This document shows positions 1-64,000 of a stretch of DNA of 64,000 nucleotides, piece after piece. Both the position numbers and the translations under genes were made by a program. Origin of the DNA: Sphingopyxis bauzanensis (GTDB taxonomy: Bacteria > Pseudomonadota > Alphaproteobacteria > Sphingomonadales > Sphingomonadaceae). Under the pieces are notes generated by a model. It saw only the letters and a list, made by a program, of their open reading frames with translations, searched no databases and was not told the DNA's origin. Position 1 is the first letter of the stretch; the number at the start of each line of letters is the position of its first letter. The DNA lies in the NCBI RefSeq assembly GCF_002205675.1, contig NZ_NISK01000001.1:801054-865053 (forward strand), read 5' to 3'.

Positions 1-2
1 TG

Positions 3-143
3 CTCCACATCGTCGGCGCCGACCGCGAATGGCAGGAGGATGCCGCGCGCGCCAAATTGCTGGCGCTGTTCGAAGCCGTCGGGTTGGAAGATCCGTGGGT
101 TGCAGCGCAGCGCCGCCGCCTGTCACTGATCCTGTTCGGCTGA
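3..143 (+). CDS. C-terminal end of a CnoX/YbbN-like thioredoxin-TPR protein (5' truncated)
   Basis: An open frame enters from the left edge and stops at TGA 141-143. The 46 visible residues (LHIVGADREW...RRRLSLILFG) contain a basic helix and the RRRLS-LLF type ending seen at the C-terminus of CnoX/YbbN co-chaperones, where a thioredoxin domain is followed by tetratricopeptide helices. CnoX-type proteins protect unfolded or oxidised proteins and hand them to chaperones in the cytoplasm. The catalytic domain is outside the window, so the family call rests on this tail alone. The stop codon shares its last base with the start of the next gene, so the two are probably co-transcribed. Confidence 0.6.
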   Translation, partial: LHIVGADREWQEDAARAKLLALFEAVGLEDPWVAAQRRRLSLILFG

Positions 144-793
144 TGGGCGAAACCGCGCCCCTGACCATCCAGCGGATCGCGATTTTTCCGCTGCCCGGCG
201 CGGTGCTGTTTCCCGGGCTGCACTTGCCGCTGCATATTTTCGAGCCCCGCTATTCGGCGATGGTGCAGGAAGTGCTGGCGCGCGACCGTCAGATCGGGAT
301 GATCCAGCCGCGCCAGTTGCCCGGCGAAGAAAGCCGCGAGCCGCCCGCGCTTTATGATGTCGGCTGCGTCGGACGCATCGTCGATGTCGAGGCGCTTGAC
401 GAAGGGCGCTTCAACCTCGTGCTCGAAGGCGTCGCGCGCTTTCGCGTCCGCCGCGAGCTCGATGTCGTCACCCCGTTTCGCCAGGTCGAGGCTGAGATCG
501 AAACCGAGATCGAGGACGACGCGGTGCTTTCGAGCATCGAACGCGCCAGCCTGGAGCGCGAGGCCAAGCGCTTTGCGGCGCGGCAGGGCTATGTCGTCGA
601 CTGGGATTCTGTCGGTCAGCTCGACGATGCGACGCTGGTCAACGGCATCGCGCAGGTCGCGCCCTTCGATGCCGCAGCGAAGCAGGCACTGCTGGAGGCG
701 ACCCCGATCGACGCGCGCGCCGAGCTGGTCGTCCAGCTGATGCAATTTTTCGGCCGCTATGACAGCGACGACGGGCGCGCGACGCTGCAATAG
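143..793 (+). CDS. LON substrate-binding domain protein
   Basis: A 216-residue protein consisting only of the N-terminal substrate-recognition domain of Lon protease. The signature FPLPGAVLFPGLHLPLHIFE sits near residues 11-30, followed by RYSAMVQEVL and a GCVGRIVDVE segment. There is no AAA+ or protease domain, so it is not Lon itself. In alphaproteobacteria such stand-alone proteins are common and their role is poorly defined; a folding or protein-quality job is suggested by the upstream thioredoxin-TPR gene. The ATG at 143 overlaps the upstream stop by one base (TGATG). It was preferred over an in-frame upstream start because homologous sequence begins there. Confidence 0.85.
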   Translation: MGETAPLTIQRIAIFPLPGAVLFPGLHLPLHIFEPRYSAMVQEVLARDRQIGMIQPRQLPGEESREPPALYDVGCVGRIVDVEALDEGRFNLVLEGVARFRVRRELDVVTPFRQVEAEIETEIEDDAVLSSIERASLEREAKRFAARQGYVVDWDSVGQLDDATLVNGIAQVAPFDAAAKQALLEATPIDARAELVVQLMQFFGRYDSDDGRATLQ

Positions 794-1078
794 GCGGGTG
801 CTCAGTTCAATTTGCGAGGCGCCATATGGCGCATGTTGTCGGTCAGCGCGCGGCGCACGATATGATGGTCCAGTCCCATCGTGCCGCGGCGTTGGTGCCG
901 CGGTGCCGGGGATAGGCAAATATGGTGAGCGGCGGGCTGATGGGATGTAAGTAGAAATAGGTACAATCCCGTTCGGATCTAGCGAAATCAGATGCCCCCT
1001 CGACGATGCCCTTCGACAATGCGCAAGACCGCGAGGTGTCTCGACGTCGCTCGACACGAACGGGCTAAGAGGTTGCGT
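794..1078. other. Intergenic stretch with no convincing gene
   Basis: About 285 bases separate the convergent LON-domain and UbiH-family genes. A perfect 14-bp palindrome (GCGCCATATGGCGC) lies at 819-832, and GCCGCGG motifs recur around 890-905. The right part holds a copy of an interspersed palindromic repeat. A 25-codon minus-strand frame ending at 802 exists but has no supporting feature. Confidence 0.5.
1036..1063. repeat. Interspersed palindromic repeat, copy 1 (GTCTCGAC...GTCGAGAC-type family)
   Basis: The sequence GTGTC-TCGACGTCGCTC-GACAC followed by GAACGG is nearly self-complementary. An inverted relative lies at 42013-42037, sharing TCTCGAC, GCTCGACACGAACG. Both copies sit in intergenic DNA. 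They look like small non-coding REP-type elements of the genome, without transposase. Confidence 0.6.
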
Positions 1079-2320
1079 TTAGACCTCCGCCCCGGCGAGC
1101 AGCCTTGGCAAATCGCCCGCCTCGCCGCGCGCCTCGTCCATGAAGAAGCGCTTGAGCATCGGCAGGCGCTCCACCGCTCCCAAGCCGGTGCGGCGCACCG
1201 CGGCGGCGGTCCGGCCGGGGATGCCGAACAGGCGGGTCAGACCGTCGGTGGCGAGGCTGACCATCATATTGTCGAGCCCGCGCCAACGCTGATAGCGCGC
1301 GAGCAAGGCAGCATCGCCGAGGTCGAGCCCGAGACGTGCGCCCTCGACGAGCACTTCGGTCAGCGCCGCGACGTCGCGCAGGCCGAGGTTGAGTCCCTGC
1401 CCGGCGATCGGATGGATGCCATGTGCGGCGTCGCCGACCAGCGCGATGCGCTCGGCGACGATTGACGCGCTGTGGTGGAAGCCGAGCGGATAGGTCATGC
1501 GCGGCGCGACGAGCTGCATCGCGCCAAGCACCCCGCCCGCGCGCTTCTGCAATTCGGCGACAAAGCCGCGGTCACCGAGCTTGGCGAAACCGGGACCGTC
1601 ATTTTCGGCGACCGTCCACACGAACGCCGAGCGATGCCGTCCCTCGGAGTCATCGACCAGCGGCAGCAGCGCGAAGGGGCCGGTGGGGTAGAAGATTTCG
1701 TGCGCGACATTGTCGTGCGTCCGTTCATGCGACACCGCGCCGATCAGGGCATGGTGGTGGTACGACCAGTTGGCAATGCTGAATCCTGCGGCGTCGCGCG
1801 TCGGCGAACGGCGGCCTTCCGCGACGATCAGCAGCGGGGCGACGAGCTTTGTCCCGTCAGCGAGGGTCAGCGTGACGCCATGGCCATCGATATCGCGCGA
1901 CACGACCGCGGCGGGCATATGCAACCGGACCAGCGGCGCATCGGCAAGCCCCGCGGCAAGCGCAAGGCGGAGCTGGCGGTTCTCGATCATCGTACCGAGC
2001 GGCGGGTCGCCGTCAGCGGTGACGAAATCGAGATTACCGCCGCGGCCGCTGTCGGGGGCGCCGTCGGCGACCTGAATGGCGCGGATCGGGCAGCCATGAC
2101 CCTTGAGCCGCACGGCGATCCCCAGCACTTCGAACATCTGCCAAGTCGCGCTGGCGATCGCCGAAGCGCGGCCATCGAAGCCCGGCGCGATCGTTGTGAC
2201 CGGGTCGGCGGGATCGACGATCTGGACCGACAGTCCATGGTGCGACAGGGCCAGGGCGAGCGCCTGACCGACGAGGCCGCCCCCCGAGATCAGGACATCG
2301 CTGCGCAGCGTTTCACTCAT
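1079..2320 (-). CDS. UbiH/UbiF/COQ6-family FAD-dependent hydroxylase
   Basis: A 413-residue flavoprotein monooxygenase. The N-terminal Rossmann motif ISGGGLVGQALALAL (about residues 11-25) binds FAD. The C-terminal ALVGDAAHGIHPIAGQGLNL block is the classic UbiH/COQ6 signature containing the second FAD-binding GD motif. Members hydroxylate the aromatic ring of ubiquinone precursors at the inner membrane. Which ring position this paralogue modifies (UbiH, UbiF, UbiI or UbiL-like) cannot be settled by eye. It is divergent from ftsK across a 123-base gap. The start is the ATG at 2318-2320. Confidence 0.85.
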   Translation of the reverse strand: MSETLRSDVLISGGGLVGQALALALSHHGLSVQIVDPADPVTTIAPGFDGRASAIASATWQMFEVLGIAVRLKGHGCPIRAIQVADGAPDSGRGGNLDFVTADGDPPLGTMIENRQLRLALAAGLADAPLVRLHMPAAVVSRDIDGHGVTLTLADGTKLVAPLLIVAEGRRSPTRDAAGFSIANWSYHHHALIGAVSHERTHDNVAHEIFYPTGPFALLPLVDDSEGRHRSAFVWTVAENDGPGFAKLGDRGFVAELQKRAGGVLGAMQLVAPRMTYPLGFHHSASIVAERIALVGDAAHGIHPIAGQGLNLGLRDVAALTEVLVEGARLGLDLGDAALLARYQRWRGLDNMMVSLATDGLTRLFGIPGRTAAAVRRTGLGAVERLPMLKRFFMDEARGEAGDLPRLLAGAEV

Positions 2321-2443
2321 GAACCTGCCCTAGCGCGCGGCGGGGCGCTTGGAAAGGCTGTGGACACGCGCTGCCGCGCGCTTGACGGCGAGTCCGGCGC
2401 ATGTGCATATCGCCGTGGTTAACTGATAGGGACGGTAAACAGC

Positions 2444-4756
2444 ATGGCCAGCCGCAAGGGCGCACCGGCAAAGGCCGATTGGCGCACCGTTTTCCGCCAG
2501 AGCATCGCGCGATCGCTGGTGATCAGCGCCGCGGCGGCGCTCGCGCTGTTCACGCTGTTCCTGACCCTTGCGCTCGTCACCTATGACAGCACCGATGCCG
2601 CGCTCAACACCGCCGCGCACGGCGCCGCCGCCAATTGGATGGGCAGCGCGGGCGCGTGGTTCGCCGATCTCGGCCTAGCAATCGGCGGCGTCGGGATTGC
2701 CTTGCTGCTGCCGCTGCTCGGCTTGCTCGCATGGCGGCTGTGGCTAGGCGCGCCGCAACCCTATTGGCGGCGCCAGCTCGCCTACAGCTTCATCGGCATT
2801 CTGCTCGTCGGGCTGGGCGCCGAGCTGTGGGCGCCCGCGACGAGCGCACCGATGCCCGCGGGCTGGGGTGGCATTATCGCGCTGCTGATCGGCGGCGCGA
2901 TCACGCCGCTGTTTGCGACGGCGGGCGAACCCGCGGCGGCGCTGATTCGCATTGCCACCATCCTGCTGCTCGTCACCATCGGCCTGTGGCTCGCGTGGCG
3001 CGCGCTGCGGCTGGAAAAGGGATGGGAGTCGCGCTTCCGCCTGCCCGCCGCCGATCGCAGCCGCATCGCCGAGCCGGCGCGCGTCGCCGACGACGGTGGC
3101 AGGGCGCCGAACCTGATGGAGCGCGTCGTGCGCCCACGCGCGATCGCCGAACCCAGCGACCGCGCGCCGCCAGAGATCGCGGACCCCGCTCAGCGCACCG
3201 CGCCGTCGAAGCCCCGGCCCAAGCCGCAGACCGAGCTGTTCACCAATTATCAGCTGCCGTCGATCGACCTGCTCGCGCCGCCGCCGCCGGGACCGACCGG
3301 CCAGATCGACAAGGCCGGGCTGGAGCGCAACGCGCGCCTGCTCGAATCAGTGCTAGAGGATTTTCAGGTCAAGGGCGTCGTCACTGCGGTCCGCCCCGGC
3401 CCCGTCGTCACCATGTACGAACTCGAACCCGCTCCGGGGACGAAGGCGAGCCGCGTGTCGAACCTCGCCGATGACATCGCGCGCAACATGTCGGCGCTTT
3501 CGGCACGCATCGCGCCGATTCCGGGCCGCACCGTGATCGGCATCGAACTGCCCAACGCCAACCGTGAGTCGGTGGTGCTGCACGAAATCATCGGCAGTGC
3601 CTTGTTCCAGGACCAGACCGGGGCGCTGCCGATCATCCTCGGCAAGAATATCAGCGGCGACCCGATGATCGCCGATCTCGCGCCGATGCCGCACCTGCTG
3701 ATCGCGGGCACCACCGGCTCGGGTAAGTCGGTCGGGCTCAACGCGATGATCCTGTCGCTGCTCTACCGCCTTGGCCCCGACCAAGTGAAGATGATCATGA
3801 TCGATCCCAAGATGCTGGAACTCAGCGTCTATGACGACATCCCGCACCTGCTCGCCCCGGTGGTGACCGAACCCAAAAAGGCGATCCGTGCCTTGAAATG
3901 GGCGGTTGAGCAGATGGAAGACCGCTACCGGATGATGTCGTCGCTGTCGGTGCGCAACCTCGCGAGCTACAACGACAAGGTCCGCGGCGCGCTCGCCAAG
4001 GGCAAGTCGCTCGGCCGCCGCGTCCAGACCGGCTACGACCCTGACACCGGACAGCCGGTCTATGAGGAAGAGGCGCTCGACTATGCGCCGCTGCCGCAGA
4101 TCGTCATCGTCGTCGACGAGCTCGCCGACCTGATGATGACCGCCGGCAAAGAGGTCGAATTTCTGATCCAGCGGCTCGCGCAAAAGGCGCGCGCGGCGGG
4201 CATCCACCTGATCCTCGCGACACAGCGCCCGTCGGTCGACGTCATCACCGGCGTGATCAAGGCGAACCTGCCGACGCGCATCAGCTTTAACGTTACGTCG
4301 AAGATCGACAGCCGCACCATTTTGGGCGAGGCGGGTGCCGAACAGCTGCTTGGCAAGGGCGATATGCTCTATGTCCCCGGCGGCAAGCAGATCACGCGTA
4401 TTCATGGTCCGTTCGTGTCCGACGACGAAGTGCGCGCGGTCGCCGATCATTGGCGCGGGCAGGGCCGCCCCGACTATGTCGAGAGCGTCACCGAGGATCC
4501 CGAGGATGGCGGCTTTGCGATGGAGGGCGCTCCCGCGGGCGGCGACAGCGCCGAGGACCGCATGTATGCAAAAGCCTGCCAGATCGTCGTCGAAAGCCAG
4601 AAGGCGTCGACCAGCTGGCTGCAACGCCAGCTGCGCATCGGGTACAACAGCGCCGCGCGGCTGATCGAGCGGATGGAGGAGGAAGGGCTGGTCAGTCCGC
4701 CCAACCATGTCGGCCGCCGCGATGTGCTGACCGATCAATATGGCCAGCAGCGGTGA
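2444..4756 (+). CDS. ftsK: DNA translocase FtsK
   Basis: A 770-residue septal DNA pump that moves chromosome ends through the closing septum and activates dif recombination by XerCD. Several hydrophobic segments between residues about 25 and 190 form the membrane anchor. A Pro/Arg-rich linker follows to about 270. The alpha and beta motor domains come next, with Walker A GTTGSGKSVGLN near 425 and Walker B IVIVVDELADLMM near 550. The C-terminal winged-helix gamma domain (TSWLQRQLRIGYNSAARLIERMEEEG) reads KOPS orientation sequences. The length is typical of alphaproteobacterial FtsK, shorter than in E. coli because the linker is short. lolA follows in the same direction, as is common. Confidence 0.97.
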   Translation: MASRKGAPAKADWRTVFRQSIARSLVISAAAALALFTLFLTLALVTYDSTDAALNTAAHGAAANWMGSAGAWFADLGLAIGGVGIALLLPLLGLLAWRLWLGAPQPYWRRQLAYSFIGILLVGLGAELWAPATSAPMPAGWGGIIALLIGGAITPLFATAGEPAAALIRIATILLLVTIGLWLAWRALRLEKGWESRFRLPAADRSRIAEPARVADDGGRAPNLMERVVRPRAIAEPSDRAPPEIADPAQRTAPSKPRPKPQTELFTNYQLPSIDLLAPPPPGPTGQIDKAGLERNARLLESVLEDFQVKGVVTAVRPGPVVTMYELEPAPGTKASRVSNLADDIARNMSALSARIAPIPGRTVIGIELPNANRESVVLHEIIGSALFQDQTGALPIILGKNISGDPMIADLAPMPHLLIAGTTGSGKSVGLNAMILSLLYRLGPDQVKMIMIDPKMLELSVYDDIPHLLAPVVTEPKKAIRALKWAVEQMEDRYRMMSSLSVRNLASYNDKVRGALAKGKSLGRRVQTGYDPDTGQPVYEEEALDYAPLPQIVIVVDELADLMMTAGKEVEFLIQRLAQKARAAGIHLILATQRPSVDVITGVIKANLPTRISFNVTSKIDSRTILGEAGAEQLLGKGDMLYVPGGKQITRIHGPFVSDDEVRAVADHWRGQGRPDYVESVTEDPEDGGFAMEGAPAGGDSAEDRMYAKACQIVVESQKASTSWLQRQLRIGYNSAARLIERMEEEGLVSPPNHVGRRDVLTDQYGQQR

Positions 4757-4866
4757 GGAACCTTCGCCCGTCTCGCGGTTTGAACCGCGTCTGACGAGCA
4801 GGTTCACGGCGGGTTCAATGCCAGCCTGCGATGAGCCGAGCGAACATAGAACAGAATGAGAGTCCC

Positions 4867-5511
4867 ATGACCCTGAAGAATCCCCTCACCCGCCTTGCCG
4901 CCTGGATGCTGACGCCATTGACCGTCGCCGGGCTCGCGATCGGCGTTCCTGCGATCGCGCAGTCGTCGACCACCCTCGCGGCGGTGCAGTCGCATCTCAA
5001 ATCGACCGGGTCGATGACCGCCGATTTCGTCCAGACCGACCGCAACGGCCAGCGCCTGTCGGGCAAGCTGACGCTCAAACGCCCCGGCAAGATTCGGTTT
5101 CAATATCAGAAGGACGTCCCGTTGCTGATCGTCGGCGACGGGAGTTCACTGACGATGATCGATTACGAGGTGCGGCAGGTGCAGCGCTGGCCGGTGAAGA
5201 ATTCACCGCTCGGCGCGCTGCTCGACCCCGATCGCGACCTGACCAAATATGCCAAGGTCATCCCCACCGGCAGCAACGATGTGCTGAGTGTCGAAGTCAA
5301 GGATACCAAACGCCCCGAATATGGCACGATCACGATGGTGTTCGTGCGCGATAGTGGCGCACCCGCCGGACTGCGTCTGCGCGGATGGGTCGCGCTCGAT
5401 TCGCAGAACAACCGGACGCGGATCGACCTCAGTAACCAGAAATTCAACGTCGCGGTCGCCGATTCGGCGTTCCGCTGGACCGATCCTCGCCCGAACAAGC
5501 GTGGTCGCTGA
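4867..5511 (+). CDS. lolA: Outer-membrane lipoprotein carrier protein LolA family
   Basis: A 214-residue periplasmic protein with an N-terminal signal peptide (TRLAAWMLTPLTVAGLAIGVPAIAQ, cleaved after AIAQ or nearby). The mature part begins LAAVQSHLKSTGSMTADFVQTDRNGQRLSGKLTLKRPGKIRFQY, the standard LolA opening in which the ADFVQT and G-L-KRPG-RF blocks form the half-barrel that holds lipoprotein acyl chains. It shuttles lipoproteins from LolCDE to the outer membrane. The ATG at 4867 follows a GAGAG ribosome-binding site and was preferred to the in-frame ATG at 4831, which would precede the signal peptide with a polar tail. A strong terminator follows. Confidence 0.9.
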   Translation: MTLKNPLTRLAAWMLTPLTVAGLAIGVPAIAQSSTTLAAVQSHLKSTGSMTADFVQTDRNGQRLSGKLTLKRPGKIRFQYQKDVPLLIVGDGSSLTMIDYEVRQVQRWPVKNSPLGALLDPDRDLTKYAKVIPTGSNDVLSVEVKDTKRPEYGTITMVFVRDSGAPAGLRLRGWVALDSQNNRTRIDLSNQKFNVAVADSAFRWTDPRPNKRGR

Positions 5512-5533
5512 CCGAAGCTGAACGAAAAATTCG

Positions 5534-5571
5534 GGCCGGGGCGTTTTCTTGCAAAATTCCCCGGCCTTTTT
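5534..5571 (+). terminator. Rho-independent terminator after lolA
   Basis: A perfect 8-bp GC stem (GGCCGGGG at 5534-5541, CCCCGGCC at 5559-5566) encloses a 17-base AT-rich loop. Five T residues follow directly (5567-5571). It begins 22 bases after the lolA stop. Confidence 0.85.
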
Positions 5572-5874
5572 CCGCCGAACCGTCGCCCAGCATCGACGAA
5601 CTGCAAAATCGGCGCTGTGCCGCCGTTTTTCGTTCAGCTTGGCGACAGGGACGCGGGGCTAATTCAACTCTCGAAGACGCCAACACGGCCCCGGATTTGG
5701 GTTTCCCCCTGTTGCCCCACCCGGATTGCCCGGTGTCTTCATTCAAGAGCGTGACGAACGCTGACCTTGAACCCCCGTTCCACCGCCCCTGGGACGGGGG
5801 TTTATGATTCTCGGCGCTGGCACACCCCAAGCATCCTCGTTGCGCCGCGCGCGCGGCGCCGATAGAGCCACCGC
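5572..5874. other. Non-coding gap between lolA terminator and xthA
   Basis: Roughly 300 bases carry no plausible protein gene on either strand. Near the right end a 9-bp stem (AACCCCCGT at 5770-5778, ACGGGGGTT at 5794-5802) is followed by a short T run. The segment between the lolA terminator and this hairpin could be an xthA leader or a small RNA; the sequence alone does not decide. Confidence 0.5.
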
Positions 5875-6669
5875 ATGACTCGCACCAGCATCGCTTCGTG
5901 GAATATCAACAGCGTCCGCGCCCGCATCGGCATCGTCGAAAAATTCCTGCGCGAAGAAGCACCGGACGTCCTGTGCTTGCAGGAAACCAAAGTCGAATGC
6001 GGCACCTTTCCGCAGGATATGTTCCGGGCGCGGGGCTATACCCACATCGTCACCCACGGCCAGCGGATGCACCATGGCGTCGCGATCGTCAGCAAGGTGC
6101 CGCTGACCGAAGTGCGCAAATATGACTGGCAGGCGAATGGCGAGGCGCGCCACGTCGGGGTGACTTTGCCGTCGGGGGTCCGGCTCGACAATGTCTATAT
6201 CCCGGCGGGCGGCGACATTCCCGATCGCACCCTCAACCCCAAATTCGGGCAGAAGCTCGATTTCTTTGGCCGTATGACCGAATGGTCGGGGGCGCTGAAT
6301 GGCACCCCCACCGTGCTGACCGGTGATTTCAACGTTGCCCCGCTCGAAAGCGATGTGTGGAACCATAAGGCGCTGCTCGATGTCGTCAGCCACACGCCGG
6401 TCGAGGTCGAAACGCTCGCGCGGTTGCAGGCGGCATCGAATTGGGTCGATCTTGGCCGCCATTTCATCGCGGCGCCGACCCCGCTGTTCACTTGGTGGAG
6501 TTACCGCGCGAAGGATTGGGAAGCGTCGAACCGCGGCCGCCGCCTCGACCATATGTGGGTGACGCCCGACCTGCTCGACAAAGCGGTGTCGCACCGCATC
6601 GTCCAGCCGGCGCGCAGCTGGGAACGCCCGTCGGATCATATCCCGCTGGTGACGGAATTTGCTTTTTGA
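5875..6669 (+). CDS. xthA: Exodeoxyribonuclease III
   Basis: A 264-residue Mg-dependent AP endonuclease and 3'-5' exonuclease of the ExoIII/APE1 family, which cleaves abasic sites in base-excision repair. The catalytic motifs appear in order: ASWNINSVRAR (residues about 7-17), CLQETK near 38 with the metal-binding Glu, a Tyr-containing NVYIPAGG near 104, LTGDFNVAP near 148, and a final SDHIPLV near 256 with the catalytic Asp-His. The length matches the family. Its TGA overlaps the start of ribA, so the two are translationally coupled. Confidence 0.95.
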   Translation: MTRTSIASWNINSVRARIGIVEKFLREEAPDVLCLQETKVECGTFPQDMFRARGYTHIVTHGQRMHHGVAIVSKVPLTEVRKYDWQANGEARHVGVTLPSGVRLDNVYIPAGGDIPDRTLNPKFGQKLDFFGRMTEWSGALNGTPTVLTGDFNVAPLESDVWNHKALLDVVSHTPVEVETLARLQAASNWVDLGRHFIAAPTPLFTWWSYRAKDWEASNRGRRLDHMWVTPDLLDKAVSHRIVQPARSWERPSDHIPLVTEFAF

Positions 6670-7730
6670 GCGACGCCGACCATAGGGGCGCCCGCCGGGC
6701 CGCGCGCGCGATCGACGCGCTGCGACGGGGCTGGCCCTTTCGCGTCGAAGGGGCGGAGGGCGCGCTCGACCTGCTCGCGGTCGAAAGCGCGCGCGACGAC
6801 GCGCTCGTGGAATTTGCCAGCCACGATGTCCTGCTGTCGGGCGAGCGCGCGGTAACGCTGAAGCTGACCAATCAGCGTGTCGCGGCGGCACCTGGTCCGG
6901 TGCGCCTGACTTCAGCCGCCAGCACCGTCACCGCGGCGCTGGCGATCGCCGACCCGGCGCTCGATCTCGCCCACCCGCTCAAAGGTCCGTTTCGTACCAT
7001 CGCCACCGGCGGTGACACCGCCGCGGCCGCCGCGATGACGATGGCTCGCCATGCGGGCCTGCTTCCGGCTTTTTTTGTCCGCGACGCTGTCGGTGAAGCC
7101 GAGACAGGATGCACCGCCGACGATGTCGCCACGCTGCTCGACCCGGCGCGCCTGCAGATCGCCGCGCGCGCGCGCCTGCCCGTTGCGGCCAGCGAAACCG
7201 CCGAAATCATCGCTTTCCGTTCGCCCGAGGAAGCTTCGGATCATGTCGCGCTGGTCATCGGCCAACGCGACGGCAATCCGCCCGTCGTCCGCCTCCACAG
7301 CGAGTGCCTGACCGGCGACGTGCTCGACAGCCTGAAATGCGATTGCGGGCCGCAACTCCACGCCGCGCTCCACGCGATGGCCGACGCACCATGGGGGGTG
7401 CTGCTGTACCTGCGGCAGGAAGGGCGCGGCATCGGGTTGGTCAACAAGCTGCGCGCTTATGCGCTGCAGGATCAGGGCTACGACACGGTCGACGCCAATT
7501 TGCGGCTCGGCTTTCCGGTCGAGGCGCGCGATTTCGCAATTGCCGGGCGCATGCTGGAATTGCTGAACATCCCGCAGATCCGGTTGATGACCAACAACCC
7601 CGAAAAAGTCGCGCGACTGGAGAAAGAGGGCGTCGAAGTGGTCGAGCGCCTGCCGTTGGCGCTGCCGGCCAATCCGCACAACGAGCAATATCTGGCGACG
7701 AAGCGAGATCGGACCGGGCATCAGCTTTAG
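6666..7730 (+). CDS. ribA: GTP cyclohydrolase II with alphaproteobacterial N-terminal extension
   Basis: A 354-residue enzyme that opens GTP to the first intermediate of riboflavin synthesis. The C-terminal catalytic domain shows the zinc-binding CLTGDVLDSLKCDCG near residues 214-228 and the RQEGRGIGLVNKL motif near 248-260. It ends with the MTNNPEKVARLE segment typical of RibA. The first roughly 170 residues (RRGWPFRVEGAEG...) are an extra domain, seen in alphaproteobacterial RibA, that is not a functional RibB as judged by the missing acidic metal motif. The start is taken as TTG at 6666, which overlaps the xthA stop as TTGA. No ATG or GTG fits as well, because the conserved N-terminal domain begins directly after it. 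Confidence 0.9.
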   Translation: MSDADHRGARRAARAIDALRRGWPFRVEGAEGALDLLAVESARDDALVEFASHDVLLSGERAVTLKLTNQRVAAAPGPVRLTSAASTVTAALAIADPALDLAHPLKGPFRTIATGGDTAAAAAMTMARHAGLLPAFFVRDAVGEAETGCTADDVATLLDPARLQIAARARLPVAASETAEIIAFRSPEEASDHVALVIGQRDGNPPVVRLHSECLTGDVLDSLKCDCGPQLHAALHAMADAPWGVLLYLRQEGRGIGLVNKLRAYALQDQGYDTVDANLRLGFPVEARDFAIAGRMLELLNIPQIRLMTNNPEKVARLEKEGVEVVERLPLALPANPHNEQYLATKRDRTGHQL

Positions 7731-7812
7731 GTCCATCACCCCCGCCTTCGCGTGAGCGAGGATCATCCCGCGGAGCGGGGCTCGTCCGTTTCCCACCATC
7801 CCAAATCGGACA

Positions 7813-9906
7813 TTATAACCGCTCCGCCTGCACCACCGTGTCCGACGCGCGCAGCGCTGACAGGATCCGCATAACATGGTGGACGTCGCGCACTTCGACG
7901 ACGACGTCATAGGTGTGAAAACCGCCCTCGCGGTTCGACAGCCGCAAATTGGTGATGTTCGCTGAATTGGCGGCCAAAATGCCCGACATTTCGGCCAGCG
8001 TGCCGGGTTCGTTGAGGATGACGATGCACAGCCGCGCGTTGCCGCCCTCGCTGTCCTCCTGCCAGCGCAGGTCGATCCAGTCGGCATCCACCCCGTCGGC
8101 CAGGCTGGGGCAGTCGATGACATGCACCTCGATCCCCTCGCCCGGGCGCGCCAGGCCGACGATACGGTCGCCGGGGACGGGGTGGCAGCAATCGGCGAGC
8201 TGGTACGCGACGCCCGGAGTCAGTCCGGCGATCGACACCGCGGCGCCCTGTCCAAACTTGCCGGGCTTGGCTTTCATTTCGGCGGTAATGCCGGGAACCA
8301 GCGCTTCGAGCACCATATTGTCGGTCAGCCGCTGCTTGGCGATCGCGACATAGAGCGCGCTGTCATCGTCAAGCTTGAGCCGCTTCAGTGCCGCGCTGCG
8401 CGCCTTGTCGCCGACCTTGTTCGGCAGGCGCAGCGCAATTTCGTCGTACATCTTGCGGCCCAGCGCGGCGAGCTCGACCTTTTCCTTCGACCGCACATGG
8501 CGGCGAATCGCGGCGCGAGCCTTGCCGGTGACGGCGAAACCTAGCCAAGTCGGCTGCGGCGTCTGTTTGTCGGATGAGAGAATTTCGACAGTGTCGCCAT
8601 TGGCGAGCTGCGTCCGGAGCGGAACCAGCCGACCATTGACCTTGGCGCCCACGGTGCGGTCACCCAGCCCGGTGTGGACGGCGTAGGCAAAGTCGACTGG
8701 GGTCGCACCTTTGGGCAGCTGGTGCAGGCTGCCCTTTGGGGTGAAGGCAAAGATGCGATCCTGGTACATCGCGATGCGCGTGTTTTCGAGGAACTCCTCG
8801 GCATCGTGCGTCTGTTCGAGAATCTCGATCAGGTCGCGGATCCAGCCCGCCTGACCGTCAGGGGCGGCGCCGCCCTGCTTGTACGCCCAGTGGGCGGCGA
8901 AGCCGAATTCGGACTGTTGGTGCATACCCAGGCTGCGGATCTGGATCTCGATCCGCATATTCTGCTGGTGCATGATCGTCGTGTGCAGCGACTTGTAGCC
9001 ATTGCGCTTGGGGGTCGAGATATAATCCTTGAAGCGGCCGGGGACCATTTTCCATTTGCGGTGGATCAGCCCGAGCGCGGCATAGCAATCGGCGTCGGTC
9101 GGGGTGACGATGCGAAATGCGATGATGTCGGTGACCTGTTCGAAACTGACATGGCGTTCCTGCATCTTGCGCCAGATCGAATAAGGATGTTTTTCGCGCC
9201 CCGAGATCTCGGCCTCGATTCCCGCGGCGGCGAGCAGTTCTTTGAAGTCGCGGCTGATCCCGGCGACCTTGTCCTTGCCCCCGGCGGTCAGCTTCGCGAG
9301 ACGGCCGGTGATTGTCGCATAGGCTTCGGGCTCAAGCTCGCTGAACGCCAGCAACTGCATCTCGCGCATATATTCGTACATGCCGATCCGCTCGGCGAGC
9401 GGGGCATAGATATCCATCGTCTCCTTGGCGATGCGCCGCCGCTTTTCCGGGTTCTGGATAAAATGCAGCGTGCGCATATTGTGCAGCCGGTCGGCGAGCT
9501 TGACCAGCAGCACCCGAATATCGTCCGACATCGCGAGGAGGAATTTGCGCAGATTTTCAGCAGCACGCTCATTCTCGGTCTGCGCTTCGATCTTGCTGAG
9601 CTTGGTCACCCCGTCGACCAGCCGCGCGACATCGGCGCCGAACAAGCGTTCGATCTCGTCGGGGGTAGCCAGCGTGTCCTCCAGCGTGTCGTGGAGCAGC
9701 GCAGTAACGATTGTCTCGCAATCGAGGTGGAGGTCGGTCAAAATCCCCGCGACTTCGACCGGGTGGCTGAAATAGGGATCGCCCGAGGCGCGTTTCTGGC
9801 TGCCATGCTTCTGGACGGTGAACACATAGGCGCGATTAAGCAGCGCCTCGTCGACGTCGGGATCATAAGCGCGTACGCGCTCGACAAGTTCATATTGACG
9901 CAGCAT
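7813..9906 (-). CDS. rsh: Bifunctional (p)ppGpp synthetase/hydrolase (Rsh)
   Basis: A 697-residue RelA/SpoT homologue controlling the stringent response. Domains in order are an HD hydrolase domain (SHPVEVAGIL near 50 and LLHDTLEDT near 72), the synthetase domain (YSIWRKMQERHVSFEQVTDI and NGYKSLHTT blocks between about 240 and 320), a TGS domain (IFAFTPKGSLHQLPKGATPVDFAY near 390) and a C-terminal ACT domain (ARLCIVILNEPGTLAEMSGIL). Intact catalytic motifs in both halves indicate a single bifunctional enzyme, as usual in alphaproteobacteria. The ATG at 9906 (MLRQYELV) was preferred over an upstream TTG. It is divergent from the glycosyltransferase gene. Confidence 0.96.
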   Translation of the reverse strand: MLRQYELVERVRAYDPDVDEALLNRAYVFTVQKHGSQKRASGDPYFSHPVEVAGILTDLHLDCETIVTALLHDTLEDTLATPDEIERLFGADVARLVDGVTKLSKIEAQTENERAAENLRKFLLAMSDDIRVLLVKLADRLHNMRTLHFIQNPEKRRRIAKETMDIYAPLAERIGMYEYMREMQLLAFSELEPEAYATITGRLAKLTAGGKDKVAGISRDFKELLAAAGIEAEISGREKHPYSIWRKMQERHVSFEQVTDIIAFRIVTPTDADCYAALGLIHRKWKMVPGRFKDYISTPKRNGYKSLHTTIMHQQNMRIEIQIRSLGMHQQSEFGFAAHWAYKQGGAAPDGQAGWIRDLIEILEQTHDAEEFLENTRIAMYQDRIFAFTPKGSLHQLPKGATPVDFAYAVHTGLGDRTVGAKVNGRLVPLRTQLANGDTVEILSSDKQTPQPTWLGFAVTGKARAAIRRHVRSKEKVELAALGRKMYDEIALRLPNKVGDKARSAALKRLKLDDDSALYVAIAKQRLTDNMVLEALVPGITAEMKAKPGKFGQGAAVSIAGLTPGVAYQLADCCHPVPGDRIVGLARPGEGIEVHVIDCPSLADGVDADWIDLRWQEDSEGGNARLCIVILNEPGTLAEMSGILAANSANITNLRLSNREGGFHTYDVVVEVRDVHHVMRILSALRASDTVVQAERL

Positions 9907-10033
9907 TGCGACCAATGTCGTTCATGTCGGCCCAATTGCAATGCGAAATCTGATTGCGCGCGTCGCCTGTGCGTTAGCAACTTTGGTAAAGGCGATTGGA
10001 AGCTTCGGTCGTCGCGGTTAGGACAAGTGCCTG

Positions 10034-10918
10034 ATGGGGACCGATACGCTCGATTCGACCACGTCGCCACGGGTGTCGATGGTGATGCCCGTGCACAATG
10101 GGGCGCGCTGGCTCGCCGAAGCGATAGACTCGGTGCTTGCGCAGGATTTTGCCGATTTCGAGCTCATTCTGGTCGATGACGCCTCGCGCGACGAATCGCC
10201 CGCGATCATGGCCGCCGCTGCCGCGCACGATCAACGCGTCCGGCTGTTGCAGCTCGATACCAATGTCGGCCTGCCTGCAGCGCTCAATGCGGGCTTTGCG
10301 TTGGCGCGCGGCGCGTTTCACAGCTGGACCTCGGACGACAATTTGCTGCGGCCACAAATGCTCGGCCGCCTCGTCGAGACGCTCGACGCGCATCCGGAAG
10401 CCGACATCGCACACGCCGCCTTCACCCTGATCGACGAACATGGCGCGGAACTGGGACAGTCAAAAGCTGGTCCGGTCGAGCGGCTTCTGCTCGGTAATAA
10501 TATCGGCGCCTGCTTCCTGTATCGCGCTCGTGTGACCCAAGCGTTGGGCGGGTATGACGTCGATCTGTTCGGCGTCGAAGACTATGATTTCTGGCTGCGC
10601 GCGGCCCGGCAATTCGGCTTTGTCACTCTCGATGAAGATCTTTATCTCTATCGCAAGCATGGCGGCAGCCTGACCAACCAGCGCGGTGACGCGATTCAGG
10701 CGCTCACGGCGCAGATCGTCGAGCGCGCCCTTCCCGACACGCTGCCGCCGCGCCGACGTAGCGAAATATTGCTTGGGCTGGTGCTGCGCAGCCACTGGCG
10801 CTGGCGCGGTGATCTCGTGCTCCGCGCTTTCCAGGCTGATCCCTGGCATGTCGCCAGCCGCTTGCTGACACTCACGCGCTGGTGGGTTATCGTGGCGCGT
10901 AACCGGATCACGTCCTGA
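10034..10918 (+). CDS. Family 2 glycosyltransferase
   Basis: A 294-residue cytoplasmic GT-A fold transferase. VSMVMPVHNGARWLAEAIDSVL near the N-terminus and ELILVDDASRDES form the nucleotide-sugar-binding half. The metal-binding acidic motif is SWTSDDN near residue 98, in place of DXD. GVEDYDFWLRA near 180 is the ED-containing acceptor-side motif of GT2 enzymes. There are no membrane segments. The gene stands alone between divergent rsh and an HxlR regulator, so substrate and acceptor cannot be inferred from neighbours. A role in envelope polysaccharide or glycolipid synthesis is only a guess. Confidence 0.85.
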   Translation: MGTDTLDSTTSPRVSMVMPVHNGARWLAEAIDSVLAQDFADFELILVDDASRDESPAIMAAAAAHDQRVRLLQLDTNVGLPAALNAGFALARGAFHSWTSDDNLLRPQMLGRLVETLDAHPEADIAHAAFTLIDEHGAELGQSKAGPVERLLLGNNIGACFLYRARVTQALGGYDVDLFGVEDYDFWLRAARQFGFVTLDEDLYLYRKHGGSLTNQRGDAIQALTAQIVERALPDTLPPRRRSEILLGLVLRSHWRWRGDLVLRAFQADPWHVASRLLTLTRWWVIVARNRITS

Positions 10919-10969
10919 CGCAATCTAGCGCGCGCGCCGGTCGCGTTTGCCGTAGCGGCAATCTATCCC

Positions 10970-10984
10970 GTTGCGAAACGCAAC
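10970..10984. promoter_or_regulatory. Short palindrome upstream of the HxlR gene
   Basis: GTTGCG-AAA-CGCAAC is a perfect 6-bp inverted repeat with a 3-base spacer, 55 bases before the HxlR start. A further half-site-like TTGCGTTA lies at about 11021. It is a candidate autoregulatory operator; no binding site is known for this protein. Confidence 0.3.
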
Positions 10985-11038
10985 GCAGGCCCTATATTTT
11001 TTTGGTGCGGCGGCTGATTTTGCGTTAGGGCTTGGGTT

Positions 11039-11560
11039 ATGGGAAAATTACGCGAAGTCTTGAACGACATGGACGGGGGCAATTGCGCCCTGCCGCTGGC
11101 GCTGGAAGCGATGGGTGAACGCTGGTCGTTCATGATCCTGCGCGCGGCCTTTAACGGCGTCCATCATTTCGAGGAATTTCAGCAGGAACTGAACATCGCG
11201 CGCAACATATTGTCGAACCGGCTGTCACGGCTGGTCGACCACGGCATCATGGCGCGCGAAGTGATGACCGAAGACCGCCGCAAGGTGCGTTACCAGCTGA
11301 CCCAAAAGGGCATCGAACTGTTGCCCGCGATGATCGCGCTGCGCCAATGGGGCGAAAAATGGGGCGCCGGCGTGCCGTCTACCCCGGTGCTGGTCGATGC
11401 GCGCGACGAACAGCCGATCGGGCCGGTGACGCTGACCGCGCACGATGGCCGCGTGATCAACTACAAGGAATTGTTGTGGAAGCATCGCGCCGAACTTCAG
11501 CCGCTCGGTCAGGCGCGGGTCCGCGCCGAGGGTGGACTGGCGCCGGTGGCCGCCGAATGA
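11039..11560 (+). CDS. HxlR-family winged-helix transcriptional regulator
   Basis: A 173-residue DNA-binding protein. NCALPLALEAMGERWSFMILR near residues 15-35 carries the conserved Cys and GxRW motif of HxlR regulators, followed by FEEFQQELNIARNILSNRLSRLVDHGIM, the recognition helix region, and the RKVRYQLTQKGIEL wing. HxlR proteins often sense thiol-reactive or electrophilic stress through the N-terminal Cys. The C-terminal 60 residues extend beyond the minimal domain. The next gene starts 64 bases downstream in the same direction, so this may be the first gene of an operon with the LytS/LytTR pair. Confidence 0.88.
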   Translation: MGKLREVLNDMDGGNCALPLALEAMGERWSFMILRAAFNGVHHFEEFQQELNIARNILSNRLSRLVDHGIMAREVMTEDRRKVRYQLTQKGIELLPAMIALRQWGEKWGAGVPSTPVLVDARDEQPIGPVTLTAHDGRVINYKELLWKHRAELQPLGQARVRAEGGLAPVAAE

Positions 11561-11624
11561 CCGGCCGCGCCGGTATGCATCTTCGCGCGCGGAGCCGCTG
11601 ACCATCTCCACCCTACGGACCCCC

Positions 11625-12749
11625 ATGCCGCTGTTTCGCCTGTCTTCGCCGGGGCCTTTTTTCGACAATAAGGTCCGCGCCTTCTGGAATCTTCAGATAT
11701 TGGGCTGGGCCGCGTGGCTCGGCCTGCGTGGGGTGTCGGGGCTCGCCAATGGACAACCTCTCACCTTCTTGGTCCCGCAGACGATTTCGGCGATCACCGG
11801 CTTCTCGCTCTCGCTCATCCTTGCGGTGTGCTACCGCGCATTGATCAGCCGCCGACCGCTGCTGATGTGGGGGGTCAGTTTTGGCCTGTCGGGCATCGCT
11901 ACCGCACTATGGGCGTTTATCGATGCCTGGGTTGCGCAGATCCAGAATCCGAACAGCGAAGCGGGGTTTACCAGCCTGCTGCTTGGCGCGGTCTATATCG
12001 ACGCGACCTCGCTCGCGGCATGGTCGGCGCTCTATTTCGCGATCAACTATTTCCTCCAGCTTGAGGAACAGAATGACCGCGTTATCCGGCTCGAAGCGCA
12101 GGCAGCCTCGGCGCAGCTCGCGATGCTGCGTTATCAGCTCAACCCGCATTTTCTGTTCAACACGCTGAACAGTATTTCGACGCTGGTGCTGCTCAAACAG
12201 ACCGAGCCCGCCAATGCCATGCTGTCGAGGCTGTCAGCTTTCCTGCGCTACACGCTCGCCAATGAACCCACCGCGCAGGTCACGCTGGCGCAGGAGATCG
12301 AGACGCTGAAACTCTATCTCGACATCGAAAAAATGCGTTTCGAAGAGCGGCTGCGCCCCCATTTCGCTATCGACCCGGTGGTTGCACGCGCCCGATTGCC
12401 CTCGCTGCTGCTGCAACCTTTGGTCGAAAACGCGATCAAATATGCGGTCACGCCGCAGGAAGACGGCGCCGATATAACGATTTCGGCACAGCTGGCCGGT
12501 CAAAATGTTCGGATTACCGTGTCCGACACCGGGGCGGGATTGTCAGCCGACCGCGCGGACCCCACCACGGGCCTTGCAACGGAATCGACCGGCGTGGGTT
12601 TAGCCAATATCAGGGACCGTCTGGCGCAGGCTTTCGGCGACCAGCACCGGTTCGATGCCCAACGCGGCGCTGATGGCGGGTTCACGGTGATTATCGAGTT
12701 TCCGTTTCAGCCCGATGGGCAAATGACGATTGGAACCGAACGAACATGA
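11625..12749 (+). CDS. LytS/YehU-type sensor histidine kinase
   Basis: A 374-residue membrane kinase. Four hydrophobic segments fall between about residues 18 and 150. A short coiled region (LEEQNDRVIRLEAQAASAQLAMLRYQ) leads into the His_kinase domain, with LNPHFLFNTLNSIS carrying the phospho-accepting His. The ATPase part shows PLVENAIKYAV (N box), VSDTGAGLS (G1 box) and GVGLANIRDRL (G2 box). This is the compact kinase class that pairs with LytTR regulators. The input signal is unknown. The chosen ATG at 11625 begins a normal membrane-protein N-terminus; upstream in-frame codons overlap the HxlR gene. Its end overlaps the regulator gene by 4 bases. Confidence 0.9.
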   Translation: MPLFRLSSPGPFFDNKVRAFWNLQILGWAAWLGLRGVSGLANGQPLTFLVPQTISAITGFSLSLILAVCYRALISRRPLLMWGVSFGLSGIATALWAFIDAWVAQIQNPNSEAGFTSLLLGAVYIDATSLAAWSALYFAINYFLQLEEQNDRVIRLEAQAASAQLAMLRYQLNPHFLFNTLNSISTLVLLKQTEPANAMLSRLSAFLRYTLANEPTAQVTLAQEIETLKLYLDIEKMRFEERLRPHFAIDPVVARARLPSLLLQPLVENAIKYAVTPQEDGADITISAQLAGQNVRITVSDTGAGLSADRADPTTGLATESTGVGLANIRDRLAQAFGDQHRFDAQRGADGGFTVIIEFPFQPDGQMTIGTERT

Positions 12750-13552
12750 CGATCAGAACCATCCTGGTGGATGATGAGAAACTGGCTACCCAGGGCCTGC
12801 AACTGCGGCTGGAACCGCATACCGATGTCGAAATCGTCGACACCGCGCAAAATGGTCGCGAGGCGATCCGCAAGATCAAGACCCACAAGCCCGATCTGGT
12901 GTTCCTCGACATCCAGATGCCGGGCTTCGACGGATTTTCGGTGATTCAGGGACTGATGGAGGTCGAACCGCCGCTGGTCGTGTTTGTCACCGCTTACTCG
13001 GATCATGCGATCCGGGCCTTCGAAGCGCAGGCGGTCGATTATCTGGTCAAGCCGGTCGAGCCCGAGCGGCTCGCCGACGCGCTCGATCGGGTGCGCCAGC
13101 GCCTCACCGAGAAGCGCGGCGTGGCCGAGGTCGAACGGTTGAAAACGGTTCTCGCCGAGGTCGCTCCCGATGCAGTCGATGATTATGACGCCGAAACGCA
13201 GCCGGATGCGCATGCCGCCGACCGCTATGAAAAGATGATCAACATCAAGGATCGCGGCCAGATCTTCCGCGTCGATGTCGACAGCATCGAACGCATCGAT
13301 GCCGCGGGCGATTATATGTGCATCTACACTGCCGACAACAGCCTGATCCTGCGCGAGACGATGAAGGATCTGGAAAAACGGCTCGACCCGCGCAACTTCC
13401 AGCGTGTCCACCGTTCGACGATCGTCAACCTGTCACAGGTCAAGCAGGTCAAGCCGCACACCAACGGAGAATGTTTTCTGGTGCTCGGATCGGGCGCACA
13501 GGTGAAGGTGAGCCGTAGCTATCGCGACGTGGTGGCAAGGTTCGTTCACTAG
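12746..13552 (+). CDS. LytTR-family response regulator
   Basis: A 268-residue regulator, partner of the kinase encoded immediately upstream (ATGA overlap). The receiver domain starts TIRTILVDDEKLA, has the phospho-accepting Asp in LVFLDIQMPGFDG near residue 54, and the conserved Lys in VDYLVKPVEP near 105. A 40-residue linker leads to the C-terminal LytTR DNA-binding domain (DRGQIFRVDVDSIERIDAAGDYMCIY ... FQRVHRSTIVNLSQVKQ). LytTR proteins bind direct repeats and commonly control envelope or surface functions. It converges on the multihaem operon, but nothing in the sequence shows that it regulates it. Confidence 0.93.
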   Translation: MTIRTILVDDEKLATQGLQLRLEPHTDVEIVDTAQNGREAIRKIKTHKPDLVFLDIQMPGFDGFSVIQGLMEVEPPLVVFVTAYSDHAIRAFEAQAVDYLVKPVEPERLADALDRVRQRLTEKRGVAEVERLKTVLAEVAPDAVDDYDAETQPDAHAADRYEKMINIKDRGQIFRVDVDSIERIDAAGDYMCIYTADNSLILRETMKDLEKRLDPRNFQRVHRSTIVNLSQVKQVKPHTNGECFLVLGSGAQVKVSRSYRDVVARFVH

Positions 13553-13586
13553 GACGCTCGCCCTAAGCGACCGCTAACATTTGCAA

Positions 13587-13611
13587 GTGGTCCCGCCAAG
13601 GCGGGGGCCAC
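13587..13611. terminator. Probable bidirectional terminator between convergent genes
   Basis: GTGG-TCCCGCC-AA-GGCGGGGG-CCAC forms a near-perfect hairpin in the 90-base gap between the LytTR gene and the decahaem gene. On the plus strand it is followed by GGCTGGTTTTGG, a weak T tract. Confidence 0.5.
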
Positions 13612-13642
13612 GGCTGGTTTTGGTCGTTACCCGCCTTCGCCA

Positions 13643-16600
13643 TCAGTTCGCGTAAACCAGCGGCGGGCGCCACGCGTCCTGATCGACCTCGTCGCGGACC
13701 TTGTACACCAGCCCCTTGCTGTTGAGGAACAGCTTCTCCATTTCAGGCCGGGTGAACGGTCGCGATCCGAGACGCCCGAACACCGCCATCTGGCCGCCGG
13801 TTTCGTCGACCCCGCGGTCGCGGTCTAGCCCCTTCGACAGCGCGAGCGCGGGCGATGGGGTTTTGGCCCAGGCGATCAGTTCGGGGGTCGGTTTGGGCGA
13901 GAAGCCGTAGAGGCCGGGGTTGTCGGGGCTGGTCAGCTGGATCACCTTGATGCCGCCGCGCCCGTCGGCGACATAACCGAATAGCGACGCGTTGGTCGAG
14001 GCGACGATAACGTCCTCGGCGTCGGTCATTGCACCGCCAAAGGTCAGCCCCGGCCAGACGATCGGCGCCGCGGGGCGGGTTACATCGACGATGACGAGGC
14101 CGTCGGCCTTCGCCGCGACATACATATAGGTGCGTGCCAGGTAGATTTTGCGCGCATTGGCGAGGCGGACGGTCCCCTCCGGCACCGCGACCGGCACCGC
14201 CAGATTGGTGACGTCGAACAGCTTCACCCCCTCGGCGTCGGTGACCCACAGGTAGCGGAACTGCACCGCACTGGCGCGCGCGTCAGTCAGCGGCAGTTGC
14301 GCGGTCACCTTGGGTGCAAGCGGCGTTGAGAGGTCGAGCACGACCAGTCCGGCGTCGGTGGTGATATAGGCCATGCTTCCCGCCAGCGTGACATGCCGCG
14401 CCCCCGCCAGTACATTGCCCTCGTTCCACGTCAGCGCGCGCGTCAGTTTGTTGTTGCGCAATTCGCCGTCGGCCATCGTGTCAATGTCGACGAGCACCAG
14501 TCCCTCGACGCTGTCGGTGATGACGGCGTAGCGGTAGATGTCGTGCATCACCTGTTCGTGGTTCTCGGGGAAATTCTTGACGATATTCTCGTTGCGGCTG
14601 ACGCTGATCGGCTGCGTCGTTGCGATTGCCATGCAGGTCGCATTCTTCGTCTTCACATGCGTGTCATGGCCGAGCGCCGAGAACGGCGCGCGGATGATGC
14701 GTTCGGAGAAACCCTTGTTGCCGATCGACGCGACGTCATAGATACGAAAGCCGCCGCGTCCTTCGGCAACGAACATATATTCGCCGCGCTGTTGGAGGCA
14801 ATTGACCCGGCCGCTGGTGTCCTGGACGATATTCTCAAACTCTTCGAGCGCCTGCGTTTCGCCCGATCCCTTTTTGTCGAAGGTCTTGCCGCGCACCCAT
14901 TTCTTGAGCTCGCGGCCGTTCTGGTCGACGTGCAGCTTCCAGTAGTCGGGATAGCTATATTTGTGGAGGTAGCTGCCGATCACCGCCTGCGGCTCGTCCC
15001 ATTCGGTGACGCGGGTGGCCTGGAAACCATCTTCCATTCCCGACCAGACGTTGAGGCCGACGAAGTTTACGAAGTTGGTGCCGAGTAACATCAGCTGCGA
15101 CATGATCGCATTATTGTCGTCACTCGCCGACACGTGGCAGTCGCTGCACTGCTTGGTTTCGGAACGGCGCACGGTGTGCGGGAAATGTGGCGCGAAGGCC
15201 TGGCTTGAATAACCCGCCGACGAGATCGGCGGCTGCTGCACATAGATACGCTCGCGGTTGATGTTGGTCGACGACAAGATCAGCGCCGAGGTCGATCGGA
15301 CGGGCGTGATGATGCCGCGGACCTCGCCGTTCGGACCGGGTTCGCCGGGCTTGGTCAGCTGGTGCCGGCCAAGCTGGAACATCTCATCGCGCGCCACTTG
15401 CGGGTTGTAGGTCGCGAAGTTGCGTGTCTCCTCGCCCTCGAAATGGTGCATCTTGGTTTTCCAGTTTGCCTCGATCGGCAAATGGCAACCGCCGCAGCTC
15501 GTCGTCCACGACAGGTGGCAGGTAAAGCAGGTCAGCTTGTCGTCGCCATGCGCGCGGTCTTCCTTCGCGACCCCCGGCCCCCACTCAAACTTGCCGTCGT
15601 CGCTGCCCGCGCGCGCCATCAGCTTGGCGCGCGCCGCCTTGGCGTTGAAATGCGGCCCCGGCGTCACCGCCTGCTTGACCAGGCTGACCTGCCATTCGAG
15701 CTTGGGATCGACGATCGAGCGCTGGATCAGCCCGATCACCTCGGCATCGTCATTATACTGGAATTCGAAGCGGCGCCGTCCGTCGGGGTTACGCAGCAGC
15801 GCGAGATTGTTGCCCTGCGGCCGCGCCGCGACGTTCGACGTGAGCAAGTTGGGGAAGGCGTCGGCAGTGCCGTGGCAATCCTTGCAGCTGATCTCGACCG
15901 CATTGGCCACTTCGCCCTGGATATAGCCATTGCCATGGCTGTCCTGCGCGAAGTGGCAATCGGCGCATTGCATCCCCTTTTCGGCGTGGATGTCCATCAT
16001 ATGGACCGACTTGCCGGGGTTGATACCGGGCGGCACGAACTTGCCTTCGACCCCCGGTTTGCCGGGATCGGCGCTCGACAGGCACAGGTCGCGCTCCTTG
16101 GGATCGGTGTAATAGCTGCAGCTTTTGCGCCATTTTTCGGGATCCCGGGGGTCGATGATGTTCGCGGTATCGGTGCCGTAGGTCGACATATTGCCGTCGG
16201 CGCTGAGCAGATTGCCATTGCGGTCGCGCTTGAAGATGCCGCGGAAGTTCCAGCCATGGCCGTGATAATCGGCGAACTGTGTATCCTTGTTGCTGTCGTT
16301 GACGTCATAGACGTCGCGCAGAAACTCGACGTCGGCCCATAGTCCGCGCGTCGCCGCGGCCTCGGGGTTGCGTTCGAGCACCGCATGCGCCTCGGCCGCG
16401 GTCGGATAGCGCTGCTGCTTGTACTTTTTCTGATAGTCCTCGTCGCTCATCCCCGGCGGGCGCGGCGCGCTATTGTCGGGGCCGGGCCACATCTGAGGCG
16501 CGTCGGATTCATAATCCCACATCGTGTAGCCGAGATACGAGTTCAGGAAGATGTTCGGCTGGTGCATGTGGCACGTCATGCACTGCGAGGTCGGGATCGC

Positions 16601-17974
16601 GCGGGTGAAGGCGTGGCTGATCGGATGCCCCGATTCGCGGCGCGGGCGTGGTTCGCGTTGCGGCGCGCCGGGCGCTGCGGCGGCTGGGTCGATCAACCCG
16701 CCATGTCCGGTTTCGCCAACAAAGCCGTCGTCGGGGGCCATATGCGATGCCTCGGAATGGCCGCCACCCGCAAGCTTCTTGTCGCCGTCATGGCCGCCGC
16801 CAGTCCAAAGCTTCTCGCGGATCGTCGGATCGACGGTGTCGGTTTCGCCGTCGCGGCCATATTTAGCATAGGTCAGGCTATGCCGCGGCTCGCGGTCGTT
16901 GGCATAGACGACGTGGCAGCCCGAGCAGCCCGAATGGCGGTAATCGCCGGGCTGGTCGTTCGTCCCCATGAACCACATCAAGGGATCGTTGAGACGCGTC
17001 TTGTGGATGTTGAGCACCGGGATCGCGACGCGCAGTCCCGTGCCGGGGCCGCGGTTCGACTGTTTGAGGTCGGGGCGCCCGGGCTCCTCGAGCCGCTGGA
17101 TGCTGCCGGACGGGTTGGGCAGGCCGATTTCGGGGAATTGCGTCGCGATGTTGCGCCCACCGCGTTCGAAGACGCGGAACACGTCGCCCGGCGGGATCAC
17201 GCTCCAGCGCGGCAGCGGATACATTTTGGCCAGTGCGCCGCGCTTTTTCTCGTCGTCGGTCAAGATCTTGTCGAACCCGAAGCTGGGCTTGCACGCCTCC
17301 TTATATTCCTCGGCGGTCAGCCGCGAAGAGGGCGAAAGGATGCAGGCGGCCTCGCCAGTGCGCGTGTAAGCCTCTCCAAACACGTAATTCTTATACGGCA
17401 CGATGCCATTGTTATACGCCGCGCCGCCCCACAGCATCGCCGAGGTCGACATCAGCGAGCGTTCGGTGGCCTCGATCACTTCGAGGTGGCACGCGCCGCA
17501 CGCCTCGCGCGCGACGCGGTAGTCGCTGGGGTTCACGAAGCGAATGAATTCGGGCGATTCCTTGTTGAGCAGGGTGTAGCTGCGCTGCGGGTTCGCCGAG
17601 CTGTCGTGCCAGGCGCCGGGCAAGGTCGGCTGCGGATGCGCGAGCGCCATCACCGCCTTGTTGGTGGCGTGCGTGTACCCGAGCGAGGGGGTGCCGACCT
17701 GGCTCGCGTCGCCGCCGTGGCAATCGGTGCAGCCCAAACGCACGGCAGGGGTCGCGTGCATCGACGGCTGGTCGGTGCGCGTGTGGCAGCTGTAGCAGCC
17801 CTCCGACTTTGCGCTGACATCGGCCTCGCTTTGTTCGCGCGGCGCGGGCGGCGTGAAGCGATAGGTGATCTTGAGCGGCTTCTCTTCCTCGGCGGCGCGA
17901 ACCACGCTGGCGCCAAAGGCGGCGCACATCGTGACGAAGGCCAACAGGGCAAAGAGTTTGCGCATCATCATCAT
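13643..17974 (-). CDS. Exported decahaem cytochrome c with C-terminal LVIVD beta-propeller
   Basis: A 1443-residue protein with a Sec signal peptide (RKLFALLAFVTMCAAFGASVVRA, cleaved near residue 28). Ten CXXCH haem-c motifs lie at about residues 60, 82, 159, 350, 465, 670, 697, 816, 827 and 943. Two of them (CFTCH and CGGCH) are only 11 residues apart. The C-terminal third (about 1065-1355) holds six LVIVD-type repeats such as GLVIVDVTRPAAPIV and AGLVVLDLSTPLAPKV, which normally build a beta-propeller. There is no lipobox. The gene is last of four on the minus strand, and its first ATG shares one base with the upstream stop. Four consecutive ATG codons (17974 to 17965) leave the exact start uncertain. 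It probably carries electrons across or outside the outer membrane. I see no motif match to MtrC or OmcA. Confidence 0.85.
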   Translation of the reverse strand: MMMMRKLFALLAFVTMCAAFGASVVRAAEEEKPLKITYRFTPPAPREQSEADVSAKSEGCYSCHTRTDQPSMHATPAVRLGCTDCHGGDASQVGTPSLGYTHATNKAVMALAHPQPTLPGAWHDSSANPQRSYTLLNKESPEFIRFVNPSDYRVAREACGACHLEVIEATERSLMSTSAMLWGGAAYNNGIVPYKNYVFGEAYTRTGEAACILSPSSRLTAEEYKEACKPSFGFDKILTDDEKKRGALAKMYPLPRWSVIPPGDVFRVFERGGRNIATQFPEIGLPNPSGSIQRLEEPGRPDLKQSNRGPGTGLRVAIPVLNIHKTRLNDPLMWFMGTNDQPGDYRHSGCSGCHVVYANDREPRHSLTYAKYGRDGETDTVDPTIREKLWTGGGHDGDKKLAGGGHSEASHMAPDDGFVGETGHGGLIDPAAAAPGAPQREPRPRRESGHPISHAFTRAIPTSQCMTCHMHQPNIFLNSYLGYTMWDYESDAPQMWPGPDNSAPRPPGMSDEDYQKKYKQQRYPTAAEAHAVLERNPEAAATRGLWADVEFLRDVYDVNDSNKDTQFADYHGHGWNFRGIFKRDRNGNLLSADGNMSTYGTDTANIIDPRDPEKWRKSCSYYTDPKERDLCLSSADPGKPGVEGKFVPPGINPGKSVHMMDIHAEKGMQCADCHFAQDSHGNGYIQGEVANAVEISCKDCHGTADAFPNLLTSNVAARPQGNNLALLRNPDGRRRFEFQYNDDAEVIGLIQRSIVDPKLEWQVSLVKQAVTPGPHFNAKAARAKLMARAGSDDGKFEWGPGVAKEDRAHGDDKLTCFTCHLSWTTSCGGCHLPIEANWKTKMHHFEGEETRNFATYNPQVARDEMFQLGRHQLTKPGEPGPNGEVRGIITPVRSTSALILSSTNINRERIYVQQPPISSAGYSSQAFAPHFPHTVRRSETKQCSDCHVSASDDNNAIMSQLMLLGTNFVNFVGLNVWSGMEDGFQATRVTEWDEPQAVIGSYLHKYSYPDYWKLHVDQNGRELKKWVRGKTFDKKGSGETQALEEFENIVQDTSGRVNCLQQRGEYMFVAEGRGGFRIYDVASIGNKGFSERIIRAPFSALGHDTHVKTKNATCMAIATTQPISVSRNENIVKNFPENHEQVMHDIYRYAVITDSVEGLVLVDIDTMADGELRNNKLTRALTWNEGNVLAGARHVTLAGSMAYITTDAGLVVLDLSTPLAPKVTAQLPLTDARASAVQFRYLWVTDAEGVKLFDVTNLAVPVAVPEGTVRLANARKIYLARTYMYVAAKADGLVIVDVTRPAAPIVWPGLTFGGAMTDAEDVIVASTNASLFGYVADGRGGIKVIQLTSPDNPGLYGFSPKPTPELIAWAKTPSPALALSKGLDRDRGVDETGGQMAVFGRLGSRPFTRPEMEKLFLNSKGLVYKVRDEVDQDAWRPPLVYAN

Positions 17975-19905
17975 CAAAAACTCAAAATCACATTGGCGAG
18001 GATCGACACATAGGCGTCGTTCTTCTGCTTGTTATCGAACAGATCCTTGAACCCCTTGCCGGGGATCAGCACCGCGCCGCTGAGACGTCCGACGATGTTC
18101 TGCGTCGCCTTCGGCCGCCAGATCGTCGCGACCGACAAGTCGAAGCCAATATCCTTGGGGATCGATCCTTCGGTGCGCAGCGCCTGCAAGGACGAGGTAT
18201 TTTCGAACCACAGATGATTGGCGTTGGCGCTGACGCGAAATTCGGGGGTCAGGTCGAAATCGGCGCCGACGCCGACGAACACGGTGCCGGGGTTGTTGAA
18301 ATTCGACTGCCCCTCTTCCTTCGAAGAGCGTAGCGAATTCAGGATGCCGTTGCGGCCGTTGATCGAAATGACGCGGCCGCCGCCAGCAAAGGGGATCGTC
18401 TGGCGGATCCAATAGCTGGTATCGGCGCCGCCGAAGATCGGGTTTTCGAAAATCGCGTCGAAGCCGCCCTCGGTGTTGTTATACGGATCGCCGTCGCCGG
18501 TCGCGTAGAGGCCCGAGAGACGGAAGCGCATCCAGTCATAGTCGTAGCTAAGCTCGACTGCGCCAAAGCCCGCACGAATTTGCGCCGGTTTGCTGGTGAA
18601 GAAGCTGTTCCGGTCTTCGCCGAGCGCCGCATAGAAGCTTGCGGTCAGATTGATCCGCCCGATCCGTCCGTCGGCGCTGTAACCAAGATAAACGACATCA
18701 TATTCACGCCCGCGCAGGTCGCCGAGCAGCGCCGGACGCACCGGGAAGCCGTTATGGTCGATCTGCACGTCGTTCTTTTCGCGGTTCATATTGTAGGTCA
18801 CGCTGACCTGGCTGGTCAGCCCGACGACCGGAAAATCCTGGCGATAGAGGTTGGCGGTCAGGACGAAGTCGTCGCGCGGAGACTGGGTGATGTCGTTCAA
18901 ACCCGAATTGGTGTCTTTTTCGAGCCGCCAGAAGGCCGCGAAATTATATTGGAAACGGTTGTTGTCGCGATTGCCGAAAAAACGCAGCCCGAGCTGGCTG
19001 TCATTGAACAGGAAGCCGCGAAAATCGCTCTGGAACGGCTGGATACCAAGCCGCACCGAATAAAAGTCATAACGGTCCGACGTGTTGCCGAGATGCTTGT
19101 CGACGAAGAATTCCTGCACCCCCAGGAACGAGTCGTAGCGATGGCTCGCCTTCGACGGGCGCACGTCGAGGACGCGCCGTTCGGGGACGTCGACATAATT
19201 GGCCTGATAGGCAAGGGTGACGCGATATTCGATGTCGGGCGGCTTGAACGCAGTCGACCCCTTGATCAGCGCCGCGCCGACGATGAAGGTCTGGGCAAAG
19301 ACAAAGCTGCGGTCCTTGCCGAACACGTCGAGGCTGCCAGGGCGTTCGGTGGTCTGAACCCCAACGGGGATCGGGAAGGTGCGCGGTTCGAGCACGGTGT
19401 CGGACACCGCATTGGCGACGATGAACCAGTCGTCGCCCTTGATCGGCAACCACGGCACCTTGCTACGGTCGATCGCGCGGTCGCCCTTATAGGTGTTCTG
19501 GTGATAGGGGTCGAACCAGCGTTCCTTGACCACGCCGAGCGACTCGATGAGGCGCCAGCGGTCGGGGACCGGCAACTGGTCCTCCATTCCCGGAAACGCC
19601 TGCGGTGGCGGCGGGCGCAGCGCGCCGACATTGTCCTGGCTGAGCGCGTCGGGCAGGTCGGGGCGATAGCCGGGACGGCGTCGCCCTTCGATGATCTGGG
19701 TGACCAGATCGTCCTTGATCATGTCCTGCCAGTCGACGGGCGGCGGCGGCGGAATCAGTTCGTCGGCGGGCTGTTCGGTAGTCGCAGCGTCCCCGGCAAC
19801 TGGCGGATCTTCGGGCGCGGGTGGCGGCGGCGTCACCTCGGCCCCAGGCGCGCCCTGCGCCGCGAGGCTCGCGATGATCGGCCAAAGGCTGCCCCCCGCC
19901 ATCAT
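17974..19905 (-). CDS. Putative outer-membrane beta-barrel partner of the multihaem cytochromes
   Basis: A 643-residue protein with a weak N-terminal export signal (SLWPIIASLAAQGAPGA) and a Pro-rich acidic segment to about residue 60. Several hundred residues of alternating aromatic and polar strands follow (for example RVTLAYQANYVDV, YDFYSVRLGIQPF, FQYNFAAFWRLEKD). It ends in ILANVILSF, the terminal Phe expected of barrels assembled by BAM. It has no Cys-His haem motif. The length and position between two multihaem cytochrome genes suit the MtrB/PioB role of a barrel sheathing a cytochrome, but no family signature was recognised. It lies 3 bases after the lipoprotein gene, so it belongs to the same operon. 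Confidence 0.7.
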   Translation of the reverse strand: MMAGGSLWPIIASLAAQGAPGAEVTPPPPAPEDPPVAGDAATTEQPADELIPPPPPVDWQDMIKDDLVTQIIEGRRRPGYRPDLPDALSQDNVGALRPPPPQAFPGMEDQLPVPDRWRLIESLGVVKERWFDPYHQNTYKGDRAIDRSKVPWLPIKGDDWFIVANAVSDTVLEPRTFPIPVGVQTTERPGSLDVFGKDRSFVFAQTFIVGAALIKGSTAFKPPDIEYRVTLAYQANYVDVPERRVLDVRPSKASHRYDSFLGVQEFFVDKHLGNTSDRYDFYSVRLGIQPFQSDFRGFLFNDSQLGLRFFGNRDNNRFQYNFAAFWRLEKDTNSGLNDITQSPRDDFVLTANLYRQDFPVVGLTSQVSVTYNMNREKNDVQIDHNGFPVRPALLGDLRGREYDVVYLGYSADGRIGRINLTASFYAALGEDRNSFFTSKPAQIRAGFGAVELSYDYDWMRFRLSGLYATGDGDPYNNTEGGFDAIFENPIFGGADTSYWIRQTIPFAGGGRVISINGRNGILNSLRSSKEEGQSNFNNPGTVFVGVGADFDLTPEFRVSANANHLWFENTSSLQALRTEGSIPKDIGFDLSVATIWRPKATQNIVGRLSGAVLIPGKGFKDLFDNKQKNDAYVSILANVILSF

Positions 19906-19908
19906 CGC

Positions 19909-21888
19909 CTACAGCCCGTCGCAGACATTTTGCTGCGCCGTGTCGAGGAACGGCGCGAACGGGCAGCTGATATAGCGCAGTCGCACCGTCCGGTTGTCGG
20001 CGAGTGTCACGACGACGCGGTCGGAGCGGAGGGTGGCCGGGGCATTGCCGATGCTGCCGACGCGCGCGCCGCCGTTATGCGCGCCGAGAAAGCTGATCAT
20101 ATCGTCCTGATCGATGCCGTCGCCCGACACCCCGATCGCCCCGACCAGCTGGTTGCCGCGATAGATGGGGACCGAGCCGGGAAAAATCTGGATGCCGTTC
20201 TGCAGCCGGTTCTGCCCCGCCGCGACGTCGGGCAGCGTCGTACAGCGTTGCGGCGTATCGGTCGGACTCGCACCCGAAATGAAGCCCAGATGCGCGCCGA
20301 GATTACCGATGATGAGTGCCGATTGCAGCCCGGTCGAGAAGGGATTGAACTGCGCGATCGGACGCGACAGCGGCCCCGGCGGACGTCCTACTTCGCCATC
20401 GGGGAAATAGGGTCGCGAAAGATTTCCATTGGCGCGGTCGGAGAAGGCGATCGTGCCGGTGAGCGCGGCGGGATCGTTCAGGAAGGTGCGCGTCGCGGGG
20501 ACAAACTGGCGGATGTCGGCGCTGGCATTGGCGCCGAGCTCAGTCGCGGCCTGTGCGCCCGAGAAAAAGGCCGCGGTGCGTGCTTTTTGCAGGCTGACGT
20601 CGGTCCCGAAAATCGGCGCGTCGGGCGAACGGACGATGCCGAGCACCGATCCGTGCGTGTCGACGATACTGATCGTCACCTGCGCACGGCTGTCGAGCGG
20701 GCGCCGGATCTGCGCGCGGGCGCGGCTCATCACCGTGAACGCCTCTTCGAGCACCGCGCGCGCCTCGGCCTGCGTCAGCGGCGCGCCGTTGGTCGCGCCG
20801 TCGGTCCCGGCGCGCAGCGGATAGCGGTTGGTGCCGCTGCCGTCGGTCAGAACAAAGGCATCGCGGTTCGAAAATTCGGCGGCAGTCGAAGCGCGAATGC
20901 CCGACGCTTCGCTGCCATAGGCGGTCCCCGCGGTCACCGCGGCATTGGCATAGCCGATCACCGCGACCAGACTGCCCACGCTGCCGTTGAGGCTAGCAAA
21001 GCTCGCGCCGCCGCTGGTCATCACCCCGGCAAAACTCGCGTCGGAAAAGCGCAAGCTGGTCCCATCGACGGTGATCTTGTCGGCGGTGATCGTCGAGGGC
21101 GCTTCGAACCCGCGCGTTCCCGCCAGCGCGATGAATTCCTCGGGGTCATTGTCGATGTCGAGGATATTGGGATCGCTGCCATAGACACCGTCGCCCATCA
21201 CCCCGATGCCGCCGACGAGCACGCCATTCTTGTAAAGCGGCAGCCCGCCCGGATCGGCGGCGAGGCCGAGCGGGGAGCGTTTCGGGCCGATCAGCGCTGC
21301 GCCGCCTGCCGCGCCGAAACGGGCCGACAGGTCGCTGCATGGCAGCTGGCTGAACTGCACCCCGAACAGCGGGCCGCTTTCGAGCCCGACGGTCGTCGGC
21401 GCGGGCGGGAAATGTTCCTGGACGATCTGGCTGGCGGTGCGGGTCGAAAAGGCGTTGCCGCCGCTCGACAGATACGCACCCGTCACCGCCTTAGCGATCG
21501 CGCCGCTTTCGGCTGGAAAAGTGACATTCTGCGCGTCGATGTTCACGCCGTTCGGCGCGCCGGCGGTCGTCGCCGTCGCGCGCGCGCCGGTCATGCGGAA
21601 CACGCCGAGGACATTGCCGACGCGGTCGGTTACCGCGATCACCGAGGGCAGGCCGCGCGCTTGCGCTTCCGCTATGCCTTGCGCCAGCACGCGTTCGACG
21701 TCGCTGGTTGTCAGCGCCTCGGCGGCGGGCGGGGTGTAGAGGCCGCCAGTCGGGGTCGGGGTGGGTGAGGGGGTCGGACTTGGCGTCGGCGTGCTGCCTC
21801 CGCCGCCTCCACCACCGCACGATGTCAGCAGCAACGCCCCCATCGCGGCAAAGGCCGCTGAGCGGAAAAACTGGCTCCTGTTTCGCAT
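19909..21888 (-). CDS. Lipoprotein with two GlcG/HbpS-like (DUF336) domains
   Basis: A 659-residue predicted lipoprotein. The signal peptide ends in LLLTSC, placing the acylated Cys near residue 24. A Gly run and a Pro-Thr-Ser linker to about residue 48 would keep it extended from the membrane. Two related halves follow, each starting with a helix-rich VERVLAQGIAEAQARGLPSV or ARAVLEEAF segment, then a strand such as VIAVTDRVGNVLGV or TISIVDTHGSVLGIV. Both end with a PLYKNGVLVGGIGVMGDGV type block (near 255 and 595), the hallmark of GlcG/HbpS proteins. Some HbpS-type proteins bind haem, so this one may deliver haem or sense redox state for the cytochromes; that is inference. It sits 4 bases after the pentahaem gene. 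Confidence 0.8.
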   Translation of the reverse strand: MRNRSQFFRSAAFAAMGALLLTSCGGGGGGGSTPTPSPTPSPTPTPTGGLYTPPAAEALTTSDVERVLAQGIAEAQARGLPSVIAVTDRVGNVLGVFRMTGARATATTAGAPNGVNIDAQNVTFPAESGAIAKAVTGAYLSSGGNAFSTRTASQIVQEHFPPAPTTVGLESGPLFGVQFSQLPCSDLSARFGAAGGAALIGPKRSPLGLAADPGGLPLYKNGVLVGGIGVMGDGVYGSDPNILDIDNDPEEFIALAGTRGFEAPSTITADKITVDGTSLRFSDASFAGVMTSGGASFASLNGSVGSLVAVIGYANAAVTAGTAYGSEASGIRASTAAEFSNRDAFVLTDGSGTNRYPLRAGTDGATNGAPLTQAEARAVLEEAFTVMSRARAQIRRPLDSRAQVTISIVDTHGSVLGIVRSPDAPIFGTDVSLQKARTAAFFSGAQAATELGANASADIRQFVPATRTFLNDPAALTGTIAFSDRANGNLSRPYFPDGEVGRPPGPLSRPIAQFNPFSTGLQSALIIGNLGAHLGFISGASPTDTPQRCTTLPDVAAGQNRLQNGIQIFPGSVPIYRGNQLVGAIGVSGDGIDQDDMISFLGAHNGGARVGSIGNAPATLRSDRVVVTLADNRTVRLRYISCPFAPFLDTAQQNVCDGL

Positions 21889-21892
21889 GATC

Positions 21893-23347
21893 TTACCGTA
21901 GCGCCCGGATCGCGCGCACTGCGCTGCCGAGCGACGCCTGGAATTCGGCGGGTTTATAGGCGTTGGGATCCTTCACCGCGGCATAGGCCCGGTCGATATC
22001 GCCGCGGATGCCCGCTGCGGCGCCGACGGTGACGCGCCCCGACGACACCATCGCATTGAGCAAGGTATCGACCCCCATCACCGCCTGCTGCGACCCCGAA
22101 TAATCGGTGAAGCGGTCGCCGATTGCTTTCGCCGAAATCGCGTCGACCATCGCAAAGGCGTCGGTCCCCGTGAAGCTGCGCGCCGCAAAGGCGCTCTTGA
22201 GCGCCGCGACGGTCTGCGACAACTGCGCCGCGGCGGCGACCGCGCTGGGGCGGTCAGTCGCCATCGCCTTGTGGAACGCCGCGGTGCGCGCCGCGAGCTG
22301 GTCGGCGAGCGCGGGAGCGGCCAGCCGCGCGGCGGCGGCGAGCATGATCAGATTTTCGTCATTATAGGGCGGCATCCCCTCCGGAATTTGCCGCCCCGGA
22401 TTGTCGACGCCAGTCCGCACCGGCTTCGCCTGATCGAAAATGCGGCGATGGCAGCTGTGGCAATCGAGGAAATAGAATTCGGGGAACATCCCTTCGGTCC
22501 CGCGCCGCGACTGGAACAGCGCCAGGCTGCGCTCGATCGCGGTCGCCTGCCCCACCGCCCACATCTGGACATGGTCGGTGCGCGCGTTGGCGGCGCCGAA
22601 TTTGCGCCAGCCATAATCGGCATCCTCCTGATGATGCGCCTGCAGCGAGGAGAAGAGGTCGAGCTCGAACGCGATGCGCGGATGCCCCGCCGCCATGATG
22701 CGGTGGGTGACGAACTGCCCGTCGCTGGCCGACCCGAAATGACAGTCGACGCATACCCCGGCGCGGACCACCGGATCCTCCAGCTTTTTCAGCCCCGCCG
22801 ACAGGTTGGCGAGATGCTTCTGGCGCATTTCGGCGTCGGGATTGGCGCTGGTCCCGACCCCGGCATAATGGCTCGCCAGCCAGCCGCCCGCCGGCCCATG
22901 ACAGGATTCACACCCGACACCATCCTCGGTCGGCACGCTGCCGCGCATCGCGCCCTTGGCGGCGACCGCACCGGCGGTCGCGTGACAGCCGATGCACATC
23001 TGCGCGGTGGCGGGATCTCCAATGCCCAGGTTGCGCGCAATGAACTGGCTGCGATTGTTGCTGAGCACCGCCCAGGCGCGGCTGTGCGCGCCGCCGGGGG
23101 TCGAGGGTTCCTGCCATTTCATCAGCTCGTCCTGGCGCACGACGGTCCCGTCGCCCTCCATCCGGCCGTGGCAGGTCGATCCGGCGCACGACGCAACGCC
23201 GGTATAAACTGCGGCGCTTTCACCCTGCGAGCGGGCGGGGGGTGCGAAGACAAACGCCGCCGCGGCCAGCGCGAGCAGCATCAGCGCCAGAGCCGCAAAC
23301 GCAGCCCAAGGCCGATCGCCGCGCTCCTTCCCAGCGTGCGTCGTCAT
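21893..23347 (-). CDS. Membrane-anchored or periplasmic pentahaem cytochrome c (c554-like)
   Basis: A 484-residue protein with one hydrophobic N-terminal segment (WAAFAALALMLLALAAAAFVF, residues 14-34) that is either an uncleaved anchor or a signal peptide. Haem motifs are CAGSTCH (54-60, an unusual CX4CH), CIGCH (118), CESCH (146), CVDCH (199) and CHSCH (296). The CHATAG, GCESCHGPAGGW and DCHFGS surroundings resemble the cytochrome c554 superfamily. The last 170 residues lack haem and are Ala-rich helices. It is the promoter-proximal gene of the four, 54 bases after gdhA, and would pass electrons from the inner membrane to the barrel-decahaem pair. A palindrome ATTCGCGAAT overlaps the start codon. 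Confidence 0.83.
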   Translation of the reverse strand: MTTHAGKERGDRPWAAFAALALMLLALAAAAFVFAPPARSQGESAAVYTGVASCAGSTCHGRMEGDGTVVRQDELMKWQEPSTPGGAHSRAWAVLSNNRSQFIARNLGIGDPATAQMCIGCHATAGAVAAKGAMRGSVPTEDGVGCESCHGPAGGWLASHYAGVGTSANPDAEMRQKHLANLSAGLKKLEDPVVRAGVCVDCHFGSASDGQFVTHRIMAAGHPRIAFELDLFSSLQAHHQEDADYGWRKFGAANARTDHVQMWAVGQATAIERSLALFQSRRGTEGMFPEFYFLDCHSCHRRIFDQAKPVRTGVDNPGRQIPEGMPPYNDENLIMLAAAARLAAPALADQLAARTAAFHKAMATDRPSAVAAAAQLSQTVAALKSAFAARSFTGTDAFAMVDAISAKAIGDRFTDYSGSQQAVMGVDTLLNAMVSSGRVTVGAAAGIRGDIDRAYAAVKDPNAYKPAEFQASLGSAVRAIRALR

Positions 23348-23401
23348 TCGCGAATACCCCTTTTCCCCCGGCCCGGCGCTTTTTACGCCTTAGGGCCGCA
23401 A

Positions 23402-24757
23402 TTACACTACCCCGAAAGCCAGCATCGCGTCAGCGACTTTTTTGAAGCCGCCGATGTTGGCGCCCTTCACATAATCGATATAGCCGCCGCCCTGATCGCC
23501 ATAGGTGATGCAGCTTTTGTGAATGCCGTCCATGATGTCTTTGAGCATCTGCTGCAGCTCGGGCTCGCTCCAGCTGCGACGCCCGCTGTTCTGGCTCATT
23601 TCCAGCCCCGACACCGCGACGCCGCCGGCATTGGCCGCCTTGCCCGGCGCGAACATGATCTTCGCATCTTTGAAGACATGCACGCCTTCCAGATTGGTCG
23701 GCATGTTGGCGCCTTCGCTGACCGCGATACAGCCATTTTTGACCAGTTCGCGCGCGTCGTCGCCGAGCAGCTCATTTTGCGTCGCGCACGGAAGTGCGAC
23801 GTCGCACTTCACGCCCCACGGCGTTTTGCCCGCGGTGAAGCTGGCACCCTTAAATTCGTCGCAATATTCCTCGATCCGGCCGCGGCGGTGGGTCTTGTGG
23901 GTTTTGACCCAATTGATCTTTTCCTGATCGATGCCGTCGGGATCGTGGATGAAGCCGCCCGAATCGGAGAGGGTCAGCACCTTGCCGCCGAGCTGGACGA
24001 TCTTTTCCGCCGCGTGCGTCGCGACATTGCCCGAACCCGAGATAACCGCAGTCTTGCCGACCAGATCCTGTCCCTTGGCGGCGAGCATGTTGGCGAGGAA
24101 ATAGACCGCGCCATAACCGGTCGCCTCGGTGCGGATCAGCGAGCCGCCCCATTCGAGCCCTTTACCCGTCAGCACCCCGGTGAACTCGTTGGTGATCCGC
24201 TTATACTGGCCGAACATGAAGCCGATTTCGCGCCCGCCGACCCCGATGTCGCCCGCGGGCACGTCGATGTCGGCGCCGATGTGGCGATACAGCTCGGTCA
24301 TGAAGCTCTGGCAAAAGCGCATGATCTCGCGCACGCTCTTGCCCTTGGGATTGAAGTTGGACCCGCCCTTGCCGCCGCCCATCGGCAGCCCGGTCAGCGC
24401 GTTCTTGAACGTCTGTTCGAACGCAAGGAATTTGAGCACCGATTCGGTGACCGAGGGGTGGAACCGGATGCCGCCCTTGTACGGGCCGATGGCATTGTTG
24501 TTCTGGACACGCCAGCCGCGCTGGACGCGGACATTGCCGTTGTCATCCTCCCAGCAGACGCGGAAAGACACGACTCGATCGGGTTCGGCAATGCGCCGCA
24601 GGATCTGCTGCGCGTGATATTCTTCCTTGTCGGCAATGAAGTCGAAAATATCCTCCGATACTTCCTGAACAGCCTGCACGAACTCGGGTTGCCCCGGGTT
24701 ACGCTTCTTTACGCCTTCCATGAACGTCGAAAAATCGACGTGATCCGAAACTGCCAT
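23402..24757 (-). CDS. gdhA: NADP-specific glutamate dehydrogenase
   Basis: A 451-residue hexameric-type GDH that makes glutamate from 2-oxoglutarate and ammonia. The block NNAIGPYKGGIRFHPSV near 90-106 is followed by TGLPMGGGKGGSNFNPKGKS with the catalytic Lys near 130 and by DVPAGDIGVGGREIG. The Rossmann domain has VISGSGNVATHAAEK near 240. A strong ribosome-binding site (GGGGAGGGG) precedes the ATG at 24757. The gene runs in the same direction as the cytochrome operon that starts 54 bases later. No terminator was seen between them, so read-through is possible. Confidence 0.97.
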   Translation of the reverse strand: MAVSDHVDFSTFMEGVKKRNPGQPEFVQAVQEVSEDIFDFIADKEEYHAQQILRRIAEPDRVVSFRVCWEDDNGNVRVQRGWRVQNNNAIGPYKGGIRFHPSVTESVLKFLAFEQTFKNALTGLPMGGGKGGSNFNPKGKSVREIMRFCQSFMTELYRHIGADIDVPAGDIGVGGREIGFMFGQYKRITNEFTGVLTGKGLEWGGSLIRTEATGYGAVYFLANMLAAKGQDLVGKTAVISGSGNVATHAAEKIVQLGGKVLTLSDSGGFIHDPDGIDQEKINWVKTHKTHRRGRIEEYCDEFKGASFTAGKTPWGVKCDVALPCATQNELLGDDARELVKNGCIAVSEGANMPTNLEGVHVFKDAKIMFAPGKAANAGGVAVSGLEMSQNSGRRSWSEPELQQMLKDIMDGIHKSCITYGDQGGGYIDYVKGANIGGFKKVADAMLAFGVV

Positions 24758-24914
24758 GCACCCCTCCCCTGGTATGACTGGGAAAGCCGGTGCGACCCCG
24801 ACGATTTAATCGTTGACCGACCTTGTATGTCAAAGGCTACACCATCGCCGAGCAAAGGCAATATGACAGCGCGCACAGGCGGCATTTTTTCACTGGCCGC
24901 ACCAAGGGGCAAAA

Positions 24915-25865
24915 ATGAGCGAGACCAAGAGCATGGCCGAAGGCGCGAAGCGCGGCATGACCGGCACCAACCGTGCGATTCTCATCGCCGCTTTTGTGCT
25001 GCTGGCGGCGGCGATCGGCTTTGCGATCTGGCGCGATTCGGCGTCCACCGGTGCCGATCCGGTGGCGCCGGGCGCCACCGCGCCGTCCGACCAGCTTGCC
25101 GCTCTGGAAGCGCGCACCCAGAGCGAACCGAACAGCGCCGAGGCGTGGACCGCACTCGGCGCGGCGCGATTCGACCTCAGCGATTTTGCCGGGGCCGCGG
25201 CGGCCTATGAGAAGGCGACCGCGCTGTCGCCCGAGTCGGCCGGGCTGTGGTCGGCGCTGGGCGAGGCGCGGGTGATGGGCAGCGACAGCGACCCGATGCC
25301 CGCCGCTGCGCTCGCCGCGTTCGACAAGGCGATTGCGCTTGATGCCAGGGATCCGCGCGCGCGCTATTTCCTCGCGGTGAAAAAGGACATTGGCGGCGAT
25401 CATCAGGGCGCGATCAACGACTGGTTCGCGCTGCTTGCCGACACGCCGCAGGGCGCGCCGTGGGAGGCCGACCTCCGCCGCACGATCGAACAGGTCGGTG
25501 CGATCCACAAGATCGACGTCACCAGCCGCCTCGCCCGTACGCAGGCGCGCCCGCTAACCGCCGAGGAAATGCCCGTCGCCGCCCGCGGCATTCCAGGGCC
25601 GAGCCGCGCCGACATGGAAGCCGCGTCCCAACTGCCCAAGGGTCAGCAGGATCAAATGATCCAGGGCATGGTCGACGGGCTGGAGGCCAAGCTGAAGGCC
25701 AATCCTGCCGACGTCGACCGCTGGATCATGCTCATGCGCAGCCGGATGACGCTGGGCGAAACCGCGAAAGCCGCGCAGGCGCTGAAGGACGGAATTGCTG
25801 CGAACCCCGGGGCGGCGGGGCGGTTGAAGGCGCAGGCGCAGTTGCTGGGGGTGCCCGGCGCGTGA
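24915..25865 (+). CDS. CcmI/CycH-like TPR protein, probable cytochrome c biogenesis factor
   Basis: A 316-residue protein with one membrane segment (AILIAAFVLLAAAIGFAIW, about residues 20-38) and a periplasmic TPR domain. Repeats such as AEAWTALGAARFDLSDFAGAAAAYEKATAL and DPRARYFLAVKKDIGGDHQGAINDWFALLADTPQGAPWEADLR match the C-terminal domain of CcmH/CcmI proteins, which hold apocytochromes during haem attachment. The two-helix N-terminal module of classical CcmI is absent. No other ccm gene is in the window. Its position next to an operon that needs 15 haem attachments is suggestive of a dedicated maturation factor, but such genes are also found alone in sphingomonads. Confidence 0.7.
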   Translation: MSETKSMAEGAKRGMTGTNRAILIAAFVLLAAAIGFAIWRDSASTGADPVAPGATAPSDQLAALEARTQSEPNSAEAWTALGAARFDLSDFAGAAAAYEKATALSPESAGLWSALGEARVMGSDSDPMPAAALAAFDKAIALDARDPRARYFLAVKKDIGGDHQGAINDWFALLADTPQGAPWEADLRRTIEQVGAIHKIDVTSRLARTQARPLTAEEMPVAARGIPGPSRADMEAASQLPKGQQDQMIQGMVDGLEAKLKANPADVDRWIMLMRSRMTLGETAKAAQALKDGIAANPGAAGRLKAQAQLLGVPGA

Positions 25866-25872
25866 TTTTTCG

Positions 25873-26032
25873 GTTCACGCGGAGACGAGGAGACGCGGAG
25901 AGTATCTTTCAGCCTCGTTCGTGCTGCGCTTGTCGAAGCACTTTTCTTCTCTTCACCGTTGCAAGAAAGAGCAGCCCTTCGACAAGCTAAGGGCAAATGG
26001 TGAGGATAGATTCTCCGCGCTTTCGCGTGAAC
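25873..26032. repeat. Nested palindromic intergenic element
   Basis: Outer arms GTTCACGCG (25873-25881) and CGCGTGAAC (26024-26032) are perfect inverted repeats. Inside lie GCGCTTGTCGAAGCAC on the left and CCCTTCGACAAGCTAAGGG on the right, arms of a second palindrome related to that at 42098-42187. The whole fills the gap between convergent TPR-protein and putA genes. It is non-coding and has no transposase. Confidence 0.65.
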
Positions 26033-26036
26033 CCCG

Positions 26037-29000
26037 TTACCCCGCCATCAACGCCGCATTGCCGCCCGCCGCGGTGATGTCCGTGCTGATCGTCTTTTCC
26101 TCGGCAAAGCGGTGCAGATAGTGCGGGCCGCCCGCCTTTGGCCCGGTCCCCGACAGCCCGCGCCCGCCGAACGGCTGCGAGCCGACGATGGCACCGATCT
26201 GGTTGCGGTTCACGTAGACGTTGCCGACCTGCGCGCGCGCCGCGATATGCGCCGCGACCCCGTCGATGCGAGTGTGGACCCCGAGCGTCAGGCCATAGCC
26301 CGAGGCGTTGATCGCATCGATCAGCGCGTCGAGCTCGCCGCCCTTCCATGTCGCGACGTGCAGCACCGGGCCGAAAATCTCGCGCTTCAAATCGGTGACA
26401 TGATCGAGACGGATCACCACCGGCGGGACGAAATGGCCGCCCGCGGGCAGGTCGGTGCGCTGCGCTTGGGCGATCACGCGCCCCGCGGCGCGCGCTTCGG
26501 CGACATAGGCCGCAATTTTGGCCTGGGCCTCGTCGTCGATGATCGGGCCGACGTCGGTTGATAGCAGCGCGGGCTCGCCAACATTCAACTCGGCCATCGC
26601 GCCTGCAACCATCGCGATCATCGTGTCGGCGACATCCTCTTGCACGCACAGCAGGCGCAGCGCCGAACAGCGCTGGCCCGCCGACTGGAACGCGCTCGCC
26701 ACCGCATCGCGCGCGACCTGTTCGGGCAGCGCGGTCGAATCGACGATCATCGCGTTGGCGCCTCCCGTCTCGGCGATCAAAGTGGCGATCGGGCCGTCGC
26801 GCAGCGCGAGGCCGCGGTTGATCGCGCGCGCGACTTCGGTCGATCCGGTAAAGGCGACGCCGATGATATCGGGGTTGCCGGTGAGCGCCGCGCCCACCGT
26901 CTCGCCGCGGCCGGGGAGATAGTGAAGCACGTCGCCGGGGATTCCTGCCTCAAGCAACAATTCGACCGCGGCGTGGGCGATCAGCGGCGTTTGTTCGGCT
27001 GGCTTCGCAAGCACACTATTGCCTGCGGCGAGCGCTGCCGCGACCTGGCCTAGGAAGATCGCGAGCGGGAAGTTCCACGGGCTGATGCACACGAACACCC
27101 CCTTGCCCTCGAGCATCAGCTCGTTGCGCTCGCCGGTCGGACCGGGCAGCGCGACGGGGTAGGTGAAATCGGCGCGCGCCTGACCCGCATAATAGCGCAG
27201 GAAATCGACCGCCTCGCGCACCTCGGCGATCGCGTCGACCAAAGTCTTGCCCGCCTCGTCGATCGCGAGGCCAAGGAAGAGCGCATCATGCTCTTCGAGC
27301 AGATCGGCAGCGCGTTCGAGCCGTTCGGCGCGAAAAGCGCCCCCCGCGAGGCTCCAATTGCCGTGCGCGGCGCGTGCTGCGGCGACGGCATCGGCAACCG
27401 CCGCGCGATCGGCCTCGATCACCTGACCGACGACGGCGCCTGTCGCGGGGTTGCGCACCGGCTCGCCTGCACCCGCGCGCGCTGCGCCGCCAACGATCGG
27501 TGCCGCGACGCGGTCGCCGCGCCGCGCCGCGCCGATCGCGGCGACCAGCGCCTCGGGCATACCGGGCTCGCCCAGATCATAGCCGCGCGAATTGCGGCGC
27601 GCCGGATCGAACAGGCCAAGGCCGGTCGCAATCTTTGACGTCGCGGCGCTCGCGACGCTGCGCGGATCGACCGCGAGCTGTTCGGCGCTGACATCGGGGT
27701 CCGAGAATTGATGCACGAAGCTGGAGTTCGCGCCATTTTCGAGCAGACGGCGGACGAGATAGGCGAGCAGGTCGCGGTGTGTGCCAACGGGGGCATAGAC
27801 GCGCACCGGGCGCGGCGGCGGGAACAGCGCGACGAGCGCATCGTGCGCGCCCTCTCCCATGCCGTGCAGCCGCTGCAGTTCATAGTCGGCGCCCGCGAAT
27901 AATTCGGCGACAAAGGCTAGCGTCATCGCATTATGGCTGGCGAACGCCGGATAGATGCAATCCTGGCAATCGCGCAGCAACTGGGCGCAGCGCATATAGT
28001 TGAGGTCGGTGTGGAGTTTCGCGGTGAACACCGGGAAGTCGCCGAGCCCCAACGTCTGCGCACGCTTGATCTCGGTATCCCAATAGGCGCCCTTGACCAG
28101 CCGCATCGACAGCTTCACCCCGCGCGTCCGCGCGCGGTTCGCGAGCCACTCGATCACCGCGGGCGCGCGCTTCTGATACGCCTGGATCACGATGCCGAGG
28201 CCGGTCCAGCCATCGGCGATCCCCGCGTCGATCAGCGCCGCGAACACATCCATATGCGGTTCCAGCCGGTCGCTTTCCTCAGCGTCGATCATCAGCGGAA
28301 TGTTCAACGCCCTCGCCGCTTGCGCGAGCTCGATCACCCGCGGCACCAGCTCGCCGATCACCCGCGCGCGCTGGAGATATTCGTAGCGCGGGTGGAGCGC
28401 CGACAGTTTGATCGAAATGCCGTGGTTGGCATGCGGATCGCCGGGCTTGGCGTCCTTCCCGATGCGGGTAATCGCGTCGGCATAGCTGCCATAATAGCGC
28501 GCGGCATCCTCGGCGGTGCGGGCCGCTTCGCCGAGCATGTCGAAGCTCGCCAGCTCCGATTTCTGCTTGTCGGCGCGCTTGACCGCAGCGTCGATCGTCT
28601 CGCCCATCACGAACTGCTGGCCCAGCAGCTTCATCGCCGCGAGCGCCGCCTGACGGATCACCGGCTCGCCCGAGCGGCGGACCATCGATTTGAGCAAGGT
28701 CAGCGGGTTCGCTTTGCTGCCCATCGCGTCGAGCATCAAGGTCGCCGACCCCAGCGACAGGCCGCGTGCCGACAGCGCCACGATCAGCGGGCTGTCCTCG
28801 TCGTCGCCTTCCTTCCAATGCCGCCCGGCGATCTTGTCGCGGATCAGCGCATTGGCGGTCGCGCTGTCGGGGACGCGCAGCAGCGCTTCGGCGAGGCACA
28901 TTAGCACGACGCCTTCTTCGGTCGACAGGCGGTAGCGGTTCATCAACTGCGCGACGAGCGTCTCGCGGTCACCCTCGGCCTTGGCCCTGCGGATCAGGTC

Positions 29001-29132
29001 GAGCCCGCGCCGGGTCACCGCCTCGACGCTCGCGGTCGAGGTCGAAAGAGCGGTGCGCAGTTCTGCGACGACGTCGGATTCGTTACGACGGGCGAGGGCG
29101 CGGATGGCGGCGCGGTCGGTGGGCTGGGTCAT
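26037..29132 (-). CDS. putA: Bifunctional proline dehydrogenase / glutamate-semialdehyde dehydrogenase PutA
   Basis: A 1031-residue enzyme that oxidises proline to glutamate in two channelled steps. The FAD-dependent PRODH barrel occupies about residues 130-460, with SIKLSALHPRYE, RLVKGAYWDTEIKRAQ and FASHNAMTLAF motifs. The aldehyde dehydrogenase domain follows from about 530, with ISPWNFPLAIFLGQVAAALAAGN, IAETGGANAMIVDS and QSAGQRCSALRLL containing the catalytic Cys. There is no ribbon-helix-helix domain at the N-terminus, so it does not repress itself. The divergent Lrp-family gene is the likely regulator. The length is that of short (type A) PutA proteins. Confidence 0.96.
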   Translation of the reverse strand: MTQPTDRAAIRALARRNESDVVAELRTALSTSTASVEAVTRRGLDLIRRAKAEGDRETLVAQLMNRYRLSTEEGVVLMCLAEALLRVPDSATANALIRDKIAGRHWKEGDDEDSPLIVALSARGLSLGSATLMLDAMGSKANPLTLLKSMVRRSGEPVIRQAALAAMKLLGQQFVMGETIDAAVKRADKQKSELASFDMLGEAARTAEDAARYYGSYADAITRIGKDAKPGDPHANHGISIKLSALHPRYEYLQRARVIGELVPRVIELAQAARALNIPLMIDAEESDRLEPHMDVFAALIDAGIADGWTGLGIVIQAYQKRAPAVIEWLANRARTRGVKLSMRLVKGAYWDTEIKRAQTLGLGDFPVFTAKLHTDLNYMRCAQLLRDCQDCIYPAFASHNAMTLAFVAELFAGADYELQRLHGMGEGAHDALVALFPPPRPVRVYAPVGTHRDLLAYLVRRLLENGANSSFVHQFSDPDVSAEQLAVDPRSVASAATSKIATGLGLFDPARRNSRGYDLGEPGMPEALVAAIGAARRGDRVAAPIVGGAARAGAGEPVRNPATGAVVGQVIEADRAAVADAVAAARAAHGNWSLAGGAFRAERLERAADLLEEHDALFLGLAIDEAGKTLVDAIAEVREAVDFLRYYAGQARADFTYPVALPGPTGERNELMLEGKGVFVCISPWNFPLAIFLGQVAAALAAGNSVLAKPAEQTPLIAHAAVELLLEAGIPGDVLHYLPGRGETVGAALTGNPDIIGVAFTGSTEVARAINRGLALRDGPIATLIAETGGANAMIVDSTALPEQVARDAVASAFQSAGQRCSALRLLCVQEDVADTMIAMVAGAMAELNVGEPALLSTDVGPIIDDEAQAKIAAYVAEARAAGRVIAQAQRTDLPAGGHFVPPVVIRLDHVTDLKREIFGPVLHVATWKGGELDALIDAINASGYGLTLGVHTRIDGVAAHIAARAQVGNVYVNRNQIGAIVGSQPFGGRGLSGTGPKAGGPHYLHRFAEEKTISTDITAAGGNAALMAG

Positions 29133-29171
29133 GGCCGCACCATATCGCAGGATCGATCGGCGATCTGACTG

Positions 29172-29190
29172 AATTTCGACTTCTGAAATT
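29172..29190. promoter_or_regulatory. Candidate Lrp-type operator between putA and the regulator gene
   Basis: AATTTC (29172-29177) and GAAATT (29185-29190) form a perfect inverted repeat with a 7-base spacer, in the only AT-rich part of this 98-base divergent gap. Lrp/AsnC proteins favour AT-rich imperfect palindromes. The site sits where it could control both genes. Confidence 0.4.
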
Positions 29191-29230
29191 ATATTTTGAC
29201 CTATTACGTGGCCAGTTTTAGGTGATTGGC

Positions 29231-29701
29231 ATGAAAAATGCGATCTTCGCAGTCGATCTGGACGATTTCGACCGGAAAATCCTGGCGATTCTGCGCCAGG
29301 ACGGCCGCATCACCTTCACCGATCTCGCGCAGCAGGTCGGCCTGTCGAAAACGCCATGCCAGCAACGCGTCCGGCGGCTGGTCAAAAAGGGCGTGATCAC
29401 CGGCTTTGCAGCGATCGTCGATCCCGCCAAGGTAGGGCTCGATCATGTCGCCTTTGCCGAGGTGAAGCTGTCCGACACGCGCGAGGCGGCGCTCAAGCAA
29501 TTCAACGCCGCGGTGCGTGCGATTCCCGAGGTCGAGGAATGCCACATGATAGCAAGCAGCTTCGACTATCTGCTCAAGGTCCGCACCGTCGACATCCGCC
29601 GCTATCGCATCGTCTTGGGCGAGAAAATCTCCAGCTTGCCGCACGTCGCCAGCACGTCGACCTTCGTTGCGATGGAAACGATCAGCGAAGCGACGCGCTG
29701 A
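29231..29701 (+). CDS. Lrp/AsnC-family regulator, probable proline-responsive activator of putA
   Basis: A 156-residue protein with an N-terminal helix-turn-helix (LDDFDRKILAILRQDGRITFTDLAQQVGLSKTPCQQRVRRLVKKGVI) and a C-terminal RAM ligand-binding domain (HVAFAEVKLSDTR ... VEECHMIASSFDYLLKVRT). It is divergent from putA, the arrangement of PutR in Agrobacterium and Rhodobacter, where PutR activates putA in response to proline. The ATG at 29231 was chosen over the GTG at 29222. The function is inferred from the family and the neighbour. Confidence 0.88.
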   Translation: MKNAIFAVDLDDFDRKILAILRQDGRITFTDLAQQVGLSKTPCQQRVRRLVKKGVITGFAAIVDPAKVGLDHVAFAEVKLSDTREAALKQFNAAVRAIPEVEECHMIASSFDYLLKVRTVDIRRYRIVLGEKISSLPHVASTSTFVAMETISEATR

Positions 29702-29749
29702 TACGAATATTGACCGACGCCCGCACCTGTGCCAATCGCGCAGCGCCGA

Positions 29750-29823
29750 GCGGGTGTAGCTCAATGGTAGAGCTTTTGCTTCCCAAGCAAGTGACGAGGG
29801 TTCGATTCCCTTCACCCGCTCCA
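29750..29823 (+). tRNA. tRNA-Gly (anticodon CCC)
   Basis: The 74-base sequence folds as a full cloverleaf. The acceptor stem is GCGGGTG/CACCCGC, the D arm is GCTCAATGGTAGAGC, the anticodon loop is TTCCCAA with CCC in positions 34-36, and the T arm is AGGGTTCGATTCCCT. Discriminator T and an encoded CCA end it. Its 3' end is duplicated downstream of hipA, so it served as an integration site. Confidence 0.95.
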
Positions 29824-29827
29824 GTTT
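29804..29827 (+). repeat. attL-like direct repeat at the 3' end of tRNA-Gly
   Basis: GATTCCCTTCACCC-GC-TCCAGTTT covers the T arm, the acceptor end and four bases beyond the tRNA. The same sequence without the GC dinucleotide recurs at 31930-31951. Duplication of a tRNA 3' end is the footprint of a tyrosine-recombinase element. Confidence 0.65.
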
Positions 29828-29988
29828 GCTGCCCGCGCGCAGTCGCTGATGGTTGAAAAAATCCCGAAAATCCGCTAGTTCTTGAGCATTCGCTAGCTTC
29901 TGGTGATTGCCAATGATCGCGCGCAACCGAACGGTTCGGGGGCATATCCGGGGGCCTTTCCAAAGTCCCTGATTTGCGAGGCCCCCAA

Positions 29989-30024
29989 ATGGCGCTCACT
30001 GACACCGCGATCCGCAAAGCGTAA
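29989..30024 (+). pseudogene. Remnant of a P4-type tyrosine integrase (first 11 codons)
   Basis: The frame reads MALTDTAIRKA then TAA. This is the usual N-terminal opening of P4-family integrases, whose arm-binding domain begins MALTD-IRNAK. It lies 166 bases after the tRNA-Gly, where such integrases normally start. Nothing after the stop continues the family, so the gene has been lost to deletion. An 8-bp hairpin (GGGGGCCT at 29950, AGGCCCCC at 29979) precedes it. Confidence 0.6.
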
Positions 30025-30090
30025 CGGGGACTGATCCAATTGGAAACGATCCGCCCGGAAAACTGGTTGGGATCTGCAGGCCTGTATAAC

Positions 30091-30106
30091 TCGCCAAATT
30101 TGGCGA
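30091..30106. promoter_or_regulatory. HipB-type operator O1
   Basis: TCGCCA-AATT-TGGCGA is a perfect 16-bp palindrome. It is the most distal of four sites sharing the pattern TCGYCA-N4-TGRCGA, and its centre is about 140 bases before the hipB start. Confidence 0.7.
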
Positions 30107-30131
30107 TGTAGGAGCCAATTTTAGGAAAATA

Positions 30132-30147
30132 TCGTCAAAAGTGACGA
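30132..30147. promoter_or_regulatory. HipB-type operator O2
   Basis: TCGTCA-AAAG-TGACGA has perfect 6-bp arms with a 4-base spacer. Its centre is 41 bases from that of O1, close to four helical turns. Confidence 0.68.
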
Positions 30148-30178
30148 GAAGAGGTGTTGATCTATAAATCTGCAATTC

Positions 30179-30194
30179 TCGTCATTTTTGGCGA
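30179..30194. promoter_or_regulatory. HipB-type operator O3
   Basis: TCGTCA-TTTT-TGGCGA combines the two arm variants found in the other sites. Its centre is 47 bases from O2. A possible -35 element (TTGGCG) overlaps its right arm, with TAACAG 18 bases further as a weak -10. Confidence 0.68.
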
Positions 30195-30219
30195 ATTATA
30201 TTTGCATTCTGGTAACAGT

Positions 30220-30235
30220 TCGCCATATATGGCGA
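30220..30235. promoter_or_regulatory. HipB-type operator O4
   Basis: TCGCCA-TATA-TGGCGA is a perfect 16-bp palindrome ending 3 bases before the hipB ATG. Its centre is 41 bases from O3. Binding here would block transcription or translation start. Confidence 0.72.
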
Positions 30236-30238
30236 GTT

Positions 30239-30595
30239 ATGAAGATTTCTCCTACCATGCCTGAAAACGTGATGCTGTCCGAGCTTGGGAAGCGTGCGCA
30301 ACAATATCGTGTCGGCATGAATCTGACTCAAGGCGAACTCGCGAAGAATGCCGGCGTGTCGCAGCGGACGATCGAGCGGCTCGAAAACGGCAGTTCGGTC
30401 CAGCTCGAAAAGATGCTACGCATCCTGAGAGCGCTTAGACTGTCCGACAATCTCGACCAGCTCATTCCCGAGACCAGCATCCGTCCGATTCAGCTGGTGG
30501 GTTCCAAGTCCGAAGTGCGGCACCGTTCGTACAAGCGGCGCAGCACTGCGCCCAAAGGACAGAACTCTGGGTGGGTCTGGGGTGATAAGAAGTGA
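30239..30595 (+). CDS. hipB: HipB-family antitoxin and repressor
   Basis: A 118-residue XRE-type helix-turn-helix protein (ELGKRAQQYRVGMNLTQGELAKNAGVSQRTIERLENGSSVQLEKMLRILRALR, residues about 15-67) with a short basic C-terminal tail. It precedes hipA with a 4-base GTGA overlap, as in hipBA operons. HipB neutralises the HipA kinase and represses the operon by binding palindromic operators; four such sites lie upstream. The ATG at 30239 follows operator O4. An upstream in-frame start at 30188 would run through O3 and O4 and was rejected. The longer C-terminus than in E. coli HipB (88 residues) may contact HipA. Confidence 0.88.
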   Translation: MKISPTMPENVMLSELGKRAQQYRVGMNLTQGELAKNAGVSQRTIERLENGSSVQLEKMLRILRALRLSDNLDQLIPETSIRPIQLVGSKSEVRHRSYKRRSTAPKGQNSGWVWGDKK

Positions 30596-31893
30596 CGACA
30601 GCCGAAGTCTCGCTCTGGGGCACCCGGATTGGTGCAGTCACGCTACCTGGCGGGGAGCGGTTCGCGAGCTTTGAATATGATCCCCATTTCCAGCGCAGCG
30701 GTATACAGCTTGCGCCGCTGATGATGCCGCTGAGCGGACAAGTCTATCGCTTCCCGGCGCTGGCGCCGGAGAGCTTCCACGGCTTACCTGGCATGCTTGC
30801 CGATGCACTGCCTGACAAATATGGCAATGCCCTGATCGATGCCTGGCTCGCGACCCAAGGTCGCACCGGTGTCGATTTCAACGCCGTCGAGCGCCTCTGC
30901 TACACCGGAACGCGCGGCATGGGCGCTCTCGAGTTCATACCTGCACAAGGCCCCGCCTCGATCAACGCAGATAAAATCGAGATCGGCGACCTCGTCAAAC
31001 TCGCCTCCGAAGTGCTTGTGCACCGCTCGGAGCTCAACGTGACCTTTGCCGGTACGGACAAGGCCGAGGCACTGCGCGAAATCCTCCGCGTCGGGACGTC
31101 TGCCGGTGGCGCGCGCGCCAAGGCTATCATCGCGTGGAATCCCGCGACCAACGAAGTGCGCTCGGGCCAAGTCACGGCGCCCGCAGGCTTCGAATATTGG
31201 CTGATGAAGTTTGACGGCGTCGACAACAACAAGGACCGCGATCTCGCCGATCCGCTCGGCTACAGCGCAATTGAATATGCCTATTCGCTGATGGCCGGCG
31301 AGGCGGGCATCGAAATGGCCGAGTGCCGGCTATTCGACGAAGGACCGCGCCGGCATTTCATGACTCGACGCTTCGATCGGCTTGCCGATGGTGATAAGCT
31401 CCACATGCAGTCCCTGGCCGCAATCGCTCATCTCGATTTTAACCAGCCCGGCGCGAATAGCTACGAACAGGCGTTCACTGCTATCCGCGAGCTAGGCCTC
31501 GGCCAAATTGCCTTAGACCAGCAGTTTCGCCGCGCCGTGTTCAACATCGTCGGTCGCAACCAAGATGACCATGTAAAGAATATTGCTTTCCTCATGGATC
31601 GCTCAGGTCAGTGGCGGCTCGCTCCGGCCTATGACATCTCCTATCAATATAATCCATCGGGCACTTGGACGAACCAGCACCAGATGTCGCTCGGCGGGAA
31701 GCGCGACTTCTTCTCGCTTGAGGATCTCGAAGCGGGCGGCAAGATAGCGGGCTTGTCGAAACGAGCCGTCCGCGAGACCGTCGGTGAGGTGACATCCACG
31801 ATTCGACGTTGGCCGGAAATCGCGGAGAGTGTGGGCGTGCGTCCCGACTTCATCGACGAGATCGAGGCGCGGCAACGACTCGATATTCGCTAA
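30592..31893 (+). CDS. hipA: HipA-family serine/threonine kinase toxin
   Basis: A 433-residue HipA toxin. In E. coli HipA phosphorylates glutamyl-tRNA synthetase and arrests growth. The Gly-rich loop GTSAGGARAK near 168-177 contains the Ser that is autophosphorylated in HipA. The catalytic motif NQDDHVKN lies at 323-330 and the metal-binding PAYDIS at 345-350, equivalent to the kinase DFG. MTRRFDR near 257 is also conserved. All key residues are present, so the toxin should be active. The start is GTG at 30592, overlapping hipB. The pair is the only intact cargo between the two tRNA-derived repeats. Confidence 0.93.
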   Translation: MTTAEVSLWGTRIGAVTLPGGERFASFEYDPHFQRSGIQLAPLMMPLSGQVYRFPALAPESFHGLPGMLADALPDKYGNALIDAWLATQGRTGVDFNAVERLCYTGTRGMGALEFIPAQGPASINADKIEIGDLVKLASEVLVHRSELNVTFAGTDKAEALREILRVGTSAGGARAKAIIAWNPATNEVRSGQVTAPAGFEYWLMKFDGVDNNKDRDLADPLGYSAIEYAYSLMAGEAGIEMAECRLFDEGPRRHFMTRRFDRLADGDKLHMQSLAAIAHLDFNQPGANSYEQAFTAIRELGLGQIALDQQFRRAVFNIVGRNQDDHVKNIAFLMDRSGQWRLAPAYDISYQYNPSGTWTNQHQMSLGGKRDFFSLEDLEAGGKIAGLSKRAVRETVGEVTSTIRRWPEIAESVGVRPDFIDEIEARQRLDIR

Positions 31894-32283
31894 GCCCGCG
31901 CATCGCTTCCGTCTCACCCCAAAATTCTGGATTCCCTTCACCCTCCAGTTTTTCCGATATCATGTCCTGTTACGTCGGTCCGACCTTGCGTTCGGGGTTT
32001 TTGCCGGGTCGGATCCCTTGCCGACACGATGGCAGATACCGTGCGGTATCGACGGAGCGCAAAATCGCAGCGGTCAGGCCGCCCGCGACCTTACAAACCC
32101 GCCGCCGCCCCCCATATGGAATCCATGCCGCTGGACCGCGCCGCGTTGTAACATGGCGGGCCACCTGTCGGGCATCGTCTCCTGTCGATCAAAATGGCTT
32201 TGGTTGGATTTTCCGGGACAGGAAACTGATCGCGCATCCGGTGGGCTGACAGCTTGGGTAGGCGGTTCGAAAGGCATGCTCAA
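31894..32283. other. Non-coding gap right of hipA, containing the island junction
   Basis: About 390 bases without a credible gene. The attR-like repeat lies at 31930-31951. The rest shows no ORF with family resemblance and no strong hairpin. It may contain the promoter for the GT14 gene. Confidence 0.5.
31930..31951 (+). repeat. attR-like direct repeat of the tRNA-Gly 3' end
   Basis: GATTCCCTTCACCC-TCCAGTTT matches 22 of the 24 bases at 29804-29827 in the same orientation, missing only GC. It lies 36 bases after the hipA stop and marks the probable right end of a 2.1-kb element. Confidence 0.6.
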
Positions 32284-33198
32284 ATGATCGGCTATTTCAT
32301 CCTCCTTCACCGCTTTCCTGAACAGTTCAAACGGATGTTCCGCGCCATTTATGCACCCGGGAACAGCTATGTGATCCATGTCGACAAAAGTTCGGGCGCG
32401 GAATTCGCCGCCGACATCGGAGAGTTCGTCAAACCTTATCAGGGCGTCGCGATCATCGAATCGAAAAAGGCGTTGTGGGGCGGCTATAGCCTGGTCGATG
32501 CCGAGCTGCGCGGCATGGCCAGATTGCTGGCGATGAGCAGCAGTTGGACGCACTATATCAACCTCAGCGGCCAGGATTTCCCGCTGAAGTCGGAAGCCTA
32601 CATCCGCGACTTCCTGCGCGCCAACCCGCGCCGCCAGTTAATCCGCACGCTCGACCAGCGAAAAGTCCGCCCCGACACGATGAACCGCGTCAACCGCCTG
32701 TGGGTCGAGGCGCTGGGGCATGTCGTCAGCACCCCCCTGCCGCGCGCGTTTCTCAAAGGCGCGACGCCCTTCATCGGGACGCAATGGAAAGCGGTGACCC
32801 GCAGCTTCTGTCAATTTGCAGTCCACCACCCGAGCGCCGAGCGCTTCAAGGCCTTCTATCGCCGCAGTTTCATCCCCGACGAGGCGTTTTTCCAGACGCT
32901 GATGATGAACAGCCCCAATCAGGGCGAGGTGATCAATGACGATCTGCGGACAGTCGACTGGATACCCTATGGCAAGAACGCGCTATGCCCGCGGGTGTTC
33001 GGCGCTTCTGATGCGCTGCGCCTGACGCTCAGCCCCGACCTGTTCGCGCGCAAGTTTGACATGGACGAGGATGCGGGGATTTTTGATCTGCTTGAGGCGC
33101 ATCTGAAAACACCCGCGGCGATGGACTATGTCGGCGATATTGCGATCAAGCCGACCCGACCGCGCGCCAAACCTATCGAAGCCCTGACTCCCGGCTGA
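32284..33198 (+). CDS. GT14 / core-2 branching-enzyme family glycosyltransferase
   Basis: A 304-residue protein of the Branch family. It opens IGYFILLHRFPEQFKRMFRAIYAPGNSYVIHVDKSS, then SKKALWGGYSLVDAELRGMARLL and WTHYINLSGQDFPLKS, the blocks shared with core-2/I beta-1,6-N-acetylglucosaminyltransferases. FIPDEAFFQTLMMNS near 200 holds the conserved acidic residue of this family. Bacterial members probably decorate surface glycans, but the substrate is unknown. There is no membrane segment. The ATG at 32284 is preceded by a poor ribosome-binding site. An upstream in-frame start at 32254 adds only polar residues and was not used. Confidence 0.8.
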   Translation: MIGYFILLHRFPEQFKRMFRAIYAPGNSYVIHVDKSSGAEFAADIGEFVKPYQGVAIIESKKALWGGYSLVDAELRGMARLLAMSSSWTHYINLSGQDFPLKSEAYIRDFLRANPRRQLIRTLDQRKVRPDTMNRVNRLWVEALGHVVSTPLPRAFLKGATPFIGTQWKAVTRSFCQFAVHHPSAERFKAFYRRSFIPDEAFFQTLMMNSPNQGEVINDDLRTVDWIPYGKNALCPRVFGASDALRLTLSPDLFARKFDMDEDAGIFDLLEAHLKTPAAMDYVGDIAIKPTRPRAKPIEALTPG

Positions 33199-33222
33199 AA
33201 AAGCCGCCGGGCTGAAACAGCA

Positions 33223-33252
33223 AGGGCTCCGCCGATGGTTCGGCGGAGCCCT
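33223..33252 (-). terminator. Terminator between the GT14 and HU genes
   Basis: A perfect 13-bp stem (33223-33235 with 33240-33252) encloses a 4-base loop. Read on the minus strand it follows the HU gene and is followed by TTGCTGTTTC. It may also stop the convergent GT14 transcript. Confidence 0.7.
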
Positions 33253-33277
33253 GCGCGCGGCGATGAGCCGAGATGGA

Positions 33278-33553
33278 TCAGCCGTTCAGGCGATCCTTGA
33301 CTGCCTTGGCCGGGCCAAAGGTCAGCTTCTTGGCGGCCTTGATCTGGATCGTCGCGCCGGTCGAAGGGTTACGGCCTTCGCGTGCCGGGGTCGCCTTGAC
33401 CTTGAACTTGCCAAAACCGTTGACCGAAACTTCGTCGCCCTTGGCGGCGGCATCGGCAATCGCGGCGAAGACGGCATCGACGGCCTTGCGTCCGTCGGCT
33501 TTGCTGAGGTCCAGCGACGCGGCGACGGCGTCCGACAGTTCGGCGTGATTCAT
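33278..33553 (-). CDS. HU-family DNA-binding protein
   Basis: A 91-residue histone-like protein that bends and compacts DNA. The family body is complete: MNHAELSDAVAASLDLSKADGRKAVDAVFAAIADA, then GDEVSVNGFGKFKVKATPAREGRNPSTGATIQI with the Pro at the tip of the DNA-embracing arm, and KLTFGPAKAVKDRLN at the end. A strong ribosome-binding site (AGGAGAG) precedes the ATG at 33553, which rules out the longer upstream frame. It stands as a single-gene unit with its own terminator. Confidence 0.96.
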   Translation of the reverse strand: MNHAELSDAVAASLDLSKADGRKAVDAVFAAIADAAAKGDEVSVNGFGKFKVKATPAREGRNPSTGATIQIKAAKKLTFGPAKAVKDRLNG

Positions 33554-33689
33554 AAATTCTCTCCTGGTTTCGGCCGGGCGATTCCCAACCAATGCGCTGC
33601 CATAGACGCATGATGCACGCTTCGCCAAGCCCGCGATTGCAGGGGATTGGGGGCATAGACAGCAAATTCGTGTCGCCTGGCCCGCGCCG

Positions 33690-35144
33690 TCACCGCACGG
33701 TCGCTATCGCGAGCAGCGCGTCGAGGTCGGCGTGGACCTCCAGCTCGGCCGCAATCTCGTCGAGTGCCGCATCGACATTGGCGGCATAGTCGTGCGCGCC
33801 GCCCGTCACCCCAATGCGTTCAAGCAAGGCACGGCGCACGTCGGCGGAGGCGAACAAACCGTGGATGTACGAGCCGAAAACGCGGCCATTACCGCTGATC
33901 GCGCCGTCGCTGGCGCCGTCGGCGAGCAGCGCAAAGGGGCGCGCCGTGCCGGGGCCGCGTGTTTCGCCCATATGAATCTCATACCCTGCCAGCGTCGCGC
34001 CCAGCGCGGCCCCCGTGACGTGCCGTAGCGTCTTGGCGGGGGAGAGCGTCGTTTCGACGTCGAGCAGCCCCAGTCCCGTGACGTCGGTCGCCGTCCCCTC
34101 GATCCCCAGCGGATCCGCGATCCGCTGCCCGAGCATCTGATAGCCACCGCACAGCCCGACGATCATCCCGCCGCGCCGGTGGTGCGCCAATATATCGATG
34201 TCCCAGCCCTCGGCGCGCAGCGCGCCCAGATCGGCGATCGTCGCTTTCGATCCCGGCAGCACGATGATCGCCGCCTCGGCGGGGATCGGCCGTCCCGGCG
34301 GCACCATCACGACTTCGACTCCGGGTTCCAGCTTGAACGGATCGAGATCGTCGAAATTGGAAATGCGCGGCAGGATCGGGCAGGCGATCATCCGCCGCCC
34401 TTCGCGCGGATCGGCGCGGCGCTCCAGGATCACCGCATCCTCGCTCGGCAACCGCGCCGCGGCGCTGAGCCAGGGAATGACGCCAAAACCCGGCCAGCCG
34501 CTACGTCGTTCGATTTCGCGATAGCCATCGTCGAACAGCGCCGGATCGCCGCGAAACTTGTTGATCAGGAAACCGCGGATCATCGCGGCATCCTCGGGAT
34601 CGATCACGGCGCGGGTGCCGACGACCGACGCGATCACCCCGCCGCGGTCGATGTCGCCGATCAGGATGACGGGGACATTGGCGGCGCGCGCAAAGCCCAT
34701 ATTGGCGATGTCACCGGTGCGCAGGTTGATCTCGGCGGGCGACCCCGCCCCCTCGACGACGACGACATCGCACTGCGCCCGCAGCCGGTCGTAGCTTTGC
34801 GTGACCTCGGTGAGCAGCGCGCCGCGCGCCGCGCGAAAATTGCCGCTCCCCAGCGTGCCGCGCACCTTGCCGTGGACGATCAGCTGCGACGTGCGGTCGG
34901 CCTGCGGCTTCAACAGCACCGGGTTCATATCGCTATGCGGCGGGGTGCGACAGGCGATCGCCTGCAACGCCTGCGCGCGCCCGATCTCGCCGCCGTCGAT
35001 CGTCACCGCCGCGTTGTTCGACATATTCTGCGGCTTGAACGGGCGGACGACGAGCCCGCGATTGGCAAAGGCGCGGCACAACCCCGCCACCAGCACCGAT
35101 TTGCCGACGTCGGAGCCGGTGCCCTGCAGCATCAATGCCGTCAC
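33690..35144 (-). CDS. cobQ: Cobyric acid synthase
   Basis: A 484-residue enzyme that amidates adenosylcobyrinic acid a,c-diamide at four carboxylates in cobalamin synthesis, using glutamine. The N-terminal DTBS-like domain has the P-loop [16 protein letters not shown] and the [12 protein letters not shown] block. The C-terminal class I glutaminase domain has [11 protein letters not shown] with the nucleophilic Cys, and SYIHGLF with the catalytic His. The GTG at 35144 ([16 protein letters not shown]) gives the usual N-terminus; the ATG at 35132 is the alternative. The open frame continues upstream but shows no homology there. No other cobalamin gene is in the window. Confidence 0.93.
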
Positions 35145-35172
35145 GCGCGGCGCTCCTGACGGAGCGCGCGGG

Positions 35173-36633
35173 TCAGAACAGCCCCGGCAATTCGCGCTGC
35201 GCCGCGCTCGGCCGGTCGCCGACCAGCATTTCGGGTTCGGCAGCGATACGCGCGCTGCTGCTTTGCGCCGCTGGACCGACGCTGGCCTCGGCAATCCGTG
35301 TCGGGCACCCGGCGCCAGACAGGAAATCGATCGCCCGGCGCACCGACGCTTCGCGCGCGTCGCCCAGCGGCAGGCTCAAATCGTCGGTTGCGGCGCAGCT
35401 GTTCGCGATCTTCGGCGCCAGCCCGTCGTAATAGTCGCTCGCACCGGTCGAATTGCCGGTGGCAAAGGCGACGACGCGCATCCGGTCGTCGCATTCGGCC
35501 TTGTCGAGCGCGATCTGACCGACCGGCTTGCCAAAGGTGTTGCTGCCGACCAGCGTCATGTTGGTGCCCAGATAGGGCAGCATCGAATTGATCACCAGTT
35601 CGCTCGCCGATGCGGTCGATCCGGTGCCGATAAAGGCGATGCGCGTCGGCGCAATCGATTCGGGCTGCGGCCCGAAGAAATGCCGGTCGTTCTCGACCGC
35701 CTTTGACGGACGAAAATTGGTTTGCGAGAATAATTCGCTCGATGTGCGGTTGCGCCCCAGCAGGTCACCCATCAGCTCGGCGGTCGATACCAGCCCGCCA
35801 CCATTATAGCGGAAATCGATGATGATGTCGGTCACGCCCTGGTTGCGAAAATCCAGGAAGGCGGTGCGCAATTGCGGGTTTGCCGACGAGATGAAGGTGC
35901 GCAGGTTGAGGTAACCATAGTTGCGCCCGCCCTCACTGATGATCTTGGCGCCATAACGATCCGAAATCGGGTCGAGCGAATAATCCGCCTTGGCGACGGT
36001 CACGTCGCGCGTTCCGGCGGCGTCGGTGATCCGCAGGACGCGGGTCACGCCGGGGTCGCTCGGCCCCAGCGCGTTGGTGATACCCGCCGTGCCTTCGGAC
36101 GCGACGATATTGGCAATGGTGCGGACATTGCCGCTGTTGGTGCCGATCCCGACGATGGCGGTGCCGCGATCGATCCCTGCCGCAAAGGCAGGGGCGGTCT
36201 CATAGGCTTCGGCGATCAGGACGCGCTGATTTGCCGCGTCATAGACCAGACGAATACCATATCCGGCGCTCGACCCGCTGGCGAAAAAGGCGTTCTCCTC
36301 GGCAATCGAGGTGATGTAGGTAAAGAAACGGTCCTTGTTCAGCGCGCGCGCCGGGGCGACCAGCGCGTCGATATAGGCATCGACGGTGCCAAAGCTCGCC
36401 GGATTGACCCCGGTCGCCACGTCGGTGGGGAACAGATACCATTCGTCGATCACCGCCTTGGCGAAGGACTGCCGCGCGGAAAGGCCGCAGCCCGCGGTCG
36501 GTGCCGGCGTCGGTGAGGGGGTCGGCGCGACCGTGATCGGCCCGCCTCCGCCCCCGGTCGACCCGCCACCCCCGCCGCCGCACGAGGCTAGAAGGAACGA
36601 CAGGACGGTCAGTGACGCAACGGCGCTACGCAT
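35173..36633 (-). CDS. S41-family (C-terminal processing) peptidase, lipoprotein
   Basis: A 486-residue predicted lipoprotein. The signal ends SFLLASC with the acylated Cys near 18, followed by Gly runs and a TPSPTPAPT linker. A PDZ-like region ([34 protein letters not shown]) lies at about 120-160. The tail-protease domain shows [21 protein letters not shown], the catalytic Ser in [12 protein letters not shown] near 340 and the Lys in NTFGKPVG near 366. Such proteases degrade or process periplasmic proteins. The last 40 residues have low complexity. Its stop lies 28 bases before the cobQ start, so it could be co-transcribed. Confidence 0.87.
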
Positions 36634-36788
36634 ATATTTTCCCCGGTATAATCAATGGTTCCGAGAATAGTCATATCGGCCATGAATTGGAAATGAAGAA
36701 GCAATGTCCGCATGCGACCCGTTACGGGCCTAAGCAATCCTCCCCCAACGCGGTCACCTGTTCATACGCCAACGGTGACGCCGACCTG

Positions 36789-37502
36789 TCAGTCGCCTGC
36801 GTCCGTTTCACGCCGCCCCTTGAAACCCTGCGCGACGACATAGAGTTCGGGCGACCCCTTGCGGCTCGCGGGCGGCTTGGCGTGCTTGATCGTCGTGAAG
36901 TGTTTTTTCAGCAGCGTCAGCAGCGTGTGGTCGGCGCCCCCCGCAAACACTTTGGCCACGAACGCACCGCCGGGTCGCAGCGTCTGCACCGCAAAATCGG
37001 CGGCGGTTTCGGCCAGCCCGATCGTGCGCAGATGGTCGGTTTGCTGATGGCCGACGGTGTTCGCCGCCATGTCCGAAATCACCAGATCGGGGGCGCTGCC
37101 CAGCGCTTCAATCAGCGCATCGGGCGCCGCATCATCCATAAAATCCATCTCGAGGATTTCGACACCCTCGATCGGCTCGCACGCCAGCAGATCGATGCCC
37201 GCGACGCGCGCGCGCGGATTATTTTTGCGCACGACCTGCGACCAGCCGCCCGGGGTGATGCCCAGGTCGACGACCGCGCGCGCCTTTTTGATGAAACCGA
37301 ATTTGTCGTCGAGCTCGATCAGCTTGTACGCGGCGCGCGATCGATAACCTTCGGCCTGCGCGCGGCGGACATAGGGATCGTTGAGCTGGCGTTGCAGCCA
37401 GCGCGTCGACGACACGCTGCGCTTTTTCGCGGTCTTAACGCGCACATGCAGTCCGCCGCGACCGCTGCCGCCGCCCTTGCTGCTTCCACTGCCGCCGCTC
37501 AT
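36789..37502 (-). CDS. rlmE: 23S rRNA (uridine-2'-O)-methyltransferase RlmE/FtsJ
   Basis: A 237-residue SAM-dependent methyltransferase that modifies U2552 in the A loop of 23S rRNA late in 50S assembly. After a Gly/Ser/Lys-rich N-terminal tail come RSRAAYKLIELDDKF with the first catalytic Lys, VVDLGITPGGWSQVV for SAM, LVISDMAAN with the catalytic Asp, FVAKVFAGG with the second Lys, and GSPELYVVAQGF with the Glu. The K-D-K-E tetrad is therefore complete. The ATG at 37502 overlaps the ppx stop as ATGA, fixing both the start and the operon. Confidence 0.95.
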   Translation of the reverse strand: MSGGSGSSKGGGSGRGGLHVRVKTAKKRSVSSTRWLQRQLNDPYVRRAQAEGYRSRAAYKLIELDDKFGFIKKARAVVDLGITPGGWSQVVRKNNPRARVAGIDLLACEPIEGVEILEMDFMDDAAPDALIEALGSAPDLVISDMAANTVGHQQTDHLRTIGLAETAADFAVQTLRPGGAFVAKVFAGGADHTLLTLLKKHFTTIKHAKPPASRKGSPELYVVAQGFKGRRETDAGD

Positions 37503-38602
37503 TTGCGATACTCCCGGCGCGTCACCGGCACGTCGCGGCCCTGCATCGCCAGCGTGCGCAAAATGCCCTCGCGGATGCCGCGGTCGGCGACGCCGACGCG
37601 TGCCGCGGGCCACAGATCGATGATGCTCTCTAAAATCGCGCAGCCGGCGACGACCAGATCGGCACGCTCGCGGCCGATGCACGCGATGTCGGCGCGGTCG
37701 GCGATGCTGGCATCGGCCAGCCGGCGGCTGATGTCACGCATCGCATCGGTCGGCACGACCAGCCCGTCGACGGCGCGGCGATCATAGCGTGGCAGGTTCA
37801 GGAACACGCTGGCCAGCGTCGTAACCGTGCCGCTGGTGCCGAGCAGGCGCAGCTCTTGCCCGGCAAATTGTTCGGCGCGCCCGGCAAAGGCGGCAAAGGC
37901 GGTGCGCGTCACTTCGCGCATATGTGCATAGGCCGCCTGTCGCCCCGCCAGGCTGTCGTCGGGCAGTGGTGCATGTTCGGTTAGCGACACGACGCCCCAT
38001 GGCACGCTGATCCAGTCGTGGATCTGGACGTCATGATTCGACACATCGACGTGCATCAGCTCGGTCGAACCACCACCGATGTCGAAAATCAGCGCCGGAC
38101 CTTCGCCGGGTTCCATCAGATTGTGACAGCCGAGTACCGCGAGTCGCGCCTCTTCGGCGGGAGAAATGATGTCGAGGACGATGCCCGTTTCGCGCCGAAC
38201 CCGCTCGGCCAGTTCGACGCCGTTGGCGGCGCGGCGGCAAGCTTCGGTTGCGACCGCGCGCGACAGCGAGACGTGGCGGCGGCGCAGCTTGTCGGCGCAG
38301 ATCGCCAGCGCCGCGACGGTGCGGTCCATCGCCGCATCGCTGATCCGCCCGCTGAGGTGCAGACCCTCGCCCAGCCGGACAATACGCGAAAAGGCGTCGA
38401 TCACGACCAACTCACCGTCCTGCGGCCGGGCGATGAGCAACCGGCAATTGTTGGTGCCCAGGTCGATCGCGGCATAGCTGCGCGGTCGCACGAAATGCGC
38501 TGCGCGCGCGGCGGGTTCTGCCGGGTTTCGCCCTTTCGCCGCCGGTCCCGTCCTTGAACCTGGCCGCGGCGGTCGCCCTGATGGCGCTGCCATTTGCCGC
38601 AT
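37499..38602 (-). CDS. ppx: Exopolyphosphatase / guanosine pentaphosphatase family (Ppx/GppA)
   Basis: A 367-residue protein of the ASKHA fold. AAIDLGTNNCRLLIA near 44-58 is the phosphate-binding P1 loop. EEARLAVLGC and LIFDIGGGSTELMHVD near 175 are the second ATPase-like motif, and RLLGTSGTVTTLA follows near 250. The length matches the short Ppx2-type enzymes that hydrolyse polyphosphate or pppGpp, tying in with the stringent response. The first 35 residues are basic and Pro/Gly-rich and may be disordered. It is upstream of rlmE, an order common in alphaproteobacteria. Confidence 0.9.
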   Translation of the reverse strand: MRQMAAPSGRPPRPGSRTGPAAKGRNPAEPAARAAHFVRPRSYAAIDLGTNNCRLLIARPQDGELVVIDAFSRIVRLGEGLHLSGRISDAAMDRTVAALAICADKLRRRHVSLSRAVATEACRRAANGVELAERVRRETGIVLDIISPAEEARLAVLGCHNLMEPGEGPALIFDIGGGSTELMHVDVSNHDVQIHDWISVPWGVVSLTEHAPLPDDSLAGRQAAYAHMREVTRTAFAAFAGRAEQFAGQELRLLGTSGTVTTLASVFLNLPRYDRRAVDGLVVPTDAMRDISRRLADASIADRADIACIGRERADLVVAGCAILESIIDLWPAARVGVADRGIREGILRTLAMQGRDVPVTRREYRK

Positions 38603-38725
38603 GGCTAGTATTACCTGTCTCTCTCACGCACCCGCCAATCGCGGATGTGCACTTGCGCAAGAACCTAGGCTTTGGTGGCCTTTTAGGCAACCCCGTCTGC
38701 TTCGCGGCGCCACGACACAAAGAAA

Positions 38726-38753
38726 GCCCCGCCCGGCGTTGGCCGGACGGGGC
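38726..38753 (-). terminator. Terminator after the glycine-zipper gene
   Basis: GCCCCGCCCGGC and GCCGGACGGGGC form a 12-bp stem with one G-T pair and a 4-base loop. On the minus strand it is followed by TTTCTTTGTG. It lies about 40 bases after the stop at 38795. Confidence 0.75.
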
Positions 38754-38794
38754 ATGTAGGGGGGACTGCAAATTATTGGAGGTCGGGACTGCCC

Positions 38795-39202
38795 TTAACG
38801 ACAGCCGTCATTCCCCTTGTCGATCGCGCGGCCGGCGATTGCACCGACTGCGCCACCGATGATCGTGCCGACGGCGCGGTCGCCGCGGCCGGCGATTTCA
38901 TGGCCGGCGAGCCCACCGGCGATCGCGCCGATGATCGTGCCGCCGGTGCCATTGTCGCACTGGCGATAATTGCGCTGGTTGTACCGCTGCTGGTTGTAGC
39001 GACGGTCCTGGCGATAATCGCGGCGGTCGGCGCGGCGATCGTAACGACGGTCATAACGGCGGTCGTCGCGGTCATAGCCAACATTGTAGCTCGAATAGCC
39101 GCGCTGGTCGTAATAGCCGTTCTGCGCCGCAGCGGGAGCCGCCATGCCCAGAGTCGCGGTGGACATCAGGGCGGCGATCGAGAGGGTCACCATCTTTTTC
39201 AT
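38795..39202 (-). CDS. Glycine-zipper 2TM domain protein (17-kDa surface antigen-like)
   Basis: A 135-residue exported protein. The signal peptide (VTLSIAALMSTATLGMAAPAAAQ) is followed by a Tyr-Asp-Arg-rich low-complexity segment of YDRR-type units between about 30 and 80. The C-terminal part (GGTIIGAIAGGLAGHEIAGRGDRAVGTIIGGAVGAIAGRAI) is the glycine zipper of the Rick_17kDa antigen family. Such proteins insert in or associate with the outer membrane. There is no lipobox. A good ribosome-binding site (AAGGAG) precedes the ATG. Confidence 0.88.
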   Translation of the reverse strand: MKKMVTLSIAALMSTATLGMAAPAAAQNGYYDQRGYSSYNVGYDRDDRRYDRRYDRRADRRDYRQDRRYNQQRYNQRNYRQCDNGTGGTIIGAIAGGLAGHEIAGRGDRAVGTIIGGAVGAIAGRAIDKGNDGCR

Positions 39203-39364
39203 CGTCGTTCTCCTTCTTTCGTCGTTTGGCCCTTCTGGGCGTTGTCGATGAAGGGGTTATGAGCGATTCGCATTGAGCCGACCCTGAACGCGCTTGTTGG
39301 CTGCCGTTCAGCTTCGCGTCCCGCCACGCTTTCCTTTCGCGCGCCACCGCCCTAACCGGCGCCG

Positions 39365-40375
39365 ATGCGCCGCCTGTTTTTCGCCGCCTTGATCTTTCTC
39401 GCGCTCGGCCCGGCGCTGGGGACGGTGCATCGCTTTCCCGTCGATAACCTGACCCAGCGCGCCGCCGCACGCCCGCTGGTCTTTGCGCCGCAGACGCGCG
39501 GCCCGATGCGCTTCGTGCGCGGCTGGCACCTCGTCAGCCCGCACAGTTACTTCGGCGGCTTTTCGGGGCTCGCGCGGATTGGACCCGGCACGTTCCAGCT
39601 GATCGGGGACAATGGCTACGCGGCGCAACTGACCATGGATGCCAGCGGCCGGTTCGCCGCGGTTCATATCCGCCCGCTGCCGACCCCCGACGGCCGTCCC
39701 GCAACCAAGACGATGGCCGACACCGAGGCGCTGTTTGTCGATCCGGCGCGTGGTCAGGCCTGGATTGCGCTCGAAGGGATCAACCAGATCTGGCGCCTTG
39801 ATGCCAATCTTGCGACGATCGAAGCGCGCCGTAGGCTGCCCGAACCGCGCTGGCCCGCCAATCGCGGAGCCGAGGCGATGGCGCGGCTCGCCGATGGGCG
39901 AACGGTGGTTTTTTCCGAAGGTGCCGACGACCATCCGCACGGGACTGAGGCGCTGTTGTACACGGGTGATCCCGCGGCGCCCGGGCCACCACCGATTCGC
40001 TTCTTCTATGATGCGCGCGGCAAGGGATTGGCCAGCGATGCCGCGGCGCTGCCTGACGGCCGCTTCCTGCTCGTCCACCGGCGGCTCGGCTTCGATCCCG
40101 TATTCACGACGATCATCAGCATCGTCGATCCCGCCGACATCGCCAAGGACGCGGTGGTGCGGTCGCAAACGATCGGCCGCGTCCCCCGCCCACTCGCCGA
40201 AAATTACGAAGGCGCCGCGGTGACGGTCGAGCAGGGACGGACCTGGCTGTGGCTGGCGTCCGACAATAATTTCAACGCTTGGCAGCGCAGCCTGCTGCTC
40301 CAGTTCGAGCTTGTTGATCTGCCACCAGCAAAAACCCCGGACAGCAAAAAGGCCGCGCGGAAACCGGCGGCCTGA
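39365..40375 (+). CDS. Phytase-like esterase-domain protein, exported
   Basis: A 336-residue protein with a signal peptide (RLFFAALIFLALGPALG) and an esterase-like phytase domain of beta-propeller type. SGLARIGPGTFQLIGDNG near 70, TMADTEALFVDP near 118, NRGAEAMARLADGRTVVFSEG near 165 and ENYEGAAVTVEQGRTWLWLASDNNF near 280 are the typical acidic strand motifs. Substrates of this family are mostly untested and the name comes from similarity only. It ends in a Lys/Ala-rich tail. It converges with rpmB, leaving 24 bases. Confidence 0.82.
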   Translation: MRRLFFAALIFLALGPALGTVHRFPVDNLTQRAAARPLVFAPQTRGPMRFVRGWHLVSPHSYFGGFSGLARIGPGTFQLIGDNGYAAQLTMDASGRFAAVHIRPLPTPDGRPATKTMADTEALFVDPARGQAWIALEGINQIWRLDANLATIEARRRLPEPRWPANRGAEAMARLADGRTVVFSEGADDHPHGTEALLYTGDPAAPGPPPIRFFYDARGKGLASDAAALPDGRFLLVHRRLGFDPVFTTIISIVDPADIAKDAVVRSQTIGRVPRPLAENYEGAAVTVEQGRTWLWLASDNNFNAWQRSLLLQFELVDLPPAKTPDSKKAARKPAA

Positions 40376-40399
40376 TTGCGGTTAGCGATGGGAAAGTGC

Positions 40400-40693
40400 T
40401 TAGGCGGCCTTTTCGGCCAGCTTCTTTGCGACTTCCTTCTTCACCTTGCGTGCCGAATCGGACAGCTGGTCATCGCCGGCCTTCAGCAGCCAGTTGTCGA
40501 GGCCGCCATTATGCTCGACGGTGCGCAGGCCGTGGGTCGACACGCGCATCTTGACGCCCTTGCCCAGCGCGTCCGACAGCAACGTCACATTCTGCAAATT
40601 GGGCAGGAAGGTGCGCTTGGTCTTGTTGTTGGCGTGGCTGACATTGTTGCCGACCATACGACCCTTGCCGGTCAGTTCGCAGATGCGCGACAT
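40400..40693 (-). CDS. rpmB: 50S ribosomal protein L28
   Basis: A 97-residue ribosomal protein. [34 protein letters not shown] is the complete L28 N-terminus, and [21 protein letters not shown] the conserved middle. The length is that of alphaproteobacterial L28. The start at 40693 is fixed by homology, although the frame stays open to 41125. It is a single-gene unit here. Confidence 0.98.
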
Positions 40694-40835
40694 GATGTTT
40701 GTCCTCGTACAAAAATATCGGTTCGGCGTCCGGGTGCTTCCCGTGAAATCGGGGAAGGCAGGACCGGAGTGAGCCGGGAAAGGCGCGCGCTTATCGGCTT
40801 GCCGCAGATTCGTCAAGCGACTAGCGGGAAAAGCG

Positions 40836-41291
40836 ATGCCGCAATTTCCGCTGCCCGAACCGATGCGCCGCGCGCTCGACCTCGCCAAAACCGCAGCGGA
40901 CCGGGGCGAAGTGCCCGTCGGCGCCGTGGTCGTCAAGGATGGTGCGATAATCGGCGAAGGCCACAATCGCCCCCGCGAATCGCACGATCCCACCGCGCAC
41001 GCCGAAATCGTCGCGATTCGCGCTGCGGCAGCCAAGCTCGGCAATGAACGTCTCGAAGGCTGCGATTTGTATGTGACGCTGGAGCCCTGCGCGATGTGCG
41101 CGGGCGCGATCGCCCACGCCCGCATCGCGCGGCTCTATTATGGCGCCGACGATCCCAAGGGTGGCGGTGTCATCCACGGCCCCCGCGTGTTCACGCAGCC
41201 GACGGTGCATCATCGGCCCGAGGTGTATGACGGTATCGGGGCAGGGGAGGCGGCGGGGCTGCTCAAGGATTTTTTCGCGGCGCGGCGTTAA
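40836..41291 (+). CDS. tadA: tRNA-specific adenosine deaminase
   Basis: A 151-residue zinc deaminase that converts A34 to inosine in tRNA-Arg(ACG), essential for reading CGN codons. The active site is complete: [11 protein letters not shown] holds the zinc His and catalytic Glu near 53-55, and [12 protein letters not shown] the two zinc Cys near 85. [14 protein letters not shown] follows as in the family. It ends two bases before the convergent sirtuin gene. Confidence 0.96.
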
Positions 41292-41293
41292 GT

Positions 41294-41998
41294 TTAAGTA
41301 AGCAAAACCTCCTCCACCCATTGCGGCACCACCACACTTGCCGGCCCATGCCGCGCCTCGCTGAACCAGTAACTCCCCTGGCTCGGTTCCATATTCAGCT
41401 CCAGCGTCCTCGCGCCCGCCGCGCGAGCCTCGCGCACGAACCCTGCCGCCGGATATACCGCGCCCGACGTGCCGATCGACACGAACAGGTCGGCGCGGTT
41501 CAGGGCGGCGTAAATCTCGTCCATCCGGTACGGCATTTCGCCGAACCACACGATGTCGGGGCGCAAGGTGCCGACGACCCCGCACGCCGCACAGGCGGGC
41601 CGATCGAGTAGCGGCCCGGTCCAAGGCAGCCGCGCATTGCATGCCGCGCACCAGGCGTTCAGATGCTCGCCATGCATATGGATCAGCCGTTTGGCCCCGG
41701 CGCGCTCGTGCAGGTCGTCGACATTCTGCGTCACGATCAGCAACTCGCCCGGCCATTTCGCGTCGAGCCGCGCCAGCGCTTCATGTGCCGCATTCGGCAG
41801 CTTGGTCTGGATCGCCTCGCGCCGCGCATCATAGAATCGCAGCACCAGATCAGGGTCGCGCGCAAAGGCCTCAGGAGTTGCGACATCCTCGACGCGGTGC
41901 TGTTCCCACAATCCGCCGCCGTCGCGAAACGTGTCGATGCCGCTTTCGGCCGACACCCCGGCGCCGGTCAGGATGACGATGTTCTGAATATCCTTCAT
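41294..41998 (-). CDS. cobB: Sir2-family NAD-dependent protein deacylase (SIRT5/CobB-like)
   Basis: A 234-residue sirtuin that removes acyl groups from lysines using NAD. Motifs in order are IVILTGAGVSAESGIDTFRD, VTQNVDDLHERAG, the catalytic HMHGEHL, and four zinc Cys (CAAC near 119 and CAAC near 137). FYDARREA near 55 carries the Tyr and Arg that in class III sirtuins read succinyl or malonyl groups, so desuccinylase activity is expected as well as deacetylation. The N-terminus is complete at the ATG 41998. Confidence 0.94.
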   Translation of the reverse strand: MKDIQNIVILTGAGVSAESGIDTFRDGGGLWEQHRVEDVATPEAFARDPDLVLRFYDARREAIQTKLPNAAHEALARLDAKWPGELLIVTQNVDDLHERAGAKRLIHMHGEHLNAWCAACNARLPWTGPLLDRPACAACGVVGTLRPDIVWFGEMPYRMDEIYAALNRADLFVSIGTSGAVYPAAGFVREARAAGARTLELNMEPSQGSYWFSEARHGPASVVVPQWVEEVLLT

Positions 41999-42012
41999 CC
42001 TCCCTCTCTATT

Positions 42013-42037
42013 CGTTCGTGTCGAGCAAAGTCGAGAC
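42013..42037. repeat. Interspersed palindromic repeat, copy 2
   Basis: CGTTCGTGTCGAGC-AAA-GTCGAGAC is the inverted relative of the copy at 1036-1063. It lies in the gap before dapB. Confidence 0.55.
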
Positions 42038-42097
42038 GCCTGTCGATGAAACCCTCCAGTGCTGACCCTCATTGGAGGGATGGGCCTGACCCGTCTT

Positions 42098-42187
42098 CCG
42101 TTCGTCCTGAGCTTGTCGAAGTACTGCCCTTCCTCTTATGGCGGTGACAGGACAAGTACGGCCCTTCGACAAGCTCAGGGCGAACGG
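42098..42187. repeat. Large palindromic repeat upstream of dapB
   Basis: The left arm CCGTTCGTCCTGAGCTTGTC continues as GAAG. The right arm is its complement (CTTCGACAAGCTCAGGG then CGAACGG) with one mismatch, over about 24 bp. The centre holds GTACTGCCC and a partial complement. It ends 12 bases before the dapB ATG, so its hairpin may affect dapB expression. The same core occurs at 25920-25995. Confidence 0.7.
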
Positions 42188-42199
42188 GGATTTGGGATC

Positions 42200-42928
42200 A
42201 TGACCAGCATCGGCATTATCGGCAGTGCAGGGCGGATGGGCGTCGCACTCGCCGCGGCGATTTCTGAAGCGGGGCAGCGGCGCTGCGGCATCGACAAGGG
42301 CGGGGATGTCGGAAAACTGGCTGACGACGCCGACGTCCTCGTCGATTTCTCGTCGCCCGCGGCGCTCGAAACCACCCTCGACGCCTGCGTGGCAGCAAAG
42401 AAGCCGATCGTCATCGGCACCACGGGGCTTGAGGAACGCCATCATTATCTCATCGATGATGCGGCCGCTGACATCGCGGTGCTCCAGACTGGCAACACCT
42501 CGCTCGGCGTGACCCTGCTCGCGCATCTGGTGCGCGAGGCGGCGGCGCGGCTCGATCCCGAATATGATATCGAGATCGTCGAAATGCATCACCGGATGAA
42601 GCTCGACGCGCCCAGCGGCACCGCGCTGCTGCTCGGGCAAGCCGCCGCCGAAGGGCGCGGCATCAGCCTTGCGACCTGCTCCGAACGTGGCCGCGACGGC
42701 GTCACGGGCGCGCGGGGCCATGGCAAGATCGGCTTTGCCAGTCTGCGCGGCGGCACCGTCGCGGGCGATCACGACGTGATCTTTGCCGGGCCGGAGGAAA
42801 TGATCACCCTGTCGCACCGCGCCGAGAACCGTATGATTTTCGCGCGCGGCGCTGTCCGCGCGGCGCTGTGGCTGACCGGACAAAAGGCCGGGCGCTACAC
42901 GATGCCGCAGGTGCTGGGGCTGAACTGA
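42200..42928 (+). CDS. dapB: 4-hydroxy-tetrahydrodipicolinate reductase
   Basis: A 242-residue NAD(P)H-dependent reductase of the lysine and diaminopimelate pathway. IGIIGSAGRMGVALAAA is the nucleotide-binding N-terminus. IVIGTTGLEE, EMHHRMKLDAPSGTALLLGQ near 130-150 with the catalytic His-His and Lys, and GHDVIF-type strand residues follow. It ends GRYTMPQVLGL, as in the family. It is about 30 residues shorter than E. coli DapB, mainly between the Rossmann helices. The ATG at 42200 is chosen because the open frame upstream is repeat sequence. Confidence 0.96.
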   Translation: MTSIGIIGSAGRMGVALAAAISEAGQRRCGIDKGGDVGKLADDADVLVDFSSPAALETTLDACVAAKKPIVIGTTGLEERHHYLIDDAAADIAVLQTGNTSLGVTLLAHLVREAAARLDPEYDIEIVEMHHRMKLDAPSGTALLLGQAAAEGRGISLATCSERGRDGVTGARGHGKIGFASLRGGTVAGDHDVIFAGPEEMITLSHRAENRMIFARGAVRAALWLTGQKAGRYTMPQVLGLN

Positions 42929-42970
42929 CGGAGACGGCGGCGGACCAGTTGGTCCGCCGCCCGCCAGTGG

Positions 42971-43414
42971 CTATTTGAACTTGAATTCGCGCAGTAGGAA
43001 GCTCCCCATCACCGTGCGATATTTGGCGCGATCGCCCGATTCCGCTTCCATCTGGGCATCGTTGCGCTTCATATGTTCGCGATAGGCGGCGTTGCGCCGT
43101 TCATCTTCCGCCGCGTCGGCGAAATTGGCAAAGGTCACCGACAGATAAAGGTCGGGTTCGCCCGGCCGCGAATTATAATTGCCATAGACTGCATAGCTGA
43201 TGATCCAGCCTTGCGCCTTCGCGAACTCCTGCGCCTTGCGTCATTCGGTCGCCAGATAGTTGGCATATTGCAGGCCGCCGCCATCGGCGATGTCGATCAT
43301 CGATACTTCGGTATAGTTGCCCGGGGAAAAGGGATAGTTTTGCGCCGCCGCGGGTGTGGGCATGGCAAACGCCAAGGTTGCGGCCAGCGTGGCCGCTTTC
43401 AGCAAGTTGGACAT
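42971..43414 (-). pseudogene. Small exported protein gene interrupted by an in-frame TGA
   Basis: The frame begins at ATG 43414 behind a strong GGAGGA site and encodes a signal peptide (LLKAATLAATLAFAMPTPAAAQ) and a short mature part. At codon 58 (43241-43243) it meets TGA. The same frame then continues for 89 codons without another stop to TAG at 42971-42973. The downstream part (RKAQEFAKAQGWIISYAVYGNYN ... MGSFLLREFKFK) is well-behaved protein sequence with the local codon usage. A single TGG-to-TGA change would explain the break (ATE-W-RKAQEF). The family was not recognised. It may be a recent nonsense mutation, a sequencing error or, less likely, read-through. Confidence 0.75.
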
Positions 43415-43588
43415 GGTCTGGTCCTCCAGGTCGAAACGAGAACCCCCTGGCCCCCTTGTCCGACCTCCCCGGTGCCGAATCCTTTCGCGGGAGCCGTGAA
43501 GCGACTCGCCATCAAGGTAGGCGAAGGCTAGGCCTCTCGGTACAGGAGTCAAACCGCGCCCGATGGCCGCGTAGTCGGGAAAGCGCCG

Positions 43589-44245
43589 ATGAGAAGAGCC
43601 GATATTTTCGAATTCTACCGCCGCCTCGCCGAGCTCAACCCGAGTCCCGAGACCGAGCTGGCCTATGGCAACACCTACCAGCTGCTCGTCGCGGTCGTGC
43701 TATCGGCGCAGGCGACCGATGTCGGGGTGAACAAGGCAACGCGGCGGTTGTTTGCCGAGGTGACGACGCCGCAGCAGATGGTCGACCTGGGCGAAGCCGG
43801 GCTGAAAGAGCATATCAAGACGATCGGGCTGTTCAACCGCAAGGCGAAGAACGTCATCGCCCTCTCCGAAATCCTCGTCCGCGACCATGGCGGCGAAGTC
43901 CCTGCTGATCGCGACACGCTCGTCGAACTGCCCGGGGTCGGGCGCAAGACCGCCAATGTCGTGATGAACTGCGCGTTTGGCGCCGAAACCTTTGCCGTCG
44001 ACACCCATATCTTCCGCGTCGGCAACCGCACCGGGCTCGCCCCGGGCAAGACCGTTCTGACGGTCGAAAAGGCGCTGGAAAAAACCACCCCGGCGCCGTT
44101 CCGCGTCGGCGCCCACCACTGGCTGATCCTCCACGGCCGCTATATCTGCAAGGCGCGCACGCCCGAATGCTGGCGCTGCCCTGTCGACGACCTGTGTCGG
44201 TTCAAACCGAAGACGGCGGCGCCAAAGGCGAAAAGGGCAGCGTAA
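43589..44245 (+). CDS. nth: Endonuclease III
   Basis: A 218-residue bifunctional DNA glycosylase and AP lyase for oxidised pyrimidines. VVLSAQATDVGVNKATRRLF near 37 holds the substrate pocket. The helix-hairpin-helix LVELPGVGRKTANVVMN near 112-128 includes the catalytic Lys, and ETFAVDTHIFRVGNR the catalytic Asp. The [4Fe-4S] cluster Cys pattern C-X6-C-X2-C-X5-C is intact in CKARTPECWRCPVDDLC. The C-terminal Lys/Ala tail is usual. Confidence 0.97.
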   Translation: MRRADIFEFYRRLAELNPSPETELAYGNTYQLLVAVVLSAQATDVGVNKATRRLFAEVTTPQQMVDLGEAGLKEHIKTIGLFNRKAKNVIALSEILVRDHGGEVPADRDTLVELPGVGRKTANVVMNCAFGAETFAVDTHIFRVGNRTGLAPGKTVLTVEKALEKTTPAPFRVGAHHWLILHGRYICKARTPECWRCPVDDLCRFKPKTAAPKAKRAA

Positions 44246-44255
44246 TAGGGCGTCA

Positions 44256-44355
44256 CGCAGAGGCGCAGGGTACGCAGAGATTTGGGCTCACGCGGAGAGG
44301 CGGATCCGCGGACAGAATATCTTTCCCTTCTCTGCGACCTCCGCGCCTCTGCGCG
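44256..44355. repeat. Inverted-repeat element between nth and the M20 peptidase gene
   Basis: The left arm GCAGAGGCGCAGGG-TACGCAGAGA and right arm TCTCTGCG-ACCTCCGCGCCTCTGCG are imperfect complements of about 25 bases. Inside lies CTCACGCGGAGAGGCGGATC, related to the outer arm of the 25873-26032 element (TTCACGCGGAGACG). No gene lies within. Confidence 0.6.
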
Positions 44356-44409
44356 CATTTCTTCTGCGCCCTCTTGCGCCGCGCCACCCACGCGCCATAG
44401 TCCGCCCTC

Positions 44410-45783
44410 ATGCGCAACCTTACCACCCCGCTCGCCCTCGCCGCCGCAATGCTCGCCGCCGCGCCCGTCCACGCCAAACCCGCCGATGCCGACGCCGCGA
44501 AGCAGATCCTGAAAGACAGTATCGCGATCCCGACTGTTCAGGGCCGCGGCAAGGTGCCCGAACTCGCGGCCTATTACGCCGGGGTGCTAAAGGCCGCAGG
44601 TTATGCCGACAGCGACATCGAAATCACCCCGATAGGCGAAACCGCAACCTTTGCTGCGACGCTCACCGGTACGACCCAGAAAAAGCCGATCGTGCTGCTC
44701 GGCCATATGGATGTGGTCGAGGCCGACGCAAAGGACTGGACGCGCGACCCCTTCGTCCCGGTCGAGGAGGATGGCTATATTTTCGGCCGCGGGTCCGAAG
44801 ACAACAAGTTCGACGTCTCAATGATGGTCGCGACGATGGCGCAGCTGAAAAAGGACGGCTTCAAACCCAACCGCTCGATTATCCTGCTGCTCTCGGGCGA
44901 CGAGGAAACGCAGATGCTGACGACGCGCGCGCTCGCAGCGAAATACAAGAGCGCCGAATTTGCACTCAACGGCGACGGCGGCGGCGGTACGATCGCCGAA
45001 GACGGCAGGCCGCAATATTATGGGCTGCAGGCGGGCGAAAAAACCTATGCCGATTTCACCCTCGAAGTCACCAACCCCGGCGGCCACAGCTCGCGCCCGT
45101 CGCCCGTCAACGCGATCGTCCAGCTGTCGAATGCGCTGGCCAAGGTCGGCGCCTATAAATTCGCCGCGCAGCAGAATGAGCTGACCAAGGTCGGCATGCC
45201 GATCGTCGCCGACCAGGTCGGCGGCAATATGGGTGCCGCGCTCAAGGCCTTTGCCGCCAACCCGGAGGATGAGGACGCGATCACCAAGATTCGCGCCGAC
45301 CCCGAATATGTCGGCCAGATCGGCACCACCTGCGTGCCGACGCTGGTGAAGGGCGGTCATGCCGAAAATGCGCTGCCGCAGCGCGCCACCGCGAACATCA
45401 ACTGCCGCATCTTCCCCGGCGTCCCGGTCGAAAGCGTGCGCGCGGAGCTGGAGCGGTTGATCGCCGACCCCGCGGTCAAGGTGAACCCCGATCCCGACGC
45501 CAGCGCCAGCGACGCCTCGCCGCTGCGCCCCGACGTCATGGCGGCGGTAAAGAAAGCCGTCCACGCCCGCGCCCCCGGCCTGCCGATCATCCCGTCGATG
45601 AGCGCCGGGGCGACCGACAGCTACCACTTTCGGATTGCCGGGGTGCCGAGCTATGGCGTCGCCGGGTTGTTCTCGAAAGCAAGCGACAGCTTCGCGCATG
45701 GCCTCAACGAACGCGTCCCGGTCGATGCGATCGCCCCCGCGCTGGCGCATTGGGACAACCTGCTGCGCGATTTGTCGAAATGA
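44410..45783 (+). CDS. M20-family zinc metallopeptidase, exported
   Basis: A 457-residue peptidase with a signal peptide (NLTTPLALAAAMLAAAPVHA). The two-metal site is complete: VLLGHMDVVEADAKDW near 95 with the first His-Asp, GRGSEDNKFD near 121 with the bridging Asp, LLLSGDEETQM near 160 with the catalytic Glu and metal Glu, and a late His in SYHFRIAGVPSYG near 405. PGGHSSRPSPVNAI marks the dimerisation domain. Members cleave small peptides or acyl-amino acids in the periplasm. No operon partner is evident. Confidence 0.92.
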   Translation: MRNLTTPLALAAAMLAAAPVHAKPADADAAKQILKDSIAIPTVQGRGKVPELAAYYAGVLKAAGYADSDIEITPIGETATFAATLTGTTQKKPIVLLGHMDVVEADAKDWTRDPFVPVEEDGYIFGRGSEDNKFDVSMMVATMAQLKKDGFKPNRSIILLLSGDEETQMLTTRALAAKYKSAEFALNGDGGGGTIAEDGRPQYYGLQAGEKTYADFTLEVTNPGGHSSRPSPVNAIVQLSNALAKVGAYKFAAQQNELTKVGMPIVADQVGGNMGAALKAFAANPEDEDAITKIRADPEYVGQIGTTCVPTLVKGGHAENALPQRATANINCRIFPGVPVESVRAELERLIADPAVKVNPDPDASASDASPLRPDVMAAVKKAVHARAPGLPIIPSMSAGATDSYHFRIAGVPSYGVAGLFSKASDSFAHGLNERVPVDAIAPALAHWDNLLRDLSK

Positions 45784-45818
45784 TTGAGCGCCGCCCCCGC
45801 CTGCGCCGGGGCGACGGA

Positions 45819-46409
45819 CTAAACCAACGCCGCCACCGCGCGCTCGACCATCGCCACCGCCGCCTCGGCGCCGAAGCTTTCGGCGTCGAGCGATAGTTCG
45901 AGCCACAGCCCGTCGACCATCGCGGTCAGCATGATCGCCAGCCGTTCGGCATCGGCGGCGCCGCAGGCGGTGAGCAGCTCGCCCAGCCGCGCGCGGTAGC
46001 CCGCGTAGCTATCGGCGTGAATATTCGCCATCCGCGCATTGCTGCGCGCCAGCGCCCAGAACGCCGTCCACGCCCCCAGCAGCTCGGGATCGGTCACCGG
46101 CGGACGGAAGCTCGCGGTCAGATACGCCAGCAACTGCGCGTGCGGGTCAGTGCCGGCGCCCGCCACTGCTTCGGCAAAAATCGCGTCCATGCGGTCGCTC
46201 GTCGCCTCGTAAGTGGCGGCGACCAGATCGTCGATGCCGGCGAAATAATGGCGTAAAAGCCCGGGCGACACTCCGGCGCGGGCGCAGATTGCGCGGACGC
46301 TGGTTCCCGTCATGCCAACTTCGGCCAGGCACGCGGCGGTCGCGTCGATCAGGTCGCCGCGACGGGCATCGGCGCTTTCGCGCGTAAAGGCTTGGCGAGC
46401 GGGTTGCAT
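45819..46409 (-). CDS. TetR/BetI-family transcriptional repressor
   Basis: A 196-residue regulator. The N-terminal helix-turn-helix is RRGDLIDATAACLAEVGMTGTSVRAICARAGVSPGLLRHYFAGIDDLVAATY. The C-terminal domain (LLAYLTASFRPPVTDPELLGAWTAFWALARSNARMANIHADSYAGYRARLGELL) matches BetI-type ligand domains. The ATG at 46409 was chosen because upstream residues lie over the neighbour's promoter. It is divergent from the Rieske gene, with a palindrome in the 33-base gap, and so probably represses the catabolic genes. The ligand is unknown; BetI itself responds to choline. Confidence 0.88.
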   Translation of the reverse strand: MQPARQAFTRESADARRGDLIDATAACLAEVGMTGTSVRAICARAGVSPGLLRHYFAGIDDLVAATYEATSDRMDAIFAEAVAGAGTDPHAQLLAYLTASFRPPVTDPELLGAWTAFWALARSNARMANIHADSYAGYRARLGELLTACGAADAERLAIMLTAMVDGLWLELSLDAESFGAEAAVAMVERAVAALV

Positions 46410-46410
46410 C

Positions 46411-46432
46411 TTGTTATACGTTTGTACAACAA
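46411..46432. promoter_or_regulatory. Candidate TetR/BetI operator
   Basis: TTGTTATAC and GTACAACAA form 9-bp arms with one mismatch around a 4-base spacer. The site fills most of the gap between divergent repressor and Rieske genes and abuts both starts, so binding would silence both. Confidence 0.6.
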
Positions 46433-46442
46433 GGATCGACTC

Positions 46443-47609
46443 ATGGCAACGCTGCGCGACACTTTCATTCGTCAAGACCCGCAAGACGGCTGGTCACTCC
46501 CCGCATGGACGTACAGCGATCCCGACTTTTACGCGGCCGAAATGGAGCGCATCTTCCGCCCCAGCTGGCAGGTCGTCTGCCACGACAGCGATATCCCGAA
46601 CCCCGGCGATTGGCACAACATCGACTATTGCGGCGAAAGCGTGGTCGTGGTGCGCGGCACCGACCGCATCGTGCGGGCCTTTACCAATGTGTGCCGCCAC
46701 CGCGGCTCGCGGCTGCTCGATGGCGCTACGGGCTGCGTGAAAAAGCTCGTCTGCCCCTATCACGCCTGGACCTACGAACTCGACGGCCGCCTGACTGGGG
46801 TCCCTGATTCGGCCAGCTATCCGATGCTCGATCGCGGCAAGGCGGGGCTGGTTGGGGTCGATCTCGAGCAATGGCGCGGCTTCTGGTTCGTGCGCCTCAC
46901 CGACGATGGCGGCCCGTCGGTCGCGTCGATGATGGCGCCGTATGAGGAACAAGTCGCGCCCTATCGCTTCGAAGACCTCGGCGCCCTCGGCCGCGTCACG
47001 CTGCGACCGCGCGAAGTGAACTGGAAAAATGTCGGCGACAATTATTCGGACGGCCTCCATATCCCTGTCGCGCACCCGGGCCTGACCCGGCTGTTCGGCA
47101 AAAGCTATGGCGTCGAGGCGACCGATCATGTCGACCGCATGTGGGGCGACCTGATCGACCGGCCATCGGTGAACTGGTCCGAACGCATGTACCAGCGGCT
47201 GCTGCCGCCTGTCCCGCACCTGCCTGGGGACAAGCAACGCCACTGGCTCTATTTCAAACTCTGGCCCAACGTGGCCTTCGACATCTACCCCGACCAGGTC
47301 GACTTCATGCAGTGGCTGCCGACCGGCCCGACCAGCTGCCTGATCCGCGAAATCAGCTACGTCCTGCCCGATGACCGCCGTGAGATGAAGGCGGCGCGCT
47401 ACCTCAACTGGCGGATCAACCGCCAGGTCAACGCCGAGGATACGCTGCTAATCACCCGCGTCCAGCAGGGGATGGCGTCGCAAAGCTTCACCATGGGGCC
47501 GCTCAGCGACAAGGAAGTCTGCCTCAAGCATTTCTGTTCGCGGATGCGCTACCTGATCCCCCAATCCCGCCTCGAACAAGCCCCGCGTGCGGGATGGAGC
47601 AAAGCATGA
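46443..47609 (+). CDS. Rieske non-haem iron oxygenase, large subunit
   Basis: A 388-residue oxygenase alpha subunit. The Rieske centre is NVCRHRGSRLL with CXH near 79-81 and LVCPYHAWTYEL with CX2H near 100. The mononuclear iron site is VNWKNVGDNYSDGLHIPVAHPGL near 200-222, with two His and an acidic ligand expected later. Such enzymes hydroxylate or N-demethylate small molecules and need a reductase; none is adjacent. The BetI-like repressor, FAD enzyme and amino-acid permease suggest an amine, betaine or amino-acid-like substrate. The ATG at 46443 follows AAGGA. The stop overlaps the next start (ATGA). Confidence 0.9.
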   Translation: MATLRDTFIRQDPQDGWSLPAWTYSDPDFYAAEMERIFRPSWQVVCHDSDIPNPGDWHNIDYCGESVVVVRGTDRIVRAFTNVCRHRGSRLLDGATGCVKKLVCPYHAWTYELDGRLTGVPDSASYPMLDRGKAGLVGVDLEQWRGFWFVRLTDDGGPSVASMMAPYEEQVAPYRFEDLGALGRVTLRPREVNWKNVGDNYSDGLHIPVAHPGLTRLFGKSYGVEATDHVDRMWGDLIDRPSVNWSERMYQRLLPPVPHLPGDKQRHWLYFKLWPNVAFDIYPDQVDFMQWLPTGPTSCLIREISYVLPDDRREMKAARYLNWRINRQVNAEDTLLITRVQQGMASQSFTMGPLSDKEVCLKHFCSRMRYLIPQSRLEQAPRAGWSKA

Positions 47610-49225
47610 CCAAGCACTATGACGCGATCATCATCGGCGCCGGCCATAACGGCCTCGTCTGCGCTTTCTATCTCGCCAGGGCGGGGTTTAAGGTGCGCAT
47701 CGTCGAGGCGCGCGACGTCGTCGGCGGCGCCGCGGTTACCGAGGAGTTCGCGCCGGGCTTCCGCAATTCGGTCGCGAGCTATACGGTCAGCCTGCTCCAG
47801 CCCAAGGTCATCGCCGACATGAAGCTCGCCGATCACGGCTATCGCGTCATCGAACGGCCGATCAGCAATTTCCTGCCGCAGGAAGACGGCGGCTATCTGA
47901 AACTCGGGGGCGGGCTGGAGCGCACGCAAAAGGAATTTGCCCGTTTCTCCGCGCATGACGCGGCACGTCTCCCCGAATATTATGACATGCTCGAAGGCGT
48001 CGCCGACGTGCTGCGCGACCTCGCGCTCAAATCGCCGCCCAATGTCGGCGACGGGTTCAAGACGCTGATCGATGCGGCGCGCCAGGGGCGCGGGCTGACC
48101 AAGCTCAGCCTGTCGCAGCAGCGCGACGTGCTCGAACTGTTCACCAAATCGGCGCGCACCTTCCTCGACAGCTGGTTCGAGAGCGAAGCGGTGAAAGCGG
48201 CATTCGGCTTCGACGCCGTCGTCGGCAACTACGCCAGCCCCGACACCCCGGGCAGCGCCTATGTCCTGCTCCACCACGTCTTCGGCGAAGTGAACGGCAA
48301 GAAAGGCGCGTGGGGCCACAGTATCGGCGGCATGGGCGCGATCACCCAGATGATGGCGAAGGTCTGCACCCAGCTCGGCGTCGAGATCAGCCTCGAAGCC
48401 CCGGTGTCGCGGGTGCTCGTCGACGGCGGCAAGGCCGTAGGGGTCAAGCTGGTCAGCGGCGAGGAAATCGCCGCCGCGCGCGTCATCGCCAATGTCGGGC
48501 CGAAATTGCTCTATGAACGGATGTTCGACGACGGCGACATCGCGACCGAGTTTAAGCGCCGGATCAAGGCGTTCAAGGCGGGCAGCGGGACGTTCCGGAT
48601 GAACGTCGCGCTCCGCGAGCTGCCCAAATTCTCCTGCCTTCCGGAACCCGGCGAGCATCATCAGTCGGGGATCATCCTAGCCCCGACGCTCGATTATATG
48701 GACCGCGCCTTCCTCGACGCGAAGCAATATGGCTGGTCGAAAAAGCCGATCGTCGAAATGCTGATCCCGTCGACGATCGACGACAGCCTCGCACCCCCGG
48801 GACAGCATGTGGCGAGCCTGTTCTGCCAGCAATTCGCGCCCGAGCTTCCCGCCGATCCTGACGGAAGCGCGCGAGATTGGGATGCCGAGGAAGGCGCCGC
48901 CGCCGATTGCATCATCGACACCGTTGAAGCGCATGCGCCTGGCTTCCGCGCCTCGATCGTCGGGCGCCAGATCCTCAGCCCCAAGGGGCTCGAACGCAAA
49001 TTCGGGCTGGTCGGCGGCGACATCATGCACGGTAATATGAGCCTCGACCAATTGTGGTCGGCGCGCCCGGTGCTTGGCAATGGTGCGTATCGCGGACCGC
49101 TGAAGGGGCTTTATATGTGCGGCGCGGGCACGCATCCCGGCGGCGGCGTCACCGGCGCGCCGGGACATAACGCGGCGCAGGTGATTCTACGCGACCGCGG
49201 CTTCTTCGCGCCCCGCTGGGCCTGA
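47606..49225 (+). CDS. FAD-dependent oxidoreductase, PYROXD2/phytoene desaturase-like
   Basis: A 539-residue flavoprotein. The N-terminus YDAIIIGAGHNGLVCAFYLARAGFKVRIVEARDVVGGAA is the dinucleotide-binding fold and GG motif of amine oxidase and carotenoid desaturase-type enzymes. SIGGMGAITQMMAKV lies near 240. MCGAGTHPGGGVTGAPGHNAAQ near 505 is the C-terminal FAD-binding motif characteristic of CrtI and PYROXD2. No other carotenoid gene is near, so a carotenoid role is not indicated. Co-translation with the Rieske gene suggests it acts on the same pathway. Its end overlaps the convergent permease gene by 39 bases. Confidence 0.87.
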   Translation: MTKHYDAIIIGAGHNGLVCAFYLARAGFKVRIVEARDVVGGAAVTEEFAPGFRNSVASYTVSLLQPKVIADMKLADHGYRVIERPISNFLPQEDGGYLKLGGGLERTQKEFARFSAHDAARLPEYYDMLEGVADVLRDLALKSPPNVGDGFKTLIDAARQGRGLTKLSLSQQRDVLELFTKSARTFLDSWFESEAVKAAFGFDAVVGNYASPDTPGSAYVLLHHVFGEVNGKKGAWGHSIGGMGAITQMMAKVCTQLGVEISLEAPVSRVLVDGGKAVGVKLVSGEEIAAARVIANVGPKLLYERMFDDGDIATEFKRRIKAFKAGSGTFRMNVALRELPKFSCLPEPGEHHQSGIILAPTLDYMDRAFLDAKQYGWSKKPIVEMLIPSTIDDSLAPPGQHVASLFCQQFAPELPADPDGSARDWDAEEGAAADCIIDTVEAHAPGFRASIVGRQILSPKGLERKFGLVGGDIMHGNMSLDQLWSARPVLGNGAYRGPLKGLYMCGAGTHPGGGVTGAPGHNAAQVILRDRGFFAPRWA

Positions 49226-50521
49226 TCGCCGCATCGCAAGATAGATTGGCAGCCCGGCGGCCGTCAGCCCGATGCTCCACAGGCTGGCGTCCAACCCGGC
49301 GCCGTAAAAGGCCCAGCAGCTGTACAAGAAGCCGACGATGGTCAGCGTCACAAAGGCTGGCGACGCCTTGATCGTACCATCATGCTCGAGCTTGAGCGCC
49401 GCGAGCGCGCCGACGATGTAAAAGATGATCGCGGTCGACGTCGTCACCAGCACCATGAATTTGAACAATTCGGCAAGGCCGCGCGAGTAATTGGCATAGA
49501 CGACCAGGCTGGCGAGCGCACTCGACACGATCTGGGTCACCCATGGCACTGCGAAGCGGTTGTCTTTCGCAAAAGCTGCGGGCAGAAGCCCGCGATGCGC
49601 GAGATCGCGCGGGATTTCGCCCTGCAGCAGAACGAAGCCGTTGAGCGCACCGAGCGCGGCAACCGCGGCGAACAGCGCGACCGCTTGCCCCGCCGACGGA
49701 CTGATCAGCGTGCCGAAAAAGGTCGCATAGGCGGCGTTCGATGCCTCGAGCGTTGCCAGCGGCAGCAGCAAGGTCACCGTCGTGCACGACAGCAGATAGA
49801 GCAGCCCGGTCGCCGCCGCAGCGATCAGCGTCGCGCGCGGGACAGTCCGTTCGGGGTCGCGCACCCGGTCGCCAACGACGCAGGCGCTCTCAAAGCCGAG
49901 CAGCGCGAACAACGTCAGCGTCGCAGCGGTGCCGATGCTGTCGAAGCTGACCGGCTTTGTGCCGGCCATCGTCGGGGTTGGCGCGTCGCCGGTGCCGAGC
50001 AGCCACAGCGCGACGAGCACAGCGCCGACGACGGGAATCAGCTTGAGCCCGAGGGTGAGTAATTGCGCCCCGCCCGCGCGGCGCACCCCCATCAGGTTGA
50101 CGAGGGTGAAGAGCCAGATGAAAGCGATTGCGATCACCGCCGTCCCTGCCCCGGCATTGCCCAGCGACGGCATCAGGATCGACAAATTGCTGATCGCCGC
50201 TACGGCGAGCGTCGCGACGACGGTCCAGCAGCTGATCCAGTAACTCCAGGCGACGATAAAGCCCGTACCGGGGCCAAAGGCCGCGGCGGCATAGGTATAG
50301 GTTGCGCTGCCCCCGGGCAGTTTTTTCGCCAGACGCGCGAAAGCGATCGCAAGGCACAAGGTGCCGGCAATCGACACCCCCCAGCCGATGACTGCATTCC
50401 AGCCGAGCGGCGCCAGATCGCGCGGGAGCAGGAACACCCCCGACCCGATCATATTGCCCATGCCGAGCGCAACGCACATCAAAAGGCCGAGCTTTTGGCC
50501 CGGCCTTTCGTTGTTACTCAT
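49187..50521 (-). CDS. APC-superfamily amino acid permease
   Basis: A 444-residue inner-membrane transporter with about 12 hydrophobic segments. KLGLLMCVALGMGNMIGSGVFLLP near 10-33 is the TM1 substrate-binding motif of APC transporters (GNMIGSG), as in arginine/agmatine and putrescine carriers. TYTYAAAAFGPGTGF follows near TM3. The ATG at 50521 was chosen; a GTG at 50533 is an alternative. It begins 16 bases after the TonB receptor stop on the same strand. A terminator-like hairpin lies within its first codons. The substrate is probably the one oxidised by the neighbouring enzymes. Confidence 0.9.
   Translation of the reverse strand: MSNNERPGQKLGLLMCVALGMGNMIGSGVFLLPRDLAPLGWNAVIGWGVSIAGTLCLAIAFARLAKKLPGGSATYTYAAAAFGPGTGFIVAWSYWISCWTVVATLAVAAISNLSILMPSLGNAGAGTAVIAIAFIWLFTLVNLMGVRRAGGAQLLTLGLKLIPVVGAVLVALWLLGTGDAPTPTMAGTKPVSFDSIGTAATLTLFALLGFESACVVGDRVRDPERTVPRATLIAAAATGLLYLLSCTTVTLLLPLATLEASNAAYATFFGTLISPSAGQAVALFAAVAALGALNGFVLLQGEIPRDLAHRGLLPAAFAKDNRFAVPWVTQIVSSALASLVVYANYSRGLAELFKFMVLVTTSTAIIFYIVGALAALKLEHDGTIKASPAFVTLTIVGFLYSCWAFYGAGLDASLWSIGLTAAGLPIYLAMRRSGPAGREEAAVA
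50482..50508 (-). terminator. Terminator-like hairpin inside the start of the permease gene
   Basis: On the minus strand AAAGGCCG and CGGCCTTT pair perfectly around an 11-base loop, and one further T extends the run to four. It lies at about codons 5-13 of the permease, in conserved coding sequence. It may partly terminate receptor transcripts and lower permease expression. Confidence 0.4.
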
Positions 50522-50537
50522 CGCGGTTGTCACCCGA

Positions 50538-52925
50538 TCAGAAATCCTTGCTGACCTTGATCCCGATCAGGCGTGGGCGGATGACGGTGTCGTAAAAGAC
50601 GCCGCCGGTCGCGGTGTCGCCGCCGGCGTCACCGCAGACGGTTTCGACGCATTGCACGCCCGAATTGATCACGCCGTTGCTGTCGAACAAATTGGTCGCG
50701 AAGATTTCGGCGCGCCAGCTCTCGGCGGTGATGCCGAAGCTCATGTCGACGGTCGAATAAGACGCGAACTGGCCCTTGATGCCGTTCTGCTCGGTTCGCA
50801 AATCGCTACGCCGCTTGCCGACATGATTGGCGGCGAGCTGAAAATGACCGTCATTGCCCATCAGCGGGAATTCATAGCGTGCGACGATATTGCCCTTGAA
50901 CTTGGGCGTGACGGGCAGGGCGGTTCCGGCAGGCGCAAGCAGCGCGTTGGCCGATCCGTCGGTACCCGGAAGGGCGCAGTCGAACGTCGCATTGGCGATG
51001 CGGCAGAAATCTTCGCGGATTTCGGCGTCGTTATAGCTGAAGCCGGCGTTGAGCGAGAAGCCGTCCTGCCGATAGCTGAGGTCCATTTCGACACCACGGA
51101 TGCGCGCGATCCCCGCGTTGCGGATTTCGGTCAGCCCGTTGGGGCCGAGGAAGGAGAGCTGAATGCCGTTCCAGTCCTCCTGATACACCGCGCCGTTAAA
51201 GCGAATCGGCCCGAAGCTGGTTTTCCAGCCGAACTCGTAATTGTCGAGCGTATCGGGTCCGTAGGGTGCGAGCCCGCCGCGCCGGTTAATTCCACCCGGC
51301 CGAAATCCGCGCGAGAAGGTACCGTACACGAGCGCATCGTTGCTGATCTTGTACGTCAGGTTCAGCTTGTGGATGAAGTCGCTGTCATTGGTTCGTTCGT
51401 CCAGATTGGTACATGGACTGTTCGGCAGCGCGGCGGGAGCGAAGCAGGCGGCTTCGCCGGTCCGGCTGCTGTAACCCGACGAAAAGCCAAAAAAGCCGAT
51501 GAGGCTGTTGTCGAATTTATAGACGCGCCCGCCACCGGTCAGCGTCAATTTGTCGGTGATGTCGAACGACAGCTCGCCGAACGCGGCATAGTCGCGATCG
51601 ACGCGCTTTTGCTGGGTCAGCCAGATGTTGCTGTCGGTTCCGGTCACGGTGATCGCGTCGGCAATATCGTCGATGATATAATTTTGTTCGATGTTATGGC
51701 TCTGGCGCTGATAAAATACGCCGCCGATAAAGCGGATGCGGGCGTCGGCGGGCGACGCAACGCGCGCTTCGAAGAAATTGCGGCGATAGCGGTCCTTGCC
51801 CTGAATATATTGGTTCGGGTTCACCAGATCATCGTTGTTGTCATAGAAATACGAGCCATATCCGGCGATCGCGTCATAGAAATACGCATAGTCCGAATAG
51901 TCGCTTTCGGTTACCGTCTGGCGCCGCAAATGGCCGCCGGTAACGGTCAGGTCCCAGTTGCCCAGCTTGCCCTCGATAGTGAGCGCGGCCTGGATCCACT
52001 TATCCTCGGCGCTTTCGGGGTTGTATTGCACCGTCTGGAGATCGCCGTTAACCGACGTCGAGCGTTCTTGCGCGAAGCTGCCGTTCGATTTCTGCACCTG
52101 GCCCATCACCAGCGGGCGGATCGTCCAGTCATCGTCGAGCTCGATGCCCAGCGCCAAACGCGCGCCATAAGTGTCGACGCCGTTATAATCCTTTTCGACC
52201 AGGTCGGCGTTTGACTGGGTGATTCCCGACGAGGCATAGGTGCGGCTGCCCGCAATATTGTCGATATAGCCCGCATCGCGGCGATACCAGCCAACGAGGC
52301 GCAGCGCCGCGCGATCGCCGAGCGGGGCGTTGACGAAGCCCTCGGCAATGCCGCCGATGCCGCCATGCGCGACGCTGTTCAGCTGGAAAGACGCCTCGCC
52401 ATAGGTGCCGCTAGTATCGGGCTTGTTGGTGACGAGTTTCAGCGTTCCCGCCATCGAACTGGCGCCATAAAGCGTACCCTGCGGCCCCGCGAGCGCCTCG
52501 ACGCGCGCCAGATCATAGGTGTGGATATCGAGTGCGCCCTGGATCGTCGTGACGGGCATTTCATCCAGATAGGTGCCGACGGTCGGCAGCGAGGCCGAGT
52601 GGTTGGCGTTTTCGCCCGACGACACGCCGCGGAAATAGACCTGGGCAAAGCCGGGCGCCGCCGACTGGATCGTCACCGAAGGCAGGAATTTGACGACGTC
52701 CGAAAACTCGTTGACTTGCAACTGGTCGAGCCGCTCGGTGCCGATCGCGGTGATCGCGAGCGGGACATCCTGCAAATTCTGTTCGCGCTTCGACGCGGTG
52801 ACGACGATGTCGCGATCGTCGTCGATCGCGGCCTCCTGCGCCAGCGCCGCGCCCGACGTACACAAGATGCTGCTGGCGAGCAGAAAAGCGCTGCTGCGGA
52901 CCAGACCGGTTGAAAGCTTGACCAT
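50538..52925 (-). CDS. TonB-dependent outer-membrane receptor
   Basis: A 795-residue receptor. The signal peptide (SSAFLLASSILCTSGAALAQ) is followed by a plug domain starting DIVVTASKREQNLQDVPLAITAIGTERLDQLQ and containing VYFRGVSSGE and TLYGASSMAGTLKLVTNKP. The beta-barrel ends in IGIKVSKDF with terminal Phe. It is the sphingomonad type of receptor for organic substrates, not a clear siderophore receptor. The downstream permease on the same transcript suggests a two-membrane uptake path. The start at 52925 is fixed by the signal peptide; the frame is open far upstream without homology. Confidence 0.95.
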   Translation of the reverse strand: MVKLSTGLVRSSAFLLASSILCTSGAALAQEAAIDDDRDIVVTASKREQNLQDVPLAITAIGTERLDQLQVNEFSDVVKFLPSVTIQSAAPGFAQVYFRGVSSGENANHSASLPTVGTYLDEMPVTTIQGALDIHTYDLARVEALAGPQGTLYGASSMAGTLKLVTNKPDTSGTYGEASFQLNSVAHGGIGGIAEGFVNAPLGDRAALRLVGWYRRDAGYIDNIAGSRTYASSGITQSNADLVEKDYNGVDTYGARLALGIELDDDWTIRPLVMGQVQKSNGSFAQERSTSVNGDLQTVQYNPESAEDKWIQAALTIEGKLGNWDLTVTGGHLRRQTVTESDYSDYAYFYDAIAGYGSYFYDNNDDLVNPNQYIQGKDRYRRNFFEARVASPADARIRFIGGVFYQRQSHNIEQNYIIDDIADAITVTGTDSNIWLTQQKRVDRDYAAFGELSFDITDKLTLTGGGRVYKFDNSLIGFFGFSSGYSSRTGEAACFAPAALPNSPCTNLDERTNDSDFIHKLNLTYKISNDALVYGTFSRGFRPGGINRRGGLAPYGPDTLDNYEFGWKTSFGPIRFNGAVYQEDWNGIQLSFLGPNGLTEIRNAGIARIRGVEMDLSYRQDGFSLNAGFSYNDAEIREDFCRIANATFDCALPGTDGSANALLAPAGTALPVTPKFKGNIVARYEFPLMGNDGHFQLAANHVGKRRSDLRTEQNGIKGQFASYSTVDMSFGITAESWRAEIFATNLFDSNGVINSGVQCVETVCGDAGGDTATGGVFYDTVIRPRLIGIKVSKDF

Positions 52926-53028
52926 GAGACCCCTCTCGAATGACAACTCTGTGACGCGAGGATGACGCAGCGCAGCATAAGCGCAAGCATTGTTGTCGAG
53001 GCGACGAGGTTGTTGGTCGAAAATGTCG

Positions 53029-54888
53029 TCAGCTGTTGCCAAAAGGCAACGAATTTGTCGGCGTTGCCGATTGGGAATGCGCGGGTACGGCGGGATATTC
53101 GTCGAGAACCGCCCCCAAAGCGCGCTTGAGTGGGCCGAGCCAAGCGTCATAGGGCCGCCACTGATCGACCCCATCGCGATTGATCGGACGGCGGACCTGC
53201 TCGCTCGATGCGGTTCGCACCGCGCGCGCATTGGTGTGGAACGCCATGCAGGCCTCCTCGAACGGCAGTCCAAGATAGCCAAGCATCGCGCGCACCTCGG
53301 CCTCAGGATTGTCGAGCAATGCTTCGTGGATCACCCGGTGGACGCGGCCCGGCTGGACTGCGTCGATATGCGCCATCAACCGCACATAATCACGGTAGTA
53401 AGTGCCCATGTCGGCCAAGTCGTAGCTGAACGCCTGCCCCTTGGCATAATGTTGGCGGAAATTGGACCAGCAGCAGTCGAGCGGATGCCGCCGCGCGTCG
53501 ATGATCTTCGCATGGGGCAGGATCAGGCGGATCAGCGGGACATAGCGCCAGTTGTTCGGCAGCTTGTCGATATAGAAAGGCTTGCCGGTCTTGCGCTGGA
53601 CGGCGGTGCGGCGCAGAAACGCCGCGCCCATTTCGGCCAGCCGTTCGGACGGTGCGTCAGCGAGCGCGGCGACCCAGTGACGGCCTTCGCCCTGCGTTTC
53701 GCGCCCCAGACCGAGGGCGAGCGCGGGGATATCGGGTAGCTCCATCGTCCCCTCGACCGCCGAATGGCTGGCGAGAATCTGTTCGATCAACGTCGAACCG
53801 GCGCGCGGCATGCCAAGGATGAAGATCGGATCGGGCGCCGGATCGCCCATGTCCATACGCGCGGCAAAAAAATCAGGGGTGCAGGTCGCGATCGCGGCAT
53901 CGACGATTGTGCGGGTATCGGCAGCGTCATAACAAAGCTGCCCGGCGCGGATCGCATTGCCCGCGGCATAATGGCGAAAGGCGGGTTCGACGTCGCCAGC
54001 ATCATCATAGGCTTTGCCAAGCGCAAAATGCAGATGCAGCCGGTCGTCGTCGCGCTGTTCGCCAGCGGGTTCGGCGGCGACCAGCGCGGCTTCCATCGCC
54101 GCGCGGTCGTCGGCACTGAACCGGATCGTTTTCAGATTGGCGAGGCTCCACCAAAGTTCGCCGAGGCCGGGATCGACGGCAAGCGCGTGGCGATAGGCGG
54201 CGATGCTGTCGTCCTGTCGCCCGACCGTCTTGAGCAGATGGCCATAGCTCATCCACAGCTTGGCATGTTCGGGGAAGCGCGCGGTCAGCTGTTCGTAGAG
54301 TGCGAGCGCTTCGTCATAGCCACCGATCCGTCCGAGCGCCGCCGCTTTCAAATTGACGTGCGCCGGATTGTCGGGGTCGTCGCCGAGCACCGCATCGAGC
54401 GTTTCGGCCGCCTCGGCAAAGCGGTTCTGCTTGTAGAAGACGGTGGCGAGATTGGCGCGGGCCGCCCCGAAACCCGGGGCGAGTTCGAGCGCCCGGTTCA
54501 GCAATTTTTCGGCGTCGGCGTAACGTCCGATCCGACCCGCGACCTCGGCCAGCATGCGGATCGCGGCGACATCGGTCGCATCCTCGCGTAGCCGCTGGCG
54601 CAACGCGGTTTCGGCGTCGGGCAGGCGGTTTTCGGCGAGTGCCAGCGCGGCATCGACCATGGCTTCATCATGAATTGTGGCGCCGACCGCGGCGAGCGAA
54701 GCAGCTTGCGCTTCCGCTTCGCGGTTCAGCGAGCGCAACGCATGCGCGGCAAGCCGGTGCGCGGCCGCGGACGTTGGCACCGCTTCGATGATCGCCTGTG
54801 CCTGTGCCAGCGCGGCAGCAGGCTCGGCGGCCAGCAAGCGGCGGGCATTGGCCAGCGCTGCATCGTGGGTGAGCGTCGCTATTGTCAC
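53029..54888 (-). CDS. TPR-repeat sulfotransferase-domain protein
   Basis: A 619-residue cytoplasmic protein. Tetratricopeptide helices fill about residues 1-330 (for example RYADAEKLLNRALELAPGFGAARANLATVFYKQNRFAEAAETLDAVL). The C-terminal sulfotransferase domain has the PAPS 5'-phosphosulfate loop FILGMPRAGSTLIEQILASH near 345-365 and the 3'-phosphate region IIDARRHPLDCCWSNFRQHY near 460. Such fusions often sit beside TonB receptors in sphingomonads; their acceptor is unknown. The start is GTG at 54888, 4 bases after the upstream stop. Confidence 0.88.
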   Translation of the reverse strand: MTIATLTHDAALANARRLLAAEPAAALAQAQAIIEAVPTSAAAHRLAAHALRSLNREAEAQAASLAAVGATIHDEAMVDAALALAENRLPDAETALRQRLREDATDVAAIRMLAEVAGRIGRYADAEKLLNRALELAPGFGAARANLATVFYKQNRFAEAAETLDAVLGDDPDNPAHVNLKAAALGRIGGYDEALALYEQLTARFPEHAKLWMSYGHLLKTVGRQDDSIAAYRHALAVDPGLGELWWSLANLKTIRFSADDRAAMEAALVAAEPAGEQRDDDRLHLHFALGKAYDDAGDVEPAFRHYAAGNAIRAGQLCYDAADTRTIVDAAIATCTPDFFAARMDMGDPAPDPIFILGMPRAGSTLIEQILASHSAVEGTMELPDIPALALGLGRETQGEGRHWVAALADAPSERLAEMGAAFLRRTAVQRKTGKPFYIDKLPNNWRYVPLIRLILPHAKIIDARRHPLDCCWSNFRQHYAKGQAFSYDLADMGTYYRDYVRLMAHIDAVQPGRVHRVIHEALLDNPEAEVRAMLGYLGLPFEEACMAFHTNARAVRTASSEQVRRPINRDGVDQWRPYDAWLGPLKRALGAVLDEYPAVPAHSQSATPTNSLPFGNS

Positions 54889-54892
54889 AGGG

Positions 54893-56503
54893 TCAGCTTT
54901 TCGCCGCGCGCGCCTTGGCGACTGCCTGCTTCAACGCGTCATAACCAATTTGCCCCTGGAACAACTGGTCGCCGACGATCCACGTCGGGGTCGCGTTGAG
55001 CTGCAACTGGGTGGCGATCGCCAGATTGCTGTCGAGCTCGCGCTGGAACAGCGCTTCGTTTGCGGTTGCATCGGCGGTGCCGTCGGTGACCACACCGACC
55101 TTGGCGGCGGCGGCGGCGATCGCTGCCTTGTCGAGCGAGCTGGCGGCGAACATCGCGTGGTGGAACGCGTCATATTTGCCTTGTCGCGCCGCGGCGAGCG
55201 CCATTAGCGCGGCATCGCGGCTCTGCGGCGCGATGATCGGCAGCTCGCGGAATACGACCTTCAGTCGCCGATCCTCGCGGATGAGCCGGTCGACGTCGGG
55301 CACGCTCGCACGGCAGAAGCCGCAGGCATAATCGGTGAATACCACCAAGGTGACATCGCCATCGGCGTTGCCCGCCCAGGCACCGGCATAGGGCTTTTCG
55401 AGCGCCGGGCGGATCGCGCCGATCGCCTTGGCGATTTCGCCATTGCGCTGCGCTTCGAGTGCTTCGGGAATGATCTGCGGGTTCGCCTTGATATAATCGG
55501 CGACGATCGTCTCGACTTCGCTCTTGCTCATCCCGCCGCCCATGCGCCCGCCGAGCCAGAAGACCGCGGCGAGCAACAGCAGGCCGCCGAGCGCGATGCC
55601 CCAGATACGCGTCGATCCGCTATCCATCCCCATCCCCTTGATTTGCGGCAAGCGCGGCGCCGCCATCGGCTTGGCGGTCACGGGCTTTTTCGGTGGCGCT
55701 GCGATCAGTGGCGAGCGGTCGTCGCCCTCGGCTATGGCATCGACGCGCGCGGCGGGGACTGCGGTTCGCGCGGCGTCGCCGGCAAACAGCGGTAGATCGG
55801 GCACCGATGGCTCTTTTACGTGCGCCGCGGCTTCCTCGCGCGCGAGCAATTGTTCGAGCCCCGATGGCGGCGGCGCCAGTTCCTCGCGCGGGCTGGGGCG
55901 CAGCTTCGTCGCGGCCTCGCCAATACTCCCGCGGATGCTTTCGCTCCCGGCCTTGGCGATTTGGCCGACGCCGGTCTTGGTCCGCTCGGCGACCTCGCCA
56001 AGCCCGCGGCCCGCGTCACTCGACAGCTTCCGGGCCTTGTCGCCAAGTGCCAGCTTGTTCCATGCTGCGCCGGTGGCTCTGACGGTGGCGCGGCCTGCAT
56101 GCGCCGACCCACGCCCGATCGCGCGCGCAGCCTGCGCGGTCAGCGCGCCGGTTCTGGCGGTGAGTTCACCGGTACGGCGCGGGATTTCCAACGCCGCGAC
56201 GCGCGCCGGAATGTCGGCGCGGTCGCCGACATGGATGGTCCAGTCGGCAAAGGCGTCGGCGCCATCGCGCAACGCCTGCCACACCCCAGCGGCGCCCACC
56301 TTCATCTGGTCTGATGTGATCACCGGCTTGCGCGCGGGCTTATCTGCCGCGGAATAGCGCGATACGTCGATACCAACCGGCGGGATGTCGCGCGGCTTTG
56401 CCAGACCTTCGGTCGGCGACGCGGGCGGCAGCGGGGCGGCATCCGCCGTCGGCGCGGGATCGCGCAGCCATGGCTGGTAATATTCGTCTTTCTTATCGGT
56501 CAC
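54893..56503 (-). CDS. Membrane-bound DsbA-family thiol oxidoreductase with long cytoplasmic extension
   Basis: A 536-residue protein. The last 210 residues form a DsbA-like thioredoxin fold with the active site CGFC at 394-397 (FTDYACGFCRASVPDVDRL) and the cis-Pro motif NATPTWIVGDQLFQGQIGYD. One membrane helix (WGIALGGLLLLAAVFWLGG, 301-319) precedes it. The first 300 residues have no signal peptide and should be cytoplasmic. They are Ala/Arg/Lys-rich, with a helical TARTGALTAQAARAIGRGSAHAGRATVRATG region at 115-145 and Pro-rich ends. Usual DsbA proteins lack this extension. The GTG at 56503 follows AAGGG at normal spacing. Confidence 0.83.
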   Translation of the reverse strand: MTDKKDEYYQPWLRDPAPTADAAPLPPASPTEGLAKPRDIPPVGIDVSRYSAADKPARKPVITSDQMKVGAAGVWQALRDGADAFADWTIHVGDRADIPARVAALEIPRRTGELTARTGALTAQAARAIGRGSAHAGRATVRATGAAWNKLALGDKARKLSSDAGRGLGEVAERTKTGVGQIAKAGSESIRGSIGEAATKLRPSPREELAPPPSGLEQLLAREEAAAHVKEPSVPDLPLFAGDAARTAVPAARVDAIAEGDDRSPLIAAPPKKPVTAKPMAAPRLPQIKGMGMDSGSTRIWGIALGGLLLLAAVFWLGGRMGGGMSKSEVETIVADYIKANPQIIPEALEAQRNGEIAKAIGAIRPALEKPYAGAWAGNADGDVTLVVFTDYACGFCRASVPDVDRLIREDRRLKVVFRELPIIAPQSRDAALMALAAARQGKYDAFHHAMFAASSLDKAAIAAAAAKVGVVTDGTADATANEALFQRELDSNLAIATQLQLNATPTWIVGDQLFQGQIGYDALKQAVAKARAAKS

Positions 56504-56556
56504 TTATTGCCCTTGTGCATCGCTTGATGCGATGCTTTGCCCCTGTTCGCCCGAAT

Positions 56557-57960
56557 CTAGCGCCGTTTGCGCTCGCGTTCCACCTCGGCGCGAGCGACCA
56601 GCGAAATATCCTGTGCACGGATCCAGTCGGGCGTGCCTTGGGACAGACCCTGCATCGCCAGTTCGGCATTACGCAGCGCGAGCGATGCCTGTCCACCCTG
56701 CAGGGTATAGCGTTCCGCCGAGGCGAGCGCGGCGCGCGCCTGATCGCCCTTGTTCGCATAGACGATGCCAAGCTGATACCAGGCAAAGGGATTCTGGTTG
56801 TCTAGCGCGACCGCGGTTTTCAGCACTTCCTCGGCCTCGGCGAAATTCGCCGGATCTTCGGTCGCGATCAGCGCATGGCCCAGGGTCGCGCTGATCAGCG
56901 GCTGCGACCTGGATATCGTCACCGCCTTGCGCAGCGCCGGAATCGCTTCTTTGGGACGTCCCGATTCGAGCAGCACCTGACCTTCAAGCTCAAGGAAATA
57001 GGGGTCGCTTGGATCGGTCTTGAGCAAGGCGTCAACCTCGGCCAGCGCCTTTTGCGGATAGGCGCTGCGGTGCCAGGCGTAAGCGCGGGCGTAGCGGGCG
57101 GGGATGCTGGTGTTGGTTTCGGGGAATTTGCGCAATGTGCGATCGGGATCGGTCATAAAGCCCGACAGCTTCGCCTTGATGCGCTGAAAGCGTTTTTCGA
57201 TCGCTGGGTCGGCAGGCTTGGCCCACGCCGGATCGATGACATACACCTCACGCAGCGTCTGGATGCGATCGCCCGACATCGGGTGGGTGCGGCCATAGGC
57301 CTGATCGTCGTCCTGCTTGACCGCGTAGCGGAATTCCAGATTCTGCAATTTCTTGAAAAAGGCAAGGCTGCCGCGGCCGCTGATCCCGGCTTTCGACAGA
57401 TATTGCGCGCCTGCGGCGTCGGCGGTCGATTCCTGCACCCGGCTGAACGCCAGGAATTTGCCAAGCGCGGCCTGCTGCCCAGCCATCATGACCCCCATAC
57501 CGGCCTCGCCCGCGCCCGCCGCGATCGCGGCGGCGCCAAGCAGCAGGCTGAGCAGCGAGATGCCGGTCGCGGTCTTGGCGCCGTCGTTGACGCGAATCGC
57601 ATGGCCGCCGATGACATGGCCCAGCTCGTGCGCGAGCACGCCCTGCACTTCTTCGGCGGTATCGGCCGCCTCGATCAGCCCGGCAAAGACATAGACGTCC
57701 TGACTGCCCGCGACGAACGCGTTGATGCTGGGATCGCCGAGCAGATGGACGCGCACCTGGCCAGGTTGCAGCCCCGCCGCGACGAGCAGCGGGTCCATCA
57801 TGTCCTGAAACAGCGCTTCGGTTTCTGCATCGCGCAGGATCGACTGCGCCATCGCCGGGCGAATCGCGACCGCCAGCATCGCGAGTAGGGTCAGGACGAT
57901 ACGGAGCAACGGGCGCCAGGCGCTCGTCCGAAGTATCGATTGGGAGGAGGAGGGCATCAT
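56557..57960 (-). CDS. M48-family metalloprotease with TPR domain (BepA-like)
   Basis: A 467-residue exported protein. The signal peptide (PLLRIVLTLLAMLAVAIRPAMAQ) is followed by the peptidase domain, with VHLLGDPSINAFVAGSQDVYVFAGLI, the zinc motif LAHELGHVIGGH near 120, ESTADAAGAQYLSKAG providing the third ligand, and THPMSGDRI. C-terminal TPR helices (PQKALAEVDALLKTDPSDPYFLELEGQVLLESGRPKEAIPALRKAV) follow. The layout is that of BepA/YfgC, which assists BAM and LptD assembly or degrades failed barrels. The frame stays open upstream. ATG codons at 57984, 57960 and 57957 are all possible; 57960 has the best spaced GGTGGGCAGG. Confidence 0.85.
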   Translation of the reverse strand: MMPSSSQSILRTSAWRPLLRIVLTLLAMLAVAIRPAMAQSILRDAETEALFQDMMDPLLVAAGLQPGQVRVHLLGDPSINAFVAGSQDVYVFAGLIEAADTAEEVQGVLAHELGHVIGGHAIRVNDGAKTATGISLLSLLLGAAAIAAGAGEAGMGVMMAGQQAALGKFLAFSRVQESTADAAGAQYLSKAGISGRGSLAFFKKLQNLEFRYAVKQDDDQAYGRTHPMSGDRIQTLREVYVIDPAWAKPADPAIEKRFQRIKAKLSGFMTDPDRTLRKFPETNTSIPARYARAYAWHRSAYPQKALAEVDALLKTDPSDPYFLELEGQVLLESGRPKEAIPALRKAVTISRSQPLISATLGHALIATEDPANFAEAEEVLKTAVALDNQNPFAWYQLGIVYANKGDQARAALASAERYTLQGGQASLALRNAELAMQGLSQGTPDWIRAQDISLVARAEVERERKRR

Positions 57961-58061
57961 CCTGCCCACCCTCGCGCTGCGCATCTGAACATCGACTGAA
58001 GCCATAAAGACTTTGTGGGGGTCAGCGCGTGCGGAGGCAAGGCGAGACTTTATCGGAACGC

Positions 58062-58102
58062 CATCACTGCTTCCCCTGGCCTTCGCCGGGGAAGCAGTGA
58101 TG
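58062..58102. terminator. Long perfect hairpin downstream of rne
   Basis: A perfect 15-bp stem (58062-58076 with 58088-58102) is extended inside by GGC-CTTC-GCC. It lies 18 bases after the rne stop. No T run follows on the minus strand, so it may be a 3' stabiliser or REP element rather than an intrinsic terminator. Confidence 0.5.
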
Positions 58103-58120
58103 AGACTTGCTCCGTTTGGA

Positions 58121-60811
58121 TCAGCCGAAGGTACGCTGCCACCAGCCGCGGCGTGGTTCGCCGTCGGGACCGACGCCGCCCTCGTCACCATTGGCGGCTT
58201 CGGTTTCGGCGTCGCCCGTCGTCGCCGCTTCGGGCGCTGCGTCCGCTGCAACCGCCTTTTTGGCGCGGCTCGCACGCTTCTTCGGTGCGGGCTTGGCGGG
58301 TTCGGCGTCAGACTCGGCGGCTTCGGCAACGGGTGCCGCCTCCACCGCTTCCGGCGCCGCCTCTACCACTGCGTCAACGGCTTCCGCTTCGACTGCGGCC
58401 TTGGTCTTGCGCGGCGCGCGTTTGCGCTTCGGCTTTTCCTCGGCGGTCGGCGCGTCTTCGACGACCGGTTCGGCGACGTCCGCGGCGACCGGTGCTTCGA
58501 TAGCATCGGTTGCGGTTTCGTCGGCTGCCTCTGCGGCATCGACCTTGGGCTTGCGACCACGACCGCCACGGCGGCGGCGCGGCTTGGCGTCGGGATCGAC
58601 CGCTTCGGCCTCGCCATCGCTGGCAGTTTCCGCCGGAGCGGCGTCGCCCTCCTCGGCACCTTCCGCAGCGTTGTCGCGCTCGACTTCGCCGTCGCGTTCT
58701 TCACCGTTCTCGACGATTTCATTGCCTTCCTCGTCGCGGCGACCACGGCGACCACGACGACGACGGCGACGGCGCTTGCGGCCCTCGCCGTCGGTGTCGC
58801 TCTCGCCGCCCTCGGGCGCGCGCTCGCGCTGGCGTGCGGGACGGGCTTCGGCCTCTTCTTCAGCCTCTTCCGCATCCTCGTCTTCGGGATAATCGTCGTC
58901 ATCCTCTTCCTCGATCGGCGCGATCGGGGCAAAGCTGCGGCGCTGCGTCGGCGGCGGCCCGGTGACCTCGACCGCCATGCGGGCACCCTCGGTCTCGCCG
59001 TCGGGCAGTATTTCGACCGTTACGCCGTACAGCTCCTCGATATCGCGCAGCTCGCGGCGCTTTTCGTTGAGCAGGTAGAAGGTCGCTTCCTGGCTGGCCC
59101 GCAGGGTGATCTTGTTGCCCTTGCCGCGTGCCGCTTCCTCCTCGATCAGGCGCAGCGCGCTCAGGCCCGCCGACGATGCGGTGCGGACCAGCCCGGTGCC
59201 TTCGCAATGCGGGCAGGGGCGCGTCGACGCTTCGAGCACCCCGGTGCGCAGGCGCTGGCGGCTCATTTCCATCAGGCCAAAGCCCGAAATGCGGCCGACC
59301 TGGATGCGCGCGCGGTCGTTTTTCAGCGCATCCTTCATCGCGCGCTCGACCTTGCGGACGTTCGAGCCATGATCCATGTCGATGAAATCGATCACGACCA
59401 GCCCGGCCATGTCGCGCAGGCGCAGCTGGCGGGCGATTTCGGCCGCGGCCTCCAGATTGGTGCTGACCGCGGTCTGCTCGATATTATGCTCGCGCGTCGA
59501 CCGGCCCGAGTTGATGTCGATCGACACCAAAGCTTCGGTCGGGTTGATCACCAGATAACCGCCCGACTTCAGCTGGACAACGGGATTGAGCATCCCCGCC
59601 AGCTGGTCCTCGACGCCGTAACGCTGATAGAGCGACACCGGATCGGCATATTGCTTCACCCGCCGCGCGTGGCTGGGCATCAGCAGCTTCATGAACTGCT
59701 TGGCCGCCTTATAGCCCTCGTCGCCCTCGACGAGCACTTCCTCAATGTCTTTATGATAAATGTCGCGGATCGCGCGTTTCACCAGATCGCTGTCCGAATG
59801 GACCAGCGCCGGGGCGCTCGATTCGAGGGTCTTTTCGCGAATCTCGTCCCACAGGCGGGCGAGATAGTCGAAGTCGCGCTTGATCTCGACCTTAGTGCGG
59901 CTCATCCCGGCGGTACGGACAATGCAGCCCATCGTCGGCGGCAGCGCGAGCTCGTCGATCATCGCCTTCAGCTTGCGGCGATCGGCGCCGTTCGAAATCT
60001 TGCGGCTGATGCCGCCGCCGTGCATCGTGTTGGGCATCAACACGCAATAACGGCCAGCCAGCGACAGATAGGTGGTCAGCGCCGCGCCCTTGTTGCCGCG
60101 TTCTTCCTTGACGACCTGGACCAGCATCACCTGGCGGCGACGGATGACGTCTTGGATCTTGTAGCGGCGGCGGAGCGACATGCGGTTTTCGCTGTCGTCC
60201 TCGTCGCGGCGGCTGCTGCGGCCGCGGCCACCGCCCTTGCGGCCATTGCCGCGCCCGCGGCCACGACCCTTACGGTCGCCGCGATCGCCGCGGCCTTCAC
60301 GGCCTTCTTCGGACTCTTCGCCGCCCTCTTCGCTATCGCCATTTTCGGCGTCGCTCTGGTCGTCGCGGTCATCGTCGTCGCCATCGTTGCGCTCGTCACG
60401 ATCATCGTCGTCGCGGTCGTGGTGGCTGTCGCCATTGTCGTCCTCGTCATGATATTCGACGTCGGCGACATCGCCTTCCAGCTCGTCGAGGTCTTCCTCG
60501 GCGCGCTGTGCGGCGGCGGCGGCATGTTCGGCCTCTTCGCGCAGCAGCGCTTCGCGGTCTTCTTTTGGAATCTGGTAATAATCCGGGTGGATTTCGCTGA
60601 ACGCCAGGAACCCGTGGCGATTGCCGCCATATTCGATGAACGCTGCCTGCAGCGACGGTTCGACGCGGGTAACTTTGGCCAGATAGATATTGCCCTTGAG
60701 CTGCTTGTGCTCGGCGGACTCGAAATCAAACTCCTCGATGCGGTTTCCCTGGGTGACGGCGACCCGGGTTTCTTCCCGGTGCCGCGCGTCGATCAACATG
60801 CGCGTAGTCAT
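58121..60811 (-). CDS. rne: Ribonuclease E/G
   Basis: An 896-residue endoribonuclease, core of the RNA degradosome. The S1 domain (GNIYLAKVTRVEPSLQAAFIEYGGNRHGFLAF) is split by a long acidic then Arg/Gly-rich insert at about 95-210. The catalytic DNase I-like region contains VSIDINSGRST and VIDFIDMDHGSNVRKVE. CPHCEGTG near 540 is the zinc-link that joins two subunits. The C-terminal 270 residues are a disordered scaffold of acidic and RRRRRRRRGRRGRR-type RNA-binding blocks ending WWQRTFG. Its leader carries a terminator-like hairpin. Confidence 0.96.
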   Translation of the reverse strand: MTTRMLIDARHREETRVAVTQGNRIEEFDFESAEHKQLKGNIYLAKVTRVEPSLQAAFIEYGGNRHGFLAFSEIHPDYYQIPKEDREALLREEAEHAAAAAQRAEEDLDELEGDVADVEYHDEDDNGDSHHDRDDDDRDERNDGDDDDRDDQSDAENGDSEEGGEESEEGREGRGDRGDRKGRGRGRGNGRKGGGRGRSSRRDEDDSENRMSLRRRYKIQDVIRRRQVMLVQVVKEERGNKGAALTTYLSLAGRYCVLMPNTMHGGGISRKISNGADRRKLKAMIDELALPPTMGCIVRTAGMSRTKVEIKRDFDYLARLWDEIREKTLESSAPALVHSDSDLVKRAIRDIYHKDIEEVLVEGDEGYKAAKQFMKLLMPSHARRVKQYADPVSLYQRYGVEDQLAGMLNPVVQLKSGGYLVINPTEALVSIDINSGRSTREHNIEQTAVSTNLEAAAEIARQLRLRDMAGLVVIDFIDMDHGSNVRKVERAMKDALKNDRARIQVGRISGFGLMEMSRQRLRTGVLEASTRPCPHCEGTGLVRTASSAGLSALRLIEEEAARGKGNKITLRASQEATFYLLNEKRRELRDIEELYGVTVEILPDGETEGARMAVEVTGPPPTQRRSFAPIAPIEEEDDDDYPEDEDAEEAEEEAEARPARQRERAPEGGESDTDGEGRKRRRRRRRGRRGRRDEEGNEIVENGEERDGEVERDNAAEGAEEGDAAPAETASDGEAEAVDPDAKPRRRRGGRGRKPKVDAAEAADETATDAIEAPVAADVAEPVVEDAPTAEEKPKRKRAPRKTKAAVEAEAVDAVVEAAPEAVEAAPVAEAAESDAEPAKPAPKKRASRAKKAVAADAAPEAATTGDAETEAANGDEGGVGPDGEPRRGWWQRTFG

Positions 60812-60825
60812 TAGTTACACTCCAA

Positions 60826-60841
60826 GCGCGCCGTAGCGCGC
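60826..60841 (-). promoter_or_regulatory. Short leader hairpin just upstream of the rne start
   Basis: GCGCGC-CGTA-GCGCGC is a perfect 6-bp stem with a tetraloop, 15 bases before the rne ATG. It overlaps the expected ribosome-binding region and may influence initiation. Confidence 0.4.
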
Positions 60842-60845
60842 CATC

Positions 60846-60882
60846 AAAAAATCCCGCGACCTTCCTTGACGAAAGATCGCGG
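60846..60882 (-). terminator. Intrinsic terminator in the rne leader
   Basis: On the minus strand CCGCGATCTTTC pairs with GGAAGGTCGCGG (12 bp, two G-U pairs) around GTCAA, followed by GAT and a run totalling six T. It points toward rne and ends 35 bases before its ATG. It is either the end of an upstream small RNA or an attenuator in the rne leader. Confidence 0.65.
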
Positions 60883-61418
60883 CGGGTACGGATGAAACGA
60901 AAAAAGACGTTATTGCCGCGGGGAGCCTGCGTCCGATGCTGGACGCGCATGCGGTCTTTGCATCCGGCGACGGCGGCGGCGAAAGCGCCCGCGTCGGGAT
61001 GAAAAGAGGGCATGGCAAGCCTCATGCGGCATCAACCTGTTACATGGGGTGAGCGGGCGGGCAGGGCGGGCGTCTGGCGATCGCCCCGACTGTCCGGTCA
61101 ACCGGGTGGACTGACGGCAGGTCGCCGATCCCCGCATATCCGGCGCCAAGGCGGCCATGTTCCGCAGTTTTTGCGGAGCAGGCCTTCCCCTCAAAAGGCC
61201 GGACGGCACCGGGAACGACACCGTCAGTGATGGTGTGCTAGCATCGGCACGGGCCGACGGCAACAGCGCCGCCACAGAAAGATGGGACGCCGCCGCGCGT
61301 CGGCAACCCCGGTATCGCCGCCAAACATGCTGAATTGTCGGTTAACCTTGCCAGTTGACGGGCGTTTGATGCGCCATGGCTAATGCGGTGTTCACGACAT
61401 TCAGCCGCTGGGGACCAT
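60883..61418. other. Divergent intergenic region between rne and the amidase gene
   Basis: About 530 bases with no credible protein gene. It must hold promoters for both divergent genes. The minus-strand terminator at its left end implies a minus-strand transcript starting inside it. A second hairpin (AGGCC-TTCCCCTCAAAA-GGCC) lies near 61180-61200. The plus-strand TTGACG near 61355 is a possible -35 element for the amidase gene, with no convincing -10. Confidence 0.5.
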
Positions 61419-62681
61419 ATGTTTTCGAATAAGCACTGGACCAGCGCGCACGGGCGGCGGCATAAAAGCGTCATGAGCCTGCTGCTTGTACTAATCTCGA
61501 TGATGATGAACCCACCAGCGGTGCTGGCGGGGCAGATTGGCGCGGTCGAAATCGGCGATTCGGACATCACGCTGCGCTTCGACGATCTGGTCAGCGGTGC
61601 GTCGACCTTCCTCCTCGCAGGTCCCGATCGGATCGCGCTCGACATCGCGGGCGCGCAGCCGGGCCGTTCGTCACAAGGCGCCGGACTGGTTCGGGCGGTG
61701 CGCCAGGGGCAGAAAGATCCCGGCATGGCGCGTATCGTGCTCGACCTCGCGCAGCCGGCGTTGGTCAGCGGCGCGCGCTTCGCCGCCGACGGCCGCAGCC
61801 TGACCTTCCAGCTCCGCCCGGTGTCCGCCGAAGAATTCGCGCGGGTGTCGCGCGGCCCGCGCACCGAATTGGCGCCGCCAGCGAGCTTCCGCGCCAAGCC
61901 GCCTGAAAAACGCTACAGCGTCAGCGTTCCGATCGGCAAAGCCAAGCCCAGCGTGGCGCTACCGCGGATCGAAGGGCCGAACAACAGCCGCCTGCCGCTG
62001 GTCGTGCTTGACGCGGGACATGGTGGCCACGATCCGGGGGCGATCAGCCCGCACAGCGGCAAACGCGAAAAGGACATCACGCTGGCGCTCGCCCGCGCCA
62101 TTCGCGACGACCTGCTCGCCTCGGGCCGCGTCCGTGTCGCGCTGACCCGCGGCGACGACCGCTATCTGGTGCTTGAGGAGCGGTTCGGCATCGCGCGGCG
62201 GCTCAGGGCCGATTTGTTCATTTCGATTCACGCCGACGCCGCTGAAAATCAGGCCGCCAGCGGCGCGTCGATCTACACCTTGTCCGAAGTCGCGTCCGAC
62301 CGCGAAGCGGCGCGGCTCGCGGCGCGTGAGAATCAGGCAAATGTCATCAACGGGGTCGATCTGGGTGCGCACAGCGGCGATGTGTCGTCGATCCTGCTCG
62401 ACCTGACCCAGCGCGAGACGATGAACGTCGCATCCGATTTTGCCCGCCTGCTCCAGCGCGAAGCGAGCGAAGCGGTCAAATTCCGCACCCACGCGCATCG
62501 CTTTGCCTCGTTTGTGGTGCTGAAAGCGCCCGACACGCCGTCGATCCTGTTCGAAACCGGCTTCATCTCGAACAAGGACGACGCCGAATTCCTTGCGTCG
62601 ACGGCAGGCCAGAAAAAGGTCGCGCGCGGGGTGCGCGACGCGGTGCAAATCCATTTCGCACGGCAAATAGCGGCGCGCTGA
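61419..62681 (+). CDS. N-acetylmuramoyl-L-alanine amidase with AMIN domain
   Basis: A 420-residue periplasmic peptidoglycan amidase that splits septal murein. The signal peptide (SLLLVLISMMMNPPAVLAG) follows a basic N-terminus. An AMIN domain (VSGASTFLLAGPDRIALDIAGA ... MARIVLDLAQPALVSGARF) targets the division site. The Amidase_3 catalytic domain has VVLDAGHGGHDPGAIS with the first zinc His, REKDITLALARAI with the zinc Glu, FISIHADAAENQAASGASIYTLS with the second His, and PSILFETGFISNKDD with the catalytic Glu. The architecture is that of AmiC/AmiB. The ATG at 61419 is used; 61473 is the alternative. Confidence 0.94.
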   Translation: MFSNKHWTSAHGRRHKSVMSLLLVLISMMMNPPAVLAGQIGAVEIGDSDITLRFDDLVSGASTFLLAGPDRIALDIAGAQPGRSSQGAGLVRAVRQGQKDPGMARIVLDLAQPALVSGARFAADGRSLTFQLRPVSAEEFARVSRGPRTELAPPASFRAKPPEKRYSVSVPIGKAKPSVALPRIEGPNNSRLPLVVLDAGHGGHDPGAISPHSGKREKDITLALARAIRDDLLASGRVRVALTRGDDRYLVLEERFGIARRLRADLFISIHADAAENQAASGASIYTLSEVASDREAARLAARENQANVINGVDLGAHSGDVSSILLDLTQRETMNVASDFARLLQREASEAVKFRTHAHRFASFVVLKAPDTPSILFETGFISNKDDAEFLASTAGQKKVARGVRDAVQIHFARQIAAR

Positions 62682-62714
62682 TCTCCATAATATAGTCTTG
62701 ACTAACTTTCTCCG

Positions 62715-62742
62715 CGCAGCCAGCCTGCCCTCGCTGGCTGCG
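62715..62742 (+). promoter_or_regulatory. Hairpin immediately before the lactone-oxidase ribosome-binding site
   Basis: CGCAGCCAGC and GCTGGCTGCG pair perfectly over 10 bp around an 8-base loop. The stem ends directly at GGAGAAGG, the ribosome-binding site of the next gene. It may terminate the amidase transcript or shape translation. Confidence 0.4.
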
Positions 62743-62752
62743 GGAGAAGGGC

Positions 62753-64000
62753 ATGAGCTGGAGCAACTGGTCGGGTAGCGTCACCGCCGCGGGCCAAATC
62801 GCCCGCCCGCACAGTGAAGACGAACTAGCGATGCTCATTCGCGGCGCAACCAAGCTCCGCGTCACCGGCGCCGGACACAGCTTCATGCCGCTCTGCGAAT
62901 CGGACGAGCTGATCGTCAATCTCGACGATCTGGCGGGCGAGATGCATGTCGCCGCCGACCGGCAGACCGCGCGCATTCCCGCGGGCTGGAGCATCCGCCG
63001 CCTGACCGCGGCGTTGTGGGACGAGGGGCTGGCGCTCGCCAATCAGGGCGACGTCAATCCGCAGTCCCTCGCGGGCGCGATGGCGACCGGGACGCATGGC
63101 ACCGGGGTCGATCTCGGCTCGCTCGCAACTTTTGCGCGCGGTTTCCGCCTGATCGGCGCTGATGGCGAGGTCCACTGGTGCGATGCGACCACCAACGCCG
63201 AATTGTATCAGGCGCAGCGGCTGTCGCTTGGCCTGTTCGGGGTGGCGACCGAAATCGACGTCGCGGTCGTCCCCGCTTTTCACCTCGCAGAACGGATCAA
63301 AAAGCGCCGCTGGGCCGAAATCCGCGAGCGCTATGACGAGCTCACGCAGCAGCACCGCCACGTCGAATTCTGGTTCTTTCCGCACAGCGACGATGTGATC
63401 CTGAAAACCCTCGACCTGTGCGATCCGTGTGATCCCCCGCCGACCACGACCGATATGGAGGAGGCCAGTTTTCGCCGCATCCTCAACATTTCGGCGCTGC
63501 TGCCCTTCCTCACGCCGTCGCTGCAGCGATTGATGATGAAAAGTGGTATTTCGGGCCGCCGCCGCGGTCCTGCGCACAGTATCTTTCCGTCCGATCGCAC
63601 GGTCCGGTTCGAAGAGATGGAATATGAAATGCCGCGCGCGGTCGGGCTCGACACTCTTGCGGAGGTTGTTGGCTGGATCCGCCGCAAGCGCCTACCCGTC
63701 ACCTTCCCGTTCGAGTTTCGCACCGTCGCTGCCGACGACATCTGGATGAGCCCGATGAACGCCGGACCCGTCGCCGCGATTTCGATGCATCAATATGCCA
63801 AGATGCCCTGGCGCAATCTGTTCGCCGAGGCCGAGACGATTTTTCGCACCCATGGCGGGCGGCCGCACTGGGCCAAGCGTCACACGCTCACGCGCGCCGA
63901 TGTCGCGGCGCTCTATCCGATGGCAGGGCGCTACAATGCCGTCCGCCGCGCCGCCGATCCGGGCGGAAAATTCCTCAACCCGCATCTCGAAAGCCTGTTC
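62753..64000 (+). CDS. FAD-linked sugar-1,4-lactone oxidase (D-arabinono/L-gulono-lactone oxidase family), 3' truncated
   Basis: The frame starts at ATG 62753 behind GGAGAAGG and is open for 416 codons to the window edge. The N-terminal FAD domain has LRVTGAGHSFMPLC near 36-49, whose His is the covalent flavin site in this family, NQGDVNPQSLAGAMATGTHGTG near 98-119, and LGLFGVATEIDVAV. The C-terminal ALO domain shows VEFWFFPHSDDVILK and FPFEFRTVAADDIWMSP. The last visible residues (GGKFLNPHLESLF) match the usual C-terminus, so only a few codons are missing. Members oxidise aldonolactones to ascorbate-like products or act on alditols; the substrate is not evident. Confidence 0.9.
   Translation, partial: MSWSNWSGSVTAAGQIARPHSEDELAMLIRGATKLRVTGAGHSFMPLCESDELIVNLDDLAGEMHVAADRQTARIPAGWSIRRLTAALWDEGLALANQGDVNPQSLAGAMATGTHGTGVDLGSLATFARGFRLIGADGEVHWCDATTNAELYQAQRLSLGLFGVATEIDVAVVPAFHLAERIKKRRWAEIRERYDELTQQHRHVEFWFFPHSDDVILKTLDLCDPCDPPPTTTDMEEASFRRILNISALLPFLTPSLQRLMMKSGISGRRRGPAHSIFPSDRTVRFEEMEYEMPRAVGLDTLAEVVGWIRRKRLPVTFPFEFRTVAADDIWMSPMNAGPVAAISMHQYAKMPWRNLFAEAETIFRTHGGRPHWAKRHTLTRADVAALYPMAGRYNAVRRAADPGGKFLNPHLESLF

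Follow-up and report, generated by a model that had tools for sequence, protein, structure and literature searches.

Does a tightly packed group of four genes in the sphingomonad Sphingopyxis bauzanensis encode a route for electrons across the outer membrane and, if so, what would it connect to on the other side of the periplasm? The question was raised in an earlier note, which described a pentahaem cytochrome, a GlcG-type lipoprotein, a β-barrel, and a decahaem/LVIVD protein within a 64,000-nucleotide stretch of contig NZ_NISK01000001.1 (referred to below as the window) and interpreted them as a candidate new porin-cytochrome conduit. The observation itself was confirmed in the present analysis. 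The interpretation was only partly supported, as the four genes appear to represent just the outer half of a larger putative system whose inner half resembles, by description, the inner part of a conduit that has already been proposed.

Gene content of the locus

All four genes are located on the minus strand and encode the five-haem protein (positions 21893-23347, 484 aa), the GlcG protein (19909-21888, 659 aa), the barrel (17974-19905, 643 aa), and the decahaem/LVIVD protein (13643-17977, 1444 aa). The first two intergenic gaps are 4 and 3 bases, whereas the TGA stop codon of the barrel gene and the first ATG of the decahaem gene share a single base (the use of an upstream TTG would give an overlap of 4).

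The protein described as pentahaem in the earlier note contains four CXXCH motifs and one CX4CH motif, CAGSTCH. The CX4CH spacing is retained in 15 of the 15 rows of the family alignment that cover it, this protein included, while 2 of the 17 rows do not reach this region. Together with the 10 CXXCH motifs of the decahaem protein, a total of 15 haems is therefore reasonable, albeit with one atypical site. Shuffled copies contained on average just 0.015 and 0.007 CXXCH motifs (2000 shuffles each, with a maximum of 1). The five-haem protein is exported and matches the cytochrome c554 family in Pfam (PF13435, 3.9e-11), and a profile search of solved structures retrieved cytochrome c554 (1bvb, 2.1e-7); it is proposed here to be a periplasmic carrier. 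The GlcG/HbpS-type protein matches PF03928 (1e-22) in four stretches and carries a lipobox-like LTSC sequence at residues 21-24. This lipobox is not general: outside the host family, a simple pattern search found no convincing example, although many of the start codons there are uncertain.

The barrel protein has no Pfam match at E values up to 1, and a profile search of solved structures likewise returned nothing at E values up to 1. However, its AlphaFold2 model (mean pLDDT 68, pTM 0.67) shows 18 strands, preceded by about 120 low-confidence N-terminal residues, and aligns to outer-membrane barrels, including the alginate exporter AlgE (Z score 26.6, rmsd 3.2 over 360 residues, 15% identity) and the Occ barrels. 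In the absence of a family match, this indicates a shared predicted fold and not a demonstrated family relationship. The protein ends with a C-terminal Phe. MtrB does not appear among the 50 rows of the structural comparisons, which is not evidence of absence.

The decahaem protein combines a signal peptide, recognized by eye, with C-terminal LVIVD repeats (PF08309, 1.9e-11), and is proposed to be the outermost redox protein. The fold of its haem region could not be inferred: the AlphaFold2 model had a pLDDT of only 49, a search of the PDB with this model found nothing at E values up to 0.001, and the best match in a profile search of solved structures (E value of 0.09) was not credible. The numbers of conserved His residues outside the haem motifs, 14 in the haem region of the decahaem protein, 6 in the five-haem protein, and 10 in the FHA-decahaem cytochrome described below, for 10, 5, and 10 haems, respectively, are as needed for bis-His electron carriers.

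Gene order and the inner-membrane module

The order five-haem-GlcG-barrel-decahaem is retained in 66 of the 67 named loci that have at least 5.8 kb of upstream sequence, among the best 80 of 585 loci. One locus (L116) lacks the GlcG and five-haem genes upstream, although 10 kb of sequence without N is present there. The co-occurrence of the four genes, which the earlier note had set as a test, is thus confirmed. The nearest named relatives come from Sphingopyxis, in agreement with the placement of the host among the sphingomonads in that note.

The earlier note did not include the other half of the system. An inner-membrane module, which consists of an NAD(P)/FAD-cNMP-4Fe-4S protein, a b-type membrane protein, and an FHA-decahaem cytochrome, was sought by its FHA-decahaem gene. 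In the host family, 53 of 149 genomes have the decahaem gene and 52 have the FHA-decahaem gene; 52 genomes share both, none of the 96 others has the FHA-decahaem gene, and the only mismatch is a genome that is 67% complete. In 11 of these genomes, the two genes lie at least 90 kb apart on one contig, and in 11 others they are on different contigs. In the class, the FHA-decahaem gene was found in 29 of 29 genomes with the decahaem gene, against 8 of the 356 others (Fisher test, 1e-36, not corrected for phylogeny). These counts exclude a decahaem hit in one genome (26% identity, query residues 665-949), which was dropped; with it, the class count would be 29 of 30. The profiles were built largely from copies lying next to each other, so the class survey is not wholly independent of linkage. 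In S. bauzanensis, the inner module is encoded elsewhere in the genome. In other families both modules form a single cluster, which is also the case in a genome of another class (L192). A profile search of solved structures with the FHA protein retrieved FHA domains and multihaem cytochromes.

Of the 8 genomes in the class that have the inner module but no decahaem gene, 6 encode a different five-haem cytochrome, with its own barrel seen beside it in 4 of them. By contrast, only 1 of the 29 genomes with the decahaem gene has this cytochrome too. Profile comparisons of this other five-haem protein with the two cytochromes from the window gave only weak similarity of the haem-motif kind, and the alignments of the two barrels showed no relation (hhalign probability 5%).

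Genes of the type II secretion system, which places MtrC-type cytochromes on the cell surface, were found beside the cluster in 9 genomes of the class (checked against Pfam in 3), and a type II pseudopilin gene is located about 20 kb from the inner module of the host. However, such genes were seen in none of the 80 named loci, nor in the window or at the surveyed loci L184-L194, and type II secretion systems are common, with the E. coli and Caulobacter controls also giving positive signals.

Relation to known systems

The inner module matches the description of the inner part of PCC4, itself a putative conduit proposed from genome comparison by He et al. 2017 (PMC5566968), so that the system is not entirely new. 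Like PCC4 as described, it includes an Fe-S protein with the PF13247 domain (6.2e-10 in the host) and other redox domains, as well as a 10-haem cytochrome (the FHA protein has 10 CXXCH motifs in the host and in 23 of 23 relatives); the PCC4 cytochrome with 4 CXXCH motifs has a counterpart in the five-haem protein with its 4 CXXCH and one CX4CH motif. The membrane protein of the host has both WX3HX13H motifs and the SGXXG motif (SGLYG); both of the two relatives checked have the two WX3HX13H motifs, with SGAFG in one and TGIYG in the other. Against the five transmembrane helices of the PCC4 protein, a simple hydropathy scan found 3 in the host and 4 and 5 in the two relatives. The PCC4 cluster further includes a 5-haem periplasmic cytochrome with its own porin and no extracellular cytochrome. 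A profile of four five-haem proteins, taken to be of the PCC4 type by their parts list, found nothing at E values up to 1e-30 in the host and in 28 of the 29 decahaem genomes. In their place stand GlcG, a barrel unrelated to the one that accompanies those proteins, and a large decahaem-LVIVD protein, unlinked from the inner module in this host.

The earlier note pointed to the parts list of MtrCAB or PioAB while recognizing no motifs of these families, and this distinction stands. The general plan, a periplasmic multihaem cytochrome, an outer-membrane barrel, and a large exported multihaem cytochrome, is shared with MtrCAB, MtoAB, and PioAB. However, the barrel has no match to the MtrB_PioB family (PF11854) at E values up to 1, and the best match in the whole genome, on another contig, scores 19.2 bits against a cut-off of 23. 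The five-haem protein scores 16.4 bits against the cut-off of 192.2 for the MtrA/DmsE-type model TIGR03508, and, for the MtrC/OmcA-type surface cytochromes, the decahaem protein scores 13.6 bits against 30 for PF22113 and is not listed for TIGR03507. The suggestion that the N-terminal part of the decahaem protein fits inside the barrel is not supported: about 144 residues per haem is not wire-like, and the barrel model has 18 strands, where MtrB is predicted to have 28 (PMC5877670), although the model of the decahaem protein was too poor to test this directly.

PCC3 (He et al. 2017), reported in an Erythrobacter, also combines a porin, exported and periplasmic multihaem cytochromes, and a five-helix membrane protein, but its cytochromes have medians of 34 and 21 haems and 22-39 residues per haem, compared to 10 and 5 haems and about 144 and 97 residues per haem in the proteins studied here. 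A Cyc2-type fusion of a cytochrome with a porin is ruled out by the lack of cysteines in the barrel protein. The extHIJKLMNOPQS cluster of Geobacter, involved in selenite and tellurite reduction, encodes a porin, 5-, 12-, and 10-haem cytochromes, an Fe-S protein, and cytochrome b (Jahan et al. 2018, PMC5877670), but it has a rhodanese-like protein instead of GlcG, and no FHA or cNMP domains appear in its description there. Literature searches, which covered neither subscription journals nor preprints, found no paper on LVIVD or FHA domains together with multihaem cytochromes and a single one, on Methanosarcina, for the LVIVD repeat with cytochrome; relatives of this cluster may nevertheless be listed in the supplementary tables of He et al. 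The literature considered also included a paper on cable bacteria (PMC11976967).

Proposed function

The four genes most likely encode a new, interchangeable outer-membrane module of a trans-envelope electron conduit, a reading to which a probability of about 0.6 can be assigned for either direction of electron flow. In this view, electrons would pass from NAD(P)H to the cytoplasmic FAD/4Fe-4S protein with its two cyclic-nucleotide-binding domains, then to the b-type membrane protein, the membrane-anchored FHA-decahaem cytochrome, the five-haem cytochrome, the barrel/GlcG complex at the outer membrane, and, finally, the outward-facing decahaem-LVIVD protein, perhaps placed there by type II secretion, which would donate them to an extracellular acceptor. 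The gene content, order, conservation, co-occurrence, and alternation with a second outer cytochrome are evident from the sequences, whereas the barrel fold is a prediction, and the contacts between the parts, electron transfer across the outer membrane, the surface location of the decahaem protein, the outward direction (about 60:40 over inward), and the substrate, for which iron, manganese, humics, or quinones are candidates, are all inferred without biochemical data. As to the findings that the earlier note had named as refuting, the barrel is predicted to be an outer-membrane protein, the four genes do co-occur, and no soluble reductase was matched over a cut-off. Still, AlgE and Occ barrels are exporters or substrate channels, and the hosts are mostly aerobes that are not known to perform extracellular electron transfer.

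The same conduit could also run inward, with the decahaem protein taking electrons from extracellular Fe(II), Mn(II), or reduced organics and passing them to the inner membrane, as drawn for PCC4 by He et al., who hypothesized electron flow to the quinone pool. This possibility, a share of the main reading, is compatible with oxygen serving as the electron sink in these mostly aerobic hosts, but it is the less likely of the two directions. The inner end of the system is an NAD(P)/FAD oxidoreductase with 4Fe-4S domains, and He et al. compare the His spacing of the membrane protein with that of ferric reductases and NAD(P)H oxidases, which run outward, and give no functional test in the relevant sections.

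It is less likely that the system is an Ext-like reductase of oxyanions or small molecules, in which the barrel would be a selective channel and the decahaem protein a terminal reductase fed by the inner module, without a conductive outer-membrane complex. All 27 of the 27 decahaem family members examined match ExtM locally (best E value of 6e-25), the parts lists are similar, loss of the Ext porin lowers selenite and tellurite reduction (PMC5877670), and the barrel model resembles the AlgE/Occ channels. However, the decahaem protein of the host scores only 68 bits against the ExtM cut-off of 800, with the best stretch comprising 51 residues around two haem motifs, and 9 of the 27 members also match the model of the hexadecahaem HmcA, so that part of this similarity may be a general likeness of haem motifs. 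All ten motifs are CXXCH and the conserved non-motif His residues exceed the haems in number, so there is no obvious open catalytic haem, and the LVIVD domain suggests, by inference, a surface protein. Finally, a purely periplasmic respiratory system with the barrel passing only substrate or product appears unlikely, even though no evidence places any part outside the cell and signal peptides alone give the periplasm, because the presence of the inner module with a second, unrelated cytochrome that has its own barrel-like neighbor is easier to explain if barrel plus cytochrome is the functional unit.

Implications

More tentatively, and with less than even odds, Alphaproteobacteria may carry a plug-and-play trans-envelope electron chain, in which one inner module with cyclic-nucleotide-binding and FHA domains drives either of two unrelated outer modules. 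The decahaem-LVIVD module would then give a large share of aerobic sphingomonads a surface-exposed, NAD(P)H-linked redox arm, with an 18-strand AlgE-like barrel, a class that is not known to hold cytochromes, as the crossing point.

The relatives that encode these genes include deposited strains of Sphingopyxis, Sphingobium, and Erythrobacter, which makes the proposal directly testable. About a third of the sampled genomes of the host family, a group of mainly aerobic heterotrophs, keep this two-part, seven-gene system with 25 predicted haems, and the association of its two modules in genome after genome suggests that many aerobic bacteria may exchange electrons with their surroundings. If the system moves electrons outside the cell, extracellular electron transfer would be a common trait of ordinary aerobic soil and water bacteria, and the alternation of the outer modules would show how such conduits evolve.

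Gene content and protein features

The observation made in the earlier note holds: the four genes, their coordinates and their packing are as it described them. The decahaem protein contains ten CXXCH motifs, a signal peptide (judged by eye) and LVIVD repeats. The five-haem protein contains four CXXCH motifs and one CX4CH motif, the latter being retained in 15 of the 15 aligned rows that cover it. Shuffled sequences contain essentially no such motifs. The GlcG protein matches the HbpS-like family in four stretches and carries a lipobox. The third protein matches no known sequence family, but its AlphaFold2 model has 18 strands and approximately 120 low-confidence N-terminal residues and is closest to AlgE (Z of 26.6, rmsd of 3.2 over 360 residues) and the Occ channels; 29 of 29 aligned copies end in Phe or Tyr. 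A histidine kinase and LytTR-type response regulator pair, named from reading the sequence, occupies positions 11532-13552 of the window on the plus strand and converges on the end of the decahaem gene.

Phyletic distribution

In a draw of 385 genomes from the class, the decahaem protein had 30 matches, 29 after a single weak hit was dropped. A draw from the whole phylum gave 11 matches in 398 genomes, 8 of them in the host family, 2 in other families of the class, and 1 in another class. In a draw of 149 genomes from the host family, 53 encode the decahaem protein; the host itself has a single copy. A scan of named records, with one genome per species, returned at least 585 confirmed stretches, of which the best 80 were analyzed. 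These come from Sphingomonadales or from organisms labelled just Proteobacteria or Alphaproteobacteria, with Sphingopyxis being the closest. In these 80 loci, the barrel is found in 78, GlcG in 71, and the five-haem gene in 66. In 13 loci, less than 5.8 kb of upstream sequence is present (a limit set after the data had been seen), and of the other 67, 66 have all four genes in order. The exception, locus L116, has only the barrel and decahaem genes, with no N in its sequence.

The decahaem gene is also found on replicons of 0.4-1.3 Mb filed as plasmids, namely Sphingopyxis indica NZ_CP076395 and 12 Sphingobium records (13 of the 15 matching records in the plasmid collection, the other 2 being weak Gloeothece matches), so the outer module may be mobile. 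In 14 loci outside the host family, exemplified by L051 (positions 13008-13667, minus strand), GlcG is preceded by a small protein of 139-220 aa, as estimated from ORF calls; the one copy scanned had no Pfam or NCBIfam match.

The inner-membrane module

In other families, the cluster continues with a roughly 800-residue protein that combines a pyridine-nucleotide/FAD domain with two cNMP-binding domains and 4Fe-4S, a roughly 280-residue membrane protein, and a roughly 580-residue protein with an FHA domain and ten CXXCH motifs. In 35 of the 80 named loci, all three genes lie downstream on the opposite strand, and in 1 they lie on the same strand. The host keeps a diverged trio on another contig (locus L142); given the extents of the contigs, the two halves are at least several hundred kb apart. 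The host membrane protein has two WX3HX13H motifs and SGXXG. A large glycine-rich repetitive protein of 2164 aa is encoded near this trio (L142, positions 10-6504, plus strand).

Co-inheritance of the two modules

In the class, all 29 decahaem genomes have the FHA-decahaem gene, compared to 8 of the 356 genomes without the decahaem gene (Fisher test, 1e-36, not corrected for phylogeny), although the FHA profile used in this survey was built mostly from copies lying beside decahaem genes. In the host family, 53 genomes have the decahaem gene, 52 have the FHA gene, and 52 have both, the single mismatch being a genome that is 67% complete. Linkage does not explain this association: of the 52 genomes, the two genes are within 10 kb in 26, 10-90 kb apart in 4, at least 90 kb apart on one contig in 11, and on different contigs in 11, even though some contig splits may be draft artefacts. 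Pairwise distances of the decahaem, barrel, GlcG, and FHA proteins correlate across 24 loci (Spearman 0.54-0.80, with 0 of 500 permutations each), as would also be expected from shared descent. All 37 class genomes with the FHA gene have the five-haem protein, albeit two of them only weakly.

Alternative outer modules

Of the 8 class genomes that have the FHA gene but no decahaem gene, 6 encode a different, conserved five-CXXCH protein. In 4 of these (genomes G060, G105, G379, and G120), it lies beside the inner-module genes together with a roughly 530-residue protein that ends in KF and is barrel-like by eye; in G120, the FAD/cNMP gene was not found in the stretch. In the other 2 (G052 and G258), the five-CXXCH gene lies on another contig. 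Of the remaining 2 genomes of the 8, one (G025) has a contig that ends inside GlcG of the window-type cluster, and the other (G224) is a fragment. Only 1 of the 29 decahaem genomes, G160 (locus L203; also G160, contig C2, positions 169853-173004), also has this protein, and a second five-haem gene of the window type sits beside its other five-CXXCH gene. The two barrels and the two large cytochromes show no relation beyond haem motifs. So one inner module goes with one of two unrelated outer cytochromes. A genome of another class carries the inner and the window-type outer genes in one run (locus L192), in which the five-haem gene is followed by a 442-aa protein ending in YTF, barrel-like by eye, and two more genes (positions 1-4031). 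Locus L194, from genome G617, shows the four outer genes without the inner module within its 20 kb.

Comparison with described systems

The arrangement seen in G060, G105, G379, and G120 fits PCC4 as described by He et al. 2017 (PMC5566968): a porin, cytochromes with 4, 5, and 10 haems, a membrane protein with the motifs mentioned above, and a PF13247 protein. This identification rests on the description and not on sequence comparison with published PCC4 genes. The outer module of the window was not found in the parts of the literature examined, which did not include the supplementary lists. By family tests, it is not MtrCAB/PioAB. In 27 of 27 relatives, the decahaem protein has a local match to ExtM, far below the cut-off, and in 9 it also matches HmcA. 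The Ext cluster has a similar parts list (PMC5877670), which keeps an oxyanion-reductase reading alive, although it appears unlikely.

Proposed mechanism

The numbers of conserved non-motif His residues (14, 6, and 10 for 10, 5, and 10 haems, respectively) fit bis-His electron carriers. In 9 of the 26 class decahaem genomes outside the host family, type II secretion genes adjoin the cluster (checked with Pfam in 3). Extra flanking sequence was examined for 8 of these 9 because such genes had been seen there, whereas the other genomes were inspected only in the stretches originally retrieved. No such genes were seen in the 80 named loci, the window, or loci L184-L194, but a host T2SS pseudopilin gene lies about 20 kb from the inner module.

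The favoured interpretation is a conduit leading from NAD(P)H to a surface decahaem protein. The earlier note's interpretation of the four genes as a candidate new porin-cytochrome conduit is partly supported. Gene content, gene order, and co-occurrence can be read from the sequences and the barrel fold is predicted from a model, whereas electron transfer, the surface location of the decahaem protein, and the outward direction are inferred. The decahaem protein appears too sparse in haem to be a wire in the barrel, so this model leaves the crossing itself unexplained; a plug formed by part of the five-haem or decahaem protein is one guess. The probability that electrons cross the envelope by these parts, in either direction and whatever the substrate, is estimated at about 0.62. 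The system is real, widespread in the host family, and strongly co-inherited; what appears to be new is its outer module, which accompanies an inner module that fits the description of PCC4, itself a putative conduit.
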